The position numbers and the translations under genes were made by a program. 64,000 bases of DNA from Legionella sp. GTDB lineage: Bacteria > Pseudomonadota > Gammaproteobacteria > Legionellales > Legionellaceae. Shown one piece after another: positions 1-64,000 of the stretch; the stretch's first letter is position 1; each line of letters opens with the position of its first letter. A model generated the notes under the pieces. It was not told the origin of the DNA and did no database searches. It saw only the letters and a program-made list of their open reading frames with translations. The stretch is taken from assembly GCA_002786165.1 (NCBI GenBank), contig PEQK01000017.1, forward strand, positions 1 through 64,000, read 5' to 3'.

Positions 1-2
1 AT

Positions 3-110
3 GATAAGACACATTCTAGCTTAGGCTATAAAACACCAATAGAATTTAAGTGTGAACTGAATATTAATTTAACAAATGGGGCTAAACTCTCCAAATCGAA
101 TTGGTACTAA
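3..110 (+). mobile_element. IS3-family transposase, C-terminal end (cut by window edge)
   Basis: The open frame from base 3 reads DKTHSSLGYKTPIEFK and ends at the TAA at 108-110. The H-S-S-L-G-Y-x-(T/S)-P-x-E-F signature is the usual C-terminus of IS3-family OrfB (DDE) transposases. The rest of the element lies upstream of the window. The frame runs directly into the fragment of a sensor kinase that follows, so this insertion, or a deletion next to it, appears to have removed the front of that gene. No terminal repeat could be confirmed. Confidence 0.75.
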
Positions 111-119
111 AAAACCCGG

Positions 120-815
120 CAGGTCACCCTCATCTTATCTGATGTAGGCTTACCAGGAATCTCAGGGATAGAATTAACGCGCCAACTTCGTGCTTATGAA
201 ACAGAACACCAAATAACGCCAGCACTTATCATAGGATTAACTGCGCATGCTGACGTGAACGTCAGGCAGGAATGTTTAGAAACCGGCATGAATGATGTCA
301 CCATCAAACCGCTAACTTTACATACTGTACAAGCCATTATGACTCAATGTTCTGTATTAAATACGCCTTCGGCCCTGCCAGAGGTGGATCACCAATCACC
401 GAACAATTCCCCTAAACTTGGCTTGGATTTACCCGATACAGAAACAGAACTATTTCAATTAGACCAATTTTCTTTATTAGATCCTGAAATAGCTATTAAA
501 GAATTAGGAAATAATAAATCTCTGCTGGTCACAATGCTCAAGGCATTTTTAGAACAGCTTCCCCAAGAAAAACAAGCCATTCAATCTGCTTATGACACCC
601 AAAATTGGGATCAAGTTGAGAAATTATCTCATAAAATGAAAGGGGGTACGGTTTATTTAAAACTAAATAAACTGTCTATGGCGCGCCAATATTTGGAGCG
701 CTATCACAAAGCGGGACATTCTATGCACCTAGAATCTTTATATCAGCAAATGCTAAAGACGATGCAGGCCACGTCCTCGGCTGTTGTTGCATGGTTACAA
801 GACAACAAATCATGA
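120..815 (+). pseudogene. 5'-truncated hybrid sensor kinase: receiver remnant plus HPt domain
   Basis: After the IS3 stop the same frame is open. It reads the second half of a response-regulator receiver domain (LILSDVGLPGISGIEL, phosphoacceptor Asp in LSDVGLPG; then GLTAHAD and the conserved Lys in TIKPL). A linker and a C-terminal histidine phosphotransfer domain follow (LSHKMKGGTVYL, phospho-His in SHKMKG). This is the tail of a tripartite BarA/LetS-like kinase. The sensor, HisKA, ATPase and first part of the receiver are missing, replaced by IS3 sequence. The GTG at 255 could start a shorter protein carrying only the receiver end and HPt, but no ribosome site supports it. Most likely a dead gene; a free HPt protein is a remote alternative. 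Confidence 0.75.
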
Positions 816-1059
816 GAAAATGAAACTTACAACAACGATAGCATATTTGTTTTAGGGTCTGTAAATAATTTTGTATAATTAGGGCGTGTCCTCAATTTAA
901 AGCCATTAATTGAGCAGATATGTCGATTTGCAAATTCTTTCTGTTCATGATTACATCAATCATTTGTTTTGACTTAATTTCAATCAAAAATAATAATTAA
1001 AATTCTGTAGACTTTTAGTTCTGATATGCGACCATTTTGCAAAAAATGATGGAGCACAT

Positions 1060-1571
1060 ATGTCAAGACAAGTACTCGCTGATGAGATATGGATTCAGCT
1101 TGAAAAAACTATGCGATTTCACGGTTGCCATAAATGGAATAATGATCGTAGTGTCATGGAGGCTATCTTATGGAAACTACGTACAGGAGCCCCGTGGCGC
1201 GGATATTCCCAAAGAATTATGTCCCTGGAAAACGGCATACAATCGCTTTAATCGGTGGGCAGCAAAAGGATTATGGGCGGATTTTTTTTGATGTACCAGG
1301 CGAAATTGATACGGAATGGGTATTCACTGATGGAAGTTACGTCCGCGCTCACCAGCATGCAAGTGGAGCTCGGCTTGGAGAAGAGCGAGCTATTGGTAAG
1401 TCCAGAGGAGGAGCTACTACAAAGATTCTTATTGCCGCCGATGCGCACGGAAATCCGAGCGATTTTGAAATCACTGGGGATCAAGTCCACGATTCCCAAG
1501 TTGCATGTAAGATAATAGCGAAAGTCGGCTCAGCGGATCACTTCATAGTAATAATTCTTGTATGTGCATAA
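1060..1571 (+). mobile_element. Decayed IS5-family (IS427-like) transposase
   Basis: Three overlapping frames together spell one IS5/IS427-type DDE transposase. Frame one gives MSRQVLADEIW and EAILWKLRTGAPWRG. A second frame picks up at IPKELCPWKTAYNRF and NRWAAKGLWADFF. After the run of eight T at about 1285-1292 a third frame continues with DTEWVFTDGSYVRAHQHASG, SRGGATTKI and QVHDSQVA, then stops early. The first shift needs one base near 1200. The second falls on the T-run, where this IS group is known to use frameshifting. The C-terminal part with the last catalytic Glu is missing, so the element cannot be active. Its left end may lie near 888, where the sequence resembles IS5-type ends; this is not proven. 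Confidence 0.7.
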
Positions 1572-1625
1572 GTCCTCTGATTAATTGTTTTCGCAAACAA
1601 ATTTGATCACATGGACTTATGCACT
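1564..1625. repeat. 62-bp imperfect palindrome, MITE-like or terminator-like
   Basis: GTGCATAAGTCC at 1564-1575 is matched by its exact reverse complement GGACTTATGCAC at 1614-1625. The inner bases also pair imperfectly (AATTGTTT against AAACAAATT around a TCGC centre). The structure lies between the broken IS5 transposase and the 3' end of prfC. It could be a miniature mobile element, the residue of an IS end, or a bidirectional terminator. Confidence 0.55.
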
Positions 1626-1696
1626 TCAATAACTTATTTTTTTCCCTTTTTTCCTTTTTGCGCCGATCCCTCCGCGCCTTGATGTAGCAAGGAATA

Positions 1697-3277
1697 TTAA
1701 TGTTCCCGAGTCGCCAAAAACTCTATTTTAGGATGGCGTTCTTGAGCCATCGTTAAATTGACACGAGTCGGCGCAAGATAGATCAACGAATCACTGCCAT
1801 CTAACGCTAAATAATCAAAGGCTTTATCCTGAAATTCGGTCAGGGTTTTATCATCAGGCGCATAAACCCATCGCGCGCAAGTCACATTGACCGATTCATA
1901 AATACAATCAACTTTATATTCATGTTGTAAGCGATGCGCCACCACATCAAACTGTAACACACCAACCGCACCCAAAATCAATTGATTGGAAGACAACGGT
2001 CGAAATACTTGCGTAGCACCCTCTTCAGATAATTCAATCAACCCTTTCACCAAAGCCTTGCTTTTCATAGGATCTTTTAATCGGACCAAACGAAATAATT
2101 CGGGCGCAAAATTAGGAATACCAGTGAATTTTAATGTTTCACCTTGCGTAAATGTATCACCAATACGAATTGTTCCATGATTATGCAATCCAATAATATC
2201 TCCGCTCAAAGCAGTTTCTGCTTGAGAACGATCACCTGCCATAAACGTCAATGCATTGGCAATTTGAATATCTTTGCCCAAGCGCAAATGGCGTAATTTC
2301 ATACCACGCTCAAATTTCCCGGAACAAATCCGCATAAAAGCGATGCGATCACGATGCTTAGGATCCATATTAGCTTGAATTTTAAACACAAATCCCGTAA
2401 AAGCCTCTTCATCAGCTTGTACCATACGCTCTTCGGCAACACGCGGCCCAGGCCCCGGGGCATATTGAGCAAAATCATCTAATAATGCTTTGATACCGAA
2501 ATTATTGATGGCTGATCCAAAATACACGGGCGACAGAGTACCCGCCAAATACGCTTCTTCATCAAAAGCATGAGAAGCACCTTTGACCAAATCAATTTCT
2601 TCTCTGATTTCCGCAGCCATATCGCCCAAATATTGATCTAAAAGCGGATTATCCAAGCCAACAATTGCCAAACCATCTTGTTTTTGCGCATTTTTACCCG
2701 ATTCATACAAATACACCGTATCTTCACGCAAATGATAAATACCTTTAAAGCGTTTGCCCATGCCTATTGGCCAAGTCACAGGAGCGCATTTAATACCCAA
2801 CACTGTTTCTACTTCATCTAAAAGATCAATGGGCTCACGTCCTTCGCGATCAAGTTTATTGATGAACGTCATGATGGGTGTTTGACGTAATCGGCATACA
2901 TTCATTAATTTAATCGTGCGATCTTCTACCCCTTTGGCCACATCGATCACCATCAATGCAGAATCAACCGCCGTCAATGTACGGTAGGTATCCTCAGAAA
3001 AATCTTCATGGCCTGGGGTGTCTAATAAATTCATCACATGGTTTTGGTGCACAAACTGCATCACCGACGTCGTGATAGAAATACCCCGCTCTTGCTCCAT
3101 CTCCATCCAATCCGAGGTGGCATGACGGCTGGCTTTACGCCCTTTGACAGAGCCCGCGAGCTGAATAGCACCCCCGAACAATAATAGTTTTTCTGTCACC
3201 GTGGTCTTACCCGCATCCGGGTGAGAGATGATCGCAAACGTACGTCGTTTGCTAAAATCAAGATAAAAATCCGACAT
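1697..3277 (-). CDS. prfC: Peptide chain release factor 3 (RF3)
   Basis: This 526-residue translational GTPase recycles RF1/RF2 from the ribosome after termination; the length is the family norm. The G domain is complete: P-loop [15 protein letters not shown] near residue 18, RGISITTSV (switch I), the G3 motif [14 protein letters not shown] and the G4 motif NKLDRE. The RF3-specific lysine-rich stretch around [12 protein letters not shown] and the C-terminal QFDVVAHRL region are present. The gene lies 48 bp after a valine-degradation operon on the same strand and may be read from it. Upstream of the ATG there is only a weak AAAGG. No damage is visible. Confidence 0.96.
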
Positions 3278-3325
3278 GCCTTTGACTCACAACAAAATAT
3301 TCCAACATTTTAAAGGATTTTGGAT

Positions 3326-4348
3326 TTAAATGCATTCAAAATAGCGATTGACCATCATCGGTGTCACATCTGCCACTGTCATGGGCTGCCAATAAGGTTG
3401 GTGATCCTTATCCACCACCACTGCTCTGACACCTTCATAAAAATCATGATCTTGTAAAAAATGACGCACCAATCGTCCATCTATTTCTAAACATGCAGCA
3501 AGATTTTTTGAACGAGTCATACGCAATTGCTGCAAAGTAACTTTTAAGCTCAGCGGCGATTTGGTCAACAAACGTGTATAGAGGTCTTGAAACCATACTT
3601 CTTTTCTTTGCTGTAACCTATCGAGGATACGCTCCAAACTATCGGCCACAAAACAGGCATCAATGCCTTCCTCTTTTTTGATCAGCGACGAGGTTACATT
3701 GTTTTCAGCATATGCTGCCAAACACTCATTAACGGTTTGATGGGCATTGTGTGACAGATCTGCTGCTAGTAAAGTGGTCACCAATTTTGGAAAATCTTCT
3801 GCTGGTACCAATGCAGCCACTAATTTTAAAGCCACAGCATCTTTTGCATTGATACGATCGCCAGTTAATCCCAAATAAAATCCAAATTGCCCAGGACAGC
3901 GAGCTAAAATATGACTGGCACCAATATCAGGGAAAAATCCAATCCCTGTCTCTGGCATTGCAAAGACAAAACGTTCGCTTGCTACTGGGTGGGAACCATG
4001 TAACGAAACACCTACCCCGCCCCCCATGGTGATACCATCCATCAAAGCAATATAAGGTTTGGGGAAATCGTGAATCAATTGATTCAAACGATATTCACGT
4101 TCAAAAAAATTTAATTGTTGAGAAAAATCACTACGTAATTGATAAATTTGGCGTACATCACCCCCAGCACAAAATGCTTTTCCCGCACTCGCTTGTACGA
4201 CCACAGCATGAATGGTGTCATCACTTTGCCAAAGCAACAATTGCTGAGTCATGATGTCAATCATGGGCAAAGATAATGCATGCAATGCTTTGGGACGATG
4301 TAACGTCATAAAGCCAATATTCCCTTGAACAGAGCACTCCACGGTCAC
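3326..4348 (-). CDS. 3-hydroxyisobutyryl-CoA hydrolase (crotonase superfamily)
   Basis: At 340 residues this is longer than a simple enoyl-CoA hydratase and matches the HIBYL-CoA hydrolase branch, which releases 3-hydroxyisobutyrate and CoA in valine breakdown. The crotonase fold signatures are visible: LHRPKALHALS near the N-terminus, the oxyanion-hole loop FCAGGDVRQIYQL, MDGITMGGGVGVSLHG and the catalytic-region PETGIGFFPDIGASH. The C-terminal segment ending in YFECI is typical of this branch. It starts with GTG at 4348, eight bases after an AAAGGAG that sits inside the 3' end of the preceding hydratase gene. The two genes are 3 bp apart, so they are translationally linked. Substrate is inferred from family length and neighbours. 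Confidence 0.88.
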   Translation of the reverse strand: MTVECSVQGNIGFMTLHRPKALHALSLPMIDIMTQQLLLWQSDDTIHAVVVQASAGKAFCAGGDVRQIYQLRSDFSQQLNFFEREYRLNQLIHDFPKPYIALMDGITMGGGVGVSLHGSHPVASERFVFAMPETGIGFFPDIGASHILARCPGQFGFYLGLTGDRINAKDAVALKLVAALVPAEDFPKLVTTLLAADLSHNAHQTVNECLAAYAENNVTSSLIKKEEGIDACFVADSLERILDRLQQRKEVWFQDLYTRLLTKSPLSLKVTLQQLRMTRSKNLAACLEIDGRLVRHFLQDHDFYEGVRAVVVDKDHQPYWQPMTVADVTPMMVNRYFECI

Positions 4349-4351
4349 GTC

Positions 4352-5125
4352 TTATTCTCCTTTAAATTGAGGTTGACGACGGGCAAAAAATGCCTCAACT
4401 CCTTCTTTTTTATCAGCACTGGCGCAGGTTTTTGCAAATTGCAAGGCTTCCAGATGCAACGCGTCTGTCAAAGACAAATCATACCCATGATCGATCGCTT
4501 CCATCACCCCTAAAACCGCCAAAGGCGCCATAGCAAGGATTTGCTGTAACATTCCCCACGCTTTTTCTTCTAATGCGTCAAGGTGTACAACCTCCGACAC
4601 CAATCCCCAAAGTTTTGCTGTCTCTGCATCAATGGTTCGCCCGGTCAAACAAAGATCCAACGCGCGACCCTTGCCCACTAATCTGGCCAACCGCTGGGTT
4701 CCGCCATACCCTGGAATCACGCCTAATTTCACTTCGGGCTGCGCAAATTGCGCAGTAGAAGCGGCGATACGCAATGTAGCCGACATGGCCAACTCGCAAC
4801 CCCCCCCCAATGCATACCCATTCACAGCAGCAATCGAAGGTTTGCCTAAGGTTTCTAATGCGCGAAACACTTGCTGTCCCATTTGAGCAAAGGCATACCC
4901 TGTTTGTGCATCACATTGCGCCAATCGATGAATATCTGCTCCAGCACAGAATGCTTTGCCTTCACCTGTTATAAATAGACCCTTAATAGCCGGATCCTCT
5001 TTTGCTTGCGCCAGCAAAACAGCCAACGATCGCAACACGTCTTCATTCAAAGCATTTAATTTATCAGGACGATTCAGGGTGATCACGAATACGCCGTCAC
5101 GCAGATGATGTTGTAAAACAGACAT
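4352..5125 (-). CDS. Enoyl-CoA hydratase (probably methacrylyl-CoA hydratase)
   Basis: A crotonase-family hydratase of about 257 residues. It shows LNRPDKLNALN, the oxyanion loop FCAGADIHRL, ALGGGCELAMSA and the two glutamate regions QPEVKLGVIPGYGGTQRLARLVG, shown here as the segments QPEVKLGVIPG and YGGTQRLARL. In this operon it would hydrate methacrylyl-CoA to 3-hydroxyisobutyryl-CoA. The start is set at the ATG at 5125 (MSVLQHH), six bases after a strong AAGGAG. The frame is open up to 5146, but the upstream candidate start has no ribosome site and would overlap the dehydrogenase gene. The gap to the dehydrogenase stop is 13 bp. A general beta-oxidation role cannot be excluded. Confidence 0.9.
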   Translation of the reverse strand: MSVLQHHLRDGVFVITLNRPDKLNALNEDVLRSLAVLLAQAKEDPAIKGLFITGEGKAFCAGADIHRLAQCDAQTGYAFAQMGQQVFRALETLGKPSIAAVNGYALGGGCELAMSATLRIAASTAQFAQPEVKLGVIPGYGGTQRLARLVGKGRALDLCLTGRTIDAETAKLWGLVSEVVHLDALEEKAWGMLQQILAMAPLAVLGVMEAIDHGYDLSLTDALHLEALQFAKTCASADKKEGVEAFFARRQPQFKGE

Positions 5126-5138
5126 AGATGTCTCCTTG

Positions 5139-6293
5139 TTATTCAATCACATATTCTGTATCTAAAATCGTTTTTGCAATAATTTCTCGCATGATTTCAT
5201 TCGTGCCTTCTAAAATTTGATGCACGCGTAAATCACGAAAAATGCGTTCTATTTGATAATCACGTAAATATCCGTAACCACCATGTAATTGCATGGCTTT
5301 GTCGCTGATCTGAAAAGCGACATCTGTTGCCATCCGTTTGGCCATCGCACAATACATCGGTGCCTGAGGATGTTTTTTGTCCAAATAATCTGCAGCACGG
5401 TACACCATCAAGCGCGCCGCTTCGAAATCAGTCATCATATCCGCATAATAAAAGCGTAAGGCCTGCATGTTACTGAGCGGTTGTTTAAATTGTTTTCGTT
5501 CTTGCATATAAGCGCGGGTCAGCCGTAGGCAGGCGGTCGCGCCTCCTAGTGAGCAGGCGGCGATATTAATACGACCTCCGTTCAACGCAGATAAAGCAAT
5601 TTTAAACCCCAGACCCTCATCGCCAATACGATTGCTCACAGGTACACGACAATTGCTAAAATAAACCATTGAAGTGGGTTGATTACGCCATCCCATTTTT
5701 TTTTCCAAATTACCAAAGCTTAATCCCGGTGTATTTTTTTCGACTAAAATACAAGTAATGCCGTGGTGAGGATGCGTATTGGTTCTCACCATGCACAAAT
5801 AAACATCACTGACACTCCCCCCGGAAATAAAGGCCTTTGAGCCATTGAGCACATAATGATCCCCATCGAGCGTTGCCGTTGTTTTTAAGGAAGCAGCATC
5901 AGATCCTGAATCCGGCTCGGTCAAACAATAACTGGCCAAAACGTCCATTGTCGTTAATTTGAGCCCCCATTGCTCGCGCAACGCTTGCGAGGCGTAATGA
6001 TCAATGACCGAAGTCACCATGTTATGAATGGATAAATAAGCGCTGGTGGTGACACATCCTGTGGCCAATTGTTCAAAAATGATGGCCGCAGCCAAACGAT
6101 TCAATGCCGCACCACCAATATCCGTTTGCGCAAAGATACCAGCCATTCCCAATGTGGCTGCTTTGCGTAAGGTTGCAACAGGAAATTCACTTCGCTCATC
6201 CCAATCTGACGCATAGGGCTCTAATTGCGATCGAGCAAATTCTGCAGCCATGTCTCGAAACGCGCGCAATTCTTCATTCAACTCAAATTGCAT
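5139..6293 (-). CDS. Acyl-CoA dehydrogenase (isobutyryl-CoA dehydrogenase-like)
   Basis: A flavin-dependent acyl-CoA dehydrogenase of about 384 residues that oxidises short branched acyl-CoA to the 2-enoyl-CoA. Family signatures are ASYCLTEPDSGSDAASL (flavin/substrate site), KAFISGGSVSDVY, the MQLHGGYGYLRDYQ region and the C-terminal LEGTNEIMREII, which carries the active-site Glu region. First gene of an operon with the hydratase and the HIBYL-CoA hydrolase, which together form consecutive steps of valine catabolism. The ATG at 6293 has an AAGGA about seven bases upstream; the TTG two codons earlier is less likely. Oxidation electrons would pass to ETF, which is not encoded here. Promoter region 6294-6393 is shared divergently with recQ. 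Confidence 0.92.
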   Translation of the reverse strand: MQFELNEELRAFRDMAAEFARSQLEPYASDWDERSEFPVATLRKAATLGMAGIFAQTDIGGAALNRLAAAIIFEQLATGCVTTSAYLSIHNMVTSVIDHYASQALREQWGLKLTTMDVLASYCLTEPDSGSDAASLKTTATLDGDHYVLNGSKAFISGGSVSDVYLCMVRTNTHPHHGITCILVEKNTPGLSFGNLEKKMGWRNQPTSMVYFSNCRVPVSNRIGDEGLGFKIALSALNGGRINIAACSLGGATACLRLTRAYMQERKQFKQPLSNMQALRFYYADMMTDFEAARLMVYRAADYLDKKHPQAPMYCAMAKRMATDVAFQISDKAMQLHGGYGYLRDYQIERIFRDLRVHQILEGTNEIMREIIAKTILDTEYVIE

Positions 6294-6393
6294 AATCAAT
6301 CCTTATGTGTTTACATACGCACAACGTAGCTTTGGTTATTCATATCATTGCACTGTCTTCGTGTAAAGATACGTGACTCATAAGAATCAAAAA

Positions 6394-8196
6394 ATGACAA
6401 CCTACACTCAAGAATCTACATTGACCGCGCGTCAAATTTTAAAAAATTATTATGGTTTTGATGAGTTTCGCGGCCCTCAAGAAAACATCATTGAAGATTT
6501 GATCGCCGGCCAAGACTTATTGGTTCTTATGCCCACGGGAGGCGGGAAATCATTATGCTATCAAATACCCTCTTTGTTACGCCAAGGTGTGGGGATTGTG
6601 GTCTCACCGTTGATTGCTTTAATGGAAGATCAAGTCACGGCTTTGACCTTATTAGGTATTCGAGCAGCTTATTACAATTCCTCTCTCACCAGTCAACAAG
6701 CCAGAGAGGTTTTGGCACGATTACATGCAGGTGATCTTGATTTGCTTTATATCGCGCCCGAACGTTTATTAAGTGAGGCCTTTTTAGAGCGTTTGGAAGA
6801 GTGTTCGATTGCGTTGTTTGCTATTGATGAAGCCCACTGTATTTCTCAATGGGGACATGATTTTCGCCCTGAATATGCGGCATTAGGTGCACTTAAAACC
6901 CATTTTCCTCACCACCCTATCATTGCTTTGACTGCAACTGCTGATCTACAAACCCAAAAAGATATTGTCGCAAAACTACACTATACGCCAAAATCATACG
7001 TGGCTTCCTTTAATAGGCCCAATATTTATTATCAAGTCGTCCCAAAACAAAATCCATTCAAGCAAGTGCAGCAATTTTTACAAACCCAACCTCAACAATC
7101 CGGTATTATTTATTGCTCCACACGCGCAAATGTGGAAAAACTGGTCAGCAAGCTTCAAGCTGGACCGTATCGTGCGCGTGGCTATCATGCAGGGTTATCC
7201 CATCAAGAACGACGAGAAGTACAAACTTTATTTCGCTACGATCAAATCGATATTGTGGTTGCAACGATTGCATTTGGCATGGGCATCGACAAGCCTAATG
7301 TGCGCTTTGTACTCCATTATGACTTACCCAAAAATATTGAAAGTTATTATCAAGAAACAGGACGTGCCGGACGTGACGGATTAGAAGCACGTGCTTTCAT
7401 GCTGTTTGATCCCGCTGATAGTGCGCGCTTACGTGGATGGATTAATACCCTACCCATTGAATCACAGCAACGCATTGAGCATCACAAATTAAATCATATG
7501 ATTGCTTTTGCAACTGCAGCGGATTGTCGTCGTCAAATTTTATTGCGTTATTTTGATGAAGCGCTCACACAACCATGCGGCACTTGCGATATCTGCGATC
7601 ATCCACCAACTACAGTAGATGCCACCATTGCGGTGCAAAAATTTTTATCGTGTGTGTATCGATTGAAACAAAATTATGGTTTAAATCACGTGATTGACGT
7701 ATTACGCGGCAGCGAGTCAGAAAAAATCAAACAATTTGGCCATCAACTTTTATCAACGTATGGCATAGGCAAAGATCAATCAGCGGGTTATTGGCGCCAT
7801 CTGGCTTGGCAATTGATTCATCGTCATTATTGCGTTCAAGATCCAGAGCATTTCAATGTGTTGCGACTTACTGCCAAAGCCAAAGACGTTTTGGTGCATC
7901 ATAAAGCAATCTTTTTAACCGAATTACCTACAGCGCAGCCGTCTGCTGGCAAAACCAAATCCAGCATAGAACCCATGGTGTCAAATCCATTATTCGAGCG
8001 CTTGCGCGCTTTGCGTCGTCGATTGGCGGAAGAGGAATCCAAACCCTCATTTTTAATTTTTAGCGACGCGACACTCCATGATATGATTCGCGTTAACCCC
8101 AAAACACTTGAGCAAATGCTCACAGTCTCCGGTGTGGGTCAACATAAACTGACCCAGTATGGGCCATATTTTTTAGAACTCTTGCACAATGAATGA
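6394..8196 (+). CDS. recQ: ATP-dependent DNA helicase RecQ
   Basis: A 3'-5' superfamily 2 helicase of about 600 residues, the usual RecQ length, used in recombinational repair and fork restart. The helicase core shows MPTGGGKSLCYQ (Walker A), IDEAHCISQWGHDFRPEY (DEAH box and RecQ-specific aromatic loop), ALTATAD and YYQETGRAGRDG (motif VI). The zinc-binding part has Cys in DCRRQIL and PCGTCDICDHP. A winged-helix RQC and a C-terminal HRDC domain (SFLIFSDATLHDM) follow. The ATG at 6394 is favoured; a GTG at 6373 would add seven residues, and neither has a clear ribosome site. The 3' end overlaps mrp by 8 bp. Confidence 0.96.
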   Translation: MTTYTQESTLTARQILKNYYGFDEFRGPQENIIEDLIAGQDLLVLMPTGGGKSLCYQIPSLLRQGVGIVVSPLIALMEDQVTALTLLGIRAAYYNSSLTSQQAREVLARLHAGDLDLLYIAPERLLSEAFLERLEECSIALFAIDEAHCISQWGHDFRPEYAALGALKTHFPHHPIIALTATADLQTQKDIVAKLHYTPKSYVASFNRPNIYYQVVPKQNPFKQVQQFLQTQPQQSGIIYCSTRANVEKLVSKLQAGPYRARGYHAGLSHQERREVQTLFRYDQIDIVVATIAFGMGIDKPNVRFVLHYDLPKNIESYYQETGRAGRDGLEARAFMLFDPADSARLRGWINTLPIESQQRIEHHKLNHMIAFATAADCRRQILLRYFDEALTQPCGTCDICDHPPTTVDATIAVQKFLSCVYRLKQNYGLNHVIDVLRGSESEKIKQFGHQLLSTYGIGKDQSAGYWRHLAWQLIHRHYCVQDPEHFNVLRLTAKAKDVLVHHKAIFLTELPTAQPSAGKTKSSIEPMVSNPLFERLRALRRRLAEEESKPSFLIFSDATLHDMIRVNPKTLEQMLTVSGVGQHKLTQYGPYFLELLHNE

Positions 8197-9253
8197 GATG
8201 ACTATGACTTTAGAACACACGATTATCCATACGCCCGATACCCTGTTGCACCTGAGTTTAAAAGACTTGTCTTTGCAGCCCGAGATTCAAATTCGAGGAA
8301 ACGACATTCATCTGAGCTTAAAGGCTCCTTACCCGATTGCATTTCTTCAACACTCTTTACGGGACGCTTTAAGCATTCAATTGCCTCAATATCGTATTCA
8401 CATTGAGATTGAACAAACCATTCGTTCTCATCAAACTCAATTGCCGGGGCGCGCTTTACGTGGCGTCAAAAATATCATCGCCATTGGGTCCGGAAAAGGA
8501 GGCGTAGGCAAATCCACCGTAGCCGTCAACCTGGCAACAGCCTTAAGCCGTTTGGGCGCACGAGTAGGCTTGTTGGATGCAGATATTTATGGACCCAGCG
8601 TCCCTCTGATGCTTGGCCAAGTCCCCCAAGTCCAAATTCAGGATGACAAATATCTACCCATTTCTGCACATGGCATTGAAGCCATGTCGATTGGGTATTT
8701 GACACACTCTGACACCGCACTCATTTGGCGTGGTCCTATGTTGGCCAAATCTTTGATTCAAATGCTAGATCTCACTTTGTGGCATGATTTAGATTATTTA
8801 TGCATTGATCTACCACCAGGTACAGGTGATATTCAACTCAGTTTGGTACAAAAAATTCCGTTGGCGGGTGCGATTGTGGTCACCACACCACAACAAATCG
8901 CAACGCTAGATGCGCAAAAGGCCTTGCAAATGTTTGCAAAAACCAATATCCATGCGTTGGGCATCATAGAAAACATGTCCCAGCATCAGTGTAGTCAATG
9001 TGGTCATCATGAAAGCATTTTTGGCCAAGGAGGCGCCGAACGTCTTGCCCATGAGTATCATTGCCCACTATTAGGCCAATTCCCCTTGGATGCTCGCATT
9101 GGTCAAGAATCCGACCAAGGCCAACCTTCGGCGTTGTCTTCAGATACCAAGCTAGCGAAACTTTTTTTAAATACGGCTATGAATGCAGCTAAAGCATTGA
9201 GCCAACAACCTTTAAATTATGCGGATAAAATACCGCCTTTGGTGAACGGATAA
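8189..9253 (+). CDS. mrp: Iron-sulfur cluster carrier ATPase Mrp/ApbC
   Basis: A P-loop ATPase of 354 residues that binds and transfers Fe-S clusters to apoproteins in the cytosol. A short MIP18-like N-terminal domain (about residues 10-80) precedes the deviant Walker A GSGKGGVGKSTVAVNLA at about 100. DADIYGPSVP, DLPPGTGD and the metal-binding pair in QHQCSQCGHHES follow, the usual C-x-x-C of this family. The start overlaps recQ; ATG codons at 8189, 8198 and 8204 are all possible, none with a strong ribosome site. Coupling to recQ, itself a zinc rather than Fe-S protein, looks like operon economy. Confidence 0.94.
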   Translation: MNEMTMTLEHTIIHTPDTLLHLSLKDLSLQPEIQIRGNDIHLSLKAPYPIAFLQHSLRDALSIQLPQYRIHIEIEQTIRSHQTQLPGRALRGVKNIIAIGSGKGGVGKSTVAVNLATALSRLGARVGLLDADIYGPSVPLMLGQVPQVQIQDDKYLPISAHGIEAMSIGYLTHSDTALIWRGPMLAKSLIQMLDLTLWHDLDYLCIDLPPGTGDIQLSLVQKIPLAGAIVVTTPQQIATLDAQKALQMFAKTNIHALGIIENMSQHQCSQCGHHESIFGQGGAERLAHEYHCPLLGQFPLDARIGQESDQGQPSALSSDTKLAKLFLNTAMNAAKALSQQPLNYADKIPPLVNG

Positions 9254-9254
9254 C

Positions 9255-9896
9255 ATGATAAACCACCAAGCTCCCATTATTCGTAAAACAGATTACATCA
9301 TTTTAAAAAATGTCTTACGCGATGAGTATTGTCAAATTTTGACAAATTATGCGAAATTCAAGGCAAAAGCACATCCGAATATCAAAAAAAACATTGATCC
9401 TTTAGACCATGTGCATCGTGAATACGGCGACCCATTGATGGAGTTATTATTGGAGCAATTACATCCATTGATGGAGCAAGCTGTAGGCCATCCATTATGG
9501 CCAACATTATCGTTTTATTATGTGTATACAAAAGGCAATCAATTACAAAAACACAAAGATCGTAGCTCTTGCGAATGGGTGGCTAGTTTATGCATTGGAG
9601 CTGACGAAGACTTCAAAAAAACCCATAAAACCTGGCCTTTGGTATTAAAAGTGGGTGAGCATTCCGAAGAAATTGCATTAGAATACGGCGATATTCTTCT
9701 TTTCAAAGGCCATGAGACAGAGCATTGGCGCGAACAATTGAGTGGAGATTGGTTTGTATCAGCCATCTTTGGCTATGTAGAACAAAACGGCCCTTTTGCG
9801 TTTCAAAAATACGATCAACGACAAACCCTAGGCAGACCCCATATTGGTATGTTCTGGTGGGCATGGGGATGCTTAAAACAAAAAATAGTACGATAG
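9255..9896 (+). CDS. Putative 2-oxoglutarate/Fe(II)-dependent oxygenase
   Basis: A 213-residue soluble protein one base after mrp, so probably its operon partner. The centre reads LQKHKDRSSCEWVASLCIG, a His-x-Asp followed by a strand. About 65 residues later comes GDILLFKGHETEHWRE, with a candidate distal metal His. This H-x-D...H layout on a double-stranded beta-helix pattern (EYGDILLF) fits prolyl-4-hydroxylase-like 2OG oxygenases. The substrate is unknown. The assignment is by motif only; it could be a catalytically altered relative. The gene ends just before a pair of GC-rich palindromic repeats. Confidence 0.55.
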   Translation: MINHQAPIIRKTDYIILKNVLRDEYCQILTNYAKFKAKAHPNIKKNIDPLDHVHREYGDPLMELLLEQLHPLMEQAVGHPLWPTLSFYYVYTKGNQLQKHKDRSSCEWVASLCIGADEDFKKTHKTWPLVLKVGEHSEEIALEYGDILLFKGHETEHWREQLSGDWFVSAIFGYVEQNGPFAFQKYDQRQTLGRPHIGMFWWAWGCLKQKIVR

Positions 9897-9912
9897 ATTT
9901 TCATAAAATCAG

Positions 9913-9986
9913 ATACCGCGGACAAGCCGCGGTACGTAGAGATGGGGCCCTCTCTTCTCCTACGTACCGCGGCTTGTCCGCGGTAT
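9913..9986. repeat. Inverted pair of GC-rich palindromic (REP-like) repeats
   Basis: A 27-bp unit at 9913-9939 is followed, after 20 bp, by its exact reverse complement at 9960-9986. Each unit contains a perfect hairpin ACCGCGG-ACAAG-CCGCGGT and a TACGTA end. The whole forms one large cruciform between the oxygenase gene and the 3' end of the GIY-YIG gene. The GC-rich units stand out against the AT-rich surroundings. A second pair lies at 10368-10499 and a single copy at 59812-59838. The arrangement resembles REP/BIME elements; no RAYT (Y1 transposase) gene is in the window. Confidence 0.9.
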
Positions 9987-10001
9987 CTGATTGCGCCACA
10001 A

Positions 10002-10292
10002 TCACGAACAAATGTCTCTATACAAATCTCGCCAAGTCGGATTGAGTTCTTCAATCAAATTCAGTTTCCATTGCCTGGGCCAATTTTTAAAACGTTTTTC
10101 ACGACGTGCTGCCTCAATGTACATCGTATGAAGTTCATAGTACACCAAAATGCTGATGTTATATTTTGCTGTAAAACAAGGAATAACCTTGTTTTTATGT
10201 TCCCAAACCCGTTTGATAAGATTGGATGTTGACCCCACATATAACATGCCGTTACGGTGGTTTGCCATAATGTAAGTATAAGAAGACATCAT
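10002..10292 (-). CDS. Stand-alone GIY-YIG nuclease domain protein
   Basis: A 96-residue protein that is almost entirely one GIY-YIG domain. It has YTYIMAN at the N-terminus (GIY strand), LYVGSTSNL (YIG strand), KRVWEHK with the catalytic-type Arg, and YIEAARREKRFKNW with the metal-binding Glu and the basic helix seen in UPF0213-type proteins. An AAAGGA lies five bases before the first ATG at 10292; ATG 10289 is also possible. The gene is alone on its strand and bracketed on both sides by inverted pairs of the same palindromic repeat. Such small GIY-YIG proteins have no settled function; nuclease activity here is inferred from conserved residues. Confidence 0.85.
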   Translation of the reverse strand: MMSSYTYIMANHRNGMLYVGSTSNLIKRVWEHKNKVIPCFTAKYNISILVYYELHTMYIEAARREKRFKNWPRQWKLNLIEELNPTWRDLYRDICS

Positions 10293-10367
10293 CGTATTCC
10301 TTTAAGATGATAGATAGTTGGATAGCCCACGTATATTTTAATTGATTTTCATAAAAATAAAAAACAG

Positions 10368-10499
10368 ATACCGCGGACAAGCCGCGGTACGTAGCAATGA
10401 AAGAACCTCAGTCACTGCACCACGACATAACACAACTCATCATATTTGATCTACAGACACAGTACGCGCGCCCTACGTACCGCGGCTTGTCCGCGGTAT
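10368..10499. repeat. Second inverted pair of REP-like repeats
   Basis: The same 27-bp unit occurs at 10368-10394 and inverted at 10473-10499, here 78 bp apart. It follows the 5' end of the GIY-YIG gene and precedes parE. Both direct-orientation copies here and at 9913 are preceded by a similar A/T-rich stretch containing GATTTTCATAAAA, which suggests that more than the palindrome is shared. The remaining bases up to parE show no gene. Confidence 0.9.
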
Positions 10500-10591
10500 C
10501 TAAACGTAACGCCCGAAAAGATCACCCTAAAACCCTGTTGCATTGACGATCCCAGCAAGATACTATAGAGGTTTGCGAGTCTCCTTTACTC

Positions 10592-12487
10592 ATGCCAATG
10601 CCTGAACAATATACATCAGAAGCCATCGAGGTTTTGAGTGGTCTAGAACCGGTGCAACGCAGACCCGGAATGTACACGGACACCTCACGTCCTAATCACC
10701 TAGCTCAAGAAGTCATCGACAACTCAGTCGATGAAGTGCTTGCAGGCTTTGCAAACGAAGTCACTGTCACTCTATTTGAAGACGATTCGATTGAAGTCGC
10801 GGACAATGGTCGTGGTATGCCGGTAGACATCCATTCTCAACTCGGCTTAACAGGCGTTGAAGTGATCATGACCCGCCTGCATGCGGGGGGTAAATTTTCC
10901 AATAAATCTTACCAATTTTCAGGCGGTTTGCACGGTGTTGGTGTGTCTGTGGTGAACGCTCTTTCAAGCCGAGTCGAAGTCATCATCAAACGCGACGGTA
11001 TCCGTTATCAAATGGATTTTGCAGATGGCGATAAATGTGGGGAATTACGTGAAATCGGCGTTACAAAAAAACGCGACACAGGCACTATCATTCATTTTTG
11101 GCCAAATGGAAAATATTTTGATACAACCCGTATTTCTGCAAAGCAATTAACCCATGTTTTAAGAGCCAAAGCTGTATTATGCTCCGGTTTATCGATGACC
11201 TTCATCAATCGCCAAACCAAAGAAACGACCCATTGGTGTTATAAAAATGGATTATTAGATTATCTATTACTCTCTTTGCCAGCCGATTTTATCCCTGAAG
11301 AACCATTCACGGGTGAGCTACTCACGCCTGATGCAACTATTTCTTGGGCTTTGGCATGGGTAACCAGCACATCCACCCCCGTGAGTGAAAGTTATGTGAA
11401 TTTGATCCCCACTATCCAGGGGGGAACGCATGTCAATGGATTGCGTGCCGGTTTATTTGAAGCTTTATCTGATTTTTGTGAATTACGTAACCTTTGCCCA
11501 CGCGGTATCAAATTAACTGCTGATGATCTTTGGGAACCGTGCCAATACGTACTTTCTATCAAAATGAACGAACCCCAGTTTGCCGGACAAACGAAAGAAC
11601 GCCTGACCTCTCGCCAAATATCAGGCTGGGTCAGCACGGTTGTCAAAGATGCGTTTTCCTTATGGCTCAACCAATATCGCAATCAAGGTGAATCGATTGC
11701 TAATTTAGCCATCGAACGTGCACAAAAACGATTACGCCAAGCCAAACAAGTCGCGCGCAAACGTATTCATCAAGGCCCCGCTCTTCCTGGAAAATTAGCA
11801 GATTGTTTACAGCAAGATTTGGCACAAGCAGAATTATTTTTGGTAGAAGGAGATTCTGCCGGTGGCTCGGCCAAACAGGCGCGCAGCAAAGATTTTCAAG
11901 CCATACTACCCTTGCGTGGAAAAATCTTAAATGCTTGGGAAGTTGAATCGTCACAGATCTTAGCCTCACAAGAAATTCATGACATTGCTGTGGCCATTGG
12001 CGTTGATCCTGGCTCCAGTGATTTATCCTGCTTACGTTATGGCAAAATTTGTATTTTAGCAGATGCTGATTCTGATGGCGCTCATATCGCAACCTTGATT
12101 TGTGCCTTATTCCTACGGCATTTCCGACCTTTGATTGAAGCAGGACATATTTATGTGGCCATGCCGCCTTTGTATCGGATTGATGCCGGCAAAGAAGTTC
12201 ATTATGCGTTAGATGATACGGAAAAAGACCATATTCTCAAACTATTGGCGGAAAAAACCCGAGCCAAAGCCAATGTACAACGATTCAAAGGATTGGGAGA
12301 AATGAATCCCATCCAATTGCGTGAAACCACAATGGATCCCAATACCAGGCGTTTAGTACAACTCACGCTCGAAGATGATGATGCCAAAACAATGGAAATC
12401 ATGGACATGATGTTGGCTAAAAAAAGAGCGTCGGATCGAAAATCTTGGCTCGAAACAAAGGGCCACCTAAGCGACCCTCCGGTATAA
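10592..12487 (+). CDS. parE: DNA topoisomerase IV subunit B
   Basis: The 631-residue ATPase subunit of topoisomerase IV, which decatenates daughter chromosomes with ParC. The GHKL ATPase has VIDNSVDEVLAG, VADNGRGMPVD and GGLHGVGVSVVNALS. The transducer region has YVNLIPTIQGGTHVNG. The TOPRIM domain has LFLVEGDSAGGSAKQAR (catalytic Glu) and ILADADSDGAHIATL (DxD). The C-terminus has RFKGLGEMNP and LWETTMDP-like LRETTMDPNTRRL. The length and absence of the extra GyrB insert favour ParE over GyrB. The ribosome site is weak. parC is not in the window. It converges with the arginase gene 7 bp away. Confidence 0.95.
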   Translation: MPMPEQYTSEAIEVLSGLEPVQRRPGMYTDTSRPNHLAQEVIDNSVDEVLAGFANEVTVTLFEDDSIEVADNGRGMPVDIHSQLGLTGVEVIMTRLHAGGKFSNKSYQFSGGLHGVGVSVVNALSSRVEVIIKRDGIRYQMDFADGDKCGELREIGVTKKRDTGTIIHFWPNGKYFDTTRISAKQLTHVLRAKAVLCSGLSMTFINRQTKETTHWCYKNGLLDYLLLSLPADFIPEEPFTGELLTPDATISWALAWVTSTSTPVSESYVNLIPTIQGGTHVNGLRAGLFEALSDFCELRNLCPRGIKLTADDLWEPCQYVLSIKMNEPQFAGQTKERLTSRQISGWVSTVVKDAFSLWLNQYRNQGESIANLAIERAQKRLRQAKQVARKRIHQGPALPGKLADCLQQDLAQAELFLVEGDSAGGSAKQARSKDFQAILPLRGKILNAWEVESSQILASQEIHDIAVAIGVDPGSSDLSCLRYGKICILADADSDGAHIATLICALFLRHFRPLIEAGHIYVAMPPLYRIDAGKEVHYALDDTEKDHILKLLAEKTRAKANVQRFKGLGEMNPIQLRETTMDPNTRRLVQLTLEDDDAKTMEIMDMMLAKKRASDRKSWLETKGHLSDPPV

Positions 12488-12494
12488 GGGGGGA

Positions 12495-13370
12495 TTAAGG
12501 TTCAAATACGGCTTGAATAAAACTCGCCAACAACACGGCTGTTTTATCGTCTTGATCTTGTATCGGATTAAATTCAGTAATTTCTAAGCCTAGCAATCGC
12601 TCTTTATGTGGCAAAGTACGCAACGCCTCTTGTAATTGCTGACCATCAATACCGTCACACTCACGATACCCCACACCGGGTGCATCGTTTGGATCAATGC
12701 CATCCATATCAATGGTCACACCAAACCCACAAGTATCGGCCCGCACTTGCTCAATGGCTTCATTCAATACAACTTGAATACCTCGTTGTGTGACTTCTTC
12801 CATATAATAAATTTTGACACCCAGCTGTTCCAATAACTGCTGTTCACCTTCTTCATAACTGCGTATGCCAATCAAACATATATTTTGAGGTTTCAATTTG
12901 GGTTGATCATCCAAAATATGACATAAATTCGCAATGCCGTGATGTAAAAGATGCGCCACGGGCATACCATGGATATTTTGAGTCTGTGATGTTTCAGGCG
13001 TATGGCTGTCCATATGCGCATCAATCCAGATCAAACCGATATCACCTTGCGAGCGATTGGCATGCGCCACCGCACTCCAGGTTCCAATGGCACAAGAATG
13101 ATCGCCACCGATGACACAGAATTTCTCTTTTTTCTGAGCATAAGGCAACACAGCTTGACTCAATTCTTGCAGATTTTTTTCTACTTCAGACAGCACATCC
13201 TTGCCTTTTAAAGCACTGGTAGAAGTAATGATGGTCTGAAAAGTCACTGGCGGTGTGATGTGCTGCAAGAGATGAGGATGATAATACAAATACCAAGGCC
13301 CCAACGCGCAATTGCTATCATTGGCCGCAATACCGGATGCAAACCCCAGTAAAGTGATAGTAGGACTCAT
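12495..13370 (-). CDS. rocF: Arginase
   Basis: A manganese enzyme of 291 residues that splits arginine to ornithine and urea. Metal ligands are visible in VIGGDHSCAIGTW, WIDAHMDSHTPE and TIDMDGIDPNDAPG. The N-terminal LLGFASGIAANDSNCALGP and the C-terminal LEITEFNPIQD fit arginases more than agmatinases. Its ATG overlaps the stop of the cyclodeaminase gene upstream (ATGA), so the two are co-translated. Together they form a short route from arginine to proline. Substrate preference (arginine or another guanidino compound) is inferred. Confidence 0.9.
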   Translation of the reverse strand: MSPTITLLGFASGIAANDSNCALGPWYLYYHPHLLQHITPPVTFQTIITSTSALKGKDVLSEVEKNLQELSQAVLPYAQKKEKFCVIGGDHSCAIGTWSAVAHANRSQGDIGLIWIDAHMDSHTPETSQTQNIHGMPVAHLLHHGIANLCHILDDQPKLKPQNICLIGIRSYEEGEQQLLEQLGVKIYYMEEVTQRGIQVVLNEAIEQVRADTCGFGVTIDMDGIDPNDAPGVGYRECDGIDGQQLQEALRTLPHKERLLGLEITEFNPIQDQDDKTAVLLASFIQAVFEP

Positions 13371-14398
13371 GCAGGCTCTCCCTGCAATAGTCCAAATAAA
13401 TTTTTACAATCGGCGATGTCATTAGGAATCAAGCTGATCCGTTTACCTAGACTGTATTCTTGAGACAACTCATAACACAATCTTAAAATACTAAAATCTT
13501 CTAAAGCAAACCCCACACTGTCAAACACACTAATATCTTGATCATTAGAACGACCAGGTTTTTTACCACTGATAATTTCCCATAATTCTGCATACACATG
13601 ATCTTGTGCTTGCTCACCCAGATTTTGAATCTCTCCTTCATGATGAGTTTGTGGGAAATATTCTATGACCACATTCGCATGCTTTAAAATATCAGGATCT
13701 AATTCTGTTTTTCCGGGAGAATCGCCACCAATACCAGAAATATGCTGCCCAGGCTTCAACCAAGCACGCTCTAATATTTTTTGCTTACCTTTTGCTGCGG
13801 TGGCAGTAATAATAATATCAGCACCTTCAATCGCAGATCGAACATCTTGCATAGGCATCAATTCAAATGATTCATCTTTTAAATGGCAAGCAAAACGCTG
13901 CATCGCAGAGGCATCGGGATCAAAATAACGCACTTCAGATAAATCAAACAATGCATGATGAGCCAATATTTGAAATTCACTTTGTGCACCACAACCAATG
14001 ATCGCAACACGTTTGCTGTTTTGTTTTGCCATATATTTAGACGCTAACGCAGACGTCGCAGCCGTACGCAATGCCGTCAATAAGGTCATTGAAGAAATCA
14101 TTAAAGGATATCCGGTCGCTACTTCAGCCAACATACCAAACGCCACAACATTTAATTTATTGTTGAGAGGATTCAGAGGATGTCCATTCACATATTTAAA
14201 TGAGTAAAGTTCATCATTACAAATTGGCATCAGCTCCATCACACCATTTGGAACATAAACCGCATGGCGCGGAGATTTTTGAAAATGTTCCCACTGGGAA
14301 AAATCATGGGTTAAATTATCACAAAGACGTAAATAGAATTGATTCAATCCGATTTTGGATACCATGGCACAAATAGCTGGAATTTCTAACAACAACAT
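13367..14398 (-). CDS. ocd: Ornithine cyclodeaminase / mu-crystallin family
   Basis: A 343-residue NAD-dependent enzyme family member that turns ornithine into proline and ammonia. It shows the family's N-terminal VYVPNGVMELMP, the TALRTAATSALASKYMA segment, a Rossmann motif AIIGCGAQSEFQILAHHALF, DIIITATAAKGK and the GQHISGIGGDSPGKTELDP region. Start at ATG 14398, seven bases after GGAGG; a GTG one codon earlier is less likely. It is the first gene of the pair with arginase. The family also contains ketimine reductases and alanine dehydrogenases, so ornithine as substrate rests on the arginase neighbour. Confidence 0.88.
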   Translation of the reverse strand: MLLLEIPAICAMVSKIGLNQFYLRLCDNLTHDFSQWEHFQKSPRHAVYVPNGVMELMPICNDELYSFKYVNGHPLNPLNNKLNVVAFGMLAEVATGYPLMISSMTLLTALRTAATSALASKYMAKQNSKRVAIIGCGAQSEFQILAHHALFDLSEVRYFDPDASAMQRFACHLKDESFELMPMQDVRSAIEGADIIITATAAKGKQKILERAWLKPGQHISGIGGDSPGKTELDPDILKHANVVIEYFPQTHHEGEIQNLGEQAQDHVYAELWEIISGKKPGRSNDQDISVFDSVGFALEDFSILRLCYELSQEYSLGKRISLIPNDIADCKNLFGLLQGEPA

Positions 14399-14616
14399 CA
14401 CACATCCTCCATAATGATCAGCACCTAGTGTGAGGAATTATGAACAAGAAATCAAAGTTTTTTTATCAAAAAATTGCAATATTGAGAACATCAACTACAC
14501 TTTAAATGAGCATACATGATCTTCACTTGCAATATGACTAGTAAGAGACTTTCTTAGTAGGCCATAAATGAAGAAAAAACCGCTCATATTGCAGTTTAAT
14601 AAATTAGGAGCACACC

Positions 14617-14706
14617 ATGTTAAAGAAAGCTGCTAAAAAAGCTGTTGATAAAACCAAAGAAAAAGCAAAAAGCACTATCAAAAGCAAAACACGCGCTAAG
14701 AAATAA
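14617..14706 (+). CDS. Tiny Lys/Ala-rich basic peptide (29 residues)
   Basis: A short open frame with a good AGGAG six bases before its ATG and a terminator-like hairpin 20 bp after its stop. It encodes 29 residues, of which 13 are Lys or Arg, with repeated (K/A)KKA and TKEKAK patterns and no hydrophobic segment. The composition recalls the tails of histone H1-like bacterial proteins. A nucleic-acid-binding role is only a guess. The 215 bp upstream hold no other gene and may contain its promoter; it stands between a minus-strand operon and kdoO. Confidence 0.6.
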   Translation: MLKKAAKKAVDKTKEKAKSTIKSKTRAKK

Positions 14707-14726
14707 TATTGCTTTATGATCTGTGT

Positions 14727-14759
14727 AAAACGGGTTGTGACTTTGTCACCACCCGTTTT
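14727..14759 (+). terminator. Hairpin after the tiny basic ORF
   Basis: AAAACGGG...GTGAC pairs with GTCAC...CCCGTTTT around a TTT loop, with two unpaired bases in the stem. The hairpin lies 20 bp after the stop of the 29-residue ORF and ends in TTTT, as expected for a rho-independent terminator. It would separate that gene from kdoO. Confidence 0.7.
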
Positions 14760-14806
14760 CATATCTGAGACACAAGTCGCATTTCATCCCCACATTTGTT
14801 AAACTA

Positions 14807-15709
14807 ATGCACATCGTACTACACGAGATGATGATGCGCGATCTTTTACATACTTTGTCAGCTTCTGATCTTCAAATTCCCCTATCCAATGGTCCAAAAC
14901 ATCCTATTCATTGTTTAGAATCAGGTCAGGTGATTTATATCCCTCAATTTAGTTTTGAATTAGAAACGCAAGAACAAGTGCTATTAAATCCGGTCGTATG
15001 TGATACCAAGAAAAAAAACATTTCGTATGACTATCAAAGCCAAAAACTGGGTGGCGTCTCAAAACATAACCCTTATCAAAATCACCTACAATCCATGATG
15101 CATCGGTATGCTTTGTTTGCTAAAACCTTAGTAGATTCCCTACTCCCAGATTATCAATCCGCCTTACGCTGGGGTAGAACCAGTTATCGCCCCACAGAAA
15201 TCATAGGCCGACAACGTTCCAAACGCCAAGATGACACTCGAATTCATGTAGACGCTTTTCCGGCTACTCCAGTTCAAGGATGGCGTATTTTAAGGGTATT
15301 TTGCAATATCAATCCCGACAACAAACCCAGAGTTTGGCATGTGGGTGAACCATTTGCTTCAGTATTGAATAAATTCGCAGCGCAATTACCGACTTATAGC
15401 CCTTTAAAAGCGAAACTTTTACACCATGTCAAAGCCACCAAAAGCTTACGTACCGCGTATGATCATTATATGTTGCACTTACATGACCAGATGAAACTAG
15501 ATGATGACTACCAAGCCACTTTTGAAAAAACACGCATTGATTTTGCAGCAAACAGCACATGGATTGTATTTACTGATCATGTGTCTCATGCCGCTTTGGG
15601 CGGACAATATTTATTAGAACAAACCTTTTATGTACCAGTGTCCGCAATGGTACATCCAGAACAGTCTCCTTTGAAGCAAATGGAACAACGGCATCTTTTA
15701 ACCTCATGA
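14807..15709 (+). CDS. kdoO: Kdo hydroxylase (Fe(II)/2OG dioxygenase)
   Basis: A 300-residue protein matching the Kdo hydroxylase family, which converts the Kdo of the lipopolysaccharide inner core to Ko. Diagnostic stretches are LRWGRTSYRPTEI, RQDDTRIHVDAFP (metal His-x-Asp in HVD), GWRILRVFCNINPDNKPRVW, shown here as GWRILRVFCNINP and PRVWHVGEPF, and a distal-His region in FTDHVSHAALGGQ. There is no signal peptide, in line with a cytosolic-face or membrane-associated enzyme. Several Met codons (14807, 14828, 14831, 14834) could start it. The stop overlaps the next ORF (ATGA). Ko-containing LPS is known in some gammaproteobacteria including Legionella relatives. Confidence 0.85.
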   Translation: MHIVLHEMMMRDLLHTLSASDLQIPLSNGPKHPIHCLESGQVIYIPQFSFELETQEQVLLNPVVCDTKKKNISYDYQSQKLGGVSKHNPYQNHLQSMMHRYALFAKTLVDSLLPDYQSALRWGRTSYRPTEIIGRQRSKRQDDTRIHVDAFPATPVQGWRILRVFCNINPDNKPRVWHVGEPFASVLNKFAAQLPTYSPLKAKLLHHVKATKSLRTAYDHYMLHLHDQMKLDDDYQATFEKTRIDFAANSTWIVFTDHVSHAALGGQYLLEQTFYVPVSAMVHPEQSPLKQMEQRHLLTS

Positions 15710-16776
15710 AAGGACAAACGGTAGAATTTACAACGCCATTCGAGGAACGATCGGATTTATATGAGGACTGTTCAGAATCACATGCTGCTCGTCATCCAGA
15801 AATACTTGATGCCCAAGACAAGAGACATATAGAAGTAGCACGCATCGTAGATGTTGCTTTTGATCCCGTGACTAGAAAAAAAACACCACAACAGGCACTA
15901 CCCCACAATGTGTTAAAAAGCAGAAAAGGTCATGCAGCATACGTGGAAGCATTCACGTTCAAACCAACTGCACCTGAATTTCTGGCACAGATGGACTTTT
16001 TTTTGAAGACACTCATCAGTCTGATGGGACGGTGTGGGATAACCACCGAACACTATATCATCCAACAAAGAGATGCATTACATTTTTCATTTGAATCAGT
16101 AACTACCCCTAATATCCAGGAAAAATTTTTTGCACAAAAACAGCTGGAAGCAGATAGAAGATCTGCCTCCTCTCGTGTGAATGAGTGGAAAGAGTTGATT
16201 CACTTATGTCAGGTTTTTTTAGATACAGTGCAACCCGGGATGGTATTTAAAGAAATCAAAATGAACGACGATGGGCACGTGGTTCTACGGATGACTATTC
16301 AACAAGCGGACGCATATCTTACGTTTCGAAATAGGTGGCAACGTTTGTTTTCTGATAATTATCAACGTTATACGGAACAAGACAAAATAACTACGCTGGC
16401 TTGTGTATTGGGGGTTGTTGATGTGTTTTCTCTATCCAAACCACAACGTATAGCAGCTATAAAAGAATTAAATGATCTTTTTAAGAGCATAACCAACAAT
16501 ATGACAGGCACCTCCTGTTCTTTTTCCCAGATAGAATTAAGCCATGCGTCAAATCGCATGCTACAAAAACAAGATTTACTAGGTTTACTAACAGTTCGTA
16601 AAGGGTATGTTCATCTGTCTGAGCGGTTCATTTTAGATAAGACACCTGTCAACCCAGCTACTTTACATGCTTATATAAAAAAGAACATGTTTCAATTCAA
16701 AACAAAAGACAAGCCTCTAGCAGATGATCATAACAATAATCAAAAGCATCCCTGCTCTAGTTACATCCCCCCTTGA
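15706..16776 (+). CDS. Hypothetical protein, 356 residues, coupled to kdoO
   Basis: I do not recognise a family. The protein is soluble, mixed-charge and largely helical in pattern, without signal peptide or membrane segment. A central stretch (RNRWQRLFSDNYQRY) and a Lys-rich C-terminus are the only distinctive regions. Its ATG overlaps the kdoO stop, so it is translated from the same message, but it has no obvious enzyme motif that would link it to LPS. The lack of recognisable homology and the neighbouring protease-ankyrin gene fit an effector-like orphan. A hairpin follows immediately. Confidence 0.75.
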   Translation: MKGQTVEFTTPFEERSDLYEDCSESHAARHPEILDAQDKRHIEVARIVDVAFDPVTRKKTPQQALPHNVLKSRKGHAAYVEAFTFKPTAPEFLAQMDFFLKTLISLMGRCGITTEHYIIQQRDALHFSFESVTTPNIQEKFFAQKQLEADRRSASSRVNEWKELIHLCQVFLDTVQPGMVFKEIKMNDDGHVVLRMTIQQADAYLTFRNRWQRLFSDNYQRYTEQDKITTLACVLGVVDVFSLSKPQRIAAIKELNDLFKSITNNMTGTSCSFSQIELSHASNRMLQKQDLLGLLTVRKGYVHLSERFILDKTPVNPATLHAYIKKNMFQFKTKDKPLADDHNNNQKHPCSSYIPP

Positions 16777-16799
16777 TTACGCCTACGGCTGCATCAAGG
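16771..16799 (+). terminator. Possible terminator after the orphan ORF
   Basis: CCTTGAT at 16771-16777 pairs with ATCAAGG at 16793-16799, with an inner GCC/GGC pairing around TAC. A short T-rich TTTCAT follows. The left arm overlaps the stop codon of the preceding gene. Confidence 0.45.
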
Positions 16800-16883
16800 T
16801 TTCATAACCAATTGCAATTAAGCCACATGCGTTAGAGACCAAAACGCTCAGCTAAAAACACGAGCATATTACCAGAGACTATT

Positions 16884-18536
16884 ATGAATTCAAATTATGA
16901 AGCAAATAGAAAGAAGCAACTAGCGATATTTACAAAAAATCAGGAAGAGCTAGACGATAAACAACACGCTAGTGCTCGTACTTTGTTTAACAGAAAAACA
17001 AATCTTAAGGAAACAATAGTTCAGACTATATATCCTGCGCTGGTGGTTATAGAGACGCCAGACTCTAGAGTAGGCATGGGATTTTTTCAACACGAAACAT
17101 GGTTAGTGTCTAATGCTCATGTGATTAGGCACCGAACTGAAATTGATTCAGGGATTATACTACGCCAATATGATACATCTGAAGTATTGCTTGAAGCAGA
17201 GCAAGCTTATCACAGGCCCTGGGAAAATGTTGTATCACCTGATATTGTTGTACTTAAAACCCCTAGTACTCATAAAAATATACCGTCAAACCCTTTATCA
17301 CGAGATGCCACCTATCAAGAGTCTCATTATTTTTATATTGATGCTCAATTTGAGATACATTATCTTTCTCCAGTTGCATCAATGAGCACGCTACCGATGC
17401 TTTTTCGTTGTCAAGATGGAAGTTCACCACAACCAGGGTGCTCTGGAACTCCGATTTTTTCCGCTAAAGTGATCATAGGAAAAATCCCTTCATGGAAATT
17501 TGAAGTTGTAGGTGCGCTTTATGCGCGCTGCCTTGATCCAATACCATCTGAGCTATCACAAAAACTAGTTTGTGGTGTACCTATTGTTGGCGAGTTTGAA
17601 CAAATAAGACAGATTTTAATTTCTCTAGACTCTGCGGCTCATCACGCAAAAAAAGCAAAGTGTAGTATGACTATAAAAGATGTGGACCAAGCTCAAACTT
17701 CGCAAAACCTATCTGAAAGAGCTGCTGCTTTAGCTGAAGCTGGCATACGAGCGTTTGAAGTTGGTGACAGCTTTGTAGAAATAGCGCTACCTGAAGGATT
17801 AGAAAAACTTGATGGTAGTGGTTTTTATAAATTGGAACAATCGCATTTAGCGCTTGATTCTTCGGAGATACAGCAAACATTTTTTGAGTTTATAGAACAC
17901 ATTAAAAGACAATCAAGTATTCGTATTGATGTTGAGAAAGAAACCACGCTTTTATCTTTAGAGCATTGGAGATTAGATTGTAAACCAGGAACTGGTGGTC
18001 AATATTGGCTGTTACAGGTACAAGATAATACGGGGAAAAAAAATAAAATAAATGGAAAATCTGCTTCTTCTATATTCGCTGAAGTAAAAATACCAACAAG
18101 TGTACATGTGATTAATGGCGAACCATTAGCCGAGGATTTGCTAATAAGCCGAACAAATGTTGAAAAAGGAGAGCGTCATCCTTCTGTGGCAGTCGTATTT
18201 GAGAATACTATCAAAAGTAAAAAATATAGGCTCACAGAGCGTAGAGCGGGTTCCCCTACGTTGTTTCATGCCTTAAATCTATCTCATACAACAGGACATG
18301 ATCTCATCCTAAAAGCTGTCCATGCTAGTGAGATAGAACGCCTCAATAGCATCGATGAAAACGGAGATACCCCATTGATGGTTCTGTTGCAAAAGAAACT
18401 AACTGACCCTGGGCAACGAAAAAAAGCTCAATTATTAGCGCAATGTAGTATTTGGAACCAAGCAAACAAGAACAACAAAACAGCTGAGGAACTACTCGAA
18501 GGACGTACTGATAATTTAAAAAATGAGCTCTTTTGA
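16884..18536 (+). CDS. Trypsin-fold serine peptidase with ankyrin-like C-terminus
   Basis: The N-terminal half has an S1-type chymotrypsin fold. His79 is in WLVSNAHVIRH, Asp120 in SPDIVVLKTP and Ser187 in QPGCSGTPIF, where GCSGTP stands in for the usual GDSGGP. The start lacks a signal peptide, so the protease would act in the cytoplasm or be exported by another route. The middle (about residues 270-430) is unassigned. The last 100 residues contain ankyrin-like units (ENGDTPLMVLLQKK, NQANKNNKTAEELL). The combination is typical of secreted host-targeted effectors rather than housekeeping DegP-like proteases, but no secretion signal can be proven here. It ends 64 bp before the transposon's left end. 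Confidence 0.7.
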   Translation: MNSNYEANRKKQLAIFTKNQEELDDKQHASARTLFNRKTNLKETIVQTIYPALVVIETPDSRVGMGFFQHETWLVSNAHVIRHRTEIDSGIILRQYDTSEVLLEAEQAYHRPWENVVSPDIVVLKTPSTHKNIPSNPLSRDATYQESHYFYIDAQFEIHYLSPVASMSTLPMLFRCQDGSSPQPGCSGTPIFSAKVIIGKIPSWKFEVVGALYARCLDPIPSELSQKLVCGVPIVGEFEQIRQILISLDSAAHHAKKAKCSMTIKDVDQAQTSQNLSERAAALAEAGIRAFEVGDSFVEIALPEGLEKLDGSGFYKLEQSHLALDSSEIQQTFFEFIEHIKRQSSIRIDVEKETTLLSLEHWRLDCKPGTGGQYWLLQVQDNTGKKNKINGKSASSIFAEVKIPTSVHVINGEPLAEDLLISRTNVEKGERHPSVAVVFENTIKSKKYRLTERRAGSPTLFHALNLSHTTGHDLILKAVHASEIERLNSIDENGDTPLMVLLQKKLTDPGQRKKAQLLAQCSIWNQANKNNKTAEELLEGRTDNLKNELF

Positions 18537-18600
18537 AAGAATCGATTACATACTTAGTCGTTTTATACCAATCCCAGATTAAATCCGAAAAATTATCTAT

Positions 18601-18667
18601 TGATAATATTCAGAAGACGACTTCACCATATAGCCTTATATAGTCTAGTTCGTGCAGTCATCTTCAC
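18601..18667. repeat. Left transposon end with TniA-binding-like repeats
   Basis: CAGAAGACGACTTCACC at 18611-18627 and, inverted, GTGCAGTCATCTTCAC at 18652-18667 are two copies of the short repeat that TniA/TnsB-type transposases bind in Tn5053-family ends. The outermost TGATAATATT deviates from the usual TGTCATTTT. The tniA start follows 48 bp further on. Confidence 0.6.
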
Positions 18668-18714
18668 TACTTGTATTTATAATCACAAGGCAACTTCACA
18701 GGCAGATCAGGACG

Positions 18715-20178
18715 ATGTGTACCGAAAGCGATCTTTTTACAGAGCACGGAGTATTAACTACATCGGAAAATGAGTGGGAATTGGCGCGCTTACGTTCTAA
18801 AATCATTGCGCCATTGGCTAAATTAGAGACCATCAGTTGGAAGTTAGCTGATAATGCAGCTAATACTTAAAATTTCGCGCAAACAAGTATATTCATTAAT
18901 AAAACAATATCGACAAGGCAATAGTTTGGTTTCAGATATGCTTTTAAACAAATCCCAAGGAGGGGAAGGTAAAACCCGCCTGCCTGAATCGGTAGAGCAA
19001 ATTATTCGTGACGTATTATTTTCGCATTATTTAAATAAGCAAAAATACTCAGAAACAGCCGTATGGAAGCAGATAGTACAACGATGTCGTAAATTAAATT
19101 TGCCAATACCAGCGAGAAACCGCTGCGCTTAAGAATTGAATGGTTAGACCCTTACGTAGTAAGCCGCAAACGCAATGGTACAAATGCTGCGAAAACATTA
19201 GAATCTGCTGGCGGAGTACCTCCAGAAGTATTATCTCCGCTCGAGCAAGTCCAAATCGACCACACTATTATTGATCTGATGATCGTTGACGATCTTAATC
19301 GTTTACCTATTGGCAGGCCCTATCTTATCGCAATTGATGTTTTTAGCCGTTGTGTTGGGATGTTAGTGACTCTGGAAGCCCCATCCTCTGTATCGGTTGG
19401 GTTATGTTTATCGCATATTGTATGTGATAAACGTCCGTGGTTAGAAAGAATTGAAGTAGATGTTGATTGGCCAATCAGTGGTAAACCATTATTACTTTAT
19501 CTTGATAACGCAGCGGAATTTAAAAGCGAAGCATTACGTCGTGGATGCGAGCAACATGGTATTGAGTTGAAATATAGACCTCTCGGAAAAGCTCACTATG
19601 GCGGTATTATTGAGCGGTTGATTGGCACGGTTATGCAGAAAGTACATGAGATACCGGGAACAACTTTTTCTAATCCTTTGCAAAAAGGTGATTATAACTC
19701 AGAGGCAAAAGCTTCACTGAAGCTTAAAGAGTTAGAACGTTGGTTTGCTATAGCTATTGGCCATTATCACGCAACATTCCATCATGGCTTAAATCAGATT
19801 CCTGCTTTAGTTTGGGAAGAAGCTGTTATAAGGTCTGAAAAGATTCAGATCATTAATAACCCACGAGCTTTTTTAATTGATTTTTTACCTGTCATTCGCC
19901 GTAACATTGGAAGAAGTGGCTTTTTGATTGATCATATTACTTATTATTCAGATAGTCTCAAGCCTTGGATTGCCAATAGAAGCAACATGGAAAAGTTTAT
20001 TATTCGACGAAACCCGCTTGATTTAAGTCGCGTCTGGGTATTAGATCCTAAAAGTAAGCAATATATTGAAATCCCTTACCGCATTTTAACTCGTCCGTCG
20101 TTAACTCTTTGGGAACATAAGCAAGCAATAGTGCATCTACGTGCTAAAGGCCTATCTCAAATCGATGAAATACAATAG
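18715..20178 (+). pseudogene. tniA: TniA transposase (Mu/TnsB-type DDE), frameshifted
   Basis: Three frame segments form one TniA. 18715-18869 gives the N-terminus. 18866-19130 gives the helix-turn-helix part (ISRKQVYSLIKQYRQGNSLVSD read as ISRKQVYSLIKQYR and GNSLVSD, then KTRLPESVEQIIRD). From about 19120 the frame runs RIEWLDPY through the catalytic core: QIDHTIIDLMIVDDL, PIGRPYLIAIDVFSRC, LYLDNAAEF and AHYGGIIERLIGT supply Asp, Asp and Glu. GTTFSNPLQ and the C-terminal domain follow. One-base shifts are needed near 18865 and near 19120. All catalytic residues survive, so decay is recent, or the shifts are assembly errors. It catalyses strand transfer with TniB and TniQ in intact relatives. 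Confidence 0.85.
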
Positions 20179-20212
20179 CTACAACTGCTCGTGCATTTGA
20201 GCGCGAATTATA

Positions 20213-20693
20213 ATGAGTCATTCTCACTGGCCGGTTCATCCTCATCCAGTTAAAGAAGAAGCTATATTATCTTGGCTATCAAGAATAGCAATTTGTTATG
20301 GATTAGGTGTTTCAGAACTACTTCACGACTTGGATTTTCACGGCGATCCTAATGATCTCACGATGTCCATACCTCATAGATTATTGGAGTCATTGTCCAA
20401 TCGAACTGGGGTTGAAAAACAAAAAATATATGCGCTAACAGTCGTATCATGGCGATTATTGTTGGGAATAGATTCGGATTTTGAATCTTATGTACATCAT
20501 TACTCCTTATTATTATCATTGAACCAAAGAAAAAGATATTCCCAAAAAAACTTGGCGCCCATGGTTTCCTTCGTCATGGAGTTCTCCAAAAGCGTGCCCT
20601 AAGTGCGCCATAAGCAAGGATAGTAATATGATGCTTGTGGTGTGGTATCCACCAATAATGCTCAGCTGCCCCATACATCTGTTAGGAGCTTGA
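20213..20693 (+). pseudogene. tniQ: TniQ, truncated and frameshifted
   Basis: The first 129 codons have the TniQ N-terminal pattern (WPVHPHPVKEEAILSWLSRI, then YGLGVSELL). Near 20550 the frame shifts by one base and then reads TWRPWFPSSWSSPKACPKC, a zinc-finger-like Cys pair, and VVWYPPIMLSCPIH, both TniQ-like, before a stop at 20691-20693. The C-terminal part is absent, and a piece of resolvase follows in another frame. In intact elements TniQ helps select the target. There is no AAA ATPase gene (tniB) between it and tniA. Confidence 0.75.
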
Positions 20694-20778
20694 GATTACC
20701 AAACAAACTTTATATAGACATCTAGCACCAAATAGAGAATTACGTGAAGATGGTAAAAAATTGCTTGAAACGGTTTGA
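20686..20778 (+). pseudogene. tniR: C-terminal fragment of a serine resolvase (TniR-like)
   Basis: The frame reads ELEITKQTLYRHLAPNREL followed by REDGKKLLETV and a stop. This is the helix-turn-helix tail of Tn3/TniR-type serine recombinases. Only about 30 codons remain, fused to the end of the tniQ remnant, so an internal deletion removed the end of tniQ and the catalytic part of tniR. Confidence 0.6.
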
Positions 20779-20937
20779 TAATTCAATCGCAATCTGAACG
20801 ACACCAAAAGAAGACTAAAAAATGAACTGGAGCCAAATTGAGATTGGCAATTGCGTTTTAATTTCGAACAGATTACTATTCTGACCATAAAAGCTATGAC
20901 TTCAGTTCATTGTAATACTTTGACCAAGGAGAGGATG

Positions 20938-23900
20938 ATGTATAACCAGAATGAGATTAATTTAGCATGGAAAAAACGAGCTCAAGAATTTCTAGGTAAA
21001 GCATTCAAACGAACTGCAAGTACTTCTTTAAACCGCCCTACTATAGAAAGTCTTGATTTTACAATGTACGACTGGCAAGTTTCTGATAAAAACATTGGTG
21101 TTGTTGAAGATAGAACACTTATCGCAGATGTCATTGGTCGCAGTGAGCATGAAAGTCTAAATAAATTATCCAATAAATATGAGCTAAATTTTTTAGTTCC
21201 CTTGCTAGAACGATTAGGGGGGAGCTATGTATCCGAAGAGACTACAAGGTATACCGAAAGACAATTTATTTGTTCTTTCTTAATGTGCAAAACTGTTAAA
21301 TGTTACTTAAAAGATTTTCCATCTTATGGCGAAGCAGTTAAAGTTCCTACCGATAGTGCATTGATTCAGTCAGTAACATTATATACAGGGTATCGTGTTC
21401 ACTTAAATATAGAAACAAATGAGCAAGTACCTATGCAGAATATTACCCAATGGAACGCGACGGTCAAACTCATTTACTCTGAATATGGTATTGAAGCAGG
21501 ATGGGATAAAATTCATGAGCAATTACAGCGATTTGGAGATATTAAGATACGGTTTACATGTGAAGGATTTGGCGGATATATGCCACCATCTAACGCATCA
21601 TTTGAGGTTGATGTGTCGGATTCAAATGCTTTTCAAACTATAAAACAGGCCACAACAGATCTTCATCATCATTTCAAAATGAATTTTTGGCAATCTGAGA
21701 ATTTTGAGTATTTTATCGAGCCTACTCAAGATTTAAAAGAATACTTGGCATTGGAAGATTATGTAACTGGTCAATCCAATATTTTAGTTAGAACTTTGCC
21801 AAAAAGGCCGTATACATTAGTCGAAAAACTTGAGGCCCGTTACCAGGAGAAGCAACCCATCCTTTCTGGGCGACCTCAGCATGGCTATCATGTTGAGTGT
21901 TGCAAAGAGCTCCCAGACGAGAATACGCTTGTGGAAAACATATTGTACATATACCTTTCATCTGCAAATGAATTAGAGTCCGCAAAAAAAATATCCCGTG
22001 GTTTGATAAAAACACAATTAAGTGATACACAATTAAACCGTGATGAGCTCAACACTATTCGTAGAAAAATAATACATTCCGAAGTATTAACCCATGCGGA
22101 ACGCTATAGCATTCTTCATTCTGTTATAAGAGATAAAGACGAGTGGGCATTTTTTCAAGAAACCGGTATGCGCTTAGAAAGACTGCTTGAGCATATGAAT
22201 CAAATTGTAATTCCAACGATGTCTCAATTAGAGGCTTGCTCAAAACCTCGTATCATGGTGATGGGGCCAACTGGAATTGGTAAAAGCGCTTTAGTTGGCT
22301 CTTTATTAGGAGAGCAGCTAAAAACTGTCTCTATAAATTATAAGAACAAAATCGTATATGCCAATAGCTCAACACAAAAGCGACCTAAAATCGGGCAAGG
22401 CGAAAGTCAAACAAAAGGTTGTGCTGTGTATTCTCGTACAGAAAGGCCTTATGCTTATATTGATTGTGCAGGGATTTTTGATACAGAAGGCTATGAAGCA
22501 GAAGTGTGTAATGCCATGGCAGTTAAGTTTGCAGCTGCACAAACCTGTCCTCGCGCAGTCATTTTACTATTGGAAGAGCATGATATTACAGTAGGTAAAG
22601 CTCATATATTTAGACAAAGATTGACTCAATTAAAACGAGTCTTTCCAAATATTGACAAGGCGTGGCCTGCGTTGCTATTTGTAGTCAATAACCATGGTCA
22701 AAATGAACCCGGCCATATCGTTAAAAGTAGAATTATAGAACAAGTGAAACAATTGATCGACGAAGATATCAAAAAACGCAATAAGCTAAGAGTTAAGAAA
22801 GGCATAGAAGTAGAGTTGTGGATAAAGTTACTTTGGGCGGTAAAACAGGGTGTTTTACTAAAAGAGTTAATTTTCCCCGATCAAGATAGGTCTAGTGATT
22901 TCCAAAAAGTTGCTCATGTAATAGCACAACCAGTTTTTAGTCTATTTTCTGCTATTTCTGGCTCCAATCAGTATAGTTCACAGGATGAAAGCACCTTAAC
23001 CCTGCAAGACTTAAATACCCTCAGAACACTTTTAACGCCTCCAGATTGCACAAGACTTGATGAGATAAATAATGAACTTAACATATTAAATTTATTAAAA
23101 ACACATGCTGAAAATGTTATTGTTCCTGACCTTTTGAATACGCATTTGACACAAGAAAGTATTGAGCGCTGCATAGAAAATACACCTTCAGATGTGTTGA
23201 TTAATAATTTTTACCCTGATCGATTGTACAATCACAAAGAAGGAAGAAAAGAGCCACAAGAAGTGTTAAAAGAAATTATGGCCGATATAATGAGTTATTA
23301 TAATCAGTTGGTTGAAATTAAAACTGATGCCCAAAATGATAAGGACCATTATCTCCAAAATCTTCAGGACTATTATCAAGCTGAGTCACATGAAAAAGGA
23401 GACTTGGTTTTAATTCAGGCTGGGGAATTGGAAATACAGAGACATGTTCGCACTTTATCTCGATTGAGAAATGAAATTTCAAGAATGGAAAATCATCCTA
23501 CTTATAGAACAGTCATGATGGTTCCCGAAAGTGCTACAAGCCCGATATACGTTGATGAAAATACGATTATGATGCAATATAAAGATGGTTTTCTAACAGC
23601 TTATTGGCATAAATCTAATGTTTTTACTCCATCATGTGAGAGAAAATCTTTGCCAATAAATCAAGTTCAAGCTATTTACGATACTCTTATGGGAGCAGAA
23701 GGTAGTTCAGATGATACTCACCTAATACAATCCATTATTTCGGCATATCAGTGTCCCATAAAAACTTTTACTAAGACCCTTAGGAATGAAGGAATCATGC
23801 CAAGGTCTTTTTGGCATGGCGATACTGCTTTTCATACAGCAATTGGCCTTGCGCCTATTAGATATCCTTTTGAGTATCATGATGCAGAAGCCCCCTATGT

Positions 23901-24837
23901 TGCAGCAAATCCTTACACTCCAACATCTAATATTCAAAATGGTATCAGTGCGTTTTTTGATTGGCCAGACCGGCATGGCGAGTTTTTTGAAATCAACGAA
24001 GCGCCAACTAATGGTTATTATCGTGCAACCTATCGGCCCTCTCACTGTGATAGAACCGAAGATACGGAAGCATGTGTACATTTGACTATTTCAGAGCAGT
24101 ATGCTGAAAGCACCAAAGTAAAAGTTGCATATTTACGAACTGAATTTCAAAGAATACAAGAAATAAAAGATGGAGTGAAGCAAAGAGGTATTAGTGCACT
24201 GAAGGCCATTCTGGTTGAATTAGATAATAAATTAACTGAAACAGGTACAATGCTGGTAGGAAATGATGAGCAATGGCTGAAAATGGCTATTTATGTTAGA
24301 AGCTTTTTTGAAGGCAATGGTTTTTTAGTTACCGTGGACAGAGATACATATAGAAAGTTCTTAGAATCTTATCAGGCTAGTTTACAAGTAACAGAAATTA
24401 TTGCTAGCTCATGCGACCAAGTGAATACAGATGATGATTTTGATTTTTTCTTCACCCGTGGTGCTTCGGATGATCGTATTTTTTCAGCACCCTTAAAAGG
24501 ACATATGAACACGTTGTTTGGATATGGATATCGTTTTACTTGTAGAAAAGGAGGAAAAAGAGAGCAAAACTTAATAATTGAATCTAACCAATCCAGCGTT
24601 TCAGATGAGGGGCGTGATATTTTGCAGTCAATTGTTTCTGAACTACAAGCGGCTATCGATCAAAAAAATAGAAGCAGAGATAGTGTTGATGAAGATGACG
24701 GCATTATTACTCTGAGTGCAAGCATGCCTAAAAAAGTGTCTATTTCGAGAACTTCAATGTGGGTTGATAAGCTGGAAGAAGAGCTTACGTCAATTTCAGA
24801 GGAGTCTGACAGGCCAGGATTCTGTGTGGTTTCATAA
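20938..24837 (+). CDS. Giant P-loop GTPase-like protein, about 1,299 residues (transposon cargo)
   Basis: No known family fits over the full length. A P-loop GTPase-like core lies near residues 440-580: VMGPTGIGKSALVGSLLG (G1), a possible switch Thr in ESQTKGC, IDCAGIFDTEGYEAE (G3, DxxG), and VVNNHGQ where the G4 motif NKxD would be, so G4 is degenerate. This resembles septin/AIG1/dynamin-like GTPases. About 440 residues precede it and 700 follow, with predicted coiled-coil stretches and no membrane segment. The C-terminus is acidic, Ser-rich and ends in CVVS. The start is set at ATG 20938 behind AAGGAGAGG; ATG 20935 is equivalent. It lies inside the Tn5053-like element and, unlike the tni genes, is intact. 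Confidence 0.65.
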   Translation: MYNQNEINLAWKKRAQEFLGKAFKRTASTSLNRPTIESLDFTMYDWQVSDKNIGVVEDRTLIADVIGRSEHESLNKLSNKYELNFLVPLLERLGGSYVSEETTRYTERQFICSFLMCKTVKCYLKDFPSYGEAVKVPTDSALIQSVTLYTGYRVHLNIETNEQVPMQNITQWNATVKLIYSEYGIEAGWDKIHEQLQRFGDIKIRFTCEGFGGYMPPSNASFEVDVSDSNAFQTIKQATTDLHHHFKMNFWQSENFEYFIEPTQDLKEYLALEDYVTGQSNILVRTLPKRPYTLVEKLEARYQEKQPILSGRPQHGYHVECCKELPDENTLVENILYIYLSSANELESAKKISRGLIKTQLSDTQLNRDELNTIRRKIIHSEVLTHAERYSILHSVIRDKDEWAFFQETGMRLERLLEHMNQIVIPTMSQLEACSKPRIMVMGPTGIGKSALVGSLLGEQLKTVSINYKNKIVYANSSTQKRPKIGQGESQTKGCAVYSRTERPYAYIDCAGIFDTEGYEAEVCNAMAVKFAAAQTCPRAVILLLEEHDITVGKAHIFRQRLTQLKRVFPNIDKAWPALLFVVNNHGQNEPGHIVKSRIIEQVKQLIDEDIKKRNKLRVKKGIEVELWIKLLWAVKQGVLLKELIFPDQDRSSDFQKVAHVIAQPVFSLFSAISGSNQYSSQDESTLTLQDLNTLRTLLTPPDCTRLDEINNELNILNLLKTHAENVIVPDLLNTHLTQESIERCIENTPSDVLINNFYPDRLYNHKEGRKEPQEVLKEIMADIMSYYNQLVEIKTDAQNDKDHYLQNLQDYYQAESHEKGDLVLIQAGELEIQRHVRTLSRLRNEISRMENHPTYRTVMMVPESATSPIYVDENTIMMQYKDGFLTAYWHKSNVFTPSCERKSLPINQVQAIYDTLMGAEGSSDDTHLIQSIISAYQCPIKTFTKTLRNEGIMPRSFWHGDTAFHTAIGLAPIRYPFEYHDAEAPYVAANPYTPTSNIQNGISAFFDWPDRHGEFFEINEAPTNGYYRATYRPSHCDRTEDTEACVHLTISEQYAESTKVKVAYLRTEFQRIQEIKDGVKQRGISALKAILVELDNKLTETGTMLVGNDEQWLKMAIYVRSFFEGNGFLVTVDRDTYRKFLESYQASLQVTEIIASSCDQVNTDDDFDFFFTRGASDDRIFSAPLKGHMNTLFGYGYRFTCRKGGKREQNLIIESNQSSVSDEGRDILQSIVSELQAAIDQKNRSRDSVDEDDGIITLSASMPKKVSISRTSMWVDKLEEELTSISEESDRPGFCVVS

Positions 24838-24945
24838 TTTCGCATTTAAATAGAATCAAAAGAGCAATGAACTTCTGATATAACTTTATGGTATTGAAGA
24901 TTGTGGCTATGGTGTTTACATGATTTTTGTATATTTTTTGAAATA

Positions 24946-25038
24946 GTCATTTTCAAAAGACTTCAGTGGCAACCCTAATTTAACCATACTTGTGCACTCA
25001 ACTTCTGAAATCCGTGGAGAGCACTCCTGAAAATGACA
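24946..25038. repeat. Right transposon end with inverted GTCATTTTCA repeats
   Basis: GTCATTTTCA at 24946-24955 and its exact reverse complement TGAAAATGAC at 25028-25037 enclose about 90 bp. GTGCACTCAACTTCTGA at 24992-25008 is an inverted copy of the short TniA-site-like repeat. The outer copy is taken as the right end of the transposon; the inner one has the opposite orientation and could be the end of a second, lost element. Confidence 0.55.
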
Positions 25039-25165
25039 TCCGAGTCAGTACCGATGATCAAAATTTAGACTTACAAATTGACGAACTTACTCAAGATGGA
25101 TGCTATAAGAATGACATCTATAAAGACAAGGTTTCGGGTGAAAAAACTGACCGTCCTGGGTTAAT
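25039..25165 (+). pseudogene. N-terminal fragment of a serine resolvase
   Basis: Directly after the transposon end the frame reads RVSTDDQNLDLQIDEL, then QDGCYKNDIYKDKVSG and DRPGL. This is the N-terminus of a Tn3-type serine recombinase, with the catalytic Ser in RVST. The first five or six codons are missing, cut off by the transposon end, and the match is lost after about 42 residues. It lies downstream of the C-terminal fragment at 20686, so the two are not one simply interrupted gene. Confidence 0.75.
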
Positions 25166-25426
25166 CTTTGCAAACGTTATTTATAACCCAGACAAGCAAC
25201 AACTACTTATAAAAAAATGTTTTGTATGTACAAATCTTCAAGAGATAAAAACAAGGAACAGGATCTAATGTTATGGATCAATTATTATCCCATTTTTTAA
25301 ACAGCCGAAAGATCACCCAGATAACGAATCAAGAATTGTAACAGCAAACATATTCAAAGACAGAACGCTTTTATCTCAACAAACAGCGGTTACACAAATT
25401 CCATTTGAAAACAAAGATATTATTTA
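25166..25426. other. Intergenic stretch without recognisable gene
   Basis: The resolvase frame stays open to 25268 but reads unrelated sequence. The rest holds no convincing ORF, RNA or repeat. It separates the transposon from the 3' end of the minus-strand orphan array. Confidence 0.5.
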
Positions 25427-27523
25427 TCACATAATATATGACTGAGTATCATGTTCCTCCTCGCTCAAAACAACCCAGTCTTCATCCGTATGCGTTGTTA
25501 TGCCTTCACAAATAGAACTATCGTCATCTCTGGTTGGAAGCGCAAGTTTTGTTTCTCGATACACACTTTTTAACTCGTTGAGCATCATTGTTTTGCATAG
25601 CCATAACTTTTCAATAGAAGAGGCGCTACTCGACGGACTATCTTTGAGAGCGTTGATACATTGTTCAGCAACATAAGGTAATTTTTCGGCAAAATAAACG
25701 ACACAACTACCCGCTATCCCTGCACCTACAATAGGCATGACATTTTTTGCTAATACGCAAGCATTAAGGTAAGTCATCAGTGTTTTTGAATCTGCAAATA
25801 AATACGGTATGTGTAACCCCAAATTTGCATGCAATCTATTTTTAGATTGCGCATTGTTCACCACCATCGTCCCTGCGAGATTTGCAACCATTAATCCTTC
25901 CCGAATAAAAAGTTGTGTTCTCACAATCACGGTTCCTACAATATTACTAAAATTCCCCTCAATGGTAAGAGTATCGCTGATTAATTTACCTCGGTTATAG
26001 ACATGTCTTTTCATCTTTAAAGTAGCAACACAAGCAGCCAGTTCCCCTGAAAGATTTAATACGTCACCCATCATGCGTAGCCCTTGAACCTTGATAACTC
26101 CACGTATATTTAGGGTATTTGCTTCAATCCTAATGTGGCCCTCACCTGCATGGATCGAAGCTGTTTTATTAAAATCGAATTTATTTTTAATGATAAACGT
26201 CTGAACATCAATTGAAGTGCTGTTTTCTAAAGAAAATATCCCGTGAATATCCGCATTTTTAGCAATTATTTTGACTCGCTCGCTCAAAACTGTCGTTGAG
26301 TTTTTAGAGGTTCCTAAAAAACTGGCTTCTAATGTAGCGTTTTTCAATATCAATTCTTTATGTTGTCGCATATGGCCACATTTTAAAGTTGATTCTTCTA
26401 AACTCATCGTTCCATCCATGATGAAATGATGGAATTTAAAACGACACCCTAAATTAGTTTTAATCATAGCATGTTGAAAAACATGAATTAATTTCGATCC
26501 AATCCATTGGCTCTCAGAAAAGACAAATGTTCCCTGTGATAAACAAACGTTATCTTTGGTAATAAGTTTTGTATTCAGGAACGCACAGCCTTGGTGAGCA
26601 AATAAGTGATTGATACCTAAGCTGCATTCTCCAAACACAATAGTAAGCGCCAAACTATTTTTTTCTAACAAAACCAAACACTCGATCTGGGCATCTAGTT
26701 TTGTTATACCTGCTTGAGGCGCATCAATATGATACAAATCAGCTATTATATCTGTATTTGATATCATTAATTTACCTTGCATTCTGCAATATTTCGGTTG
26801 TAATTGAGTATCGGCGATATTTGTTGCTGATTTTAAAAGCAGTATGTCTGTTTTCAACAGAGTCTCTTGTAAGGTAATATTTGAACCTGAAAAAACAAAA
26901 AGTCGACTATCAAAAGAAGTGTTTTTGCTAAAAAAATCACCTTCTTTAGCAAACAATTCAGCTTTAATAACAGAACTCTCAATCTCAAAAGAACCCATAC
27001 AATATAATCTTTTAATCTCAAGAGGGCCTGTCAAAGTAACACGCTCAAGACTTTCCAGTAATAAAACACCAACAGCAACATCATAATAAGAATGTAAAAC
27101 AAGTTTGTTATTTTTGTAGAAAACACATCGAGCAGCTTGCAAACACGCTTCAAAAGCAATCAAATCAGTCACATCTATTCGCTTCACCTCACTTGTTCTA
27201 TAGTCATTTTGGAGTGAAACCATAGCATGAGACATTTTTTCTATCATTCTAGACTCATAGCCATTTATGATTTCAATCTGTTCCAGAATCTTCGGATGAG
27301 TCTCATCCTCTTTATCATCAACAACCTCAAGCTCCTGAGGTGTGACTTCAAAAGAAGATAGCAATTGAATGTATTTTTTTTGTGCTAAAAATTGCGCTTT
27401 AACTGCGTCTGAACCAGGTTGGGGTTGCATGCCATCATGCGTATGTTCAGTATTTGTTGCGGGTTGAAACAACATCATACCTGCTTTTATACCATCATAA
27501 ACATTTTGCATGAGCACATCCAA
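25427..27523 (-). CDS. Leaderless beta-helix-like repeat protein, 698 residues
   Basis: After a charged helical N-terminus of about 130 residues, some 400 residues consist of short strand-turn units with regularly spaced hydrophobics, of the type SLENSTSIDVQTFIIKNK and NIRGVIKVQGLRMMGDVLN. These read like the beta-helix of filamentous haemagglutinins or polymer-forming (bactofilin-like) proteins. A hydrophobic stretch near residue 610 (NVMPIVGAGIAGSCVVYF) could span a membrane. The acidic C-terminus ends the chain. No signal peptide and no TPS domain are present. It is the last gene of the minus-strand array and 186 bp from the Hint-protein gene. Function unknown. Confidence 0.6.
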   Translation of the reverse strand: MDVLMQNVYDGIKAGMMLFQPATNTEHTHDGMQPQPGSDAVKAQFLAQKKYIQLLSSFEVTPQELEVVDDKEDETHPKILEQIEIINGYESRMIEKMSHAMVSLQNDYRTSEVKRIDVTDLIAFEACLQAARCVFYKNNKLVLHSYYDVAVGVLLLESLERVTLTGPLEIKRLYCMGSFEIESSVIKAELFAKEGDFFSKNTSFDSRLFVFSGSNITLQETLLKTDILLLKSATNIADTQLQPKYCRMQGKLMISNTDIIADLYHIDAPQAGITKLDAQIECLVLLEKNSLALTIVFGECSLGINHLFAHQGCAFLNTKLITKDNVCLSQGTFVFSESQWIGSKLIHVFQHAMIKTNLGCRFKFHHFIMDGTMSLEESTLKCGHMRQHKELILKNATLEASFLGTSKNSTTVLSERVKIIAKNADIHGIFSLENSTSIDVQTFIIKNKFDFNKTASIHAGEGHIRIEANTLNIRGVIKVQGLRMMGDVLNLSGELAACVATLKMKRHVYNRGKLISDTLTIEGNFSNIVGTVIVRTQLFIREGLMVANLAGTMVVNNAQSKNRLHANLGLHIPYLFADSKTLMTYLNACVLAKNVMPIVGAGIAGSCVVYFAEKLPYVAEQCINALKDSPSSSASSIEKLWLCKTMMLNELKSVYRETKLALPTRDDDSSICEGITTHTDEDWVVLSEEEHDTQSYIM

Positions 27524-27708
27524 TAATCTAATTGACCAATATCATAATGGCGAATGAAGAAAACTGCTATACGTGATTATAAATTGCTGCATGCGCTAGA
27601 AAATTCTCATTGTAAAAACTATTGTCTACTTCGAAAAACTCATAATGGGAGATTCTGGCAGTCACCTCAAAAACTCTAGCGACTACCAGGAAAATCCAAC
27701 CGTCCACT

Positions 27709-30567
27709 TTAAGCCAAGGATGGAGATGATGCTCGCGATGACGCATAGCTTTCGCTATCTGCAGGGCTTTCGCTTCTTGGGACACGATTAGAATTCACAG
27801 AAAATAAAATAGCTTTATTTTGACTGTGGGCCAACAAAGGTGTTGGAGCAGATGCAGGCGTATATTCAGCAATACTGACATTCCAACCACAGCTATTCAT
27901 AGGAACCAATCGATTAGGTGTGCCTGTTGTTTGATCAAATCCCCACCACATGCTGCTTTGAGATCCATCTTCCCAAGCTAGAAAAAAGGCACCATTTTCC
28001 ACACGAAGCCCCATGTGATCTCCTTTTTTAATTTCTGTATAAGGCATAGGTATCACTTGAACACTGCCAATGATAGTGAGATCAACTGTGAGGGGAATAC
28101 TGTGAGATACCTCAAATGTATCACCCGTTTGTTTATAAATATCCAGATAGCACTGACCGGTACAAGTATTATAGAGCTCAAGCTCCAGAGCATTTAACAC
28201 GCCATCTACTGAAATAGGAATATTAGGGATAACTGGGGAGCCTATGTTGTACATCACATGAACTGACTTTATAGGAGGAAAACAAGTTATCGGCTGGGCC
28301 AGACTGCCCGCCCACTCATAATAAGCTAGGGGCGCGAGGTTATTTTTTAAAAAATAGCCTTGAAAAGAATTCGCATCCCAAGCAAATTCAATCACGCCCC
28401 CTACAGGCCACAACGGATCTGTTGCGGCTTGCTGCGCCATCATCCCATCTAAATCGGTGATGGTCAGTACAAGATTCTGCGTGGTTTCATTGACAGTAAG
28501 GGCAATATTTCCACTGATATCAGCCCAATCTGGGTTGCTAGGCGTTCTAATTTGCACGCACATCACCGGCGAGGCATTTCCCGATTGATAACTATAACCC
28601 ATTCTAAGCAAAAGACCCTCTTGCATGGATAGTCCAGCCGAAGACGGTGGAATCGTTGGGCTACTTTGACTTGCAAGTTGGCTGGAATAAATAGAAGGCG
28701 GTATTGTGCCGTGTACAGTATAGGTGATGAGAGTATCCGCTGTTGTTCCTTGGCGTATTGTCCCTGAAAACGCTAACCCATCTTGAGTGAGCTGAATTGA
28801 ACCCGTCCTAAACAAGCCAGGGGATTGCTCTTGCCAACTAATTGTATTGGTGTTTTTATCAAATTGAACGTTATTGATCAGATGACCATCAATATACAAT
28901 TGGTGATCATTCAGTAAAACTGTACTTGGAGCAGTAGGCATATCCAGTGTATTGCTCATAGAAGGATCTTGCACGGCTTGCAATGTGTAAGCACGTTTTA
29001 TATTAGGAAGATCGGGCATACTATTATTAGGGTTTTCTACAGCGGCGAGATTCATACTACCAAGCTTAGTAGTAGCCTCAAGGAAAGGAATGACACCTTG
29101 CAATGCTTGTATTAAGGCATTGCCCACAAATGATCCAATACTTTTCTGAAGCAATGGCATAATAGACGCCAATTGTTTTTCAATATAGTTACGCTCCGCA
29201 GGGCTCAACTTTGCAAAACCCGTACTTAACCTTTGTACCGTAAGGACTGGGTAATTCATTTTGACGCAATAACCATTCGCATGATACGAAAAAGCCCCAT
29301 CGATCAAATGTAAACCGTATACTTTATCTCCTTGAAACAGAGCGCTTTCCGTAAAACCGTGAATCGTTACCTCTTCATATTGAATAGGCATGGTTTGAGG
29401 AATAACACGCGAAATGACGTCTCCGAGTTCTAGTGCCCCAACAGTGACACCAGGATTTTCCTCTTCTGCGACATGAGGTAAAATCGCTTTCCAGCCAGCA
29501 TCTGTCCAAAACAAATGTCCGCCTGTAAAAAATGGTTTACTGCCATTGATGCCAAAAATAGGGGTTGCTTTATCAAGCACCGTAATGACTTGCTCGTCAG
29601 AATGACAGGCTGTGCGTCCATCTTTACCCATAATCTGATGATTGGGGCGTATTTGTTCAATAGGTAACAAAGTGCCATCAGCTAATAAAACTTCGGTGCC
29701 TTCGACAAAACAAGATCCGCTTATTCCGTTATATTTATTTACATTATGAATATTATCTGGACCATCTTGGGTTGTTAAACTTAGTCCTGACGCTTTTTGT
29801 TGCAAAAAAGCTTGAACAGCTTCTCCATAATATTCAGTACCACTTTCAGAAACCCCAGATCCAAAGCCCCCGCTGGTGGTCTGTACTGTACTACGACAAA
29901 TGTTTATCGCCTGATTCACCTGACTTATAAAGACATCACCTGTAAACATAGAAGCAGGAATATAATTTTGTATATCCCAATTTTTTACCACACCTTTGCC
30001 CGGTGCCGCTTGGGTCCAGCGGTCCAATACTGTTTGGACCAATGAATCGTCTAAGCAATGTATTTTGTATAAAATGAGATTAATCTTGTTTAACCAATTC
30101 GCATCGCCTGCTATTTCTTTTAATAAAACATCATTAATATAACTATCGGTTGTGACAGCATCTTTCAAAGAAGCGCCCCATTGAGAGCGATTGTTCGCTA
30201 AGTAATCATTAAAAGAAGCGCCATCTGCCTGACAATAGGTTGCAAAAGCAGCATCATATAAAGATTGACCATGCTGTACTGCCTCCTGGCTATTTAATAG
30301 ATTCGTCCAAAATCCATCAGCGACGGATGCATTAACACATTTATTAAATCCTTGTAGAGATGTTCTAGCAATCGCTGAGCACACCAAGCCAGTTGCAACA
30401 TGATCTACAAAAGTTTGATTAACAGGCACGGGTGCAGCCGGTTCAGTTGCAAAAAAAACAGGTTTCACAACAGATGAGTTTTTAATTTGAGACATGAACG
30501 TGGTTTTGAGTGATGCAATAACACCGGTATCTACAAGTTGTAATAAATTTTCTACTGATAACGTCAT
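27709..30567 (-). CDS. Hint-domain protein with shared helical and beta modules, 952 residues
   Basis: Order: a helical region (about 1-280), a Hint autoprocessing domain (about 285-435) and a beta-rich region with repeated modules (about 540-950). The Hint domain opens with GSCFVEGTEVLLADGTLLPI (nucleophile Cys), has the block-B T-x-x-H in FFTGGHLFW, and closes with YHANGYCVKMN. That end lacks the usual His-Asn pair and a following Cys/Ser/Thr, so splicing is unlikely and N-terminal cleavage more plausible. The beta module (NTNTISW, then QLTQDGLAFSG) and part of the helical region recur in the 821-residue neighbour. A TAGGA precedes the ATG. Hint domains of this sort are frequent in polymorphic toxins. 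No signal peptide. Confidence 0.75.
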   Translation of the reverse strand: MTLSVENLLQLVDTGVIASLKTTFMSQIKNSSVVKPVFFATEPAAPVPVNQTFVDHVATGLVCSAIARTSLQGFNKCVNASVADGFWTNLLNSQEAVQHGQSLYDAAFATYCQADGASFNDYLANNRSQWGASLKDAVTTDSYINDVLLKEIAGDANWLNKINLILYKIHCLDDSLVQTVLDRWTQAAPGKGVVKNWDIQNYIPASMFTGDVFISQVNQAINICRSTVQTTSGGFGSGVSESGTEYYGEAVQAFLQQKASGLSLTTQDGPDNIHNVNKYNGISGSCFVEGTEVLLADGTLLPIEQIRPNHQIMGKDGRTACHSDEQVITVLDKATPIFGINGSKPFFTGGHLFWTDAGWKAILPHVAEEENPGVTVGALELGDVISRVIPQTMPIQYEEVTIHGFTESALFQGDKVYGLHLIDGAFSYHANGYCVKMNYPVLTVQRLSTGFAKLSPAERNYIEKQLASIMPLLQKSIGSFVGNALIQALQGVIPFLEATTKLGSMNLAAVENPNNSMPDLPNIKRAYTLQAVQDPSMSNTLDMPTAPSTVLLNDHQLYIDGHLINNVQFDKNTNTISWQEQSPGLFRTGSIQLTQDGLAFSGTIRQGTTADTLITYTVHGTIPPSIYSSQLASQSSPTIPPSSAGLSMQEGLLLRMGYSYQSGNASPVMCVQIRTPSNPDWADISGNIALTVNETTQNLVLTITDLDGMMAQQAATDPLWPVGGVIEFAWDANSFQGYFLKNNLAPLAYYEWAGSLAQPITCFPPIKSVHVMYNIGSPVIPNIPISVDGVLNALELELYNTCTGQCYLDIYKQTGDTFEVSHSIPLTVDLTIIGSVQVIPMPYTEIKKGDHMGLRVENGAFFLAWEDGSQSSMWWGFDQTTGTPNRLVPMNSCGWNVSIAEYTPASAPTPLLAHSQNKAILFSVNSNRVPRSESPADSESYASSRASSPSLA

Positions 30568-30625
30568 GATAATATCCTAATAAGCAAATTGATTTAAAAC
30601 AGTATTTTTCACACTATAGGTGATG

Positions 30626-33091
30626 TTACTCCACACCCTCTGGCATGACCGCATCATGCCACGTCACCTCACTTTTTCCTCTACGTAAGGTTGTTGTAGC
30701 GGCACGATATTGGGCCTTAGGTGCGGATGGCAAGCTAGTGATAAACGGTCTTAGATTGTTATCCATAAAGATGTCAACAGGAGATTCAGGCGGAGAACTT
30801 GGTTTAAACAATTCCACCATAACAAATATCAAACCAATCACAGCAAAAATAGCGCCAGCGGGACCAAAAGCTGCACTAACTTCCATAAGCTCCAGGGTTA
30901 AACATACTGTTTCAATTGCGGCACTGGCAGCAATAATGCCATCAAACGCTTTTTGCTCTGTAGAAGCGCCGTCTCTGATATCTTTGTAGAAAGTGATTGT
31001 ATTCACAACAGCAAAAGCAGCTGCGCATGCTGGTCCCAGCCATTTTAAAAAAAGTCTTCCCCCACTCAGCAAACTATCAAACACTGTACCTTCAATTTTA
31101 ATTTCTTTGGTTTCCACATCAAACATCGCTTCTATCGTTTTATTACCACTGCCTAACCAATCACCGTCGGCAAATTCTAAACCTGAACCAATTTCACCTA
31201 GTGCATTTTCTCCTGATATCAAATTTTTAAAATCAACCAGATCTTCAAAGGCAGCCTTTCCTATTTTTAGGAGATCCGGAATAGCTTCGATAGCTTGGCC
31301 TGTCAATTGAACCAAAGTGGTAATTAAGTTTACTTTTTCTAGAGTATCTAACGATTTCCAATTTTCAAATCCCTGAATAACAGCAATCAGAGATCCCACC
31401 CACATCGCTATTTTTATACATTTTGCTACGGAAGCACCTAGTTCCAATAACTTAGGATTATTGGCTATAAAGGAGTCTTCTGCGGCAGATGCACGACTAA
31501 AGATAGTGCCTGTTTGACCAGCCGCTGTGATCGCATTTGCAAGCGCATCCGCTAATGCAAGCACACCCCCCATTTGCTCCGCAGCCGATTTCATATCTTG
31601 TGCTAATTGTTGTTTAGCAGCTTGAGCAGCCGTAGGGTTTGTTGGGAGAGTAATATATTGATTAATAAAAATTTGAATATAATCAGTCAACCAAGACAGT
31701 TGATCTTTATCATCTAATTTGGCGTTGTTTGTAAGATTTGTAAGGCAAGCTAATAGAATGGTTTTATGATATTGCGTGGCCAAATCTCCACTAGATTGTA
31801 GCGTATAAAGCAAAGTCGAATACCGATTAACCAGCGTCATATCTCCAGCAATAGAAATTCGATTGACCATCAAAATAATTTGTTGAGGAGAGATGATGGC
31901 ATCATACAATTGCTGTGCCCAATTCGATGCAGTATCATCAATATACTGCTGTACACGCGGTGCTGCGCCAACAAACGCCAAGCGATTGATGATATTCATC
32001 TGAAGGTTATATCCTGGCTCCTTAGCAAGCCCTGTTTTTAAATAGTTTTCCAATTGAGTTTTTTGATCGGATGTTAAGGGCGTCTTTGGTGCGCCTTGTC
32101 CTGACATGCTATCTAATCCCCATCCCATATAGGCAATGGCCAGTTTTGTTTGATAAAAACTGAGATCTTGGTTGATGGATTGTTGTCTTTCAGCAGAAAG
32201 ATTTGGCTGTACTTCACCAAAGAACTGATTCAACCAATCGTTGTCCATTTGACCAATAGCCCATTTCATATTTTCAATCAGTAAATTTTGAGAATTTTGT
32301 TGCATCGCATCCGACGATGGGGCAATAGTATGTAGCTCGGTCACAGACAAATCATCTGTTGCAACTAATGCTACTGCTGGTACATTCTCTTCTATGAAAT
32401 TTTGGATGATTGGATTCGCTAAATGAGCAGTCCAAACATTTTTTTCTCCATTTTGAGCTTCTATATCTCCTGTCAATGACGTTGTATCTGCTGAAATTTC
32501 AAAGGTACTCTTTGTCATACCGGAAAAGAATACAGACTGTTTTTCTGGACTTTCCAGAGTGATATTCAATCCATTTGTTTCAGGGTTAATGGTAGTAGTT
32601 GCACAATGAGTGACATCTTGCCAATCTAGATTGTCTGAAGCTTTCAGCTGTACGCGTAACACTGGGAAGCTATCTCCCAATAGATTTTCTGTATAGACAT
32701 AATCAATTTGAAGGATTGGTGTAGGATGTTGTAGTTCGCTAAGAGAATTTTTGTACACCAAAGGATCTGTGATACCACAAACCATATAAGGCAACGCTGT
32801 TTTCACATCTGTGCCATGAGAAAAATGGCCAGACAATGATAAACCATCGTCCGTTAAATGAAGGACCCCGGCGCTAAAAAATTTCTCCCCTTTTTCACAC
32901 CAGCTTATCGTATTAGTATTGGCATAAAAGCTAGGGTGCAAAATACGACGATTGTTTACAAATAGCTGGCCTGCACGCAGAAAAATTTTTGCCACACTTG
33001 CTTCGTTGGTATAGGTTTTACGTTCTTGATCCCAAGCTTGGATCGTGTAATTGCGTGTGATTTGTTGAGGATGAACCGCAATATTTTTCAT
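30626..33091 (-). CDS. Partner of the Hint protein; beta module, helical domain and hydrophobic segments, 821 residues
   Basis: The N-terminal 240 residues carry the same beta module as the Hint protein (NTNTISWCEKGEKF, LHLTDDGLSLSG). A helical domain follows (about 270-520), with a stretch around NWAQQLYDAIIS and ISIAGDMTLVN that resembles the helical part of the neighbour. Near the C-terminus are three hydrophobic segments (IAMWVGSLIAVIQGF, CAAAFAVVNTITFY, AAFGPAGAIFAVIGLIFVMV) that could insert into a membrane, as in pore-forming proteins. A strong AAAGGAG lies eight bases before the ATG, and 254 bp of non-coding DNA precede it. It therefore probably starts its own transcript with the Hint gene 58 bp downstream. 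Family unknown. Confidence 0.7.
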   Translation of the reverse strand: MKNIAVHPQQITRNYTIQAWDQERKTYTNEASVAKIFLRAGQLFVNNRRILHPSFYANTNTISWCEKGEKFFSAGVLHLTDDGLSLSGHFSHGTDVKTALPYMVCGITDPLVYKNSLSELQHPTPILQIDYVYTENLLGDSFPVLRVQLKASDNLDWQDVTHCATTTINPETNGLNITLESPEKQSVFFSGMTKSTFEISADTTSLTGDIEAQNGEKNVWTAHLANPIIQNFIEENVPAVALVATDDLSVTELHTIAPSSDAMQQNSQNLLIENMKWAIGQMDNDWLNQFFGEVQPNLSAERQQSINQDLSFYQTKLAIAYMGWGLDSMSGQGAPKTPLTSDQKTQLENYLKTGLAKEPGYNLQMNIINRLAFVGAAPRVQQYIDDTASNWAQQLYDAIISPQQIILMVNRISIAGDMTLVNRYSTLLYTLQSSGDLATQYHKTILLACLTNLTNNAKLDDKDQLSWLTDYIQIFINQYITLPTNPTAAQAAKQQLAQDMKSAAEQMGGVLALADALANAITAAGQTGTIFSRASAAEDSFIANNPKLLELGASVAKCIKIAMWVGSLIAVIQGFENWKSLDTLEKVNLITTLVQLTGQAIEAIPDLLKIGKAAFEDLVDFKNLISGENALGEIGSGLEFADGDWLGSGNKTIEAMFDVETKEIKIEGTVFDSLLSGGRLFLKWLGPACAAAFAVVNTITFYKDIRDGASTEQKAFDGIIAASAAIETVCLTLELMEVSAAFGPAGAIFAVIGLIFVMVELFKPSSPPESPVDIFMDNNLRPFITSLPSAPKAQYRAATTTLRRGKSEVTWHDAVMPEGVE

Positions 33092-33345
33092 AATATCACT
33101 CCTTTGAATTATAGAAAAATCACTTAACAGCCTTCTTGAGTAAGAGAGCTAAATGAATTGTGTTTTGAAATCAGGTGCAGGCAAAATCGTCCATGAAAAC
33201 CAGTAAGTTTACTCAAGCAAGATCAAGTCATTTTACATAACACACTATGATTTTCGGTCTGAGTCCTAGACTAATTTTTTTACGCGAAGAAAATAACACT
33301 TATGTTGTTCTATCGCAATTGCAGGTTTTCCTTAGTCTTGCTTTT

Positions 33346-36300
33346 CTAGGGTCTTTGTGGGAGGTCTATATGATTTGATTGTTCAGGCTCATTTTTATTT
33401 AAAAGAGTATTAAAACCAGCCACCATACTATCCGCAAGTACATTAGACTTGTTTATAAGTTTATGCCCTGCTTCAGCCAGCGTCGTAAAAGCAATTTTAT
33501 CAACAGCAGCACGCTGCATTATCAAGCTAGAAAAAAATCGACCATGGCGATAATAGTCTTGTGCTTGCTCCAGATTATCAACACCTTGCTGTCTAATGTG
33601 TTGAATTGTTTCTTCATCATAAAAAACATCCGCCACCTCAGATATGAGTAATCCAGCCGCTACCGGAGGTGCGGCTCCTGCCAAACCTACTTTTTTTAAA
33701 CCAGCTTTTATGCCCCAATCTATACAGGCATCCACCACAGTTAACGCCGCTCCTTTTTTGAACGTATCTTCCTTGGCCACATTATCATCCAAAAGTGCTA
33801 ATTCAGAATTCATCCCTAAACTCCACAATCCACCTAATTTACGAACATGCTTTCCTCCCTTTAGGTGTTCTTTTTTACTGATGTTCGAGTGAGATGTTTT
33901 CTCCAAGATATTTGCATCTATTCCTTTTGCCATCTCCTCAAAAACAGCTCCGCCATAGGCTTCTGCCAAGGTCGCGACCGCGGTTGTGTTTTGGTTTTTC
34001 GGATTTTTCTGTGCGTTTGTAAAAACTGGCGCTTTGGCATCAGAGATTGGATCTATATGTTCATCAGCTCTGGATGACACCTTCCTGTTTTTACGACGTC
34101 GAGAACGATGTAATGCAGTATCAATTGCATCTTCTTTTACAGGGACAATTGGTTCAGGACGCCCAAAATCAACCGGATCATGATGAAATGGCTTAGGATG
34201 CAGTAACGTATTTAGCCGATCTTCTGCCCCGCTAACATGGGTTTGTGCATTCTTTAAATACAGTTCATTCGTTAAAGGAATATCTACCGCAAAATGAGTA
34301 TGATGATTTTTTATAACTATGGCGCCCTCAGGATGTTGCGTTACAATACCGCCCTGTACATTGGGCGTATCTAATTTGGTTCCCTCGCGACCGTAAATAA
34401 CGGGTATTTGCATCGCAACATAGTCGTTGGCATCCATTTGGAAAGCCAGAGAGGCAATCAATGGTTCTCCCGCAGTATCAGACGGTTTATGACCAAAGGC
34501 TCGTCCCAAATCATGTGGATTTCCCGAGAGGCCCAGGCCGTGAAAATCCTCAGTATCAGGTAATGACTCGGCAATAAGCTGGCCTGTTTTAAAATGATTG
34601 ACACCATCCGTAGTGATCTTGCCCCCTATCATATGAGTTTTATCAACTTCGACTTCGTGGCCTTTAGAGTTAATGCCTTCTATCACATGAATGCCACTAT
34701 GTTGAGTCGTGGTATGTTTATCGCTCTTCCCTTGATAAAAACCAACTTGACAGGTTGTAGAAAGACTCAATGATTGGGTTTTTGTTTGACGAGTATCTTG
34801 TTGATCTTGAACGGTCAAAGTAACAATCTTTGCATTCCACGACTGAGACTGTAAATTTGAGGTATTTAATATACATTTTTGCATCTTGCCACCGTTATGA
34901 TGCAAAGACATGTTCCCGCCCGCAGAAAGTATTGTATTGATATAATGTGTGGATGAGGTATTCGTTTTGTTTACAGACAAACCTAAAGATTGAATGCCTT
35001 CTGCTCCCACGATCCCAAAACTTTCGGTATGTGCGGTTTGGTGAGTTGTTGAATGCAATGGTTTGCCATGCACTATAAGCGATGGTGTATTGAATTCCAT
35101 ATTTCCATCCACATGAAAATCACCGCCCCCTATATCAATACCCTCACCGGCTATAAATACTGCATGACCACCCCGCTGAATACCGCCTTGTCCTTGCGTT
35201 TGGAACTGGGTTTTCGTCTTTTTTTGAGTGTAGGAAAGGGTCACAGATGGGGAAAAATGCCCGTCATGACCTAACCCATATCTTGCCAACAATTCATTTT
35301 TCATAGTGCCCTGAGTCATACCACGCATCAAATTGTTGCCGGTATTAGCCAGATCAATCCCTAAATTTGTAGTATTCGCTAATTGTTCTGAACCAGATTG
35401 ACTGTGGTATAACGAACGCATTTTACCCAAACTTGGATCAAATGCTGCACCAACTTCTCCAACCCTTCCTCCACGTTTATAGCTATCCCAAGCACCCATA
35501 CCAGGTATTGACCATTCCAACGACCGACTTTTTTCTGTCATATCATGGTTTAATACATCAACATCCCAAATGATTCGCTTTTTGGCTCGCATTTCTATAT
35601 TTCCAGAACCAATAAAATAGGCGCCTCTTGCATCGATATTGCCTTCTGCTGAATGAATCCTGGTGGTGCCATTGTCTAAACATAAAGTAGGCTGTGAAGA
35701 CTGGTATACATGATCGCGTTGTGCATCAAACCAGTCTAGGCGATAATTGACGTTTTCAAGTACTCTATTGTTTGTTTTCAAGCCATATAGTTTCACATCT
35801 CCTCTTGCATACACATCAGTGCCTTCTGGTGAAACAAATTGCGCTGCAATCGATGTCACCTCTCCTTCACCAGAACGAATAATATTACGAGCGCTACCCG
35901 AATAAACATGCGATGTACCTATATCCGTATCCGTTACAAGCGTTTGAATTTTTTTATCTCTTACTTTATCCCAAGCCAATTTAGCATCGTTCAAGATATT
36001 CCAGCGACTTTTATGTTTATCTCCACAGTGAACATCCTGTGTTTGCTGCAAGCTGGTATAAACGTGGTATTTTGCTTTAAAATCGACGCCTTTCTTGCCC
36101 TCAATATAATTGATACCTTGACTGATAAAATCGGAAGCCTCCGCAATAACCCGTCCATCTGCCTTGATATACAATCCTATACCATCTGTATCAGCCCCTG
36201 TTCCGCCTGCAATCACCCCTGCTTGATAATAACGTCTGCTGTCATATTGACCTTGATACGCTTGCTCTTTACATAGATTAAGAACATTCCCTTTGGCCAA

Positions 36301-37074
36301 CAATTGAGTATATTTTCCAGAACCAATGTACGCTCTGTTTTCAATATTACCCTGTGCATCAAAAAATAATTTATCACTCGCATAGGCCACGCCATTTTCA
36401 AAAATATGTCGGGCTGATGTTGCATAAATATTCAAGGCCTTTAAGTTGTTATTCAGAGTAATATCCCCTTGAGTAGACATAAACGATAAACGATACGCTT
36501 TGTCATACTCAAAAGAGCTCACAATACTGGCTGCTTTTACAGAAATATCACACTCACGCGCAATAGAATGTGACAATGAAACATCGTCTTTTGTAACCAA
36601 AGATAAACTTTTATTCACTTGGTATTTTGCATATTTCCCAAGTCCCGCAACAAATTTCGCTGCGTCACTAAAATGCTCGATGTCATAGACGACATTCTCC
36701 AACGCCCCGCCACCTTCTAATTCGGCTGCTTTCGCTTGCACATACAACGTATTTTTTTTATCTGAACCTTGTGGCAGAACCCGCACAAAACCCGTATGCC
36801 GATATTTATCGGCCACTATCCCAGACTGACCGGCATAGCTTAATTGACTATCGTCTTGCAAAGAGTGCGCGATCAAACTGCTGTCGATTAACTCAGGGTG
36901 CGCAGTATAGGCAAACTTTATGGCGTCAATTTGAGCCTGTGAATCATCAGACAAATGAAACAATCCTGCCCCATGCAAAGAGTCTCCTTTCATGCTCGAG
37001 TGTTTCAGAGATAACCCGTGTTGCTGTCCTATTTGAGTATTATCTAGTGTGATATTAAAATTATCTAAGGACAT
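33346..37074 (-). CDS. FHA/CdiA-like haemagglutinin-repeat protein without export signals, 1,242 residues
   Basis: The chain is built of beta-helix repeats like the FHA-2 region of CdiA/FhaB: units such as VISQGINYIEGKKGVDFKAK-like DFISQGINYIEGKKG, NIEMRAKKRIIWDV and VQDQQDTRQTKTQSLSLS, followed by HVIEGINSKGHEVEVDKTHM-like HVIEGINSKGHE. Around residue 1,020 a basic linker (RSRRRKNRK) leads to a C-terminal helical region with a hydrophobic patch (VGLAGAAPPVAAGLLI). No signal peptide, no TPS secretion domain and no VENN motif are visible; the start lies 14 bp inside the small membrane-protein gene, so it is translationally coupled. Family members are normally exported by a TpsB partner, which is absent. 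It may be a headless derivative or use another secretion route. Confidence 0.7.
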   Translation of the reverse strand: MSLDNFNITLDNTQIGQQHGLSLKHSSMKGDSLHGAGLFHLSDDSQAQIDAIKFAYTAHPELIDSSLIAHSLQDDSQLSYAGQSGIVADKYRHTGFVRVLPQGSDKKNTLYVQAKAAELEGGGALENVVYDIEHFSDAAKFVAGLGKYAKYQVNKSLSLVTKDDVSLSHSIARECDISVKAASIVSSFEYDKAYRLSFMSTQGDITLNNNLKALNIYATSARHIFENGVAYASDKLFFDAQGNIENRAYIGSGKYTQLLAKGNVLNLCKEQAYQGQYDSRRYYQAGVIAGGTGADTDGIGLYIKADGRVIAEASDFISQGINYIEGKKGVDFKAKYHVYTSLQQTQDVHCGDKHKSRWNILNDAKLAWDKVRDKKIQTLVTDTDIGTSHVYSGSARNIIRSGEGEVTSIAAQFVSPEGTDVYARGDVKLYGLKTNNRVLENVNYRLDWFDAQRDHVYQSSQPTLCLDNGTTRIHSAEGNIDARGAYFIGSGNIEMRAKKRIIWDVDVLNHDMTEKSRSLEWSIPGMGAWDSYKRGGRVGEVGAAFDPSLGKMRSLYHSQSGSEQLANTTNLGIDLANTGNNLMRGMTQGTMKNELLARYGLGHDGHFSPSVTLSYTQKKTKTQFQTQGQGGIQRGGHAVFIAGEGIDIGGGDFHVDGNMEFNTPSLIVHGKPLHSTTHQTAHTESFGIVGAEGIQSLGLSVNKTNTSSTHYINTILSAGGNMSLHHNGGKMQKCILNTSNLQSQSWNAKIVTLTVQDQQDTRQTKTQSLSLSTTCQVGFYQGKSDKHTTTQHSGIHVIEGINSKGHEVEVDKTHMIGGKITTDGVNHFKTGQLIAESLPDTEDFHGLGLSGNPHDLGRAFGHKPSDTAGEPLIASLAFQMDANDYVAMQIPVIYGREGTKLDTPNVQGGIVTQHPEGAIVIKNHHTHFAVDIPLTNELYLKNAQTHVSGAEDRLNTLLHPKPFHHDPVDFGRPEPIVPVKEDAIDTALHRSRRRKNRKVSSRADEHIDPISDAKAPVFTNAQKNPKNQNTTAVATLAEAYGGAVFEEMAKGIDANILEKTSHSNISKKEHLKGGKHVRKLGGLWSLGMNSELALLDDNVAKEDTFKKGAALTVVDACIDWGIKAGLKKVGLAGAAPPVAAGLLISEVADVFYDEETIQHIRQQGVDNLEQAQDYYRHGRFFSSLIMQRAAVDKIAFTTLAEAGHKLINKSNVLADSMVAGFNTLLNKNEPEQSNHIDLPQRP

Positions 37075-37339
37075 TCGTCCATCTATCTGTCCAGATTTGG
37101 CGGCAATGAACCTGTTCTAGTGCTCGTTGATTGGAAATCTCTTTTCTATAATAACTTGCTCCCGCAGCTACCGCGGCCACACAAGTCGCAGTGGTACCTA
37201 TTATTAACTGCGTTCCATACGCAGTCACAAGCACTGCCCCGCCAGGAATCATACCCAATAAAATTGCTCCTCCTGCCAAAGCACAACAGCCTAAAACAAT
37301 GCTGATTTTTCCAGAGTTATTTTCTAATGCATCAATCAT
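37061..37339 (-). CDS. Small two-helix membrane protein, 92 residues
   Basis: Two hydrophobic segments (SIVLGCCALAGGAILLGMI and GTQLIIGTTATCVAAVAAG) are followed by a basic tail. The ribosome site GAGGAG touches the first Met codon at 37345 and is six bases from the second at 37339, so the latter is taken as start, MIDALENNSGK. A truncated relative at 39777-39881 begins MFETLESNSGK, which supports this choice. It overlaps the FHA-like gene by 14 bp and follows the 300-residue membrane protein gene by 10 bases of spacing or less. Such a small holin-like protein next to a large exoprotein could assist export, which is a hypothesis. Confidence 0.7.
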   Translation of the reverse strand: MIDALENNSGKISIVLGCCALAGGAILLGMIPGGAVLVTAYGTQLIIGTTATCVAAVAAGASYYRKEISNQRALEQVHCRQIWTDRWTNVLR

Positions 37340-37349
37340 TTCCATCTCC

Positions 37350-38240
37350 TCAATTCAATCTGTTTTCTACTACATTGGCTATACGGTTTCCAGCCAGACG
37401 TACCGTGGCATCTAAATCTCCCAATAATTCGCGAGCAACCTCTAGCACCTTCTGATGATGTTCTTCATAATTTGAATGCGCCTCTTCTACCAATGCAACA
37501 GTAATTCGACGCATCTCTTCGTTTGTTGTCCAATTCTCAAACTCTCCTTTTGGATAGGTTTTCACCAACTCATGATATGCGGCTAATAATTCAGAATGTG
37601 TTGAACAAGATTCTTTACTGCTTTGAGATTTTTCACTTTGGAAATAGGTTATTCCTTTAATCGATACATCAGAGTGTTTCTTACTAGCATCAAGACGCTT
37701 ACTTAGCTCTGAAGCCTCTGAATAATATTCTCTTATATTTCGCGATATAGCTCTTTTATCATCACCTGCTTCTGTCATGAATGACTCATATCTTTCCATT
37801 GCATGTGTGATCAACTCAAGCCGGTCTCTTAACGGTGCTTGTGGTGCAACTGGTGGTTCACTTCTACAAAGAGTTGAAAGTACCGAAAAAACGGTACTAA
37901 TCAGTCGACACAAAACAACGAGCGTATGTAACAAAGACAATACAAATACACCTAATGTTTTTAATCCAATATAAGCAGCACGCTGCCCATCAGCATAGTT
38001 TTCTTTGGATAGCTCATACAACCACCTATAAAAATAGCAAGCGCGCCCTACAGCAGCCAATGATTCGAGCAAAGTGGCTACAGTCAAAACCAAATATTTA
38101 CAAGGGGAAACAACAATGTTTCCTAACTCCCATCCAAATTCTTGATACGATGCAAATGGCTTTACAACATAAGCACCTGGATGCTGAAATAAATCCTTTT
38201 TCAACTCATTCTCTGCAATAGGAGTAAAATATCTATTCAT
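37350..38240 (-). CDS. TTNE/EEHH-family membrane protein, copy 3
   Basis: Two hydrophobic segments (LVLTVATLLESLAAVG and VFVLSLLHTLVVLCRLIST) are followed by a long helical domain. This contains ITYFQ, ELLAAYHELVKTYPKGEFE, WTTNEEMRRITVALVEEAHS and NYEEHHQKVLEVARELLGD. The family is unknown to me. Copies at 38249-39037 and 39884-40516 share these motifs, the first at high DNA identity. Start at ATG 38240 with GAGGG upstream; a GTG at 38252 overlapping the previous stop is the alternative. It is coupled to the small two-helix gene downstream. Confidence 0.72.
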   Translation of the reverse strand: MNRYFTPIAENELKKDLFQHPGAYVVKPFASYQEFGWELGNIVVSPCKYLVLTVATLLESLAAVGRACYFYRWLYELSKENYADGQRAAYIGLKTLGVFVLSLLHTLVVLCRLISTVFSVLSTLCRSEPPVAPQAPLRDRLELITHAMERYESFMTEAGDDKRAISRNIREYYSEASELSKRLDASKKHSDVSIKGITYFQSEKSQSSKESCSTHSELLAAYHELVKTYPKGEFENWTTNEEMRRITVALVEEAHSNYEEHHQKVLEVARELLGDLDATVRLAGNRIANVVENRLN

Positions 38241-38248
38241 TTCGTCCC

Positions 38249-39037
38249 TCACATCTTCATATTAGATTGATGAGTATCTGTATTGGCTATATGGTTTCTA
38301 ATCAGACGTACCGTGGCATCTAAATCTCCCAATAATTCACTAGCAACATCTAATACCTTCTGGTGATGTTCTTCATAATTTAAATGCGCCTCTTCTACCA
38401 GTGCAACAGTAATGCGACGCATCTCTTCGTTTGTTGTCCAATCCTCAAACTCTCCTGTCGGATAGGTCACAACCAACTCATGATATACCGCTAACAATTT
38501 AGAATATGTTGAACCAGATTCTCTACTGCTTTTAGATTTTCTATCCTGGAAATAGGTTATTCCTTTAATCAATACATCAGACTGTTTTTTATTAGCATCA
38601 AGACGCTTATTCAGATCTGAGGCTTCTGAATAATACTCACTGATACATTGCGATATAGCCCTTCTATTAGCACCGGCCTCTTTAATGAAATCTCTGTATC
38701 TTTGTATTGCATTTGAGATGGAGTTGTTATCTTTGGTTTGTGAAATCACCACACCATCTGTCTCACATTTTATAATATTCGAAAAAACGGTACTAATCAG
38801 TCGACACAAAACAACCAACGTATGTAACAAAGACAATACAAATAGCCCTAATGTTTTTAATCCAATATAAGCAGCATGCTGTCCATCAGCATAGTTTTCT
38901 TTGGATAGCTCATATAATGACCTGTATAAATAACAAGCGCGCCCTACAGCGGCCAATGCTTCGAGCAAAGTAGCCACAGTCAAAACCAAATATCTACTAA
39001 GATATTTCTTGGTTTTGATCAAAAATCGCTCGAACAT
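38249..39037 (-). CDS. TTNE/EEHH-family membrane protein, copy 2
   Basis: Close paralogue of the gene downstream, with the same two hydrophobic segments (LVLTVATLLEALAAVG, LFVLSLLHTLVVLCRLIST) and C-terminal ITYFQ, WTTNEEMRR, YEEHHQKVLDVASELL. The N-terminus is shorter by about 35 residues (MFERFLIKTKKYLSRY), possibly because an IS insertion and deletion upstream removed its original start. Only a weak AAAGG precedes the ATG. The middle linker differs most from copy 3. Near-identical DNA in the flanking blocks points to a recent tandem duplication. Confidence 0.7.
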   Translation of the reverse strand: MFERFLIKTKKYLSRYLVLTVATLLEALAAVGRACYLYRSLYELSKENYADGQHAAYIGLKTLGLFVLSLLHTLVVLCRLISTVFSNIIKCETDGVVISQTKDNNSISNAIQRYRDFIKEAGANRRAISQCISEYYSEASDLNKRLDANKKQSDVLIKGITYFQDRKSKSSRESGSTYSKLLAVYHELVVTYPTGEFEDWTTNEEMRRITVALVEEAHLNYEEHHQKVLDVASELLGDLDATVRLIRNHIANTDTHQSNMKM

Positions 39038-39167
39038 ACCTTTGGAATTGGTGCGACACTAAATAATTAAATACATCTTCCACCATCTTATCTATCTCAA
39101 ATCTTGACGTTGGAAATGTAGCCCAAGGAAAAACAGAATAGTAAATACAGATACTAGAGACTTATTA

Positions 39168-39808
39168 CTATGAGTAGAGCAACAGCAATACATAAATAAT
39201 GAGTCCGCGGGGAGGTTTTCGGCCCCATATAGCCATTTGTAGCGCATCTATGACCAATTTCTTTGTCATACGTTCCGACATGGCCCAGCCAACAACCTTA
39301 CGTGAATACAAATCTATAACAACAGCGAGATAGAGCCAGCCTTCTTCTATCCAGCAGTACGTTATATCACTGACCCATTTTTCATTGGGTTTATAGGCAA
39401 AGAAATGCTGCTGTAACAAATTAGGGGCAACAGGTAACTGATGGTTGCTGTTTGTTGTTGCTTTGAATTTTTTCGCCGCTTTTTTTAAGAAGGCATTCTC
39501 CTCAGTAAGCCTCGTGTTTTCTCGTTTCAAACGAGCTAATTCCGCTTGTTGAAGCTTTTGATTTTCCAGTGTATTACCACCTTGTTTGCGTTGGGCACGC
39601 CACGAATACAAAAGCGATTCTGCCAAATCAAGATCTTTTGCCACTTGAGGTACGCCTTCTTTATCTGCCCGTTCTAAAGCTTGATCTTTAAATTGAGGAC
39701 TGTATTTCTTCCTGGTTAATTTTTGTTCCAAATAATTATTCTTCATTTTTCACCTCTGCTTAAGGATTTTACTCTCTTAGCAGGGTGGCCGACAGTTCAG
39801 GGCAGGAT
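39168..39808 (-). mobile_element. IS3-family element remnant (orfA fused to partial orfB)
   Basis: The 192-residue frame 39168-39746 begins as an IS3-type OrfA ([18 protein letters not shown], then [13 protein letters not shown] and a Leu-zipper [18 protein letters not shown]). It then jumps to OrfB at [17 protein letters not shown] with two DDE-core segments ([19 protein letters not shown]). The sequence between is deleted and the frame ends after GRKPPRGLI, before the last Asp and Glu. The element's left end appears to lie near 39808, inside a small membrane-protein gene. Confidence 0.8.
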
Positions 39809-39881
39809 CACCTCCAGTAGTTGTTACCCCAATAAGTACTAAACAAATTTTTCCAGAATTACTTTCTAATGTTTCAAACAT
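39777..39881 (-). pseudogene. Truncated copy of the small two-helix protein
   Basis: The frame from ATG 39881 (AGGAAG five bases upstream) reads MFETLESNSGKICLVLIGVT and then TTGG. This parallels MIDALENNSGK and SIVLGCCALAGG of the 37061-37339 gene. At about 39808 it runs into the IS3 end and stops at 39777. The second hydrophobic segment is lost. It directly follows copy 1 of the TTNE/EEHH family, so the ancestral unit was a two-gene pair. Confidence 0.65.
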
Positions 39882-39883
39882 GT

Positions 39884-40516
39884 CTACTTCCTCGTCATCG
39901 CTGTTGATCTTTCTAATACTTTAAATTCTCTAAAAACATCTTTTACGCTTTGCATTAGAATACCTGATTCAGATAACAATTCTTCAGCTATCCCCAAGAA
40001 TTTGGCATGATGTTCTTCGCAATTTGAGTGGGCTTGCTCAACCATTTGCAACGTCAAGCTGGTTTGTGCTTCATTGGTAGTTAGTCGCTCTAATCCAAGA
40101 ACAGGATAAGTCTTGAATAGTTCTTTGTATTCTCTAAGTAATTCGGAGTATCGAGAACTTCTGGGCTTTTTACTTGCATTTGGATAGTTTTGAAAATGGG
40201 TCATTCCTGCAACAGTCACAGAACTTTTCATTTTGGATTTTTCTATCGCAACTTGTTCTTCAAGAACAGAAAAATCTGAATCTTGTTCACGCAAAACAGC
40301 CTCGATTATCTCTTTATCTGCATCTACTTTCCGCAGAAATTCAACATATTCCTCTAGAGCATCTGTAACAAGTTTACTGTTTTGATCTAATAAATACGAC
40401 GAGGCGGTGTTTGACTGGGACTGTCTATTATAAACAACCCCAAAGAGTGTCAATATCGGAATAGCAATTGCACTAAATATCCCCATCGTTTTAAGATCTG
40501 GTAATTCATAGCTCAT
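39884..40516 (-). CDS. TTNE/EEHH-family membrane protein, copy 1 (diverged)
   Basis: 210 residues with one N-terminal hydrophobic segment (FSAIAIPILTLFGVVY) and a helical cytoplasmic-type domain. The domain shows MTHFQNYPN, SELLREYKELFKTYPVL, RLTTNEAQTS and EQAHSNCEEHHAKFLGIAEE, which align with the other two copies, although overall identity is low. It is the first gene of the minus-strand array. The 226 bp upstream, shared with a divergent secreted-protein gene, must hold its promoter. Function unknown. Confidence 0.68.
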   Translation of the reverse strand: MSYELPDLKTMGIFSAIAIPILTLFGVVYNRQSQSNTASSYLLDQNSKLVTDALEEYVEFLRKVDADKEIIEAVLREQDSDFSVLEEQVAIEKSKMKSSVTVAGMTHFQNYPNASKKPRSSRYSELLREYKELFKTYPVLGLERLTTNEAQTSLTLQMVEQAHSNCEEHHAKFLGIAEELLSESGILMQSVKDVFREFKVLERSTAMTRK

Positions 40517-40742
40517 AATAATCCCAATTCAAAATTAACTATTTTAAATCAATGCGTACTATATTGTTATTATTATTCAGCAATAAGGTGCGAATTATAT
40601 GATTTTGATCAAAACAAGAACACAGACAGTTTGAGGATAATCTTGTAAGATATTTCTTAGTGATCCTTCACTCGCCAAAAATGAATGCAAAAAATACCCA
40701 GCGATTATATAATCGCAACGTCCAATTAACTAAGGAATAGAT

Positions 40743-41081
40743 ATGTCGGTAAAAAAAATCGTACTCGCACTTGCAGCATCATCCATCTGGTTGACAAGCG
40801 CATACGCTGGATCAGAAGATTGGAAAGGCGTATTTGTCGTTCGAGGTAGCGACGGCAATGAATACACCATCCGTCACACCCCTAGCAACGTGCGTTTTCT
40901 CTTTATGAGCGCAGGACAATGCATGCATCTTAGCAAAGGCTCTTCTATAAATGGTTTGGTCATGCCTGAAAACATCGACTTATGCACCAATCTGAATGTT
41001 GATGATTTCACCAAAGAAATGCAAAAACTCGGTGTCATTATCAATGAGTCTATTGAGATGGGACAAACTTATACCGTCTAA
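40743..41081 (+). CDS. Small secreted protein, 112 residues
   Basis: A clear Sec signal peptide (MSVKKIVLALAASSIWLTSA, cleavage after AYA) precedes a mature chain of about 89 residues with two Cys. AAGGA lies seven bases before the ATG and a strong hairpin follows the stop, so it is a single-gene transcript. I recognise no family. Its part MPENIDLCTNLNVDDFTKEM is repeated, at identical DNA, in the pseudogene at 44499. Confidence 0.75.
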   Translation: MSVKKIVLALAASSIWLTSAYAGSEDWKGVFVVRGSDGNEYTIRHTPSNVRFLFMSAGQCMHLSKGSSINGLVMPENIDLCTNLNVDDFTKEMQKLGVIINESIEMGQTYTV

Positions 41082-41087
41082 ATTTTT

Positions 41088-41116
41088 AAACACCGAATAG
41101 TATTTATTCGGTGTTT
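41088..41116 (+). terminator. Terminator of the small secreted protein gene
   Basis: A perfect 12-bp stem, AAACACCGAATA with TATTCGGTGTTT, around a five-base loop, starting six bases after the stop codon. Confidence 0.75.
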
Positions 41117-41267
41117 CATTGACCTACTAAAAGGTCGTACAATGAGAAGCTACATTTGCATCAATATATGAGTATTCGAAGACCAATCTTTCTCCCAAAG
41201 ATGTAAAAGAATTAAGTGGATACTAATTGTACGTAGTGAGTATAGGTGCTAGTATAAGGTGGTTTAA

Positions 41268-42164
41268 TTGTCACGAGTTATTATCATGTGGTCAAAAGGA
41301 TTTGAAAAAATACAAACAATCCTAAAACCCAAATTAAGTCTTATTACTAATAAGAACTATACCACTATTCAACGTAGTCCATCGGGCGACTATGTTCGTG
41401 AAGAAAATCTTATTAGGACTATTCCTAATACCTCTGGTTACGTTATTCAAATCACACATGATCAAAAAGAAACCGAATCCTCTGAAGTTTACTCAGCACG
41501 TTGTCAGAGTTTTGTAAAACAACACATCAAACCCGGTTGTTACACTTTTTTTGTTTGTGCAACTGTGATCACGGGTAACGAAGCGACTAGAAAACAAATC
41601 AAACAAAAATTTTTTGATAAAACCGTATTGTCAACAGAAGAAATAAAACATATTACGCCTGGTCATATTGCGGTGTATACCACCGAAGGACATTTTATCA
41701 GTTATCGACGTCAAAGTAAGAGAAAAGTAATCACGCAGGATGAATCAATCGCTATAGATGTGAAAGGCTCTATTTCAGAAAAACAACAAGTCTCCACTTA
41801 TCTGGCAGTCATTCCCAGGCATCTTTTTCCAAACTGTTCTATTATTGGTGCACACGAAAGAGCTGATATGTATCATCTTAACGCGAGCGATGATCCATAT
41901 GATAAAAAAGACAATTGTGCTACGGTTATACAAAAAGAATTTTTGAATAAAAAATATAGAGAAAAAATGAATCCTATCGCAACTTTTTTATCTCTTATTG
42001 TTGCTGCCTATGAAGCATCTCAACCTACCAAGAAACACAAGGAACATATGCTTCGATTTATTAGAGAAACAGGTATAGGTCGTCAGCTTGATCGTATACA
42101 TGAGGATGAAAAGAGATATAAAAACAATCCCATCCCTGAAAAACAGGTTGATTTTACGTTTTGA
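41268..42164 (+). CDS. Possible permuted papain-fold (YiiX-like) hydrolase, 298 residues
   Basis: The centre reads PGHIAVYTTEGHFISYRRQ, and about 75 residues on YDKKDNCATVIQKEF. A His in an H-(I/V)-(G/A)-(I/V)-Y strand followed much later by an N-C-(S/A) helix start is the order seen in permuted NlpC/P60-type (YiiX) cysteine hydrolases. The assignment rests on this pattern only. There is no signal peptide. The TTG at 41268 has AAGGTGG upstream; ATG 41286 has no clear ribosome site. The C-terminal 70 residues exist again as a fragment at 47403-47571. Confidence 0.5.
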   Translation: MSRVIIMWSKGFEKIQTILKPKLSLITNKNYTTIQRSPSGDYVREENLIRTIPNTSGYVIQITHDQKETESSEVYSARCQSFVKQHIKPGCYTFFVCATVITGNEATRKQIKQKFFDKTVLSTEEIKHITPGHIAVYTTEGHFISYRRQSKRKVITQDESIAIDVKGSISEKQQVSTYLAVIPRHLFPNCSIIGAHERADMYHLNASDDPYDKKDNCATVIQKEFLNKKYREKMNPIATFLSLIVAAYEASQPTKKHKEHMLRFIRETGIGRQLDRIHEDEKRYKNNPIPEKQVDFTF

Positions 42165-42230
42165 TCTTGTTGTTGTTTATTTAAACTGATACCAGAATGA
42201 ATTCAGTTCATACATATTTGGAGAATAAAA

Positions 42231-42686
42231 ATGATAGCGCATCATATTCGTCTTTTTAGGCATGTCGACAGCATACCTCTCACTTGGGCATTACCCAAAT
42301 CTTGGCTAAGTTCCAAAGCACTAGTTTCTGAAATTACAGGGATTAAAAAACAGATCGATCAAAGCTTTAAATATTACAACATGAACCCACCAGCAATGGT
42401 CAAATACTTTAAATCCCTTGAAAACGCAGTGAAATTAGCAGACCGATTAGTGGATACACCGCTTGAAGAAAATGACAAAATTGTAATAGCAGAAGCCTAT
42501 GCGCAATATGCTACAGCTCTAAGAGAATACGAACCTTTCGAAGTCACTAAATGTACGGATGCTTTATCCAAGGCCAAACATTTTGATTCACACAATCAAC
42601 TTGCCCAAGATTTAGCGTTTGATTTAGGTTTTAATGATTATTTTCAAGAGCAGGAAGAATCTTCAACGAAGGTAAAACATCCATAA
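42231..42686 (+). CDS. Hypothetical helical protein, 151 residues
   Basis: A soluble, mostly helical protein with an acidic tail (YFQEQEESSTKV). GGAG lies seven bases before the ATG. No family is recognised. A decayed copy of its 3' half is found at about 44590-44740, fused to a fragment of the small secreted protein gene. It is the second of three consecutive orphans on this strand. Confidence 0.6.
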   Translation: MIAHHIRLFRHVDSIPLTWALPKSWLSSKALVSEITGIKKQIDQSFKYYNMNPPAMVKYFKSLENAVKLADRLVDTPLEENDKIVIAEAYAQYATALREYEPFEVTKCTDALSKAKHFDSHNQLAQDLAFDLGFNDYFQEQEESSTKVKHP

Positions 42687-42800
42687 TATCAGCTAAATTA
42701 CTGATTCATTCTTTGACCATAAACTATTTTTTACCTTGCTCAATATAGGGTTATAAAAAATTTAGTGTGTTGTAATACCAACGTTTTTAGGAAAAAATAT

Positions 42801-43610
42801 ATGAGATTAAAACCGCAAATTGAAGTCCAACGGGACCTATTAAGTAGAAACCAGGCTTCCATGCTAAACCTGCGTTATAGATTATGGCATACTTATGCAG
42901 AGGCTACTCGACCCAATGCTGAGTATGTTTTTCGAAATGACCCCATTCATGCTGAGATTACAGAAGCATTGCGTGTCATTGAAGATATTCAAGCCTGGCA
43001 TCCAACTTGGCTTTCGTCCTATATTGACTTTGATAAAGATATGTATATTGCGTGCACAAACAAAAGTAAAATGCTAGTAGATTCTTTGAGAGCTTATCAA
43101 CAAACAAAAGAAGCAGACTCTTCACTCACTGCGCTGCAATATCGCGAGGCTCTAGCTGATTTGAAAATGTTGTATGAACTTGCTGTTCAAAAAAATGATC
43201 TTAATTACGGCAGTAGAAGGCTACTAGCTCTTTCAGCTGCTATGATGTTGGGTTTGTATCTCACATTTCCAACTTTGATTATGCCAGCCGTAGTCGCTGC
43301 GTTATTTTTGATCCCCATTTTTCTACTGATAGTACTTTCTTTGGCACTGACTGGCGGCGTGGATTTTTCGTTTGCCCCGGGTATGCTTTCATTGATGAAT
43401 CTAGCTGTATTTTTCGCTCTTTCTATTGGAATCATTGGCATGACTATGAATATCATGAACCCTAGCCCACAAGGCTCTCTTCGATTGGCAACAGCTTTAG
43501 ATAATTTAATTCTTGCCTGCAAGAAACATTGTCCGGTACCAGAAATAATTGATGACACGGCAAGTGATAGCGCATCTATTTCAAGCGACAGCTCATCCAT
43601 GACTTATTAG
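42801..43610 (+). CDS. Hypothetical membrane protein, 269 residues
   Basis: A charged N-terminal half of about 145 residues is followed by three or four hydrophobic segments (LLALSAAMMLGLYLTFP, VVAALFLIPIFLLIVLSLAL, MLSLMNLAVFFALSIGIIG) and a Ser-rich acidic tail. The ATG at 42801 with TAGGA upstream is preferred to the GTG at 42765. No family is recognised. The layout (cytosolic head, hairpin membrane anchor, Ser/Asp tail) is common in effector-like proteins of intracellular bacteria, which is suggestive only. Confidence 0.65.
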   Translation: MRLKPQIEVQRDLLSRNQASMLNLRYRLWHTYAEATRPNAEYVFRNDPIHAEITEALRVIEDIQAWHPTWLSSYIDFDKDMYIACTNKSKMLVDSLRAYQQTKEADSSLTALQYREALADLKMLYELAVQKNDLNYGSRRLLALSAAMMLGLYLTFPTLIMPAVVAALFLIPIFLLIVLSLALTGGVDFSFAPGMLSLMNLAVFFALSIGIIGMTMNIMNPSPQGSLRLATALDNLILACKKHCPVPEIIDDTASDSASISSDSSSMTY

Positions 43611-43637
43611 TCTATCTAAATGAAGAGCCCTTTAGTG

Positions 43638-43686
43638 CTATTCAGCAGAGTTACTGTGATTTTTCCACATTAATTCTGCTGAATAG
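43638..43686. terminator. 16-bp inverted repeat between convergent genes
   Basis: CTATTCAGCAGAGTTA at 43638-43653 pairs with TAATTCTGCTGAATAG at 43671-43686 with one mismatch, around a 17-base loop containing TTTTT. It lies between a plus-strand and a minus-strand gene end and may terminate from both sides. The following 187 bp hold no recognised gene. Confidence 0.5.
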
Positions 43687-43873
43687 CTACGAAAATCATA
43701 ACTTTGCGAATTCTATAAAATGGCATAAGAAGCCTTACTTGTATCCTTTCATCCATGTAAACGATGTCGAACGCTCTCGCACTCAAATCGTCTTAGTGGC
43801 AGCAATGGTTGTTAGATCATGAAAAACAACGCATAGGAAAGAGCTTTTGATCTATCTAAGACCTCATACACTA

Positions 43874-44353
43874 CTAATAAAACGTCCAATAGATCGTGCT
43901 AGATTGATTTTTTTCGCAACTTCCTCGGATATAACTATACTTTGCGTCCATATTAGACAAAGATAAAATAGAACCTGTGATTGTTATCACGGAATTTATA
44001 CCTAAAAGACTATCGCCAGGGGAACGCTCTTTTTGTGACTCAATGGTCACAAACTTATCGTTTCCACATTGATAACTGAGCTCTATATTAGCCGCAAGTA
44101 ACCAAATTAAAACATAAGAAGGGATATACAGTTGAAGTGGCTGACTCTGCTTTTTATCTGGAATAGTCATGGGGAGTTTGTTTTCATCGGAATAAAAACC
44201 ATTGTTTAATGTATGTGCGATGAGTGTACAAGTTTCGCCAGTGTTGTTTTTTATCACCACATTAAATGCGCGCTCATTATAAGATTTACAAGAAGCCCCC
44301 GCAAATGCGAAGGAAGTATAGAGGATAGTGAAGAGCAAGAATAATTTTTTCAT
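43874..44353 (-). CDS. Secreted protein, about 159 residues
   Basis: A signal peptide (MKKLFLLFTILYTSFAFA, cleavage after AFA) precedes a mature chain with four Cys (SCKSY, GETCTLI, YQCGND, GSCEKN). The start is taken at ATG 44353 because it begins the signal sequence; the frame is open nine codons further up. No family is recognised. A beta-rich pattern is likely. Confidence 0.65.
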   Translation of the reverse strand: MKKLFLLFTILYTSFAFAGASCKSYNERAFNVVIKNNTGETCTLIAHTLNNGFYSDENKLPMTIPDKKQSQPLQLYIPSYVLIWLLAANIELSYQCGNDKFVTIESQKERSPGDSLLGINSVITITGSILSLSNMDAKYSYIRGSCEKNQSSTIYWTFY

Positions 44354-44498
44354 GAATAACCCGGGATATTTTTGAATCATTATAACACAAAAAATACATA
44401 TTTAAATCTAAATGAAATATGTAATCTAGCTATGGGAGCGTTGTATCTCCATCTTTGCAACATAGTATTTCATTCGACAAAACTCATAGTTGCGATAC

Positions 44499-44749
44499 TG
44501 GAGTGATGCCTGAAAACATCGACTTATGCACCAATCTGAATGTTGATGATTTCACCAAAGAAATGCAAAAACAGAGAACGCAGAAGCCCATGCTCAGTTT
44601 GCAACCGCTAAGATCCGAAGCAACTAAATGTGCCGATGCTTTATCCAAGGCCTGGCATTTTGGTTACGAAAGACTTGGCGTTCGATTTAGGCTTTAATGA
44701 GGATTTCTTCGAGGAGGAAGAACCTTCAACGAACAGGACACTCCCTGTG
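44499..44749 (+). pseudogene. Chimeric fragment of two neighbouring orphan genes
   Basis: About 67 bp from 44505 are identical to 40962-41028 (MPENIDLCTNLNVDDFTKEM). Then follow decayed pieces that match 42500-42660, the 3' part of the 151-residue orphan (ATKCADALSKAWHF, then in another frame LAFDLGFNEDFFEEEEPS). Promoter, signal peptide and frame are lost. The 3' part overlaps the antisense end of the 890-residue gene. Confidence 0.75.
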
Positions 44750-47313
44750 CTGAATATTCTGTCTGTTGGGGGCGCTGGTCTCGAAGATTTAAAAAGTCCA
44801 GAAGACCGGTTTGAGGGAGGCGCTGGAAAAAGTTTCAAGCAAGCTTGGTATTTTTGGCCTTTTTCCAATTGTCTTTGTACCTCTTCAGGCAAGCTATCTT
44901 TTAATATATAAGCCCCGACGTTTCTTATGGGTACATTTCTCTTTTGCATAGACTTTAACATTAAGTATTGATATTTAAACAACACCTCATAATCATCAAA
45001 AGTAGGTAATAAAATAGCAAGTGTTGATAAATAACCTGCAAAACTCGATAGATATTCTTGCTCTTCATTTTTGCTTTCCCAGGAAAATCTTATGCTTTTA
45101 TCAATAAATTTTCTAATACTCCGCAATCCACCATCACCCATCGATAAAGACATACTATTTATTTCCTGTAGTATAGCGCGCAACTTTTCAACCTCCTTAA
45201 CTGAACAAATAGATTTTTCTGCGCCTGTAAAAACATACGTATACCGAGCGTTCTTTTCATCAAAAACAGCCTTCTTTTTTTCTATCTCATCAGCAAATAC
45301 ATAGCACGATAATGCATAGCGATAAAAGAAAACTTCATGTTGAAATTTCATGCTGCCGCCATGCTCCTGGTGAACGCCCAAAACAAGCGCCAAGTAATAA
45401 GAAGTAAGCGTAGCAATATTAGAATCTTCCGGGCGCAAATACTTGTCATCACAATAATCAAACAATGGCTTCATCAAAGGATTGGCTGCCAAACGATAAT
45501 CTGTTGAAACAATATCTAAGATATTTTCCATAGCATCATCTTCTTGAGTAGCCAACAAAACATAATCAGCATTAAAATCATAAAGCCCTGGTGCTTCTGC
45601 CAATGCTAATGTCTTATCACTAAGCATCAGTTCTCGGCTATATTTTTTTATATCAATAGGCACAGCATGTCGAAGCAATTTTTGGTGACGCAATGTTGCA
45701 CCATGTTTAAAAAGAAGCGATATAAGATCGGTCATTTTTCGATCATCAAAAAACGACGGTAGATAGTTATAGCGCTGAGAAATAACCAAAAAATACAATA
45801 TGTTATAAAAGCCAGCATGGCCAATAATAGAAAACTGTACCGAATTAGGAGATACATCCTGCTCCAAATACATTTGAACCACCTCCAAATCACATCGCAT
45901 GATAGCCACAGCTAACACGCCCAGACTCGCGTGTATTGTCACGGATGGACATGACAATAACATTTCGCTTTCAACCTGCTGAAATAAATAAAACACCGAA
46001 CGATAGACAGAAGAATTTGCATATAAATCATTCGCTATAGCAATATATTTTTTTCGCTGTATTTCAATTTCCTTAAATGTCCGTATATCCACAGCCAATT
46101 GCTCTATTTTTTCCAATAAGGACCAATACGTTGGTTTTAAGTCGATGTAGGGCTCTATGCCAAACAACTTGGACATAACACCTATATCACCAGATAGCAC
46201 TAATACATTAAAACAACCTACCATATCCTCTAAAAGCTTGGTCAGCTGGCTATCCAACTTTTTCAGTTGAGACGTAAAAGAAGAGGTCGTACTACCAATA
46301 TAAAGCTCAATAAGATTTTTTTGTACGGTCAACACCTCCACATACGTCACGCTCTTGACAAAGAGATTCGGATCACTTTGAAAATTGGTCACAAATGTAT
46401 TAACTTGATCTTGTAGTGCAGTCAAAGCCCTGCCATCCTCACTAACTGTGTTCAATACACTTTTACCCGTCTTAACAATAGGCCTCAGAGTAAATGCATT
46501 CTCACTATCAGGCACTGCGACTGCTTCTAAAGAAGGCAATGAAGGAGCACCTTTTACTCCTAATAACCGTTGTTCATACTGTTTGATCCCACGCTCAAAC
46601 ATATCCAAAAAACACTTTCGGCCATCTTGTACAATAGCTTCGTCTAACAAGCTCACAAGACAAAGCGCTTGTTTGTATCGTTGTAAGGTATCTTTAATAA
46701 TCTCAAAATTTTCTGTCGAGGCTGTTTGCTGCAACAACGAAGTCAACTTGTCATTCAGGATCGGTGCATCTTCATTTGCTTTCAAATAAATTTGTGTTTT
46801 TAAATCAAGCAAATCAGTTAATAACTGCTTATAGGCCTTGAATTGTTTTTGAGAGGTTATGGTATATACCGTTTTCTCATTCAACACAGATGTGCCGAGC
46901 GAATTATCGCCTGAATACTCTGTTACATGAGCAGAACGATACCCGCCACAAGAATCAAAATACACATGAATCACTCTACTACAAGTAGATGTACTCGCAT
47001 GTTGATAAATAGCCGTGTAATGATGAGGAGATAATACATCGACATGAATATTAAAATCTCTATCAATCGATAAATGCTCTTTTTTCAATACAAAATCAGG
47101 AAACAACTTAGGATCAGTAACCACTGGTGCAGTAATATACCAGGCGTGTCTTTGTTCATTACCACTAGGAGACACTGAAAAGTCCCTTTGATATACATCT
47201 TCTTGGAAATTCGCAATGTAATGGTACAAACTATTTTCTCTTTTGGCGCCTGCTGGCTTACTCACTACCACATCTTGCTCAGACTTTGTTATAGGTTCCT
47301 TTTTTGTATACAT
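44641..47313 (-). CDS. Large orphan with ankyrin-like segment, 890 residues
   Basis: No known family covers it. The N-terminal region has a beta-rich part (HVDVLSPHHYTAIYQHAS). The middle (about 200-480) is helical. Around residues 490-570 ankyrin-like units appear (HASLGVLAVAIMRCDLEVVQ, then a segment with SLLFKHGATLRHQKLLRHAV). The last 35 residues (SSSSKKSSLKPKSNAKSF) are read antisense through a duplicated fragment of another gene, so the original C-terminus has probably been replaced. No signal peptide or membrane segment. Effector-like by composition. Confidence 0.65.
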   Translation of the reverse strand: MYTKKEPITKSEQDVVVSKPAGAKRENSLYHYIANFQEDVYQRDFSVSPSGNEQRHAWYITAPVVTDPKLFPDFVLKKEHLSIDRDFNIHVDVLSPHHYTAIYQHASTSTCSRVIHVYFDSCGGYRSAHVTEYSGDNSLGTSVLNEKTVYTITSQKQFKAYKQLLTDLLDLKTQIYLKANEDAPILNDKLTSLLQQTASTENFEIIKDTLQRYKQALCLVSLLDEAIVQDGRKCFLDMFERGIKQYEQRLLGVKGAPSLPSLEAVAVPDSENAFTLRPIVKTGKSVLNTVSEDGRALTALQDQVNTFVTNFQSDPNLFVKSVTYVEVLTVQKNLIELYIGSTTSSFTSQLKKLDSQLTKLLEDMVGCFNVLVLSGDIGVMSKLFGIEPYIDLKPTYWSLLEKIEQLAVDIRTFKEIEIQRKKYIAIANDLYANSSVYRSVFYLFQQVESEMLLSCPSVTIHASLGVLAVAIMRCDLEVVQMYLEQDVSPNSVQFSIIGHAGFYNILYFLVISQRYNYLPSFFDDRKMTDLISLLFKHGATLRHQKLLRHAVPIDIKKYSRELMLSDKTLALAEAPGLYDFNADYVLLATQEDDAMENILDIVSTDYRLAANPLMKPLFDYCDDKYLRPEDSNIATLTSYYLALVLGVHQEHGGSMKFQHEVFFYRYALSCYVFADEIEKKKAVFDEKNARYTYVFTGAEKSICSVKEVEKLRAILQEINSMSLSMGDGGLRSIRKFIDKSIRFSWESKNEEQEYLSSFAGYLSTLAILLPTFDDYEVLFKYQYLMLKSMQKRNVPIRNVGAYILKDSLPEEVQRQLEKGQKYQACLKLFPAPPSNRSSGLFKSSRPAPPTDRIFSTGSVLFVEGSSSSKKSSLKPKSNAKSFVTKMPGLG

Positions 47314-47402
47314 TGCTTTATCTCTTGAAAAATGTTTTTTAATTATACAAAAAATTACCTAGTATCACTATAGAAAAATGATAAAAAAGTTACCAAATGT
47401 AT

Positions 47403-47571
47403 CTTTATGATAAAAAAGATGATTGTGCTACGGTTATACAAAAATAATTTTTGAAAAAAATATAGAGAAAAAATGAATCCTACAGCAACTTTTTTATCTC
47501 TTATCATTGCTGCTTATGAAGCATCTCAACCTGCTGAGAAACAGGTACAGGTCGTCAGCTTGATCGTACAC
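47403..47571 (+). pseudogene. Fragment copied from the 41268-42164 gene
   Basis: This stretch repeats the DNA of about 41899-42098 with small changes (DKKDDCATVIQK, MNPTATFLSLIIAAYEASQP). A stop interrupts the frame near 47447 and an internal piece is deleted. At its 3' end it is fused to an IS66 remnant. Confidence 0.75.
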
Positions 47572-47930
47572 CTATACAAAAAAATTCTAGCTGCAGGGAA
47601 AAAAGAACTGCCTCCTATTCCAGAAAAAACAACAAAACGGCGTGGTAAACTAGCCAAGTCCGATGCACATAATTTATGGGAGCGTCTTGAAAAATATGAG
47701 TCTGTCTTACTGTTTGCAAAACATCCCCATGTGCCATTTACAAATAACCGTGCTGAACGCGCGATTTACGCATGACAAAAGTGAAGCAAAAGATATCCGG
47801 CTGCGTTCATACTGAAAAATATGCCAAGGCTTATTGCCGTATTTCGAGTTACTTGCAAACGATGAAACATAAGGGGATAAACACTTTGGTCGCTGTGAGC
47901 ATGACGCTTCAGGGAAACATCGAGTTATAA
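47572..47930 (+). mobile_element. IS66-family transposase C-terminal remnant
   Basis: The frame reads YKKILAAGKKELPPIPEK, KSDAHNLWERLEKYE and HVPFTNNRAERA. After a frameshift near 47762 it reads MTKVKQKISGC, YAKAYCRISSYLQTMKHKGI and the stop at 47928. These are the C-terminal signatures of the IS66 TnpC transposase. Only this end remains. It separates the duplicated orphan fragment from the aminotransferase fragment. Confidence 0.85.
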
Positions 47931-47938
47931 GTGAGACG

Positions 47939-48151
47939 TTAATGTAATGTGACGATTTCGTTCACCCCTGTTAGCCAAGCAGCGGATAATAGGGGTGAGC
48001 AGTTACGTTTGTTGTTACTATCCCAAAAATAAACACCTTTTGCCCTATCAATGACTAATGGGTCAACACCACCCTGGGTGGTCCACTCAAAAAGAGTCGT
48101 TTCACGTGCCGTACTGACAACATCCTTGTCCAACATCGAAGTGATCCTCAC
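47939..48151 (-). pseudogene. N-terminal fragment of a class III aminotransferase
   Basis: The 70 codons read TLFEWTTQGGVDPLVIDRAK and GVYFWDSNNKR, the conserved N-terminal arm of PLP-dependent class III aminotransferases. The match then decays (NCSPLLSAAW in place of YLDF-x-S) and the gene ends at the IS66 remnant. The PLP lysine domain is absent. Confidence 0.65.
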
Positions 48152-48210
48152 AAAATTTTAGGTTATACAACAACACTAGAAGATAAAGACTCATAGTCTT
48201 GTTCTTTTTT

Positions 48211-49998
48211 TCACTCTTGTTTGTGTTTGACTTGTTGTTGCCACATTTTTGCGTAAGCACCCTCTAAAGTTAACAACTCGTGATGGCGGCCTCGTTCAAT
48301 GATTTGACCATTTTCTAAAACAATAATTTCTTCGCAATGAGTAATGGTTGAAAGTCGATGAGCAATCATTAATGTAGTAACTTCCCGAGAGATTTCTAAC
48401 AAATTACTTTGTATATCACTTTCAGTTTTACTATCTAAAGAAGACGTGGCTTCATCGAAGATAAAAATCTTAGGTTCTTTTAAAATAGCTCGAGCTATAG
48501 CAATTCGTTGCTTCTCGCCCCCGGATACTTTTAATCCACGCTCTCCTACAATAGTGTCGTAACCATCAGGCAACTTCATAATAGTGTCGTGAATATGCGC
48601 AGCTTTTGCCGCTTTGATGATGTCGTCTCTAGGAGCATTTGGCTTCGCATAGGCAATATTGTAATAAATAGTCTCGTTAAACAGCATTGTATCTTGAGGT
48701 ACAACCGCCATACTGTCTCTCAAAGAGGCTTGCGTCACTTTACTAATATCTTGGCCATCAATGAGAATAGATCCTGATTGAACATCAAATAGTCTTAGCA
48801 ACAAACGAGATAAAGTTGATTTTCCTGAGCCACTGTGCCCAACAATTGCCACAGATTTTCCAGGTAAGACTGTTAGAGAAATGTTTGTTAATGCCTGCTG
48901 GTCTTGGGTAAAACCAAAATTTACATTTTTAAACTCAATGAGTCCGCGGTCAACACGTAAAGGACTTGCATTAGGACTGTCCTTCACTTCCACAGGCTCA
49001 TTTAACAAAGCAATAATGTCGTCAAAATTAGTAACTGAATTTTTAAGCTCTCTGATGACATATCCTAAAAAAGCCAGGGGCATAACTATTCGAAGTAGAT
49101 AAGCGTTAAGAGCAACAAAATCCCCCACAGTTAATGAGCCATTCATCACATGTAAACCGGACGTTAAAGTCATGACTGTAAGGGTTGCTCCTACAATAAG
49201 ATTTTGACCAAGATTCACAGACTCAAAAGTCATATCACTTTTAAGATTAGATGTTTCATGCGCAGATAGTGCGGCGTCATAACGATCTGACTCGTGCTGT
49301 TCGTTACTAAAATACTTGACCGTTTCATAATTTAACAAACTATCAACCGCCTTGCTGCCTGTATCATTAGCATCTGCATTGGCTTGTTGTAAATTATTGG
49401 TATCCCATAAGGTGCAATATAACGTAAAACCAACAAAGGCCACGATACCAAGCAACAATATGGCCGCGTAATACCATTCAAAAGAAATCATCAGAACAAC
49501 TAAAATTAATACGACTTCAATAATAGTAGGGATCAGATAAAACAAAATATGCCAAAACAATGTTGTTACACTATATTCAATTCGGTCGATGCTCGTGGTA
49601 ATAGACCCTGTTTTCCTATCAAGATGATAACGCAAGGAAAGATTGTGCAAATGACAAAATGCCTTATGATTTAACTGCCGAATCACCCGTCTTACCACCT
49701 TGAATGCAATCATCCCTCGTACTTGCACCAATGCTTGGCTCAATGTCCAGGTTAACCCATATGCTAATAATACACAGATTACTATAGAAGGAAGACGAGA
49801 CACCTTGAAGATATCAACAGTGTATCCATACAAAATTGGTGCGAGAACATTTAAAATAATAGTAGCTAAGACTAAGCTTTGGGCTAAATAAAAACGCTTC
49901 CTTATGGAACGATCTTCATTTTTTAATAAATAGGGAGCTAATAAACGGAGCACATTCATGTATCGAGATAAACTTTTTAATGATTGACCAACAGACAT
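48211..49998 (-). CDS. Atm1/HMT1-type ABC exporter (fused permease-ATPase)
   Basis: About 595 residues, a half-transporter that works as homodimer. Six membrane helices (for example LAQSLVLATIILNVLAPILY and WYYAAILLLGIVAFVGFTLY) carry the Atm1-like motifs TGSITTSIDR and NYETVKYFSNEQHE. The ATPase has IVGHSGSGKSTLSRLLLRLF (Walker A), VSGGEKQRIAIARAIL (signature) and IFIFDEATSSLD (Walker B). Relatives export glutathione-bound Fe-S precursors or metals. ATG 49998 with AAGGA upstream is preferred to ATG 50034. It stands alone; no ferredoxin or metal regulator is adjacent. Confidence 0.88.
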   Translation of the reverse strand: MSVGQSLKSLSRYMNVLRLLAPYLLKNEDRSIRKRFYLAQSLVLATIILNVLAPILYGYTVDIFKVSRLPSIVICVLLAYGLTWTLSQALVQVRGMIAFKVVRRVIRQLNHKAFCHLHNLSLRYHLDRKTGSITTSIDRIEYSVTTLFWHILFYLIPTIIEVVLILVVLMISFEWYYAAILLLGIVAFVGFTLYCTLWDTNNLQQANADANDTGSKAVDSLLNYETVKYFSNEQHESDRYDAALSAHETSNLKSDMTFESVNLGQNLIVGATLTVMTLTSGLHVMNGSLTVGDFVALNAYLLRIVMPLAFLGYVIRELKNSVTNFDDIIALLNEPVEVKDSPNASPLRVDRGLIEFKNVNFGFTQDQQALTNISLTVLPGKSVAIVGHSGSGKSTLSRLLLRLFDVQSGSILIDGQDISKVTQASLRDSMAVVPQDTMLFNETIYYNIAYAKPNAPRDDIIKAAKAAHIHDTIMKLPDGYDTIVGERGLKVSGGEKQRIAIARAILKEPKIFIFDEATSSLDSKTESDIQSNLLEISREVTTLMIAHRLSTITHCEEIIVLENGQIIERGRHHELLTLEGAYAKMWQQQVKHKQE

Positions 49999-50259
49999 GT
50001 TCAAGATTCCTTTTTGTTTTAATTCCTTTAGCATTCTTTCAAGCGCAATAACATTTATAACAACACTTAATGGATTAAAATCATCATGACAAAGACATTA
50101 AGTACTGCGGAACCAGATCTTGCTAGCTAAATAAAATCCTCTACTCCAAAGACGAAAATCAACAATAACAATGAACCGCTAGAACCTCATTATTATGATG
50201 ATTTTTTTTTATTCTTTATGGTATTATAAAAATCATGTTTGTTTTGGAAAATTTTTATA

Positions 50260-51576
50260 ATGAGATCTGCTGCTTCAAATTATTTTTTTAAACTTGAACC
50301 CTCTCGATTTGCTCCTCAGAAAGCTGATTCAGAGCTCGAACATACACTTCAGCAAGAAGATTACATCCAGCAAGTAGAAGCCAATATTACAGAGGCTACA
50401 GTTTTTTTAGAAAATTCGGTCAAAGAAGGCAAAAATCCGATTGAGATTTTTAATGATCTTTTATCTCGCTTAGGAAAAATGCGTCACGAACTGGCTCTCA
50501 AGCATAAAACAGAAAAGGCTGAATTATTTGGTGTTCGTCGTGATTTATCGACTGCGCCATGGTCAACATCATTGCGTACTAAGCTTTGTGGCCCATATCA
50601 AAATTATAATACACGATTATCTTCGGACATACAAAAGCATCTCGAGACGATGCAAGAACAAAAAAGTAAAGAGTTAAGAATTGAGGGCAAAGCTCTGAAT
50701 AAAAAAACATCTATGACCATTAAGTATTGGAACTACAAGGACCTTGATCAACCGCCCCAATATAATTCTTTTAAAGCGTATAAACAACTGTGTCAGCTTT
50801 GTGAGATAGCACACAAACCTCTTGATCAAGAAGAGTTTAATAGAGAGTTCGTTATGTTTGAAGGTCAAAACATACCACCAGAAAAGAGAGAAGCAATGCG
50901 TGTACGGCATAGCGAGATGTATGATAATGCTACTACTGATGTAAACGAGGTAATTCATGAGATCAATCAATTACTCGTAAATAAAGAAGCCATGCGTAAT
51001 CTAAAAAAAAATTCAATTGAAGATTATAATGGTCTAAAAATGAGAAGCTCCATGACTAGTTTTCATCTTGATAAAGTTGCCACAAAATATTCCATGGAAA
51101 AATTCAATTGGGTTCACGTTACTGTACGCACTGAGATAAAAAAAAGAATGTATGCTTTTTCTCAATATCTAACGCTACAACATATATCAAAAGATTTATC
51201 GGATTTTAACATAGAATTAATACATCAAGATCCTTTTTTAATAGAAGAAACCCTGGACGATATTGCTGGTTTATTTAAAACAGTTCTTGAATGGGATAAG
51301 AGTTGTGACTCGGAAACAGACCTTGTTAACACTATAGCACTTATCAATTATGAGTTTTCTCACGCTGCTCCTTTTATTAGAGGCAGTGCAGCAATAGGTG
51401 AATGGCTAGAGCACACACTCTATAGATATCATGGTTTTACTATTCAATATAAGGATACATGTAATGTCAATATGGAAGCATTGACTTTACCTTTGGAAGA
51501 ATTTGTTACGCAATACCCTTCTATGGTGGAAAGAACGTCGATTCATTGGGAAACAAGTTATTTATCTGGCCCTTAA
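50260..51576 (+). CDS. Hypothetical helical protein, 438 residues
   Basis: A soluble, mainly helical protein with many Lys and Glu and likely coiled-coil stretches (residues about 20-60 and 215-250). No signal peptide, membrane segment or known motif is seen. The first in-frame ATG is 50260, preceded by a weak GGAAA; a TTG at 50239 would add seven residues. A 14-bp-stem hairpin lies 57 bp after the stop. Family unknown. Confidence 0.6.
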   Translation: MRSAASNYFFKLEPSRFAPQKADSELEHTLQQEDYIQQVEANITEATVFLENSVKEGKNPIEIFNDLLSRLGKMRHELALKHKTEKAELFGVRRDLSTAPWSTSLRTKLCGPYQNYNTRLSSDIQKHLETMQEQKSKELRIEGKALNKKTSMTIKYWNYKDLDQPPQYNSFKAYKQLCQLCEIAHKPLDQEEFNREFVMFEGQNIPPEKREAMRVRHSEMYDNATTDVNEVIHEINQLLVNKEAMRNLKKNSIEDYNGLKMRSSMTSFHLDKVATKYSMEKFNWVHVTVRTEIKKRMYAFSQYLTLQHISKDLSDFNIELIHQDPFLIEETLDDIAGLFKTVLEWDKSCDSETDLVNTIALINYEFSHAAPFIRGSAAIGEWLEHTLYRYHGFTIQYKDTCNVNMEALTLPLEEFVTQYPSMVERTSIHWETSYLSGP

Positions 51577-51632
51577 GGTTTTTCGAAAAAAGTTTGTGGG
51601 GTAAAGTTGATCAAATACTGTTTATAACGATT

Positions 51633-51665
51633 GAGGTAACGTAAAGTTATTCTTTACGTTACCTC
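51633..51665. terminator. Perfect 14-bp-stem hairpin
   Basis: GAGGTAACGTAAAG pairs perfectly with CTTTACGTTACCTC around TTATT. It follows the plus-strand orphan and lacks a T-run, so it could be a terminator or a protein-binding palindrome. The rest of 51577-51869 shows no gene. Confidence 0.55.
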
Positions 51666-51869
51666 ACACTTCCCTGTCATTTAGAACATCCTGTTCTATT
51701 CCTTGTGCAAAATATGGCTTTCCCTAAGTCTCTGCACTGTTTCTCTAATATATACCATGCTAATCATTTAAGCAGCCACCAATATGCTCACCAATGCGCA
51801 AGAGATTTCTTAATATCTAATACGAAAGTGTCATAATTTTTGATTTAAAAGTGCTTTCCACCGACAATT

Positions 51870-52028
51870 TCAGCTTCCATAAAACCATCGCAAAATCACA
51901 GTACATGTAAAAACCAAGCCACCTAAACTCGCTGTTAATGTCTGTATTCTATCCAATGCTTTCGGCATTAGTACCGAAAAATGACCAACATGAATGTTCA
52001 ATTTTTGCGTCAAAGCGCCAGGGGGCAT
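51870..52028 (-). CDS. Short ORF with one hydrophobic segment, 52 residues
   Basis: The frame starts with ATG 52028, seven bases after the stop of the 575-residue gene, and reads MPPGALTQKLNIHVGHF ... ALDRIQTLTASLGGLVF, then a hydrophobic end TCTVILRWFYGS. No ribosome site precedes it. It may be a small membrane protein of the NACHT operon or the tail of a lost gene. Confidence 0.35.
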   Translation of the reverse strand: MPPGALTQKLNIHVGHFSVLMPKALDRIQTLTASLGGLVFTCTVILRWFYGS

Positions 52029-52035
52029 GCAATGA

Positions 52036-53763
52036 TTATTTGGACGCGCTCAATCCCCTAATAACCGGGTCAATAGACAATGTATCACTTCCCGCATGAT
52101 TCCTATTAGTATCTCTTGTGAATCGCTCATAACGTCGACCAAATAGCCCACCAGATAAACTCGATTTTCGACTATCGATGCTCTGTTTTTTTTGTTGTGT
52201 CGCAGGATTGTCTGAAGTTGAATCTTGCCATGGGGCTTTTACTTTTCTTTTTTCATCTTGCCAGCCTAATCGACATAACGCAATTGTCACTAATACAGAT
52301 AAAAATATTCCCAATAACTTATAATCAGTCTGTGGTTTGGTACAAAAGTCCGCATAATTTAATATCGATAGGCTTGATGTAATATCAAGGGCATTCCCAG
52401 GCTGCGACTCCGTCGTCCACACAATATCAGTACCATTTACCAGCAAAGGCTGACGATGCCATTTATCTGTATAATTGTAGTAGGTAAATCCCGACGGTAA
52501 ATCTGCAAAACCTGCTGAATTTATTTTTATTGTGATAGCACGTGAAGCAATATAAACAGGGTTTTTCTGAGCTTTTTCCTGTGCAGTACCCGTTATTAAA
52601 AAACCACCGTCTCTTGAATTTGTGATGCCTATACAGACAATACCACGAGCATGTGTTATAACGGTCATCCAAATTGGCTCACCAACATCATCAACTAAAC
52701 CAATCAGACACACATTAGCGCCACCAGAATACATCTTCCCGACAATGGCATAATTAGCATTCGTAGCAAGTGCTATAGCTGCAATACCTATTTCATCAGC
52801 ATCATCAAAAAAAAATTGCGTCGCTGATAAAGGTTGACCATTCGAATTCATGCGCAAAGTTACTAGGCATTCGTTTATGTTGCAATCATTAGCGCCTGCT
52901 GCGAAATAACCGTGATCATAAGTAGATTTTATTGCAGTTAAACCCCACTTTTGATAATTATCAACAGTACTCAAAAAAAATTGTTTGGAGTTGAGGAGTT
53001 CCCCTTCTTTTGAAAACAATGCAATAAATGGTGTGTTGCACTTCTTTGTACCACAATCGTAATTAAGCCACCCAATAATAGATGTTTCTCCATTATCACC
53101 ACCAGAAGTAATAGCATAAGCACCCATAGACTGCCATAGATCATTTTTTATGGCTACCTCCCAAAAAATTTGACCATTATCATCCAGATTATATATTGGA
53201 AGAGCATAGACCCCGGAGTTCTCTGATGTTGAAATAATGGCATAATGATTTTTGGTCAATACAGTCATATGAACCGAAGAAAAACCATTGCTCCAAGTAC
53301 CCCCTAACTCTTTTGCCCAAAGTAAATCACCAGCAAGATTAAATTTAGCAGCCCAAATGCTCCCGTTATTCGAAGTCCCATCTGAAATTACTCCAGAAAC
53401 AAAAGTATCGTTATTGTTTGTAATGATACTTGCTAATTCCAAGCGATCATTACCGTGATTTAATATTTGTGCCGAAACCCTATCACCCTTTTGGTTATAG
53501 TGCGCAAGAAAACCGCGCGTTCTAGAAGGTTGGAAGTTGCTATACCAGTACAGCTGACTATTCTCCTGTAGCGTGCCTACCACACTGATATTAGCACTGT
53601 TTTCCACAATGGATATCCCATAAAAGTCATTAATATGGCACCCGAGTTCAGACAACCATGTGGTACTACTATCTGTTACCAGAGGTTGTATTGATGAAAT
53701 AGTAATCTCAGTCTCAGTCAGCTGTTTCTTTTCATCGTTTTCTTTAGGTTTTATAAATAGCAT
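52036..53763 (-). CDS. Membrane-anchored beta-repeat protein, 575 residues
   Basis: About ten repeats of 40-50 residues, each with a (V/A)G-(S/D)-GG-type turn and strands such as GSIWAAKFNLAGDLLWAKEL and AIVGKMYSGGANVCLIGLVD. They resemble PQQ-like or SBBP-type beta-propeller blades. One hydrophobic helix near residue 490 (LLGIFLSVLVTIALCRLGW) precedes a basic cytosolic tail. There is no N-terminal signal, so the orientation is uncertain. The start has AAGGC upstream inside the end of the NACHT gene; the gap is 9 bp, so the two are one operon. Confidence 0.6.
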   Translation of the reverse strand: MLFIKPKENDEKKQLTETEITISSIQPLVTDSSTTWLSELGCHINDFYGISIVENSANISVVGTLQENSQLYWYSNFQPSRTRGFLAHYNQKGDRVSAQILNHGNDRLELASIITNNNDTFVSGVISDGTSNNGSIWAAKFNLAGDLLWAKELGGTWSNGFSSVHMTVLTKNHYAIISTSENSGVYALPIYNLDDNGQIFWEVAIKNDLWQSMGAYAITSGGDNGETSIIGWLNYDCGTKKCNTPFIALFSKEGELLNSKQFFLSTVDNYQKWGLTAIKSTYDHGYFAAGANDCNINECLVTLRMNSNGQPLSATQFFFDDADEIGIAAIALATNANYAIVGKMYSGGANVCLIGLVDDVGEPIWMTVITHARGIVCIGITNSRDGGFLITGTAQEKAQKNPVYIASRAITIKINSAGFADLPSGFTYYNYTDKWHRQPLLVNGTDIVWTTESQPGNALDITSSLSILNYADFCTKPQTDYKLLGIFLSVLVTIALCRLGWQDEKRKVKAPWQDSTSDNPATQQKKQSIDSRKSSLSGGLFGRRYERFTRDTNRNHAGSDTLSIDPVIRGLSASK

Positions 53764-53772
53764 AGCTGTGCC

Positions 53773-56700
53773 TTATATGGTTTGAACGCTAATACTCAAG
53801 GGATTTTCAACAAGCTCAATAGACTGACTATCAGCATCCCTATTTTTTGAGGATTTTTTTGTATGATGAAAGTGGTTCCAAAAACTATCTCTAAATTCTA
53901 AGCCCAAACCGCTTTCATCATTATCAATCGCTTGATCAGACAAGACCTCGTTATCCTGTCGCCAACAATGCGGCCGACAAATCGTCACCAACCACCCAAA
54001 GTAACTAGAAAGAAGTCGGACTGACTGTATATCTCGCGTTAAGCGCAATGGATGAGCTGATTGAAAGGTGATTTTTGTTCGGCTCTTATACCATGTAAAA
54101 TGGTTAAACCCTTCTCGGGTTATGGCCGTAGTACTTAAGGCTAATTTATCACGCAACACAGAATAAAAAACAGCTTGTGATTGTCGACTAAGGTAATTTG
54201 GATAAGCTTTTAGCAAAGACAAAAATACTTCTTCTTCATGAATCAGCTTTGCAATGTGATTCAGAATAATGGTACACTTTTGCAATCTGCTGATAGATGA
54301 AAGGCCACCTGTTAGCGAGTACAAACTAGCATCAAGTAAATTAAAAGTTACCAGATTAAATATATCATATAACCCAGTACCATAAGCAAATCGCTGAACA
54401 ATAGATTTATTGCTTATATCCCCTCCCCAATCATTAGTGTAACTTTTACGAAGCATGTTGCGCGTGGTACTGAATGACATATTAAGTGTCAATATGCTAG
54501 CGTAAAAAATAGTAGAATAGACTAACATAATATTTACTGACCATAATGGCAGCTGTTCATTTAACCATTGTACATAAAAATTGCTTGCACACATCATTGT
54601 TGCATTAATATCCGAGTTGCTCAGAGAGCAGAGTACAGATACCGCGACAAAAGATAATGCTGAGTAAAGAATAATATGGCCAAATGCAATTCGTGGCAAA
54701 TAATAATAAGCATAACGATGGCTTCTAATTTTACTGGCACATCTTAACAAAGCAACCATCAACTCATCTTTGTTTTTTTGACTAATATGATCTAAATTTA
54801 TTGAGCTTAAAGCGTGTAATATTTTATCAGGATCAACAAAAACAAAGTGAGATAAAGTATAGATAATACCATCAATATCCATTCTGCTTTCCAGCTCAAT
54901 TGAGTGTCGTACCACAGCATTCTTGGTGTGAGCCTTATTGTGATAGACGTTATCATTGGCAATAACTATGGTTGATTTATTTTCAACATATGGGCAATCA
55001 AATGCTCTTATTTCTCCCTCTAGAACCCCAGTCTCTAATTGATAATCATTTTCGCCAAACACTTGGCCATCATTGTGGACAAACGAGATAAAGCTTTCCA
55101 TATTGTCATGACAATTCCACGTAGAAAAAAGATCGCTTTCAACGCTTTCTATTATTGACGCTTTTAATTGAGAGTTATTAATCAGGCCTAAAAATAAAGG
55201 GTACAATATATCCTTAAATCGCTCTCGGGATACGCACTTGTCTTGCATTTCTCTTGCCATGATCCATACAAATCGCGTGGCCTCAACAGAAGATTTTAAC
55301 AGTGATACAACCGCTACAATGTTTGTTAGATAATCGCTTTTCACACTCTCATCTTTAATATCTGCATATTGCCATATAATAATAGGTAATAATGTCTCTC
55401 TAACTAGAGCTAGCACAATAGGTTTATGATTCATATCCTTTTTTAGTAGCTTCAAACAAGTTAAGCCAAAATGTTTATCCGCGGTATGTGTTTTGAGCTT
55501 AATTTGAGGGTAATCTATTAAATGGACTCTCATTTGCTTCACAAAATCAACACCTAATTTGACCAAATTATCGGGATAATAAGAAAACAATTTTTCAACC
55601 AATGAAGCAGGTTGATAAAATATATCATTGACCAAAGATTCGTATTGCAAGCTAAAATTAAAAAACCACAACGGTTCATTATGCGTGATTCGCTCAGGAA
55701 ATAGTGTGAGTAATTGATGATAGGACGCTTGACGCACGTCATAGGCAGGATCATTAGTGAAAAGACGCACCAAACGCAAGTAAACTTTTGGCATCACCTC
55801 GGGTGCAAATTTTACATTCGCAATGGCACGTACTAATCTTAGTCTCACTTGAGTATCAGGATGTTTTAATTGCGCAAACAAACGCCCTACGGCTTGAGTA
55901 TCATCAAACTCAAATTTGGTCATAAATTTAATAGCACTAGCTTGTTTTAATTTATAGTTTTTATAGTGATTAAGGACCAACATTAATGGTATGTTGCCTG
56001 CCATAAAAATAACAGAATAAGACACCATAGAAACAGCCTTAAGCAACCCATAGAATGGTGTCAATAATATCTTGGCCGCAAACTTAGACGTTTGATGCTC
56101 TAATGCTTCATTCAAGTTTTCTTTGGCTGATTGGGCCAAATAATATCCAATATCAGCCAAATGAAATAAACTATCTAGTGTCGCTTTCCCGCTATCTAAG
56201 TAAGGTTGATCACGCGCCTCATGCATCATGATATTAAACAACCCTTCTTGACGGTTATACTTAACTCGCAACATAGCATGTGGGCAAGCAAGATATAATG
56301 CTGTTAACTGATTTAGAAAATAAACAGCATGTTGATGCTTCTCTACTTCTAATTGACTAATATTGATGGTCCATTTGCCTAAATAATCAAGCAACACATC
56401 AAGAATTGGGTAAGGAGGCCATTTTGCTTCTTCAGCACAGCGTACTAATAATGCTAATTCATACATACCAAACAAATCGCGAGGTGGCTTTACTAACAAA
56501 CTGAAATAATGCTTGAATGCAAGCTCATTGTCTCTCAACAAACCACCCACATAAGCCCAAACTAATTGATAGGTTGGATCATATTTATGTTCTGTAATAA
56601 ATAGATCAATTTCTTTGCTGCTTTGATTCTCAATAATGTATTGCGCAAAATAATCGGCGGTTAAATATTCTTGAAAACTAAGGTGAATGAAATAATAGTC

Positions 56701-58578
56701 CTTGGTTAGCGGATCCTCATCATTATCGCCGACTGCATTCAAAAATCCCGTGCTCAAAAAACGCTGCACGATTCCTTTTTCCTGAAAATCCTTTCCCTGT
56801 GCATGGACAATTGATTTGAATAGATCTTTGCGAATTATAATATTTCCAGCTTTTAACCCTTGATAAGCTAATTCTTTGAGAAAACGCAATATCTCCTGGC
56901 TTTCTGGAAATAGCTTAACCTTATCCCAGCTTAAACTCATCTTTTCTTCAGATAAAGTTTTTCTGAGATAACGTCTTATTAGTTTTTCAATCATTAAAGA
57001 ATACAGATCTGAAATAACCAGATCTTCTTTCATTAATTGTGCGCCATACAATTGCCACACGCTACATAATAATTCAAGATGAATAGGAGTACGACAAATT
57101 TGTCTGATTTTGGAGCGCTCACTTAGCCATTGAGTTAGTGGCTTACTAACAGATACAGACACATCACTGTCCTGCTCTTGAAAGTAGTTAAAATACTTTT
57201 CAACGTACTCAGGAATATTGTCATCTTTAAATCCAATATTTTCCAAAACAATATCCATTTCACCAGTAATGCGTGCATAGGGGCGCGAAGTGATCAAGAT
57301 TCTCAGATGTGAAGCAGTAGGATGATTTTTTATCACGGCCATTAATGCTTCACATGCAGTATGCTGACAATCAGAAACTTCATCGTAACCATCCAGCAAA
57401 AATACAATGGGCTCGCGACGCTTTAGCAACATTCCCCAAAATGATTCACTCTGCTCTTCCGTGAAAAGATCAGTAAAATGACGAAAAATCATTTCATATA
57501 AAATTTTATGAATCTTATTTTCATTTTCCAAAGCACGACAATTTGCTACTTTTTTTAATTCCAAATGAAACATCCAACGGACTTCATTTTGCCATAAATC
57601 CCCTTTGGCCCAACGATTGGCTTGATAGAGACAAAGTGTTGTTTTACCCACACCAGCACGACCTAACATTAATATGTTGCGTGGCACCTTGGAAAGTTCA
57701 TCACCGATTGAACTTGATGAAAATAAATCGTCCAACTTAATTTCTTTTTTATCATGATAGGTTGACTTATAATGCATCTGTTCACTAAAAGGATCGTGTA
57801 AGCCTTCTTGCTCAAGGGGCAACTGATTCTTAGTGTTTTGTAGATACGGGGAATTTTTACTGCCAACATTGTAGTGATACCTTTGATTAGGCTTTCTCTG
57901 CTGTTTGGCTTGCTCAATAATTTCCAAATTAATAAATAATTCATCTACTTGAAGTTCACGCATGCTATCGCCAACATCTAATTTAATAATAGACGCCTCT
58001 GGACGCAAGTACCATTGTTTCAAACGCTCACATATTTGCGCTGTTCTATCTTGAGTTTCCGACATATCGTGTAGGAAAAAGCTTTTCTGTGCCACCTGAG
58101 CATCATTAATGATCACATCCAATTTGTCATTAATGACATCCGTTTTTTTGTCAACAAGCTTTACTTCGGAATGTATTTGAGATTGCTTTTCTGAGATGTT
58201 AATAACAAGTTGATGAACATTGACTTGCATTTGCAGTAACGTTAACTCTATTGCTTCGTTAAGTCTCACGTCATAGGTATCAATAGTTTCGCTTATTTTA
58301 TCCACACGTAACATTTTCATGCCCCATTTTACTGTGGATGGTGATCTGTAGCGTTTGATATAATCTCGGACTTCAGATGTGATTCTGTCAATAGAAACAA
58401 AAGAAATAGCGTCGCTTTGACGTAATGTTGCGAGACAATCGATCATATTTTTGAGTTTTTGTTCAAGATATAAAATGGACTCATCATTAGATGCGACCTG
58501 CTTTTGGATATGATAAATTCGGGCTAAGCCTTGAATTGCAATACTAATTCCATCTTGAGCATTAAACATATTGTTCAT
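53773..58578 (-). CDS. NACHT-domain STAND NTPase with HEAT-like repeats and membrane segments, 1,601 residues
   Basis: The N-terminal 200 residues are helical and coiled-coil-like (LYLEQKLKNMIDCLATLRQ), reminiscent of the N-terminal effector regions of STAND proteins. The NACHT domain has Walker A LMLGRAGVGKTTLCLYQ at about 304-319, Walker B IVFLLDGYDEVSD at about 391-403 and the arginine motif LRILITSRPYA. HEAT-like repeats follow (about 900-1000, VRLRLVRAIANVKFAPEVM). Hydrophobic segments occur near 880 (SMVSYSVIFMAGNIPLMLVL), 1,350 and 1,400. Bacterial NACHT proteins act in antiphage defence; in intracellular bacteria similar proteins can be effectors. AGGA lies three bases before the ATG. 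Confidence 0.8.
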   Translation of the reverse strand: MNNMFNAQDGISIAIQGLARIYHIQKQVASNDESILYLEQKLKNMIDCLATLRQSDAISFVSIDRITSEVRDYIKRYRSPSTVKWGMKMLRVDKISETIDTYDVRLNEAIELTLLQMQVNVHQLVINISEKQSQIHSEVKLVDKKTDVINDKLDVIINDAQVAQKSFFLHDMSETQDRTAQICERLKQWYLRPEASIIKLDVGDSMRELQVDELFINLEIIEQAKQQRKPNQRYHYNVGSKNSPYLQNTKNQLPLEQEGLHDPFSEQMHYKSTYHDKKEIKLDDLFSSSSIGDELSKVPRNILMLGRAGVGKTTLCLYQANRWAKGDLWQNEVRWMFHLELKKVANCRALENENKIHKILYEMIFRHFTDLFTEEQSESFWGMLLKRREPIVFLLDGYDEVSDCQHTACEALMAVIKNHPTASHLRILITSRPYARITGEMDIVLENIGFKDDNIPEYVEKYFNYFQEQDSDVSVSVSKPLTQWLSERSKIRQICRTPIHLELLCSVWQLYGAQLMKEDLVISDLYSLMIEKLIRRYLRKTLSEEKMSLSWDKVKLFPESQEILRFLKELAYQGLKAGNIIIRKDLFKSIVHAQGKDFQEKGIVQRFLSTGFLNAVGDNDEDPLTKDYYFIHLSFQEYLTADYFAQYIIENQSSKEIDLFITEHKYDPTYQLVWAYVGGLLRDNELAFKHYFSLLVKPPRDLFGMYELALLVRCAEEAKWPPYPILDVLLDYLGKWTINISQLEVEKHQHAVYFLNQLTALYLACPHAMLRVKYNRQEGLFNIMMHEARDQPYLDSGKATLDSLFHLADIGYYLAQSAKENLNEALEHQTSKFAAKILLTPFYGLLKAVSMVSYSVIFMAGNIPLMLVLNHYKNYKLKQASAIKFMTKFEFDDTQAVGRLFAQLKHPDTQVRLRLVRAIANVKFAPEVMPKVYLRLVRLFTNDPAYDVRQASYHQLLTLFPERITHNEPLWFFNFSLQYESLVNDIFYQPASLVEKLFSYYPDNLVKLGVDFVKQMRVHLIDYPQIKLKTHTADKHFGLTCLKLLKKDMNHKPIVLALVRETLLPIIIWQYADIKDESVKSDYLTNIVAVVSLLKSSVEATRFVWIMAREMQDKCVSRERFKDILYPLFLGLINNSQLKASIIESVESDLFSTWNCHDNMESFISFVHNDGQVFGENDYQLETGVLEGEIRAFDCPYVENKSTIVIANDNVYHNKAHTKNAVVRHSIELESRMDIDGIIYTLSHFVFVDPDKILHALSSINLDHISQKNKDELMVALLRCASKIRSHRYAYYYLPRIAFGHIILYSALSFVAVSVLCSLSNSDINATMMCASNFYVQWLNEQLPLWSVNIMLVYSTIFYASILTLNMSFSTTRNMLRKSYTNDWGGDISNKSIVQRFAYGTGLYDIFNLVTFNLLDASLYSLTGGLSSISRLQKCTIILNHIAKLIHEEEVFLSLLKAYPNYLSRQSQAVFYSVLRDKLALSTTAITREGFNHFTWYKSRTKITFQSAHPLRLTRDIQSVRLLSSYFGWLVTICRPHCWRQDNEVLSDQAIDNDESGLGLEFRDSFWNHFHHTKKSSKNRDADSQSIELVENPLSISVQTI

Positions 58579-59045
58579 TATCCTAAATTAATTGAAGGCA
58601 AATTTATTTCGATGTCATCGGTCATTTACTGATTACGAAGATGTTTTGAAGGGCGTAATATTACTCCTAACGTAGGTTTTATGCAAAATGCTACTTACCC
58701 CAGCCTTACAGCATATCGCCATTAAGTTACCTGGAACATCATGATGCGGCCCTTTTTGCTCCCAACCAAATACTTGTCGAAAAAAGCAATGAGAGTAAAT
58801 CTCGCTCTTATACACCGAAAATATTTGGGGGTGTTGTGCGAATACAAATACTACCTCAGTCTGACAATGACTAGAGGTGATTTACCATCCGTTGACGCGA
58901 ACTTCAATCTACATCTGAAAGTCACAATCACAGTAATTGGACATAATAGATTTAAAATTATTAGCGGAGTATAGGATTTAATATCAAAATTTTTTGATAC
59001 AACGATATTTATTTCTTTTAGTAAGATCTATGTGACGGATCTTTA
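58579..59045. other. Intergenic region upstream of the NACHT gene
   Basis: 467 bp between the NACHT gene start and the 3' end of the HNH-like gene, both on the minus strand. Short open frames exist on both strands but have no ribosome site or recognisable protein. It must hold the promoter of the NACHT operon; no clear consensus boxes or repeats were seen. Confidence 0.5.
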
Positions 59046-59513
59046 TCAGAATTGCAAACTCGTTGCTTGGAGCTGGGTCTTACAACTCTCACAATCTTTA
59101 CAAATAACTTCTAATTGAGCATTTGCATGGTGATATGCTATCCAAGCATAGCGCATAGAACCACCGGCTTGCCATTCAGAAGCATAATTATTAAGTTCTG
59201 TGTTGTTTTCACGTTCAAAATTCATCCATAATTCTTTCAATGGAATGACATGTGCTAATCTAGCATAACGCAATGGTTGCGGTTGATTACAGTCAGAGCA
59301 GTGAAAATGACCATTTTCAGTTATAGAACGTAAAATATTATCTTTAACCATTTTGCATTCATGAACGACAATCTTGCGGTATTGATGGGATTTTGAGAGT
59401 TTAAAATTTTTATTTTTTGGTGCTGAAAAAAGGCGAGGCCAATGATTTTTACCTGATACATTAGTACTCATGTCTAAATCAATGTTGCGCGGATCAAAAT
59501 GTACGTTAGACAT
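59046..59513 (-). CDS. HNH-like zinc-finger protein, 155 residues
   Basis: The layout is HFHCSDCNQPQPL, then LAHVIPLKELW, then HANAQLEVICKDCESCKTQL. This follows the HNH endonuclease order C-x-x-C, H-x-(I/V)-x-P-L, N-x-x-x-L, C-x-x-C. The usual His directly after the last Cys pair is Glu here (KDCESC), so catalysis may be impaired. The N-terminal 60 residues are basic. No partner gene is evident; the neighbours are the NACHT operon and a tRNA gene. Confidence 0.55.
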   Translation of the reverse strand: MSNVHFDPRNIDLDMSTNVSGKNHWPRLFSAPKNKNFKLSKSHQYRKIVVHECKMVKDNILRSITENGHFHCSDCNQPQPLRYARLAHVIPLKELWMNFERENNTELNNYASEWQAGGSMRYAWIAYHHANAQLEVICKDCESCKTQLQATSLQF

Positions 59514-59633
59514 TATGTTCTCATATCTTATCTGTAGCCTTATTTTATCACAATCATACGATTTTTGTATATATATTAGACTTATATTGGTTTTTGGCTA
59601 AAGTTTAAAAATTCAAAAAAACCTTTATAAACA

Positions 59634-59709
59634 TGGTGGGCCGTGTAAGGATCGAACTTACGACCAAGAGATTAAGAGTCTCCTGCTCTACCAGCTGAGC
59701 TAACGGCCC
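59634..59709 (-). tRNA. tRNA-Lys (anticodon CTT)
   Basis: Read on the minus strand: acceptor GGGCCGT pairs with ACGGCCC, D arm TAGCTCAGCTGGTAGAGCA, anticodon loop CTCTTAA flanked by GGAGA and TCTCT, T arm GTAAGTTCGATCCTTAC, and an encoded CCA at 59634-59636. The anticodon CTT gives lysine. All four stems form. Confidence 0.95.
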
Positions 59710-59811
59710 GAGGCGATATCATTGTGGATTATGCTTAAAGTAACATACTTTACATCACCTATCACTCAATCATAGCATGTTTGAATGCACCCGCAACAAG
59801 AGATTACATAG

Positions 59812-59838
59812 ATACCGCGGACAAGCCGCGGTACGTAG
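59812..59838. repeat. Single REP-like palindromic repeat
   Basis: One exact copy of the 27-bp unit found twice around the GIY-YIG gene (hairpin ACCGCGG-ACAAG-CCGCGGT). It lies 33 bp beyond the 3' end of the glutamate dehydrogenase gene, a usual place for REP elements. No inverted partner is near. Confidence 0.9.
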
Positions 59839-59870
59839 GGAGCCGTGCGGTACAAGGTAGATCGATCTAT

Positions 59871-62800
59871 TTAAGTCCTTACTACTTTACCCGAGTTAAA
59901 TCCCATAAACTCACGTACGACCACAAAGAACATCATAAACGTCAATTTTTCAGTGGTTTTTAAAAGGGTCATCATCTCAGTCCAACGCTCTAATTGCGTT
60001 GCATTGCGCGCAGCCCACACTTGTAAATGGGCAGAAAAACTACTGTCTTTGGGCTTAGTTTTGAAAATACTCAAGGTCACTTGACGCTGTTGTATATCAC
60101 AATCATCTCGCAAAGCTTCTCGAGACAACGATTCCCAGTTGCTTTCAGTAGGATGGATAATGATCTGATCTCGTAACCAACCCAAATCAAGGAACTCTCC
60201 CACAGCATAAAATGCCTCAGCAGCTTCGGCAATACTCACTTTAATCTCTTGGGCAACCTCCATGATTTCCATCGCCATAAACAGTTCCCGTGTCCGCGTC
60301 AGCTCTAGAGCCAAAGGTTGTGGAAGACCTAATGTTAGAAACTCTTCATAGTGTGTATTAAAACGAGTTTTATACCCTTCTCCCAAACAATCCGGCAATA
60401 CATCGCGCAATTCTTGCACTTGAGATTGATATTGCATCACGTATTTTTCAATATCAAGATGTTGATGTTTTTTCATTTTCAAAAACCAACGCGTGATACG
60501 ACGTAATAACCGCACATATACCGTCATCATCTTAATTTGATCTTCTGCTTTGATGTGATTGTCCAAAGCTTCAATGGCGTTCCAAACCGTATCTAATCCC
60601 ATGATACTTCTAGCTATCATATAAGCGCGAACAATAATAGGAATCAAAGCGCCAGTTTCAGTTTGTAATCGATACACAAACCCAAATCCCATGTCATTGA
60701 TGATCAAATTACTGATATTGGTTGCAATAATTTCCCGTTTTAGAGGATGAGATTGCATGTCTTCTGCGTATTTTTTTTGCAAAGGTTTAGGAAACGCTCG
60801 GATTAAAAATTGTTTCAAATAAGGATCTTCAGGTACATCGGATGCCAAAATAGCTTCTTTAAGCAGGATTTTACTATAACACATTAATACAGCCGCTTCA
60901 GAACTCGTTAAACCTTTTCCTTGCGCTTTACGCTCATTTAACTGTTTTTCATCCGGCAAAAACTCAAGATGACGGTCTAATTTACCACCACGATGCAACT
61001 CATTGATATAGCGTATATTTAATTCATTCGCGCGTGTCGCCAAAGAAACCGATAAATTGATAGAGCGTGTTTGGAGGTAGTTTTCTCGCAACACCAATTG
61101 CGCCACTTCATCTGTCATTTTACTGAGCAAAGCATTACGTTGTTTGGGGGTTAAATCACCATTCGCCATGACGCCATTCAATAAAATTTTAATATTGACT
61201 TCTTTGTCGGAGCAACTCACGCCGGCAGAGTTATCAATAAAATCGGTATAAATTAATCCGCCATTCAAGGCATACTCTACTCGTCCTAATTGGGTCAGAC
61301 CCAAGTTGCCACCTTCTACAACAGCTCGAGCTCGCAATTGTTTGCCATTGATACGAATCAAATCATTAGAACGATCGCCCACATCGGCATTCGACTCAGT
61401 CTTTGATTTAACATACGTACCAATCCCACCATTCCACAACAAATCAACTTTTGCTTTTAAAATGCTTTTCAATAATTCATTGGGCTCAATTTTATCTTGT
61501 TTCAAATCAAAAGCAGCTTTCATTTCTGGGCTAACATCAATAGATTTGGCGAAGCGACTAAATACGCCGCCGCCTTTAGATATTAATTTAGAGTCGTAAT
61601 CTGCCCAAGTAGAACGAGGCAACTGAAATAAGCGCTGACGCTCAACAAACGTTATTTCTGCATTGGGATTAGGGTCAATAAAAATATGCATGTGATTAAA
61701 AGCAGCCACCAACTTAATATGTTGTGATAACAACATGCCATTTCCAAACACATCCCCAGACATATCACCAATACCTACGACCCTGAAATCGGTCGTATCG
61801 ATGTCGATGCCCATTTGATAAAAATGACGATGAGTCGATTCCCAAGCCCCTCGAGCGGTAATACCCATTTTTTTATGGTCATATCCTACCGAGCCACCCG
61901 AAGCAAAGGCATCACCCAACCAAAATCCATATTCCAAAGAAAGCTCATTGGCGATATCAGAAAAAGTAGCTGTGCCTTTGTCAGCAGCCACCACCAAATA
62001 AGGATCATCCGCATCATAACAAATCACATCTACCGGTTTTGAAACACTACCAGCCACATAATTATCTGTCAGATCAAGTAATCCACGAATAAATTGACGA
62101 TAACAGGCCACGCCTTCTGTTAAAATATCTTCACGGGTTGCATTGGGACCTAAAGATTGTTTGAGAACAAAGCCACCTTTGGCGCCATTAGGCACAATCA
62201 CGGCATTTTTGACTTGCTGTGCTTTCATCAACCCTAAGACTTCTGTACGGAAATCTTCGCGACGATCAGACCATCGCAATCCACCGCGCGCCACTGAACT
62301 AGAGCGCAAATGCACAGCTTCAAAACGCGTTGAATAGACAAAAATTTCATACATCGGGTATGGTCGTGGCATACCAGGGATATCTTTGCTACTCAATTTG
62401 ATAGAAATATAAGATTTCGATTGGCCATCCGCGTCTTTTTGATAATAATTGGTGCGCAAAGTGGCATCAATCCCCGCTATATATTGACGAATAATTTTGT
62501 CTTCATCCAAATTGGAGACAGAGTCTAAATCGGTCAATACCGATTGCTTGACTTCGTCATAAGCAACCAAATCAGGTTTGCCTTGCTCAGGATTGAACTT
62601 GAAATCAAACATTTGAAATAGTTTTTTAGTAATATGCGCATGCGCCAATAAGGAGTTTTCAATATATTCCTGGCTGAACGTAAAGCCAATTTGCTTAAAA
62701 TATTTCGCATACATTCTTAGCATGGCAATTTGTCTGCAAGGCAAGCTGGCAGCAATGATCAGTTGGTTAAACCCATCATTTTCTGTTTCTTTAAACCAAA

Positions 62801-64000
62801 TACTAGCAAATGCTTGCTGAAACAGATCATTGATCACCTCAATATCTAATTGCTCATCTGGCGTGTAATGCAAAGAAAAGTCATTGACCCAAACCACAGA
62901 ACCATCCGCAAATTTTAATACATACGGTCGTTCACTGATGGCGCGCATTCCCAAATGCTCCACAATCGGCAACACATCCGACAAAGGCAACGTCACATCG
63001 TGTCGGTATAATTTAAACCGATAGTTTCCAGGAACATCATCTAGATTACGATAAAAACTCATAGCCAATGTTTTACTTTGCGATAATTCTTCGATATGAG
63101 AAATATCTATCAAGGCTGTGCGAGGAGAAAAACTCGCTTTATAAACAGTAGGCAATGCTATTTTATATCGAGAGAATAATTGATTGGCTTTTTCCTCACC
63201 ATACGTGGCTTCTAACAATTGATAAAGGTCATCCAGCCAAGAGCGTCCAACTTCCACCAATTTAGATTCAATGTCTTTAAAATCAACATCAAGCGATTTT
63301 TTGGGATCAATTCGCACAATAAAATTAATGCGAGCCATGACTGATTCAGAAAAATAGGTAGAAAAAGAAATATCAGTGGCATCAAAGCTATCCACCAAAA
63401 TCTTTTGCATTTCGTGACGCAAATCCGTATTAAAAATATCTTTAGGCACGTATACCAAACAAGAAATAAAACGATGGTACACATCTACGCGTGCAAACAT
63501 ACGAATACGGCGACGTTCTTGCATATAGAACACCCCCATAGAGATGTTTAATAATTCTTCTTCAGTGCCTTGAATTAAATCATCGCGAGGTAAGGTTTCA
63601 AGAATATTTAAAAGGATACGTCCCGCATGTGATCTTGGATTTAACAAAGATTTTTGGATGATGGAAGCTACTTTATGACGTAAGAAGGGAATATGCATTG
63701 GGTTAGAATAATAAGCAGCAGAGGTATATAATCCCAAAATCCGACGTTCACCAATCACGTTACCCGACGCATCAAAACGCTTCACACCAATATAATCGGT
63801 ATACGTATCACGATGAATACTTGATAATGTATCTGTCTTTGACATCACTAAAATTTGCGGGGATACCATTAAGGCGCGTGCCTGAGGGGTCATCGACGAG
63901 ACATGAAAAATATTGGCTTTACTAAATTCATCCCGTAATACCCCGCACCCAGTACCAGGAATGGCTTTTAATACGGTTTCATTCTTCTCATTGACCAATT
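59871..64000 (-). CDS. gdhB: NAD-dependent glutamate dehydrogenase, GDH-180 type (5' end outside window)
   Basis: At least 1,375 residues of a large tetrameric enzyme that deaminates glutamate to 2-oxoglutarate. Family members are about 1,600 residues, so some 230 N-terminal residues lie beyond the window and the true start is not seen. Catalytic-domain motifs are [20 protein letters not shown] read as [13 protein letters not shown] and [14 protein letters not shown], the [11 protein letters not shown] lysine loop, [17 protein letters not shown] (NAD fold) and [12 protein letters not shown]. The C-terminal helical part is complete. With arginase and ornithine cyclodeaminase elsewhere in the window it suggests amino-acid-based carbon use. 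Confidence 0.96.
   Translation of the reverse strand, partial: [1375 protein letters not shown]

What the first reader, a model, noticed from the sequence alone, without database searches (positions are those of the whole stretch)
33346..40516. Candidate new locus: tandem TTNE/EEHH membrane proteins, a two-helix protein and a leaderless FHA/CdiA-like giant
Three paralogous membrane proteins share ITYFQ-like, TTNE and EEHH motifs. Next to them are one intact and one truncated copy of a small two-helix protein, and then a 1,242-residue FHA/CdiA-like repeat protein. Overlaps (14 bp) and gaps of at most about 10 bp couple the last members. The repeated pair (TTNE/EEHH protein plus two-helix protein) suggests a functional unit that was amplified. 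No TpsB, signal peptide or VENN motif exists, so this does not match a known CDI or two-partner system.
Basis: partly seen in the sequence, partly recalled or inferred. Interest (0 to 1): 0.8.

Follow-up and report, generated by a model that had tools for sequence, protein, structure and literature searches.

The report
Cut-down giant beta-helix membrane operon
A genome from the Legionella family carries a cut-down copy of a gene cluster, unbroken in several relatives, that pairs a roughly 3,000-residue protein, predicted to fold as a long beta-helix and without a recognisable secretion signal, with small membrane proteins that likely hold it at the bacterial membrane.

Summary
The window lies in a Legionellaceae genome and holds an eroded copy of a conserved operon that our searches found undescribed. 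Copies with an unbroken giant (11 of 23 giant-bearing genomes of the family, L. feeleii among them) read: EEHH membrane protein(s), a small two-helix membrane protein (182-380 aa), a leaderless giant (about 2,560-3,150 aa), often a TPR or membrane gene. In the window the 1,242-residue giant is only the C-terminal ~40%; about 5.3 kb is missing relative to its congener. The '14-bp overlap' is the scar: the last ~14 codons of the 94-aa 'two-helix' ORF are giant DNA out of frame. It fails the tested marks of two-partner secretion and CDI (signal peptide, TPS domain, variable C-terminus; TpsB inconclusive). New clue: giants and accessory membrane proteins, unrelated in sequence, share a short tail motif (strict form in 10 of 15 giants, 7 of 16 two-helix proteins, 7 of 9 accessories of a second clade, 15 of 234 controls). 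Best explanation: a membrane-docked giant handled outside Sec/TpsB. Chief rival: a set of Dot/Icm substrates. Location and export are untested.

The parts
33346..37074 (-). C-terminal 1,242 residues of the giant leaderless beta-helix (FHA-like) protein; N-terminal ~1,660 residues absent
   Evidence: Aligned to residues ~1665-3000 of the 3,021-aa L. feeleii protein and 867-2116 of the 2,128-aa G002 piece; beta-helix predicted for residues ~615-935
37061..37345 (-). Truncated two-helix membrane protein gene (94-aa ORF; only the first ~80 codons are its own)
   Evidence: 43.75% identity to residues 1-76 of the 224-aa G002 protein; tail codons are giant DNA out of frame
37061..37110 (-). Deletion scar: giant-gene DNA next to two-helix gene DNA; makes the 14-bp overlap
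   Evidence: In the giant frame, codons before the ATG read IAAKSGQIDGR, as IAAKSGKIDGK in G002; about 5,289 bp absent relative to G002
37350..38252 (-). EEHH protein A (long form; predicted TM segments then EEHH domain)
   Evidence: Relatives in the same place in other genomes; hydropathy
38249..39037 (-). EEHH protein B (74% identical to A, lacks about the first 50 residues of A)
39168..39746 (-). IS3-type transposase remnant, 192 aa
   Evidence: rve 69.0 bits, HTH_Tnp_1 40.7 bits; NF033516 158 bits, cut-off 160
39813..39881 (-). Remnant (first 23 codons) of a second two-helix gene, next to the IS3 remnant
   Evidence: tblastn 56.5% over 23 aa, E 0.009; 47-bp repeat 81%
39884..40516 (-). EEHH protein C (short form, one predicted TM segment)

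Best explanation
The locus is a cut-down copy of an operon, conserved in Legionellaceae, whose unbroken form encodes a roughly 3,000-residue protein without a recognisable signal peptide, predicted to be a long beta-helix, together with EEHH and two-helix membrane proteins that likely dock it at the inner membrane. Shown by sequence: gene order, unbroken giants in relatives, the truncations and the scar in the window, and the shared tail motif. Predicted: beta-helix fold and membrane segments. Inferred and untested: (1) the EEHH domain, on the cytosolic side, recognises the F-F-type motif in the C-terminal tails of both the two-helix protein and the giant; (2) this gathers the giant at the inner membrane; (3) it is then presented or moved across the envelope without Sec and without a TpsB pore, helped by the variable downstream envelope gene (a TPR protein with a signal-like N-terminus, or a multi-TM protein); (4) outside the cell it would act as an adhesin-like fibre. 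In this genome the giant has lost its N-terminal half and lacks the tail motif, and the two-helix protein has lost its C-terminal half, so the system probably does not work as in relatives.
Against: No experiment and no complex prediction links EEHH to the tails. G079 keeps the gene set without the motif in giant or two-helix protein, and clade II giants lack it, 0 of 5. The pattern was written after looking at the tails, homologues are not independent samples, the trained matrix mixes registers, and 13 (9 columns) or 14 (7 columns) of 20 giants stay below the 95th percentile of shuffled tails. Beta-helix matches are common and show no function. Giants carry 0.56-1.55% cysteine (G002 N-terminal piece 2.09%), near neighbouring ORFs (mean 1.28%, 109 ORFs), which suits a cytosolic or one-step-exported protein better than passage through the periplasm. 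EEHH occurs without a giant in 4 of 19 genomes.
Confidence: 0.42

Rival explanations
1. The operon encodes a set of Dot/Icm (type IVB) substrates: the EEHH and two-helix proteins would be transmembrane effectors put into host membranes and the giant a soluble partner, the shared tail motif being part of a secretion signal.
For: DotI/IcmL (PF11393) is in 18 of the 19 giant-bearing genomes tested, of 26 found, including 2 of 3 outside the family, against 52 of 369 in the class sample. No signal peptide seen, cytosol-like cysteine content, polar C-terminal tails, patchy presence with several remnants. Strongly hydrophobic Legionella transmembrane effectors are proposed to pass through an inner-membrane intermediate and need a C-terminal signal on the cytosolic side (PMC11602083, passages read); YlfA/YlfB have an N-terminal hydrophobic region and coiled coils (PMC4961411, abstract read).
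Against: G079, 99% complete, has no DotI match but keeps the giant with two small TM proteins in the usual positions. Glutamate clusters in the last 30 residues: 0 of 15 giants and 0 of 16 two-helix proteins of the main clade, 16 of 234 controls; clade II giants 3 of 5. Sixteen of the 18 DotI hits are in Legionellaceae, where the 4 family members in the class sample also had it, so they say little.
Confidence: 0.3
2. The giant is a purely intracellular membrane-attached scaffold, like a very large bactofilin-type polymer, and is never exported.
For: No signal peptide seen, cytosol-like cysteine content, weak Bactofilin similarity of the G002 N-terminal piece (PF04519, 23.2 bits, cut-off 27.9), membrane proteins with long soluble parts next to it.
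Against: The best structural matches over long stretches include exported passengers (EtpA, pertactin, UpaB, Ag43), and the downstream TPR gene of some genomes has a signal-like N-terminus.
Confidence: 0.15
3. It is a degenerate two-partner secretion or CDI locus that lost its TpsB, signal peptide and toxin.
For: PF13332 match over cut-off in the G013 giant; TpsA-like fold.
Against: The leaderless form recurs across genera and the giant is under purifying selection in three genome pairs, so it is no one-off loss; C-terminal blocks 2,701-3,000 conserved (mean pairwise identity 26-45%; the last ~20 residues vary), not hypervariable; linked EEHH and two-helix genes.
Confidence: 0.06

Closest known systems
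TpsA exoproteins of two-partner secretion (FHA, EtpA, HMW1, HxuA, HpmA)
   Different: No signal peptide or TPS domain detected; TpsB not found but without a ringing control; ordinary cysteine content; linked EEHH and two-helix membrane proteins
CdiA of contact-dependent growth inhibition
   Same: Giant protein with FHA-type repeats and a C-terminal helical part after a linker (predicted, low confidence)
   Different: C-terminus conserved instead of variable, VENN string in 1 of 18 giant ORFs, partners upstream in the main clade
Ylf/LegC-type transmembrane effectors of Legionella
   Same: Two-helix proteins also have an N-terminal hydrophobic part and a long charged C-terminal part (hydropathy; coiled coil judged by eye only)
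   Different: Conserved linkage to a giant; no glutamate block; a position equivalent in a genome without DotI; no family match above cut-off for the two-helix proteins scanned against Pfam or NCBIfam. No direct comparison with Ylf/LegC sequences was made.
Bactofilins
   Same: Weak PF04519 similarity in the N-terminal part of one giant piece
   Different: Below the cut-off; the giant is far longer than the 98-position profile and linked to membrane-protein genes

Membership tests
Two-partner secretion (TpsA) | N-terminal signal peptide for Sec | tested here: not met
   No stretch with mean hydropathy >=1.6 at the N-terminus of the 7 full-length giants examined or of the G002 N-terminal piece; residues 1-18 of the L. 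feeleii giant are under pLDDT 50. No dedicated signal-peptide program was run.
Two-partner secretion (TpsA) | TPS domain (Haemagg_act type) | tested here: not met
   Pfam scan at E<=0.05 of the G013 giant and the G002 N-terminal piece lists no TPS domain; no NPN string in the first 400 residues of 18 giant ORFs, 2 of which lack the N-terminal part (NPNL marks only one TPS subfamily, PMC5422565, passages). The fold alone does not settle it (EtpA match starts at EtpA residue 78).
Two-partner secretion (TpsA) | Cognate TpsB transporter | tested here: inconclusive
   PF03865 in 0 of 17 giant-bearing genomes (of 26 found), but no control genome rang; the class-wide control did not complete. Neighbouring ORFs were not each scanned.
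CDI (CdiA) | Hypervariable C-terminal toxin after a VENN-type boundary | tested here: not met
   C-terminal region conserved across six genera except the last ~20 residues; VENN string in 1 of 18 giant ORFs, G013
CDI (CdiA) | Immunity gene directly downstream | tested here: inconclusive
   Downstream gene differs by genome: TPR, multi-TM, none, or ABC ATPase with a giant-like stretch; function untested
Dot/Icm substrate | Dot/Icm apparatus in the same genome | tested here: met
   DotI/IcmL in 18 of 19 genomes, the window's own among them; not in G079. One marker only; the 14 control genomes did not ring, but 52 of 369 class genomes did.
Dot/Icm substrate | C-terminal E-block (in 65% of reported transmembrane effectors, PMC11602083, passages) | tested here: not met
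   >=3 E in 6 within the last 30: main-clade giants 0 of 15, two-helix 0 of 16, EEHH 1 of 20, clade II giants 3 of 5, clade II accessories 2 of 9, controls 16 of 234 (my own simple rule). Not required of every substrate.
Dot/Icm substrate | Dot/Icm-dependent translocation into host cells | not testable with these tools
   Needs an experiment; referred
Fil_haemagg_2 (PF13332) proteins | Match over the curated cut-off | tested here: met
   G013 giant 35.2 bits against 22; window protein 20.2, below

The most novel reading that the evidence does not exclude
A new, Sec- and TpsB-independent envelope system: EEHH and two-helix proteins form an inner-membrane dock that recognises a short F-F-type tail motif and handles 3,000-residue beta-helix fibres in Legionellaceae and a few other Gammaproteobacteria; two further large unknown proteins of this window (44641-47313, 52036-53763) carry the same tail motif and may be further clients.
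Probability: 0.28. Interest if true: 0.85.

Novelty: new variant of a known kind. Interest (0 to 1): 0.6.

Why it matters
Beta-helix giants are known as type V secretion cargo, with signal peptide and an outer-membrane pore. A conserved operon that keeps such a giant with no leader found, with its own membrane partners and a shared tail motif, makes one question directly testable: how does a cell place or export a 3,000-residue leaderless beta-helix? It also gives two unannotated protein families (EEHH, two-helix) a context in a well-known genus, and warns that the window copy, read alone, misleads about domain limits and coupling.
Full report
WHERE. The window is C9:1-64000 of a 1.95-Mb, 22-contig genome. 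Its family (f1) contains genomes whose contigs are named Legionellaceae bacterium, Legionella sp. and Legionella feeleii WO-44C (G164:C80 has the length of NZ_LNYB01000080.1), so I take the host for a member of Legionellaceae; its own name is not given.

WHAT IS IN THE WINDOW. On the minus strand, in order of transcription: EEHH-C (39884-40516), the first 23 codons of a two-helix gene (39813-39881), an IS3-type transposase remnant (39168-39746), EEHH-B (38249-39037), EEHH-A (37350-38252), a 94-codon ORF (37061-37345) and the 1,242-codon giant (33346-37074). EEHH-A and -B share DNA blocks at 89-92%. None of these EEHH, two-helix or giant proteins matches a Pfam or NCBIfam family above its cut-off.

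THE OPERON IN RELATIVES. The giant profile matches 23 of 143 family genomes, 11 of 33 genera. Fourteen have open frames of 2,283-3,152 codons, one is split (G002), three are cut by a contig end (G030, G172, G174), one is the window, four are small remnants (G014, G016, G121, G159). In 11 of the 14 (G007, G013, G029, G032, G043, G114, G116, G124, G161, G164, G168) an EEHH protein and a small TM protein lie upstream on the same strand; in G116 the EEHH match contains three stops, though a 172-codon frame is open. In the other three (G127, G150, G175) small TM proteins lie downstream. The gene after the giant overlaps or nearly touches it in five of the six loci measured that have one on the same strand: TPR proteins with a signal-like N-terminus (L. 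feeleii 14062-15831, overlap 7 bp; G043; G032) or a multi-TM protein (G007, G013); G079 has a 234-bp gap. Outside the family, 3 further genomes of a class sample of 369 (which also drew the window's own genome) match: G079, G210, G388. G079 has small TM proteins in the EEHH and two-helix positions; I placed them in the alignments by position, so their profile hits prove little. G388 has two small TM proteins on the opposite strand; G210 is a contig fragment. EEHH matches 19 of 143 family genomes; in 15 one lies beside a giant or giant fragment, in 4 not; G013 and G029 have further matches on other contigs. The profiles were built from some of these same loci (window, G002, G007, G013, G029, G032, G043, G079), so those hits are not independent.

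SELECTION. dN/dS of the giant is 0.25 (G164 vs G161), 0.20 (G124 vs G114) and 0.19 (G007 vs G013, dS 1.4); EEHH 0.53, 0.32, 0.43; two-helix 0.46, 0.58, 0.41. Window against G002 gives 0.18 with saturated dS, which says nothing on recent constraint in the window.

THE SCAR. The window giant begins where full-length relatives of the family are at residue ~1,432-1,754. Upstream of its ATG, the giant frame still reads IAAKSGQIDGR, matching IAAKSGKIDGK of G002. This DNA is the 3' end of the 94-codon ORF read in another frame; only its first ~80 residues match the 224-aa G002 two-helix protein. Relative to G002 about 5.3 kb is absent. An assembly join cannot be excluded without reads. I describe the scar only.

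NOT TWO-PARTNER SECRETION, NOT CDI, BY WHAT WAS TESTED. TpsA proteins are made with a Sec signal peptide and a TPS domain recognised by TpsB (PMC5422565, passages read). The giants tested show neither. TpsB: 0 of 17 genomes, but without a ringing control, so open. The C-terminal blocks 2,701-3,000 are 26-45% identical across six genera; the last ~20 residues vary. Giants contain 0.56-1.55% cysteine (one N-terminal piece 2.09%), neighbouring ORFs 1.28% on average (109 ORFs).

THE TAIL MOTIF. Giants and two-helix proteins of the main clade, which do not find each other in BLAST, have in their polar tails a motif such as NSFFS, GFFK, GLFS, SMFA, 15-52 residues from the end. The strict pattern [GSNKRAQ][FLM]F[SAKNRGP] is in 10 of 15 giants, 7 of 16 two-helix proteins, 7 of 9 accessories and 0 of 5 giants of clade II, 2 of 20 EEHH proteins and 15 of 234 other ORFs of the same loci, and in 12 of 297 ORFs of the window plus 18 stretches of the own genome, at least 4 of these 12 in hydrophobic segments by eye. 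A matrix learned only from two-helix tails (11 of 15; near-duplicates and G079 left out; several learned sites are not the motif) scores 20 giants above 255 controls (p 1.5e-4 for 9 columns, 2.9e-4 for 7), although only 7 and 6 of 20 giants exceed the 95th percentile of shuffled tails. The window giant and its truncated two-helix protein lack the motif, as do both proteins of G079. The G008 giant lacks a long middle part present in G116 but keeps the tail. I read this as a shared docking or targeting signal; its partner is unknown.

DOT/ICM LINK. DotI/IcmL is in 18 of 19 giant-bearing genomes tested, of 26 found, and in 52 of 369 class genomes. Outside the family 2 of 3 carriers have it, against 48 of 365 (my count), a weak excess. 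G079 lacks it. No E-block in main-clade tails by my rule; clade II giants 3 of 5. The link fits a host-associated life style as well as direct transport.

WHAT I CONCLUDE. Shown: a conserved operon, eroded in the window; a scar behind the reported coupling; a shared tail motif, with the limits told. Predicted: fold and membrane segments. Inferred: docking, route and adhesin-like role. Bench tests with genes of Legionella are left to others.

Noticed in passing
window 25427-27523 (-): 698-aa protein, distant paralogue of the N-terminal half of the giant (profile E 5e-13; ~24-28% identity), about 6 kb downstream of the giant fragment.
   Followed up: partly
window 27709-30567 and 30626-33091 (-): 952-aa and 821-aa neighbours share a 184-residue region (32% identity); the former has a Hint-like stretch (PF05203, 29.2 bits, cut-off 32.1).
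   Followed up: no
window 53773-58578 (-): 1,601-aa protein with NACHT (64.4 bits) and a HEAT-like match below cut-off (23.7 bits), an NLR-like architecture, followed by a 575-aa unknown protein.
   Followed up: no
window 44641-47313 and 52036-53763 (-): Two large unknown proteins carry the giant/two-helix tail motif (GLFK, GLFG) in polar C-terminal tails; possible further clients.
   Followed up: partly
window 20851-24837 (+): 1,328-aa protein with a weak AIG1-like GTPase match (21.3 bits, cut-off 27).
   Followed up: no
L029:7702-9030 (-), genome G079: 442-aa protein: a giant-like stretch and an ABC-type ATPase in one frame, downstream of the giant.
   Followed up: partly
L103:3185-6703 (-), genome G008: 1,172-aa giant that matches residues 26-1136 and the tail of the G116 giant but not its middle; a two-helix-like and an EEHH gene lie upstream, with a 336-aa gene on the other strand between them.
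   Followed up: partly
L099, L101 (genomes G009, G011): EEHH proteins without a giant, in clusters with other hydrophobic proteins of 286-404 aa; a related membrane-protein cluster of another kind.
   Followed up: no
L092:1-4530, genome G114; L104:9458-13128, genome G121: Tandem copies of the gene that follows the giant, alike at the N-terminus (three in G114, one cut by the locus end; two in G121); taken for TPR proteins by likeness, not scanned.
   Followed up: no
window 40743-41081 and 44455-44697 (+): 112-aa protein with a partial second copy; a 57% identical relative lies near the operon in G002.
   Followed up: no
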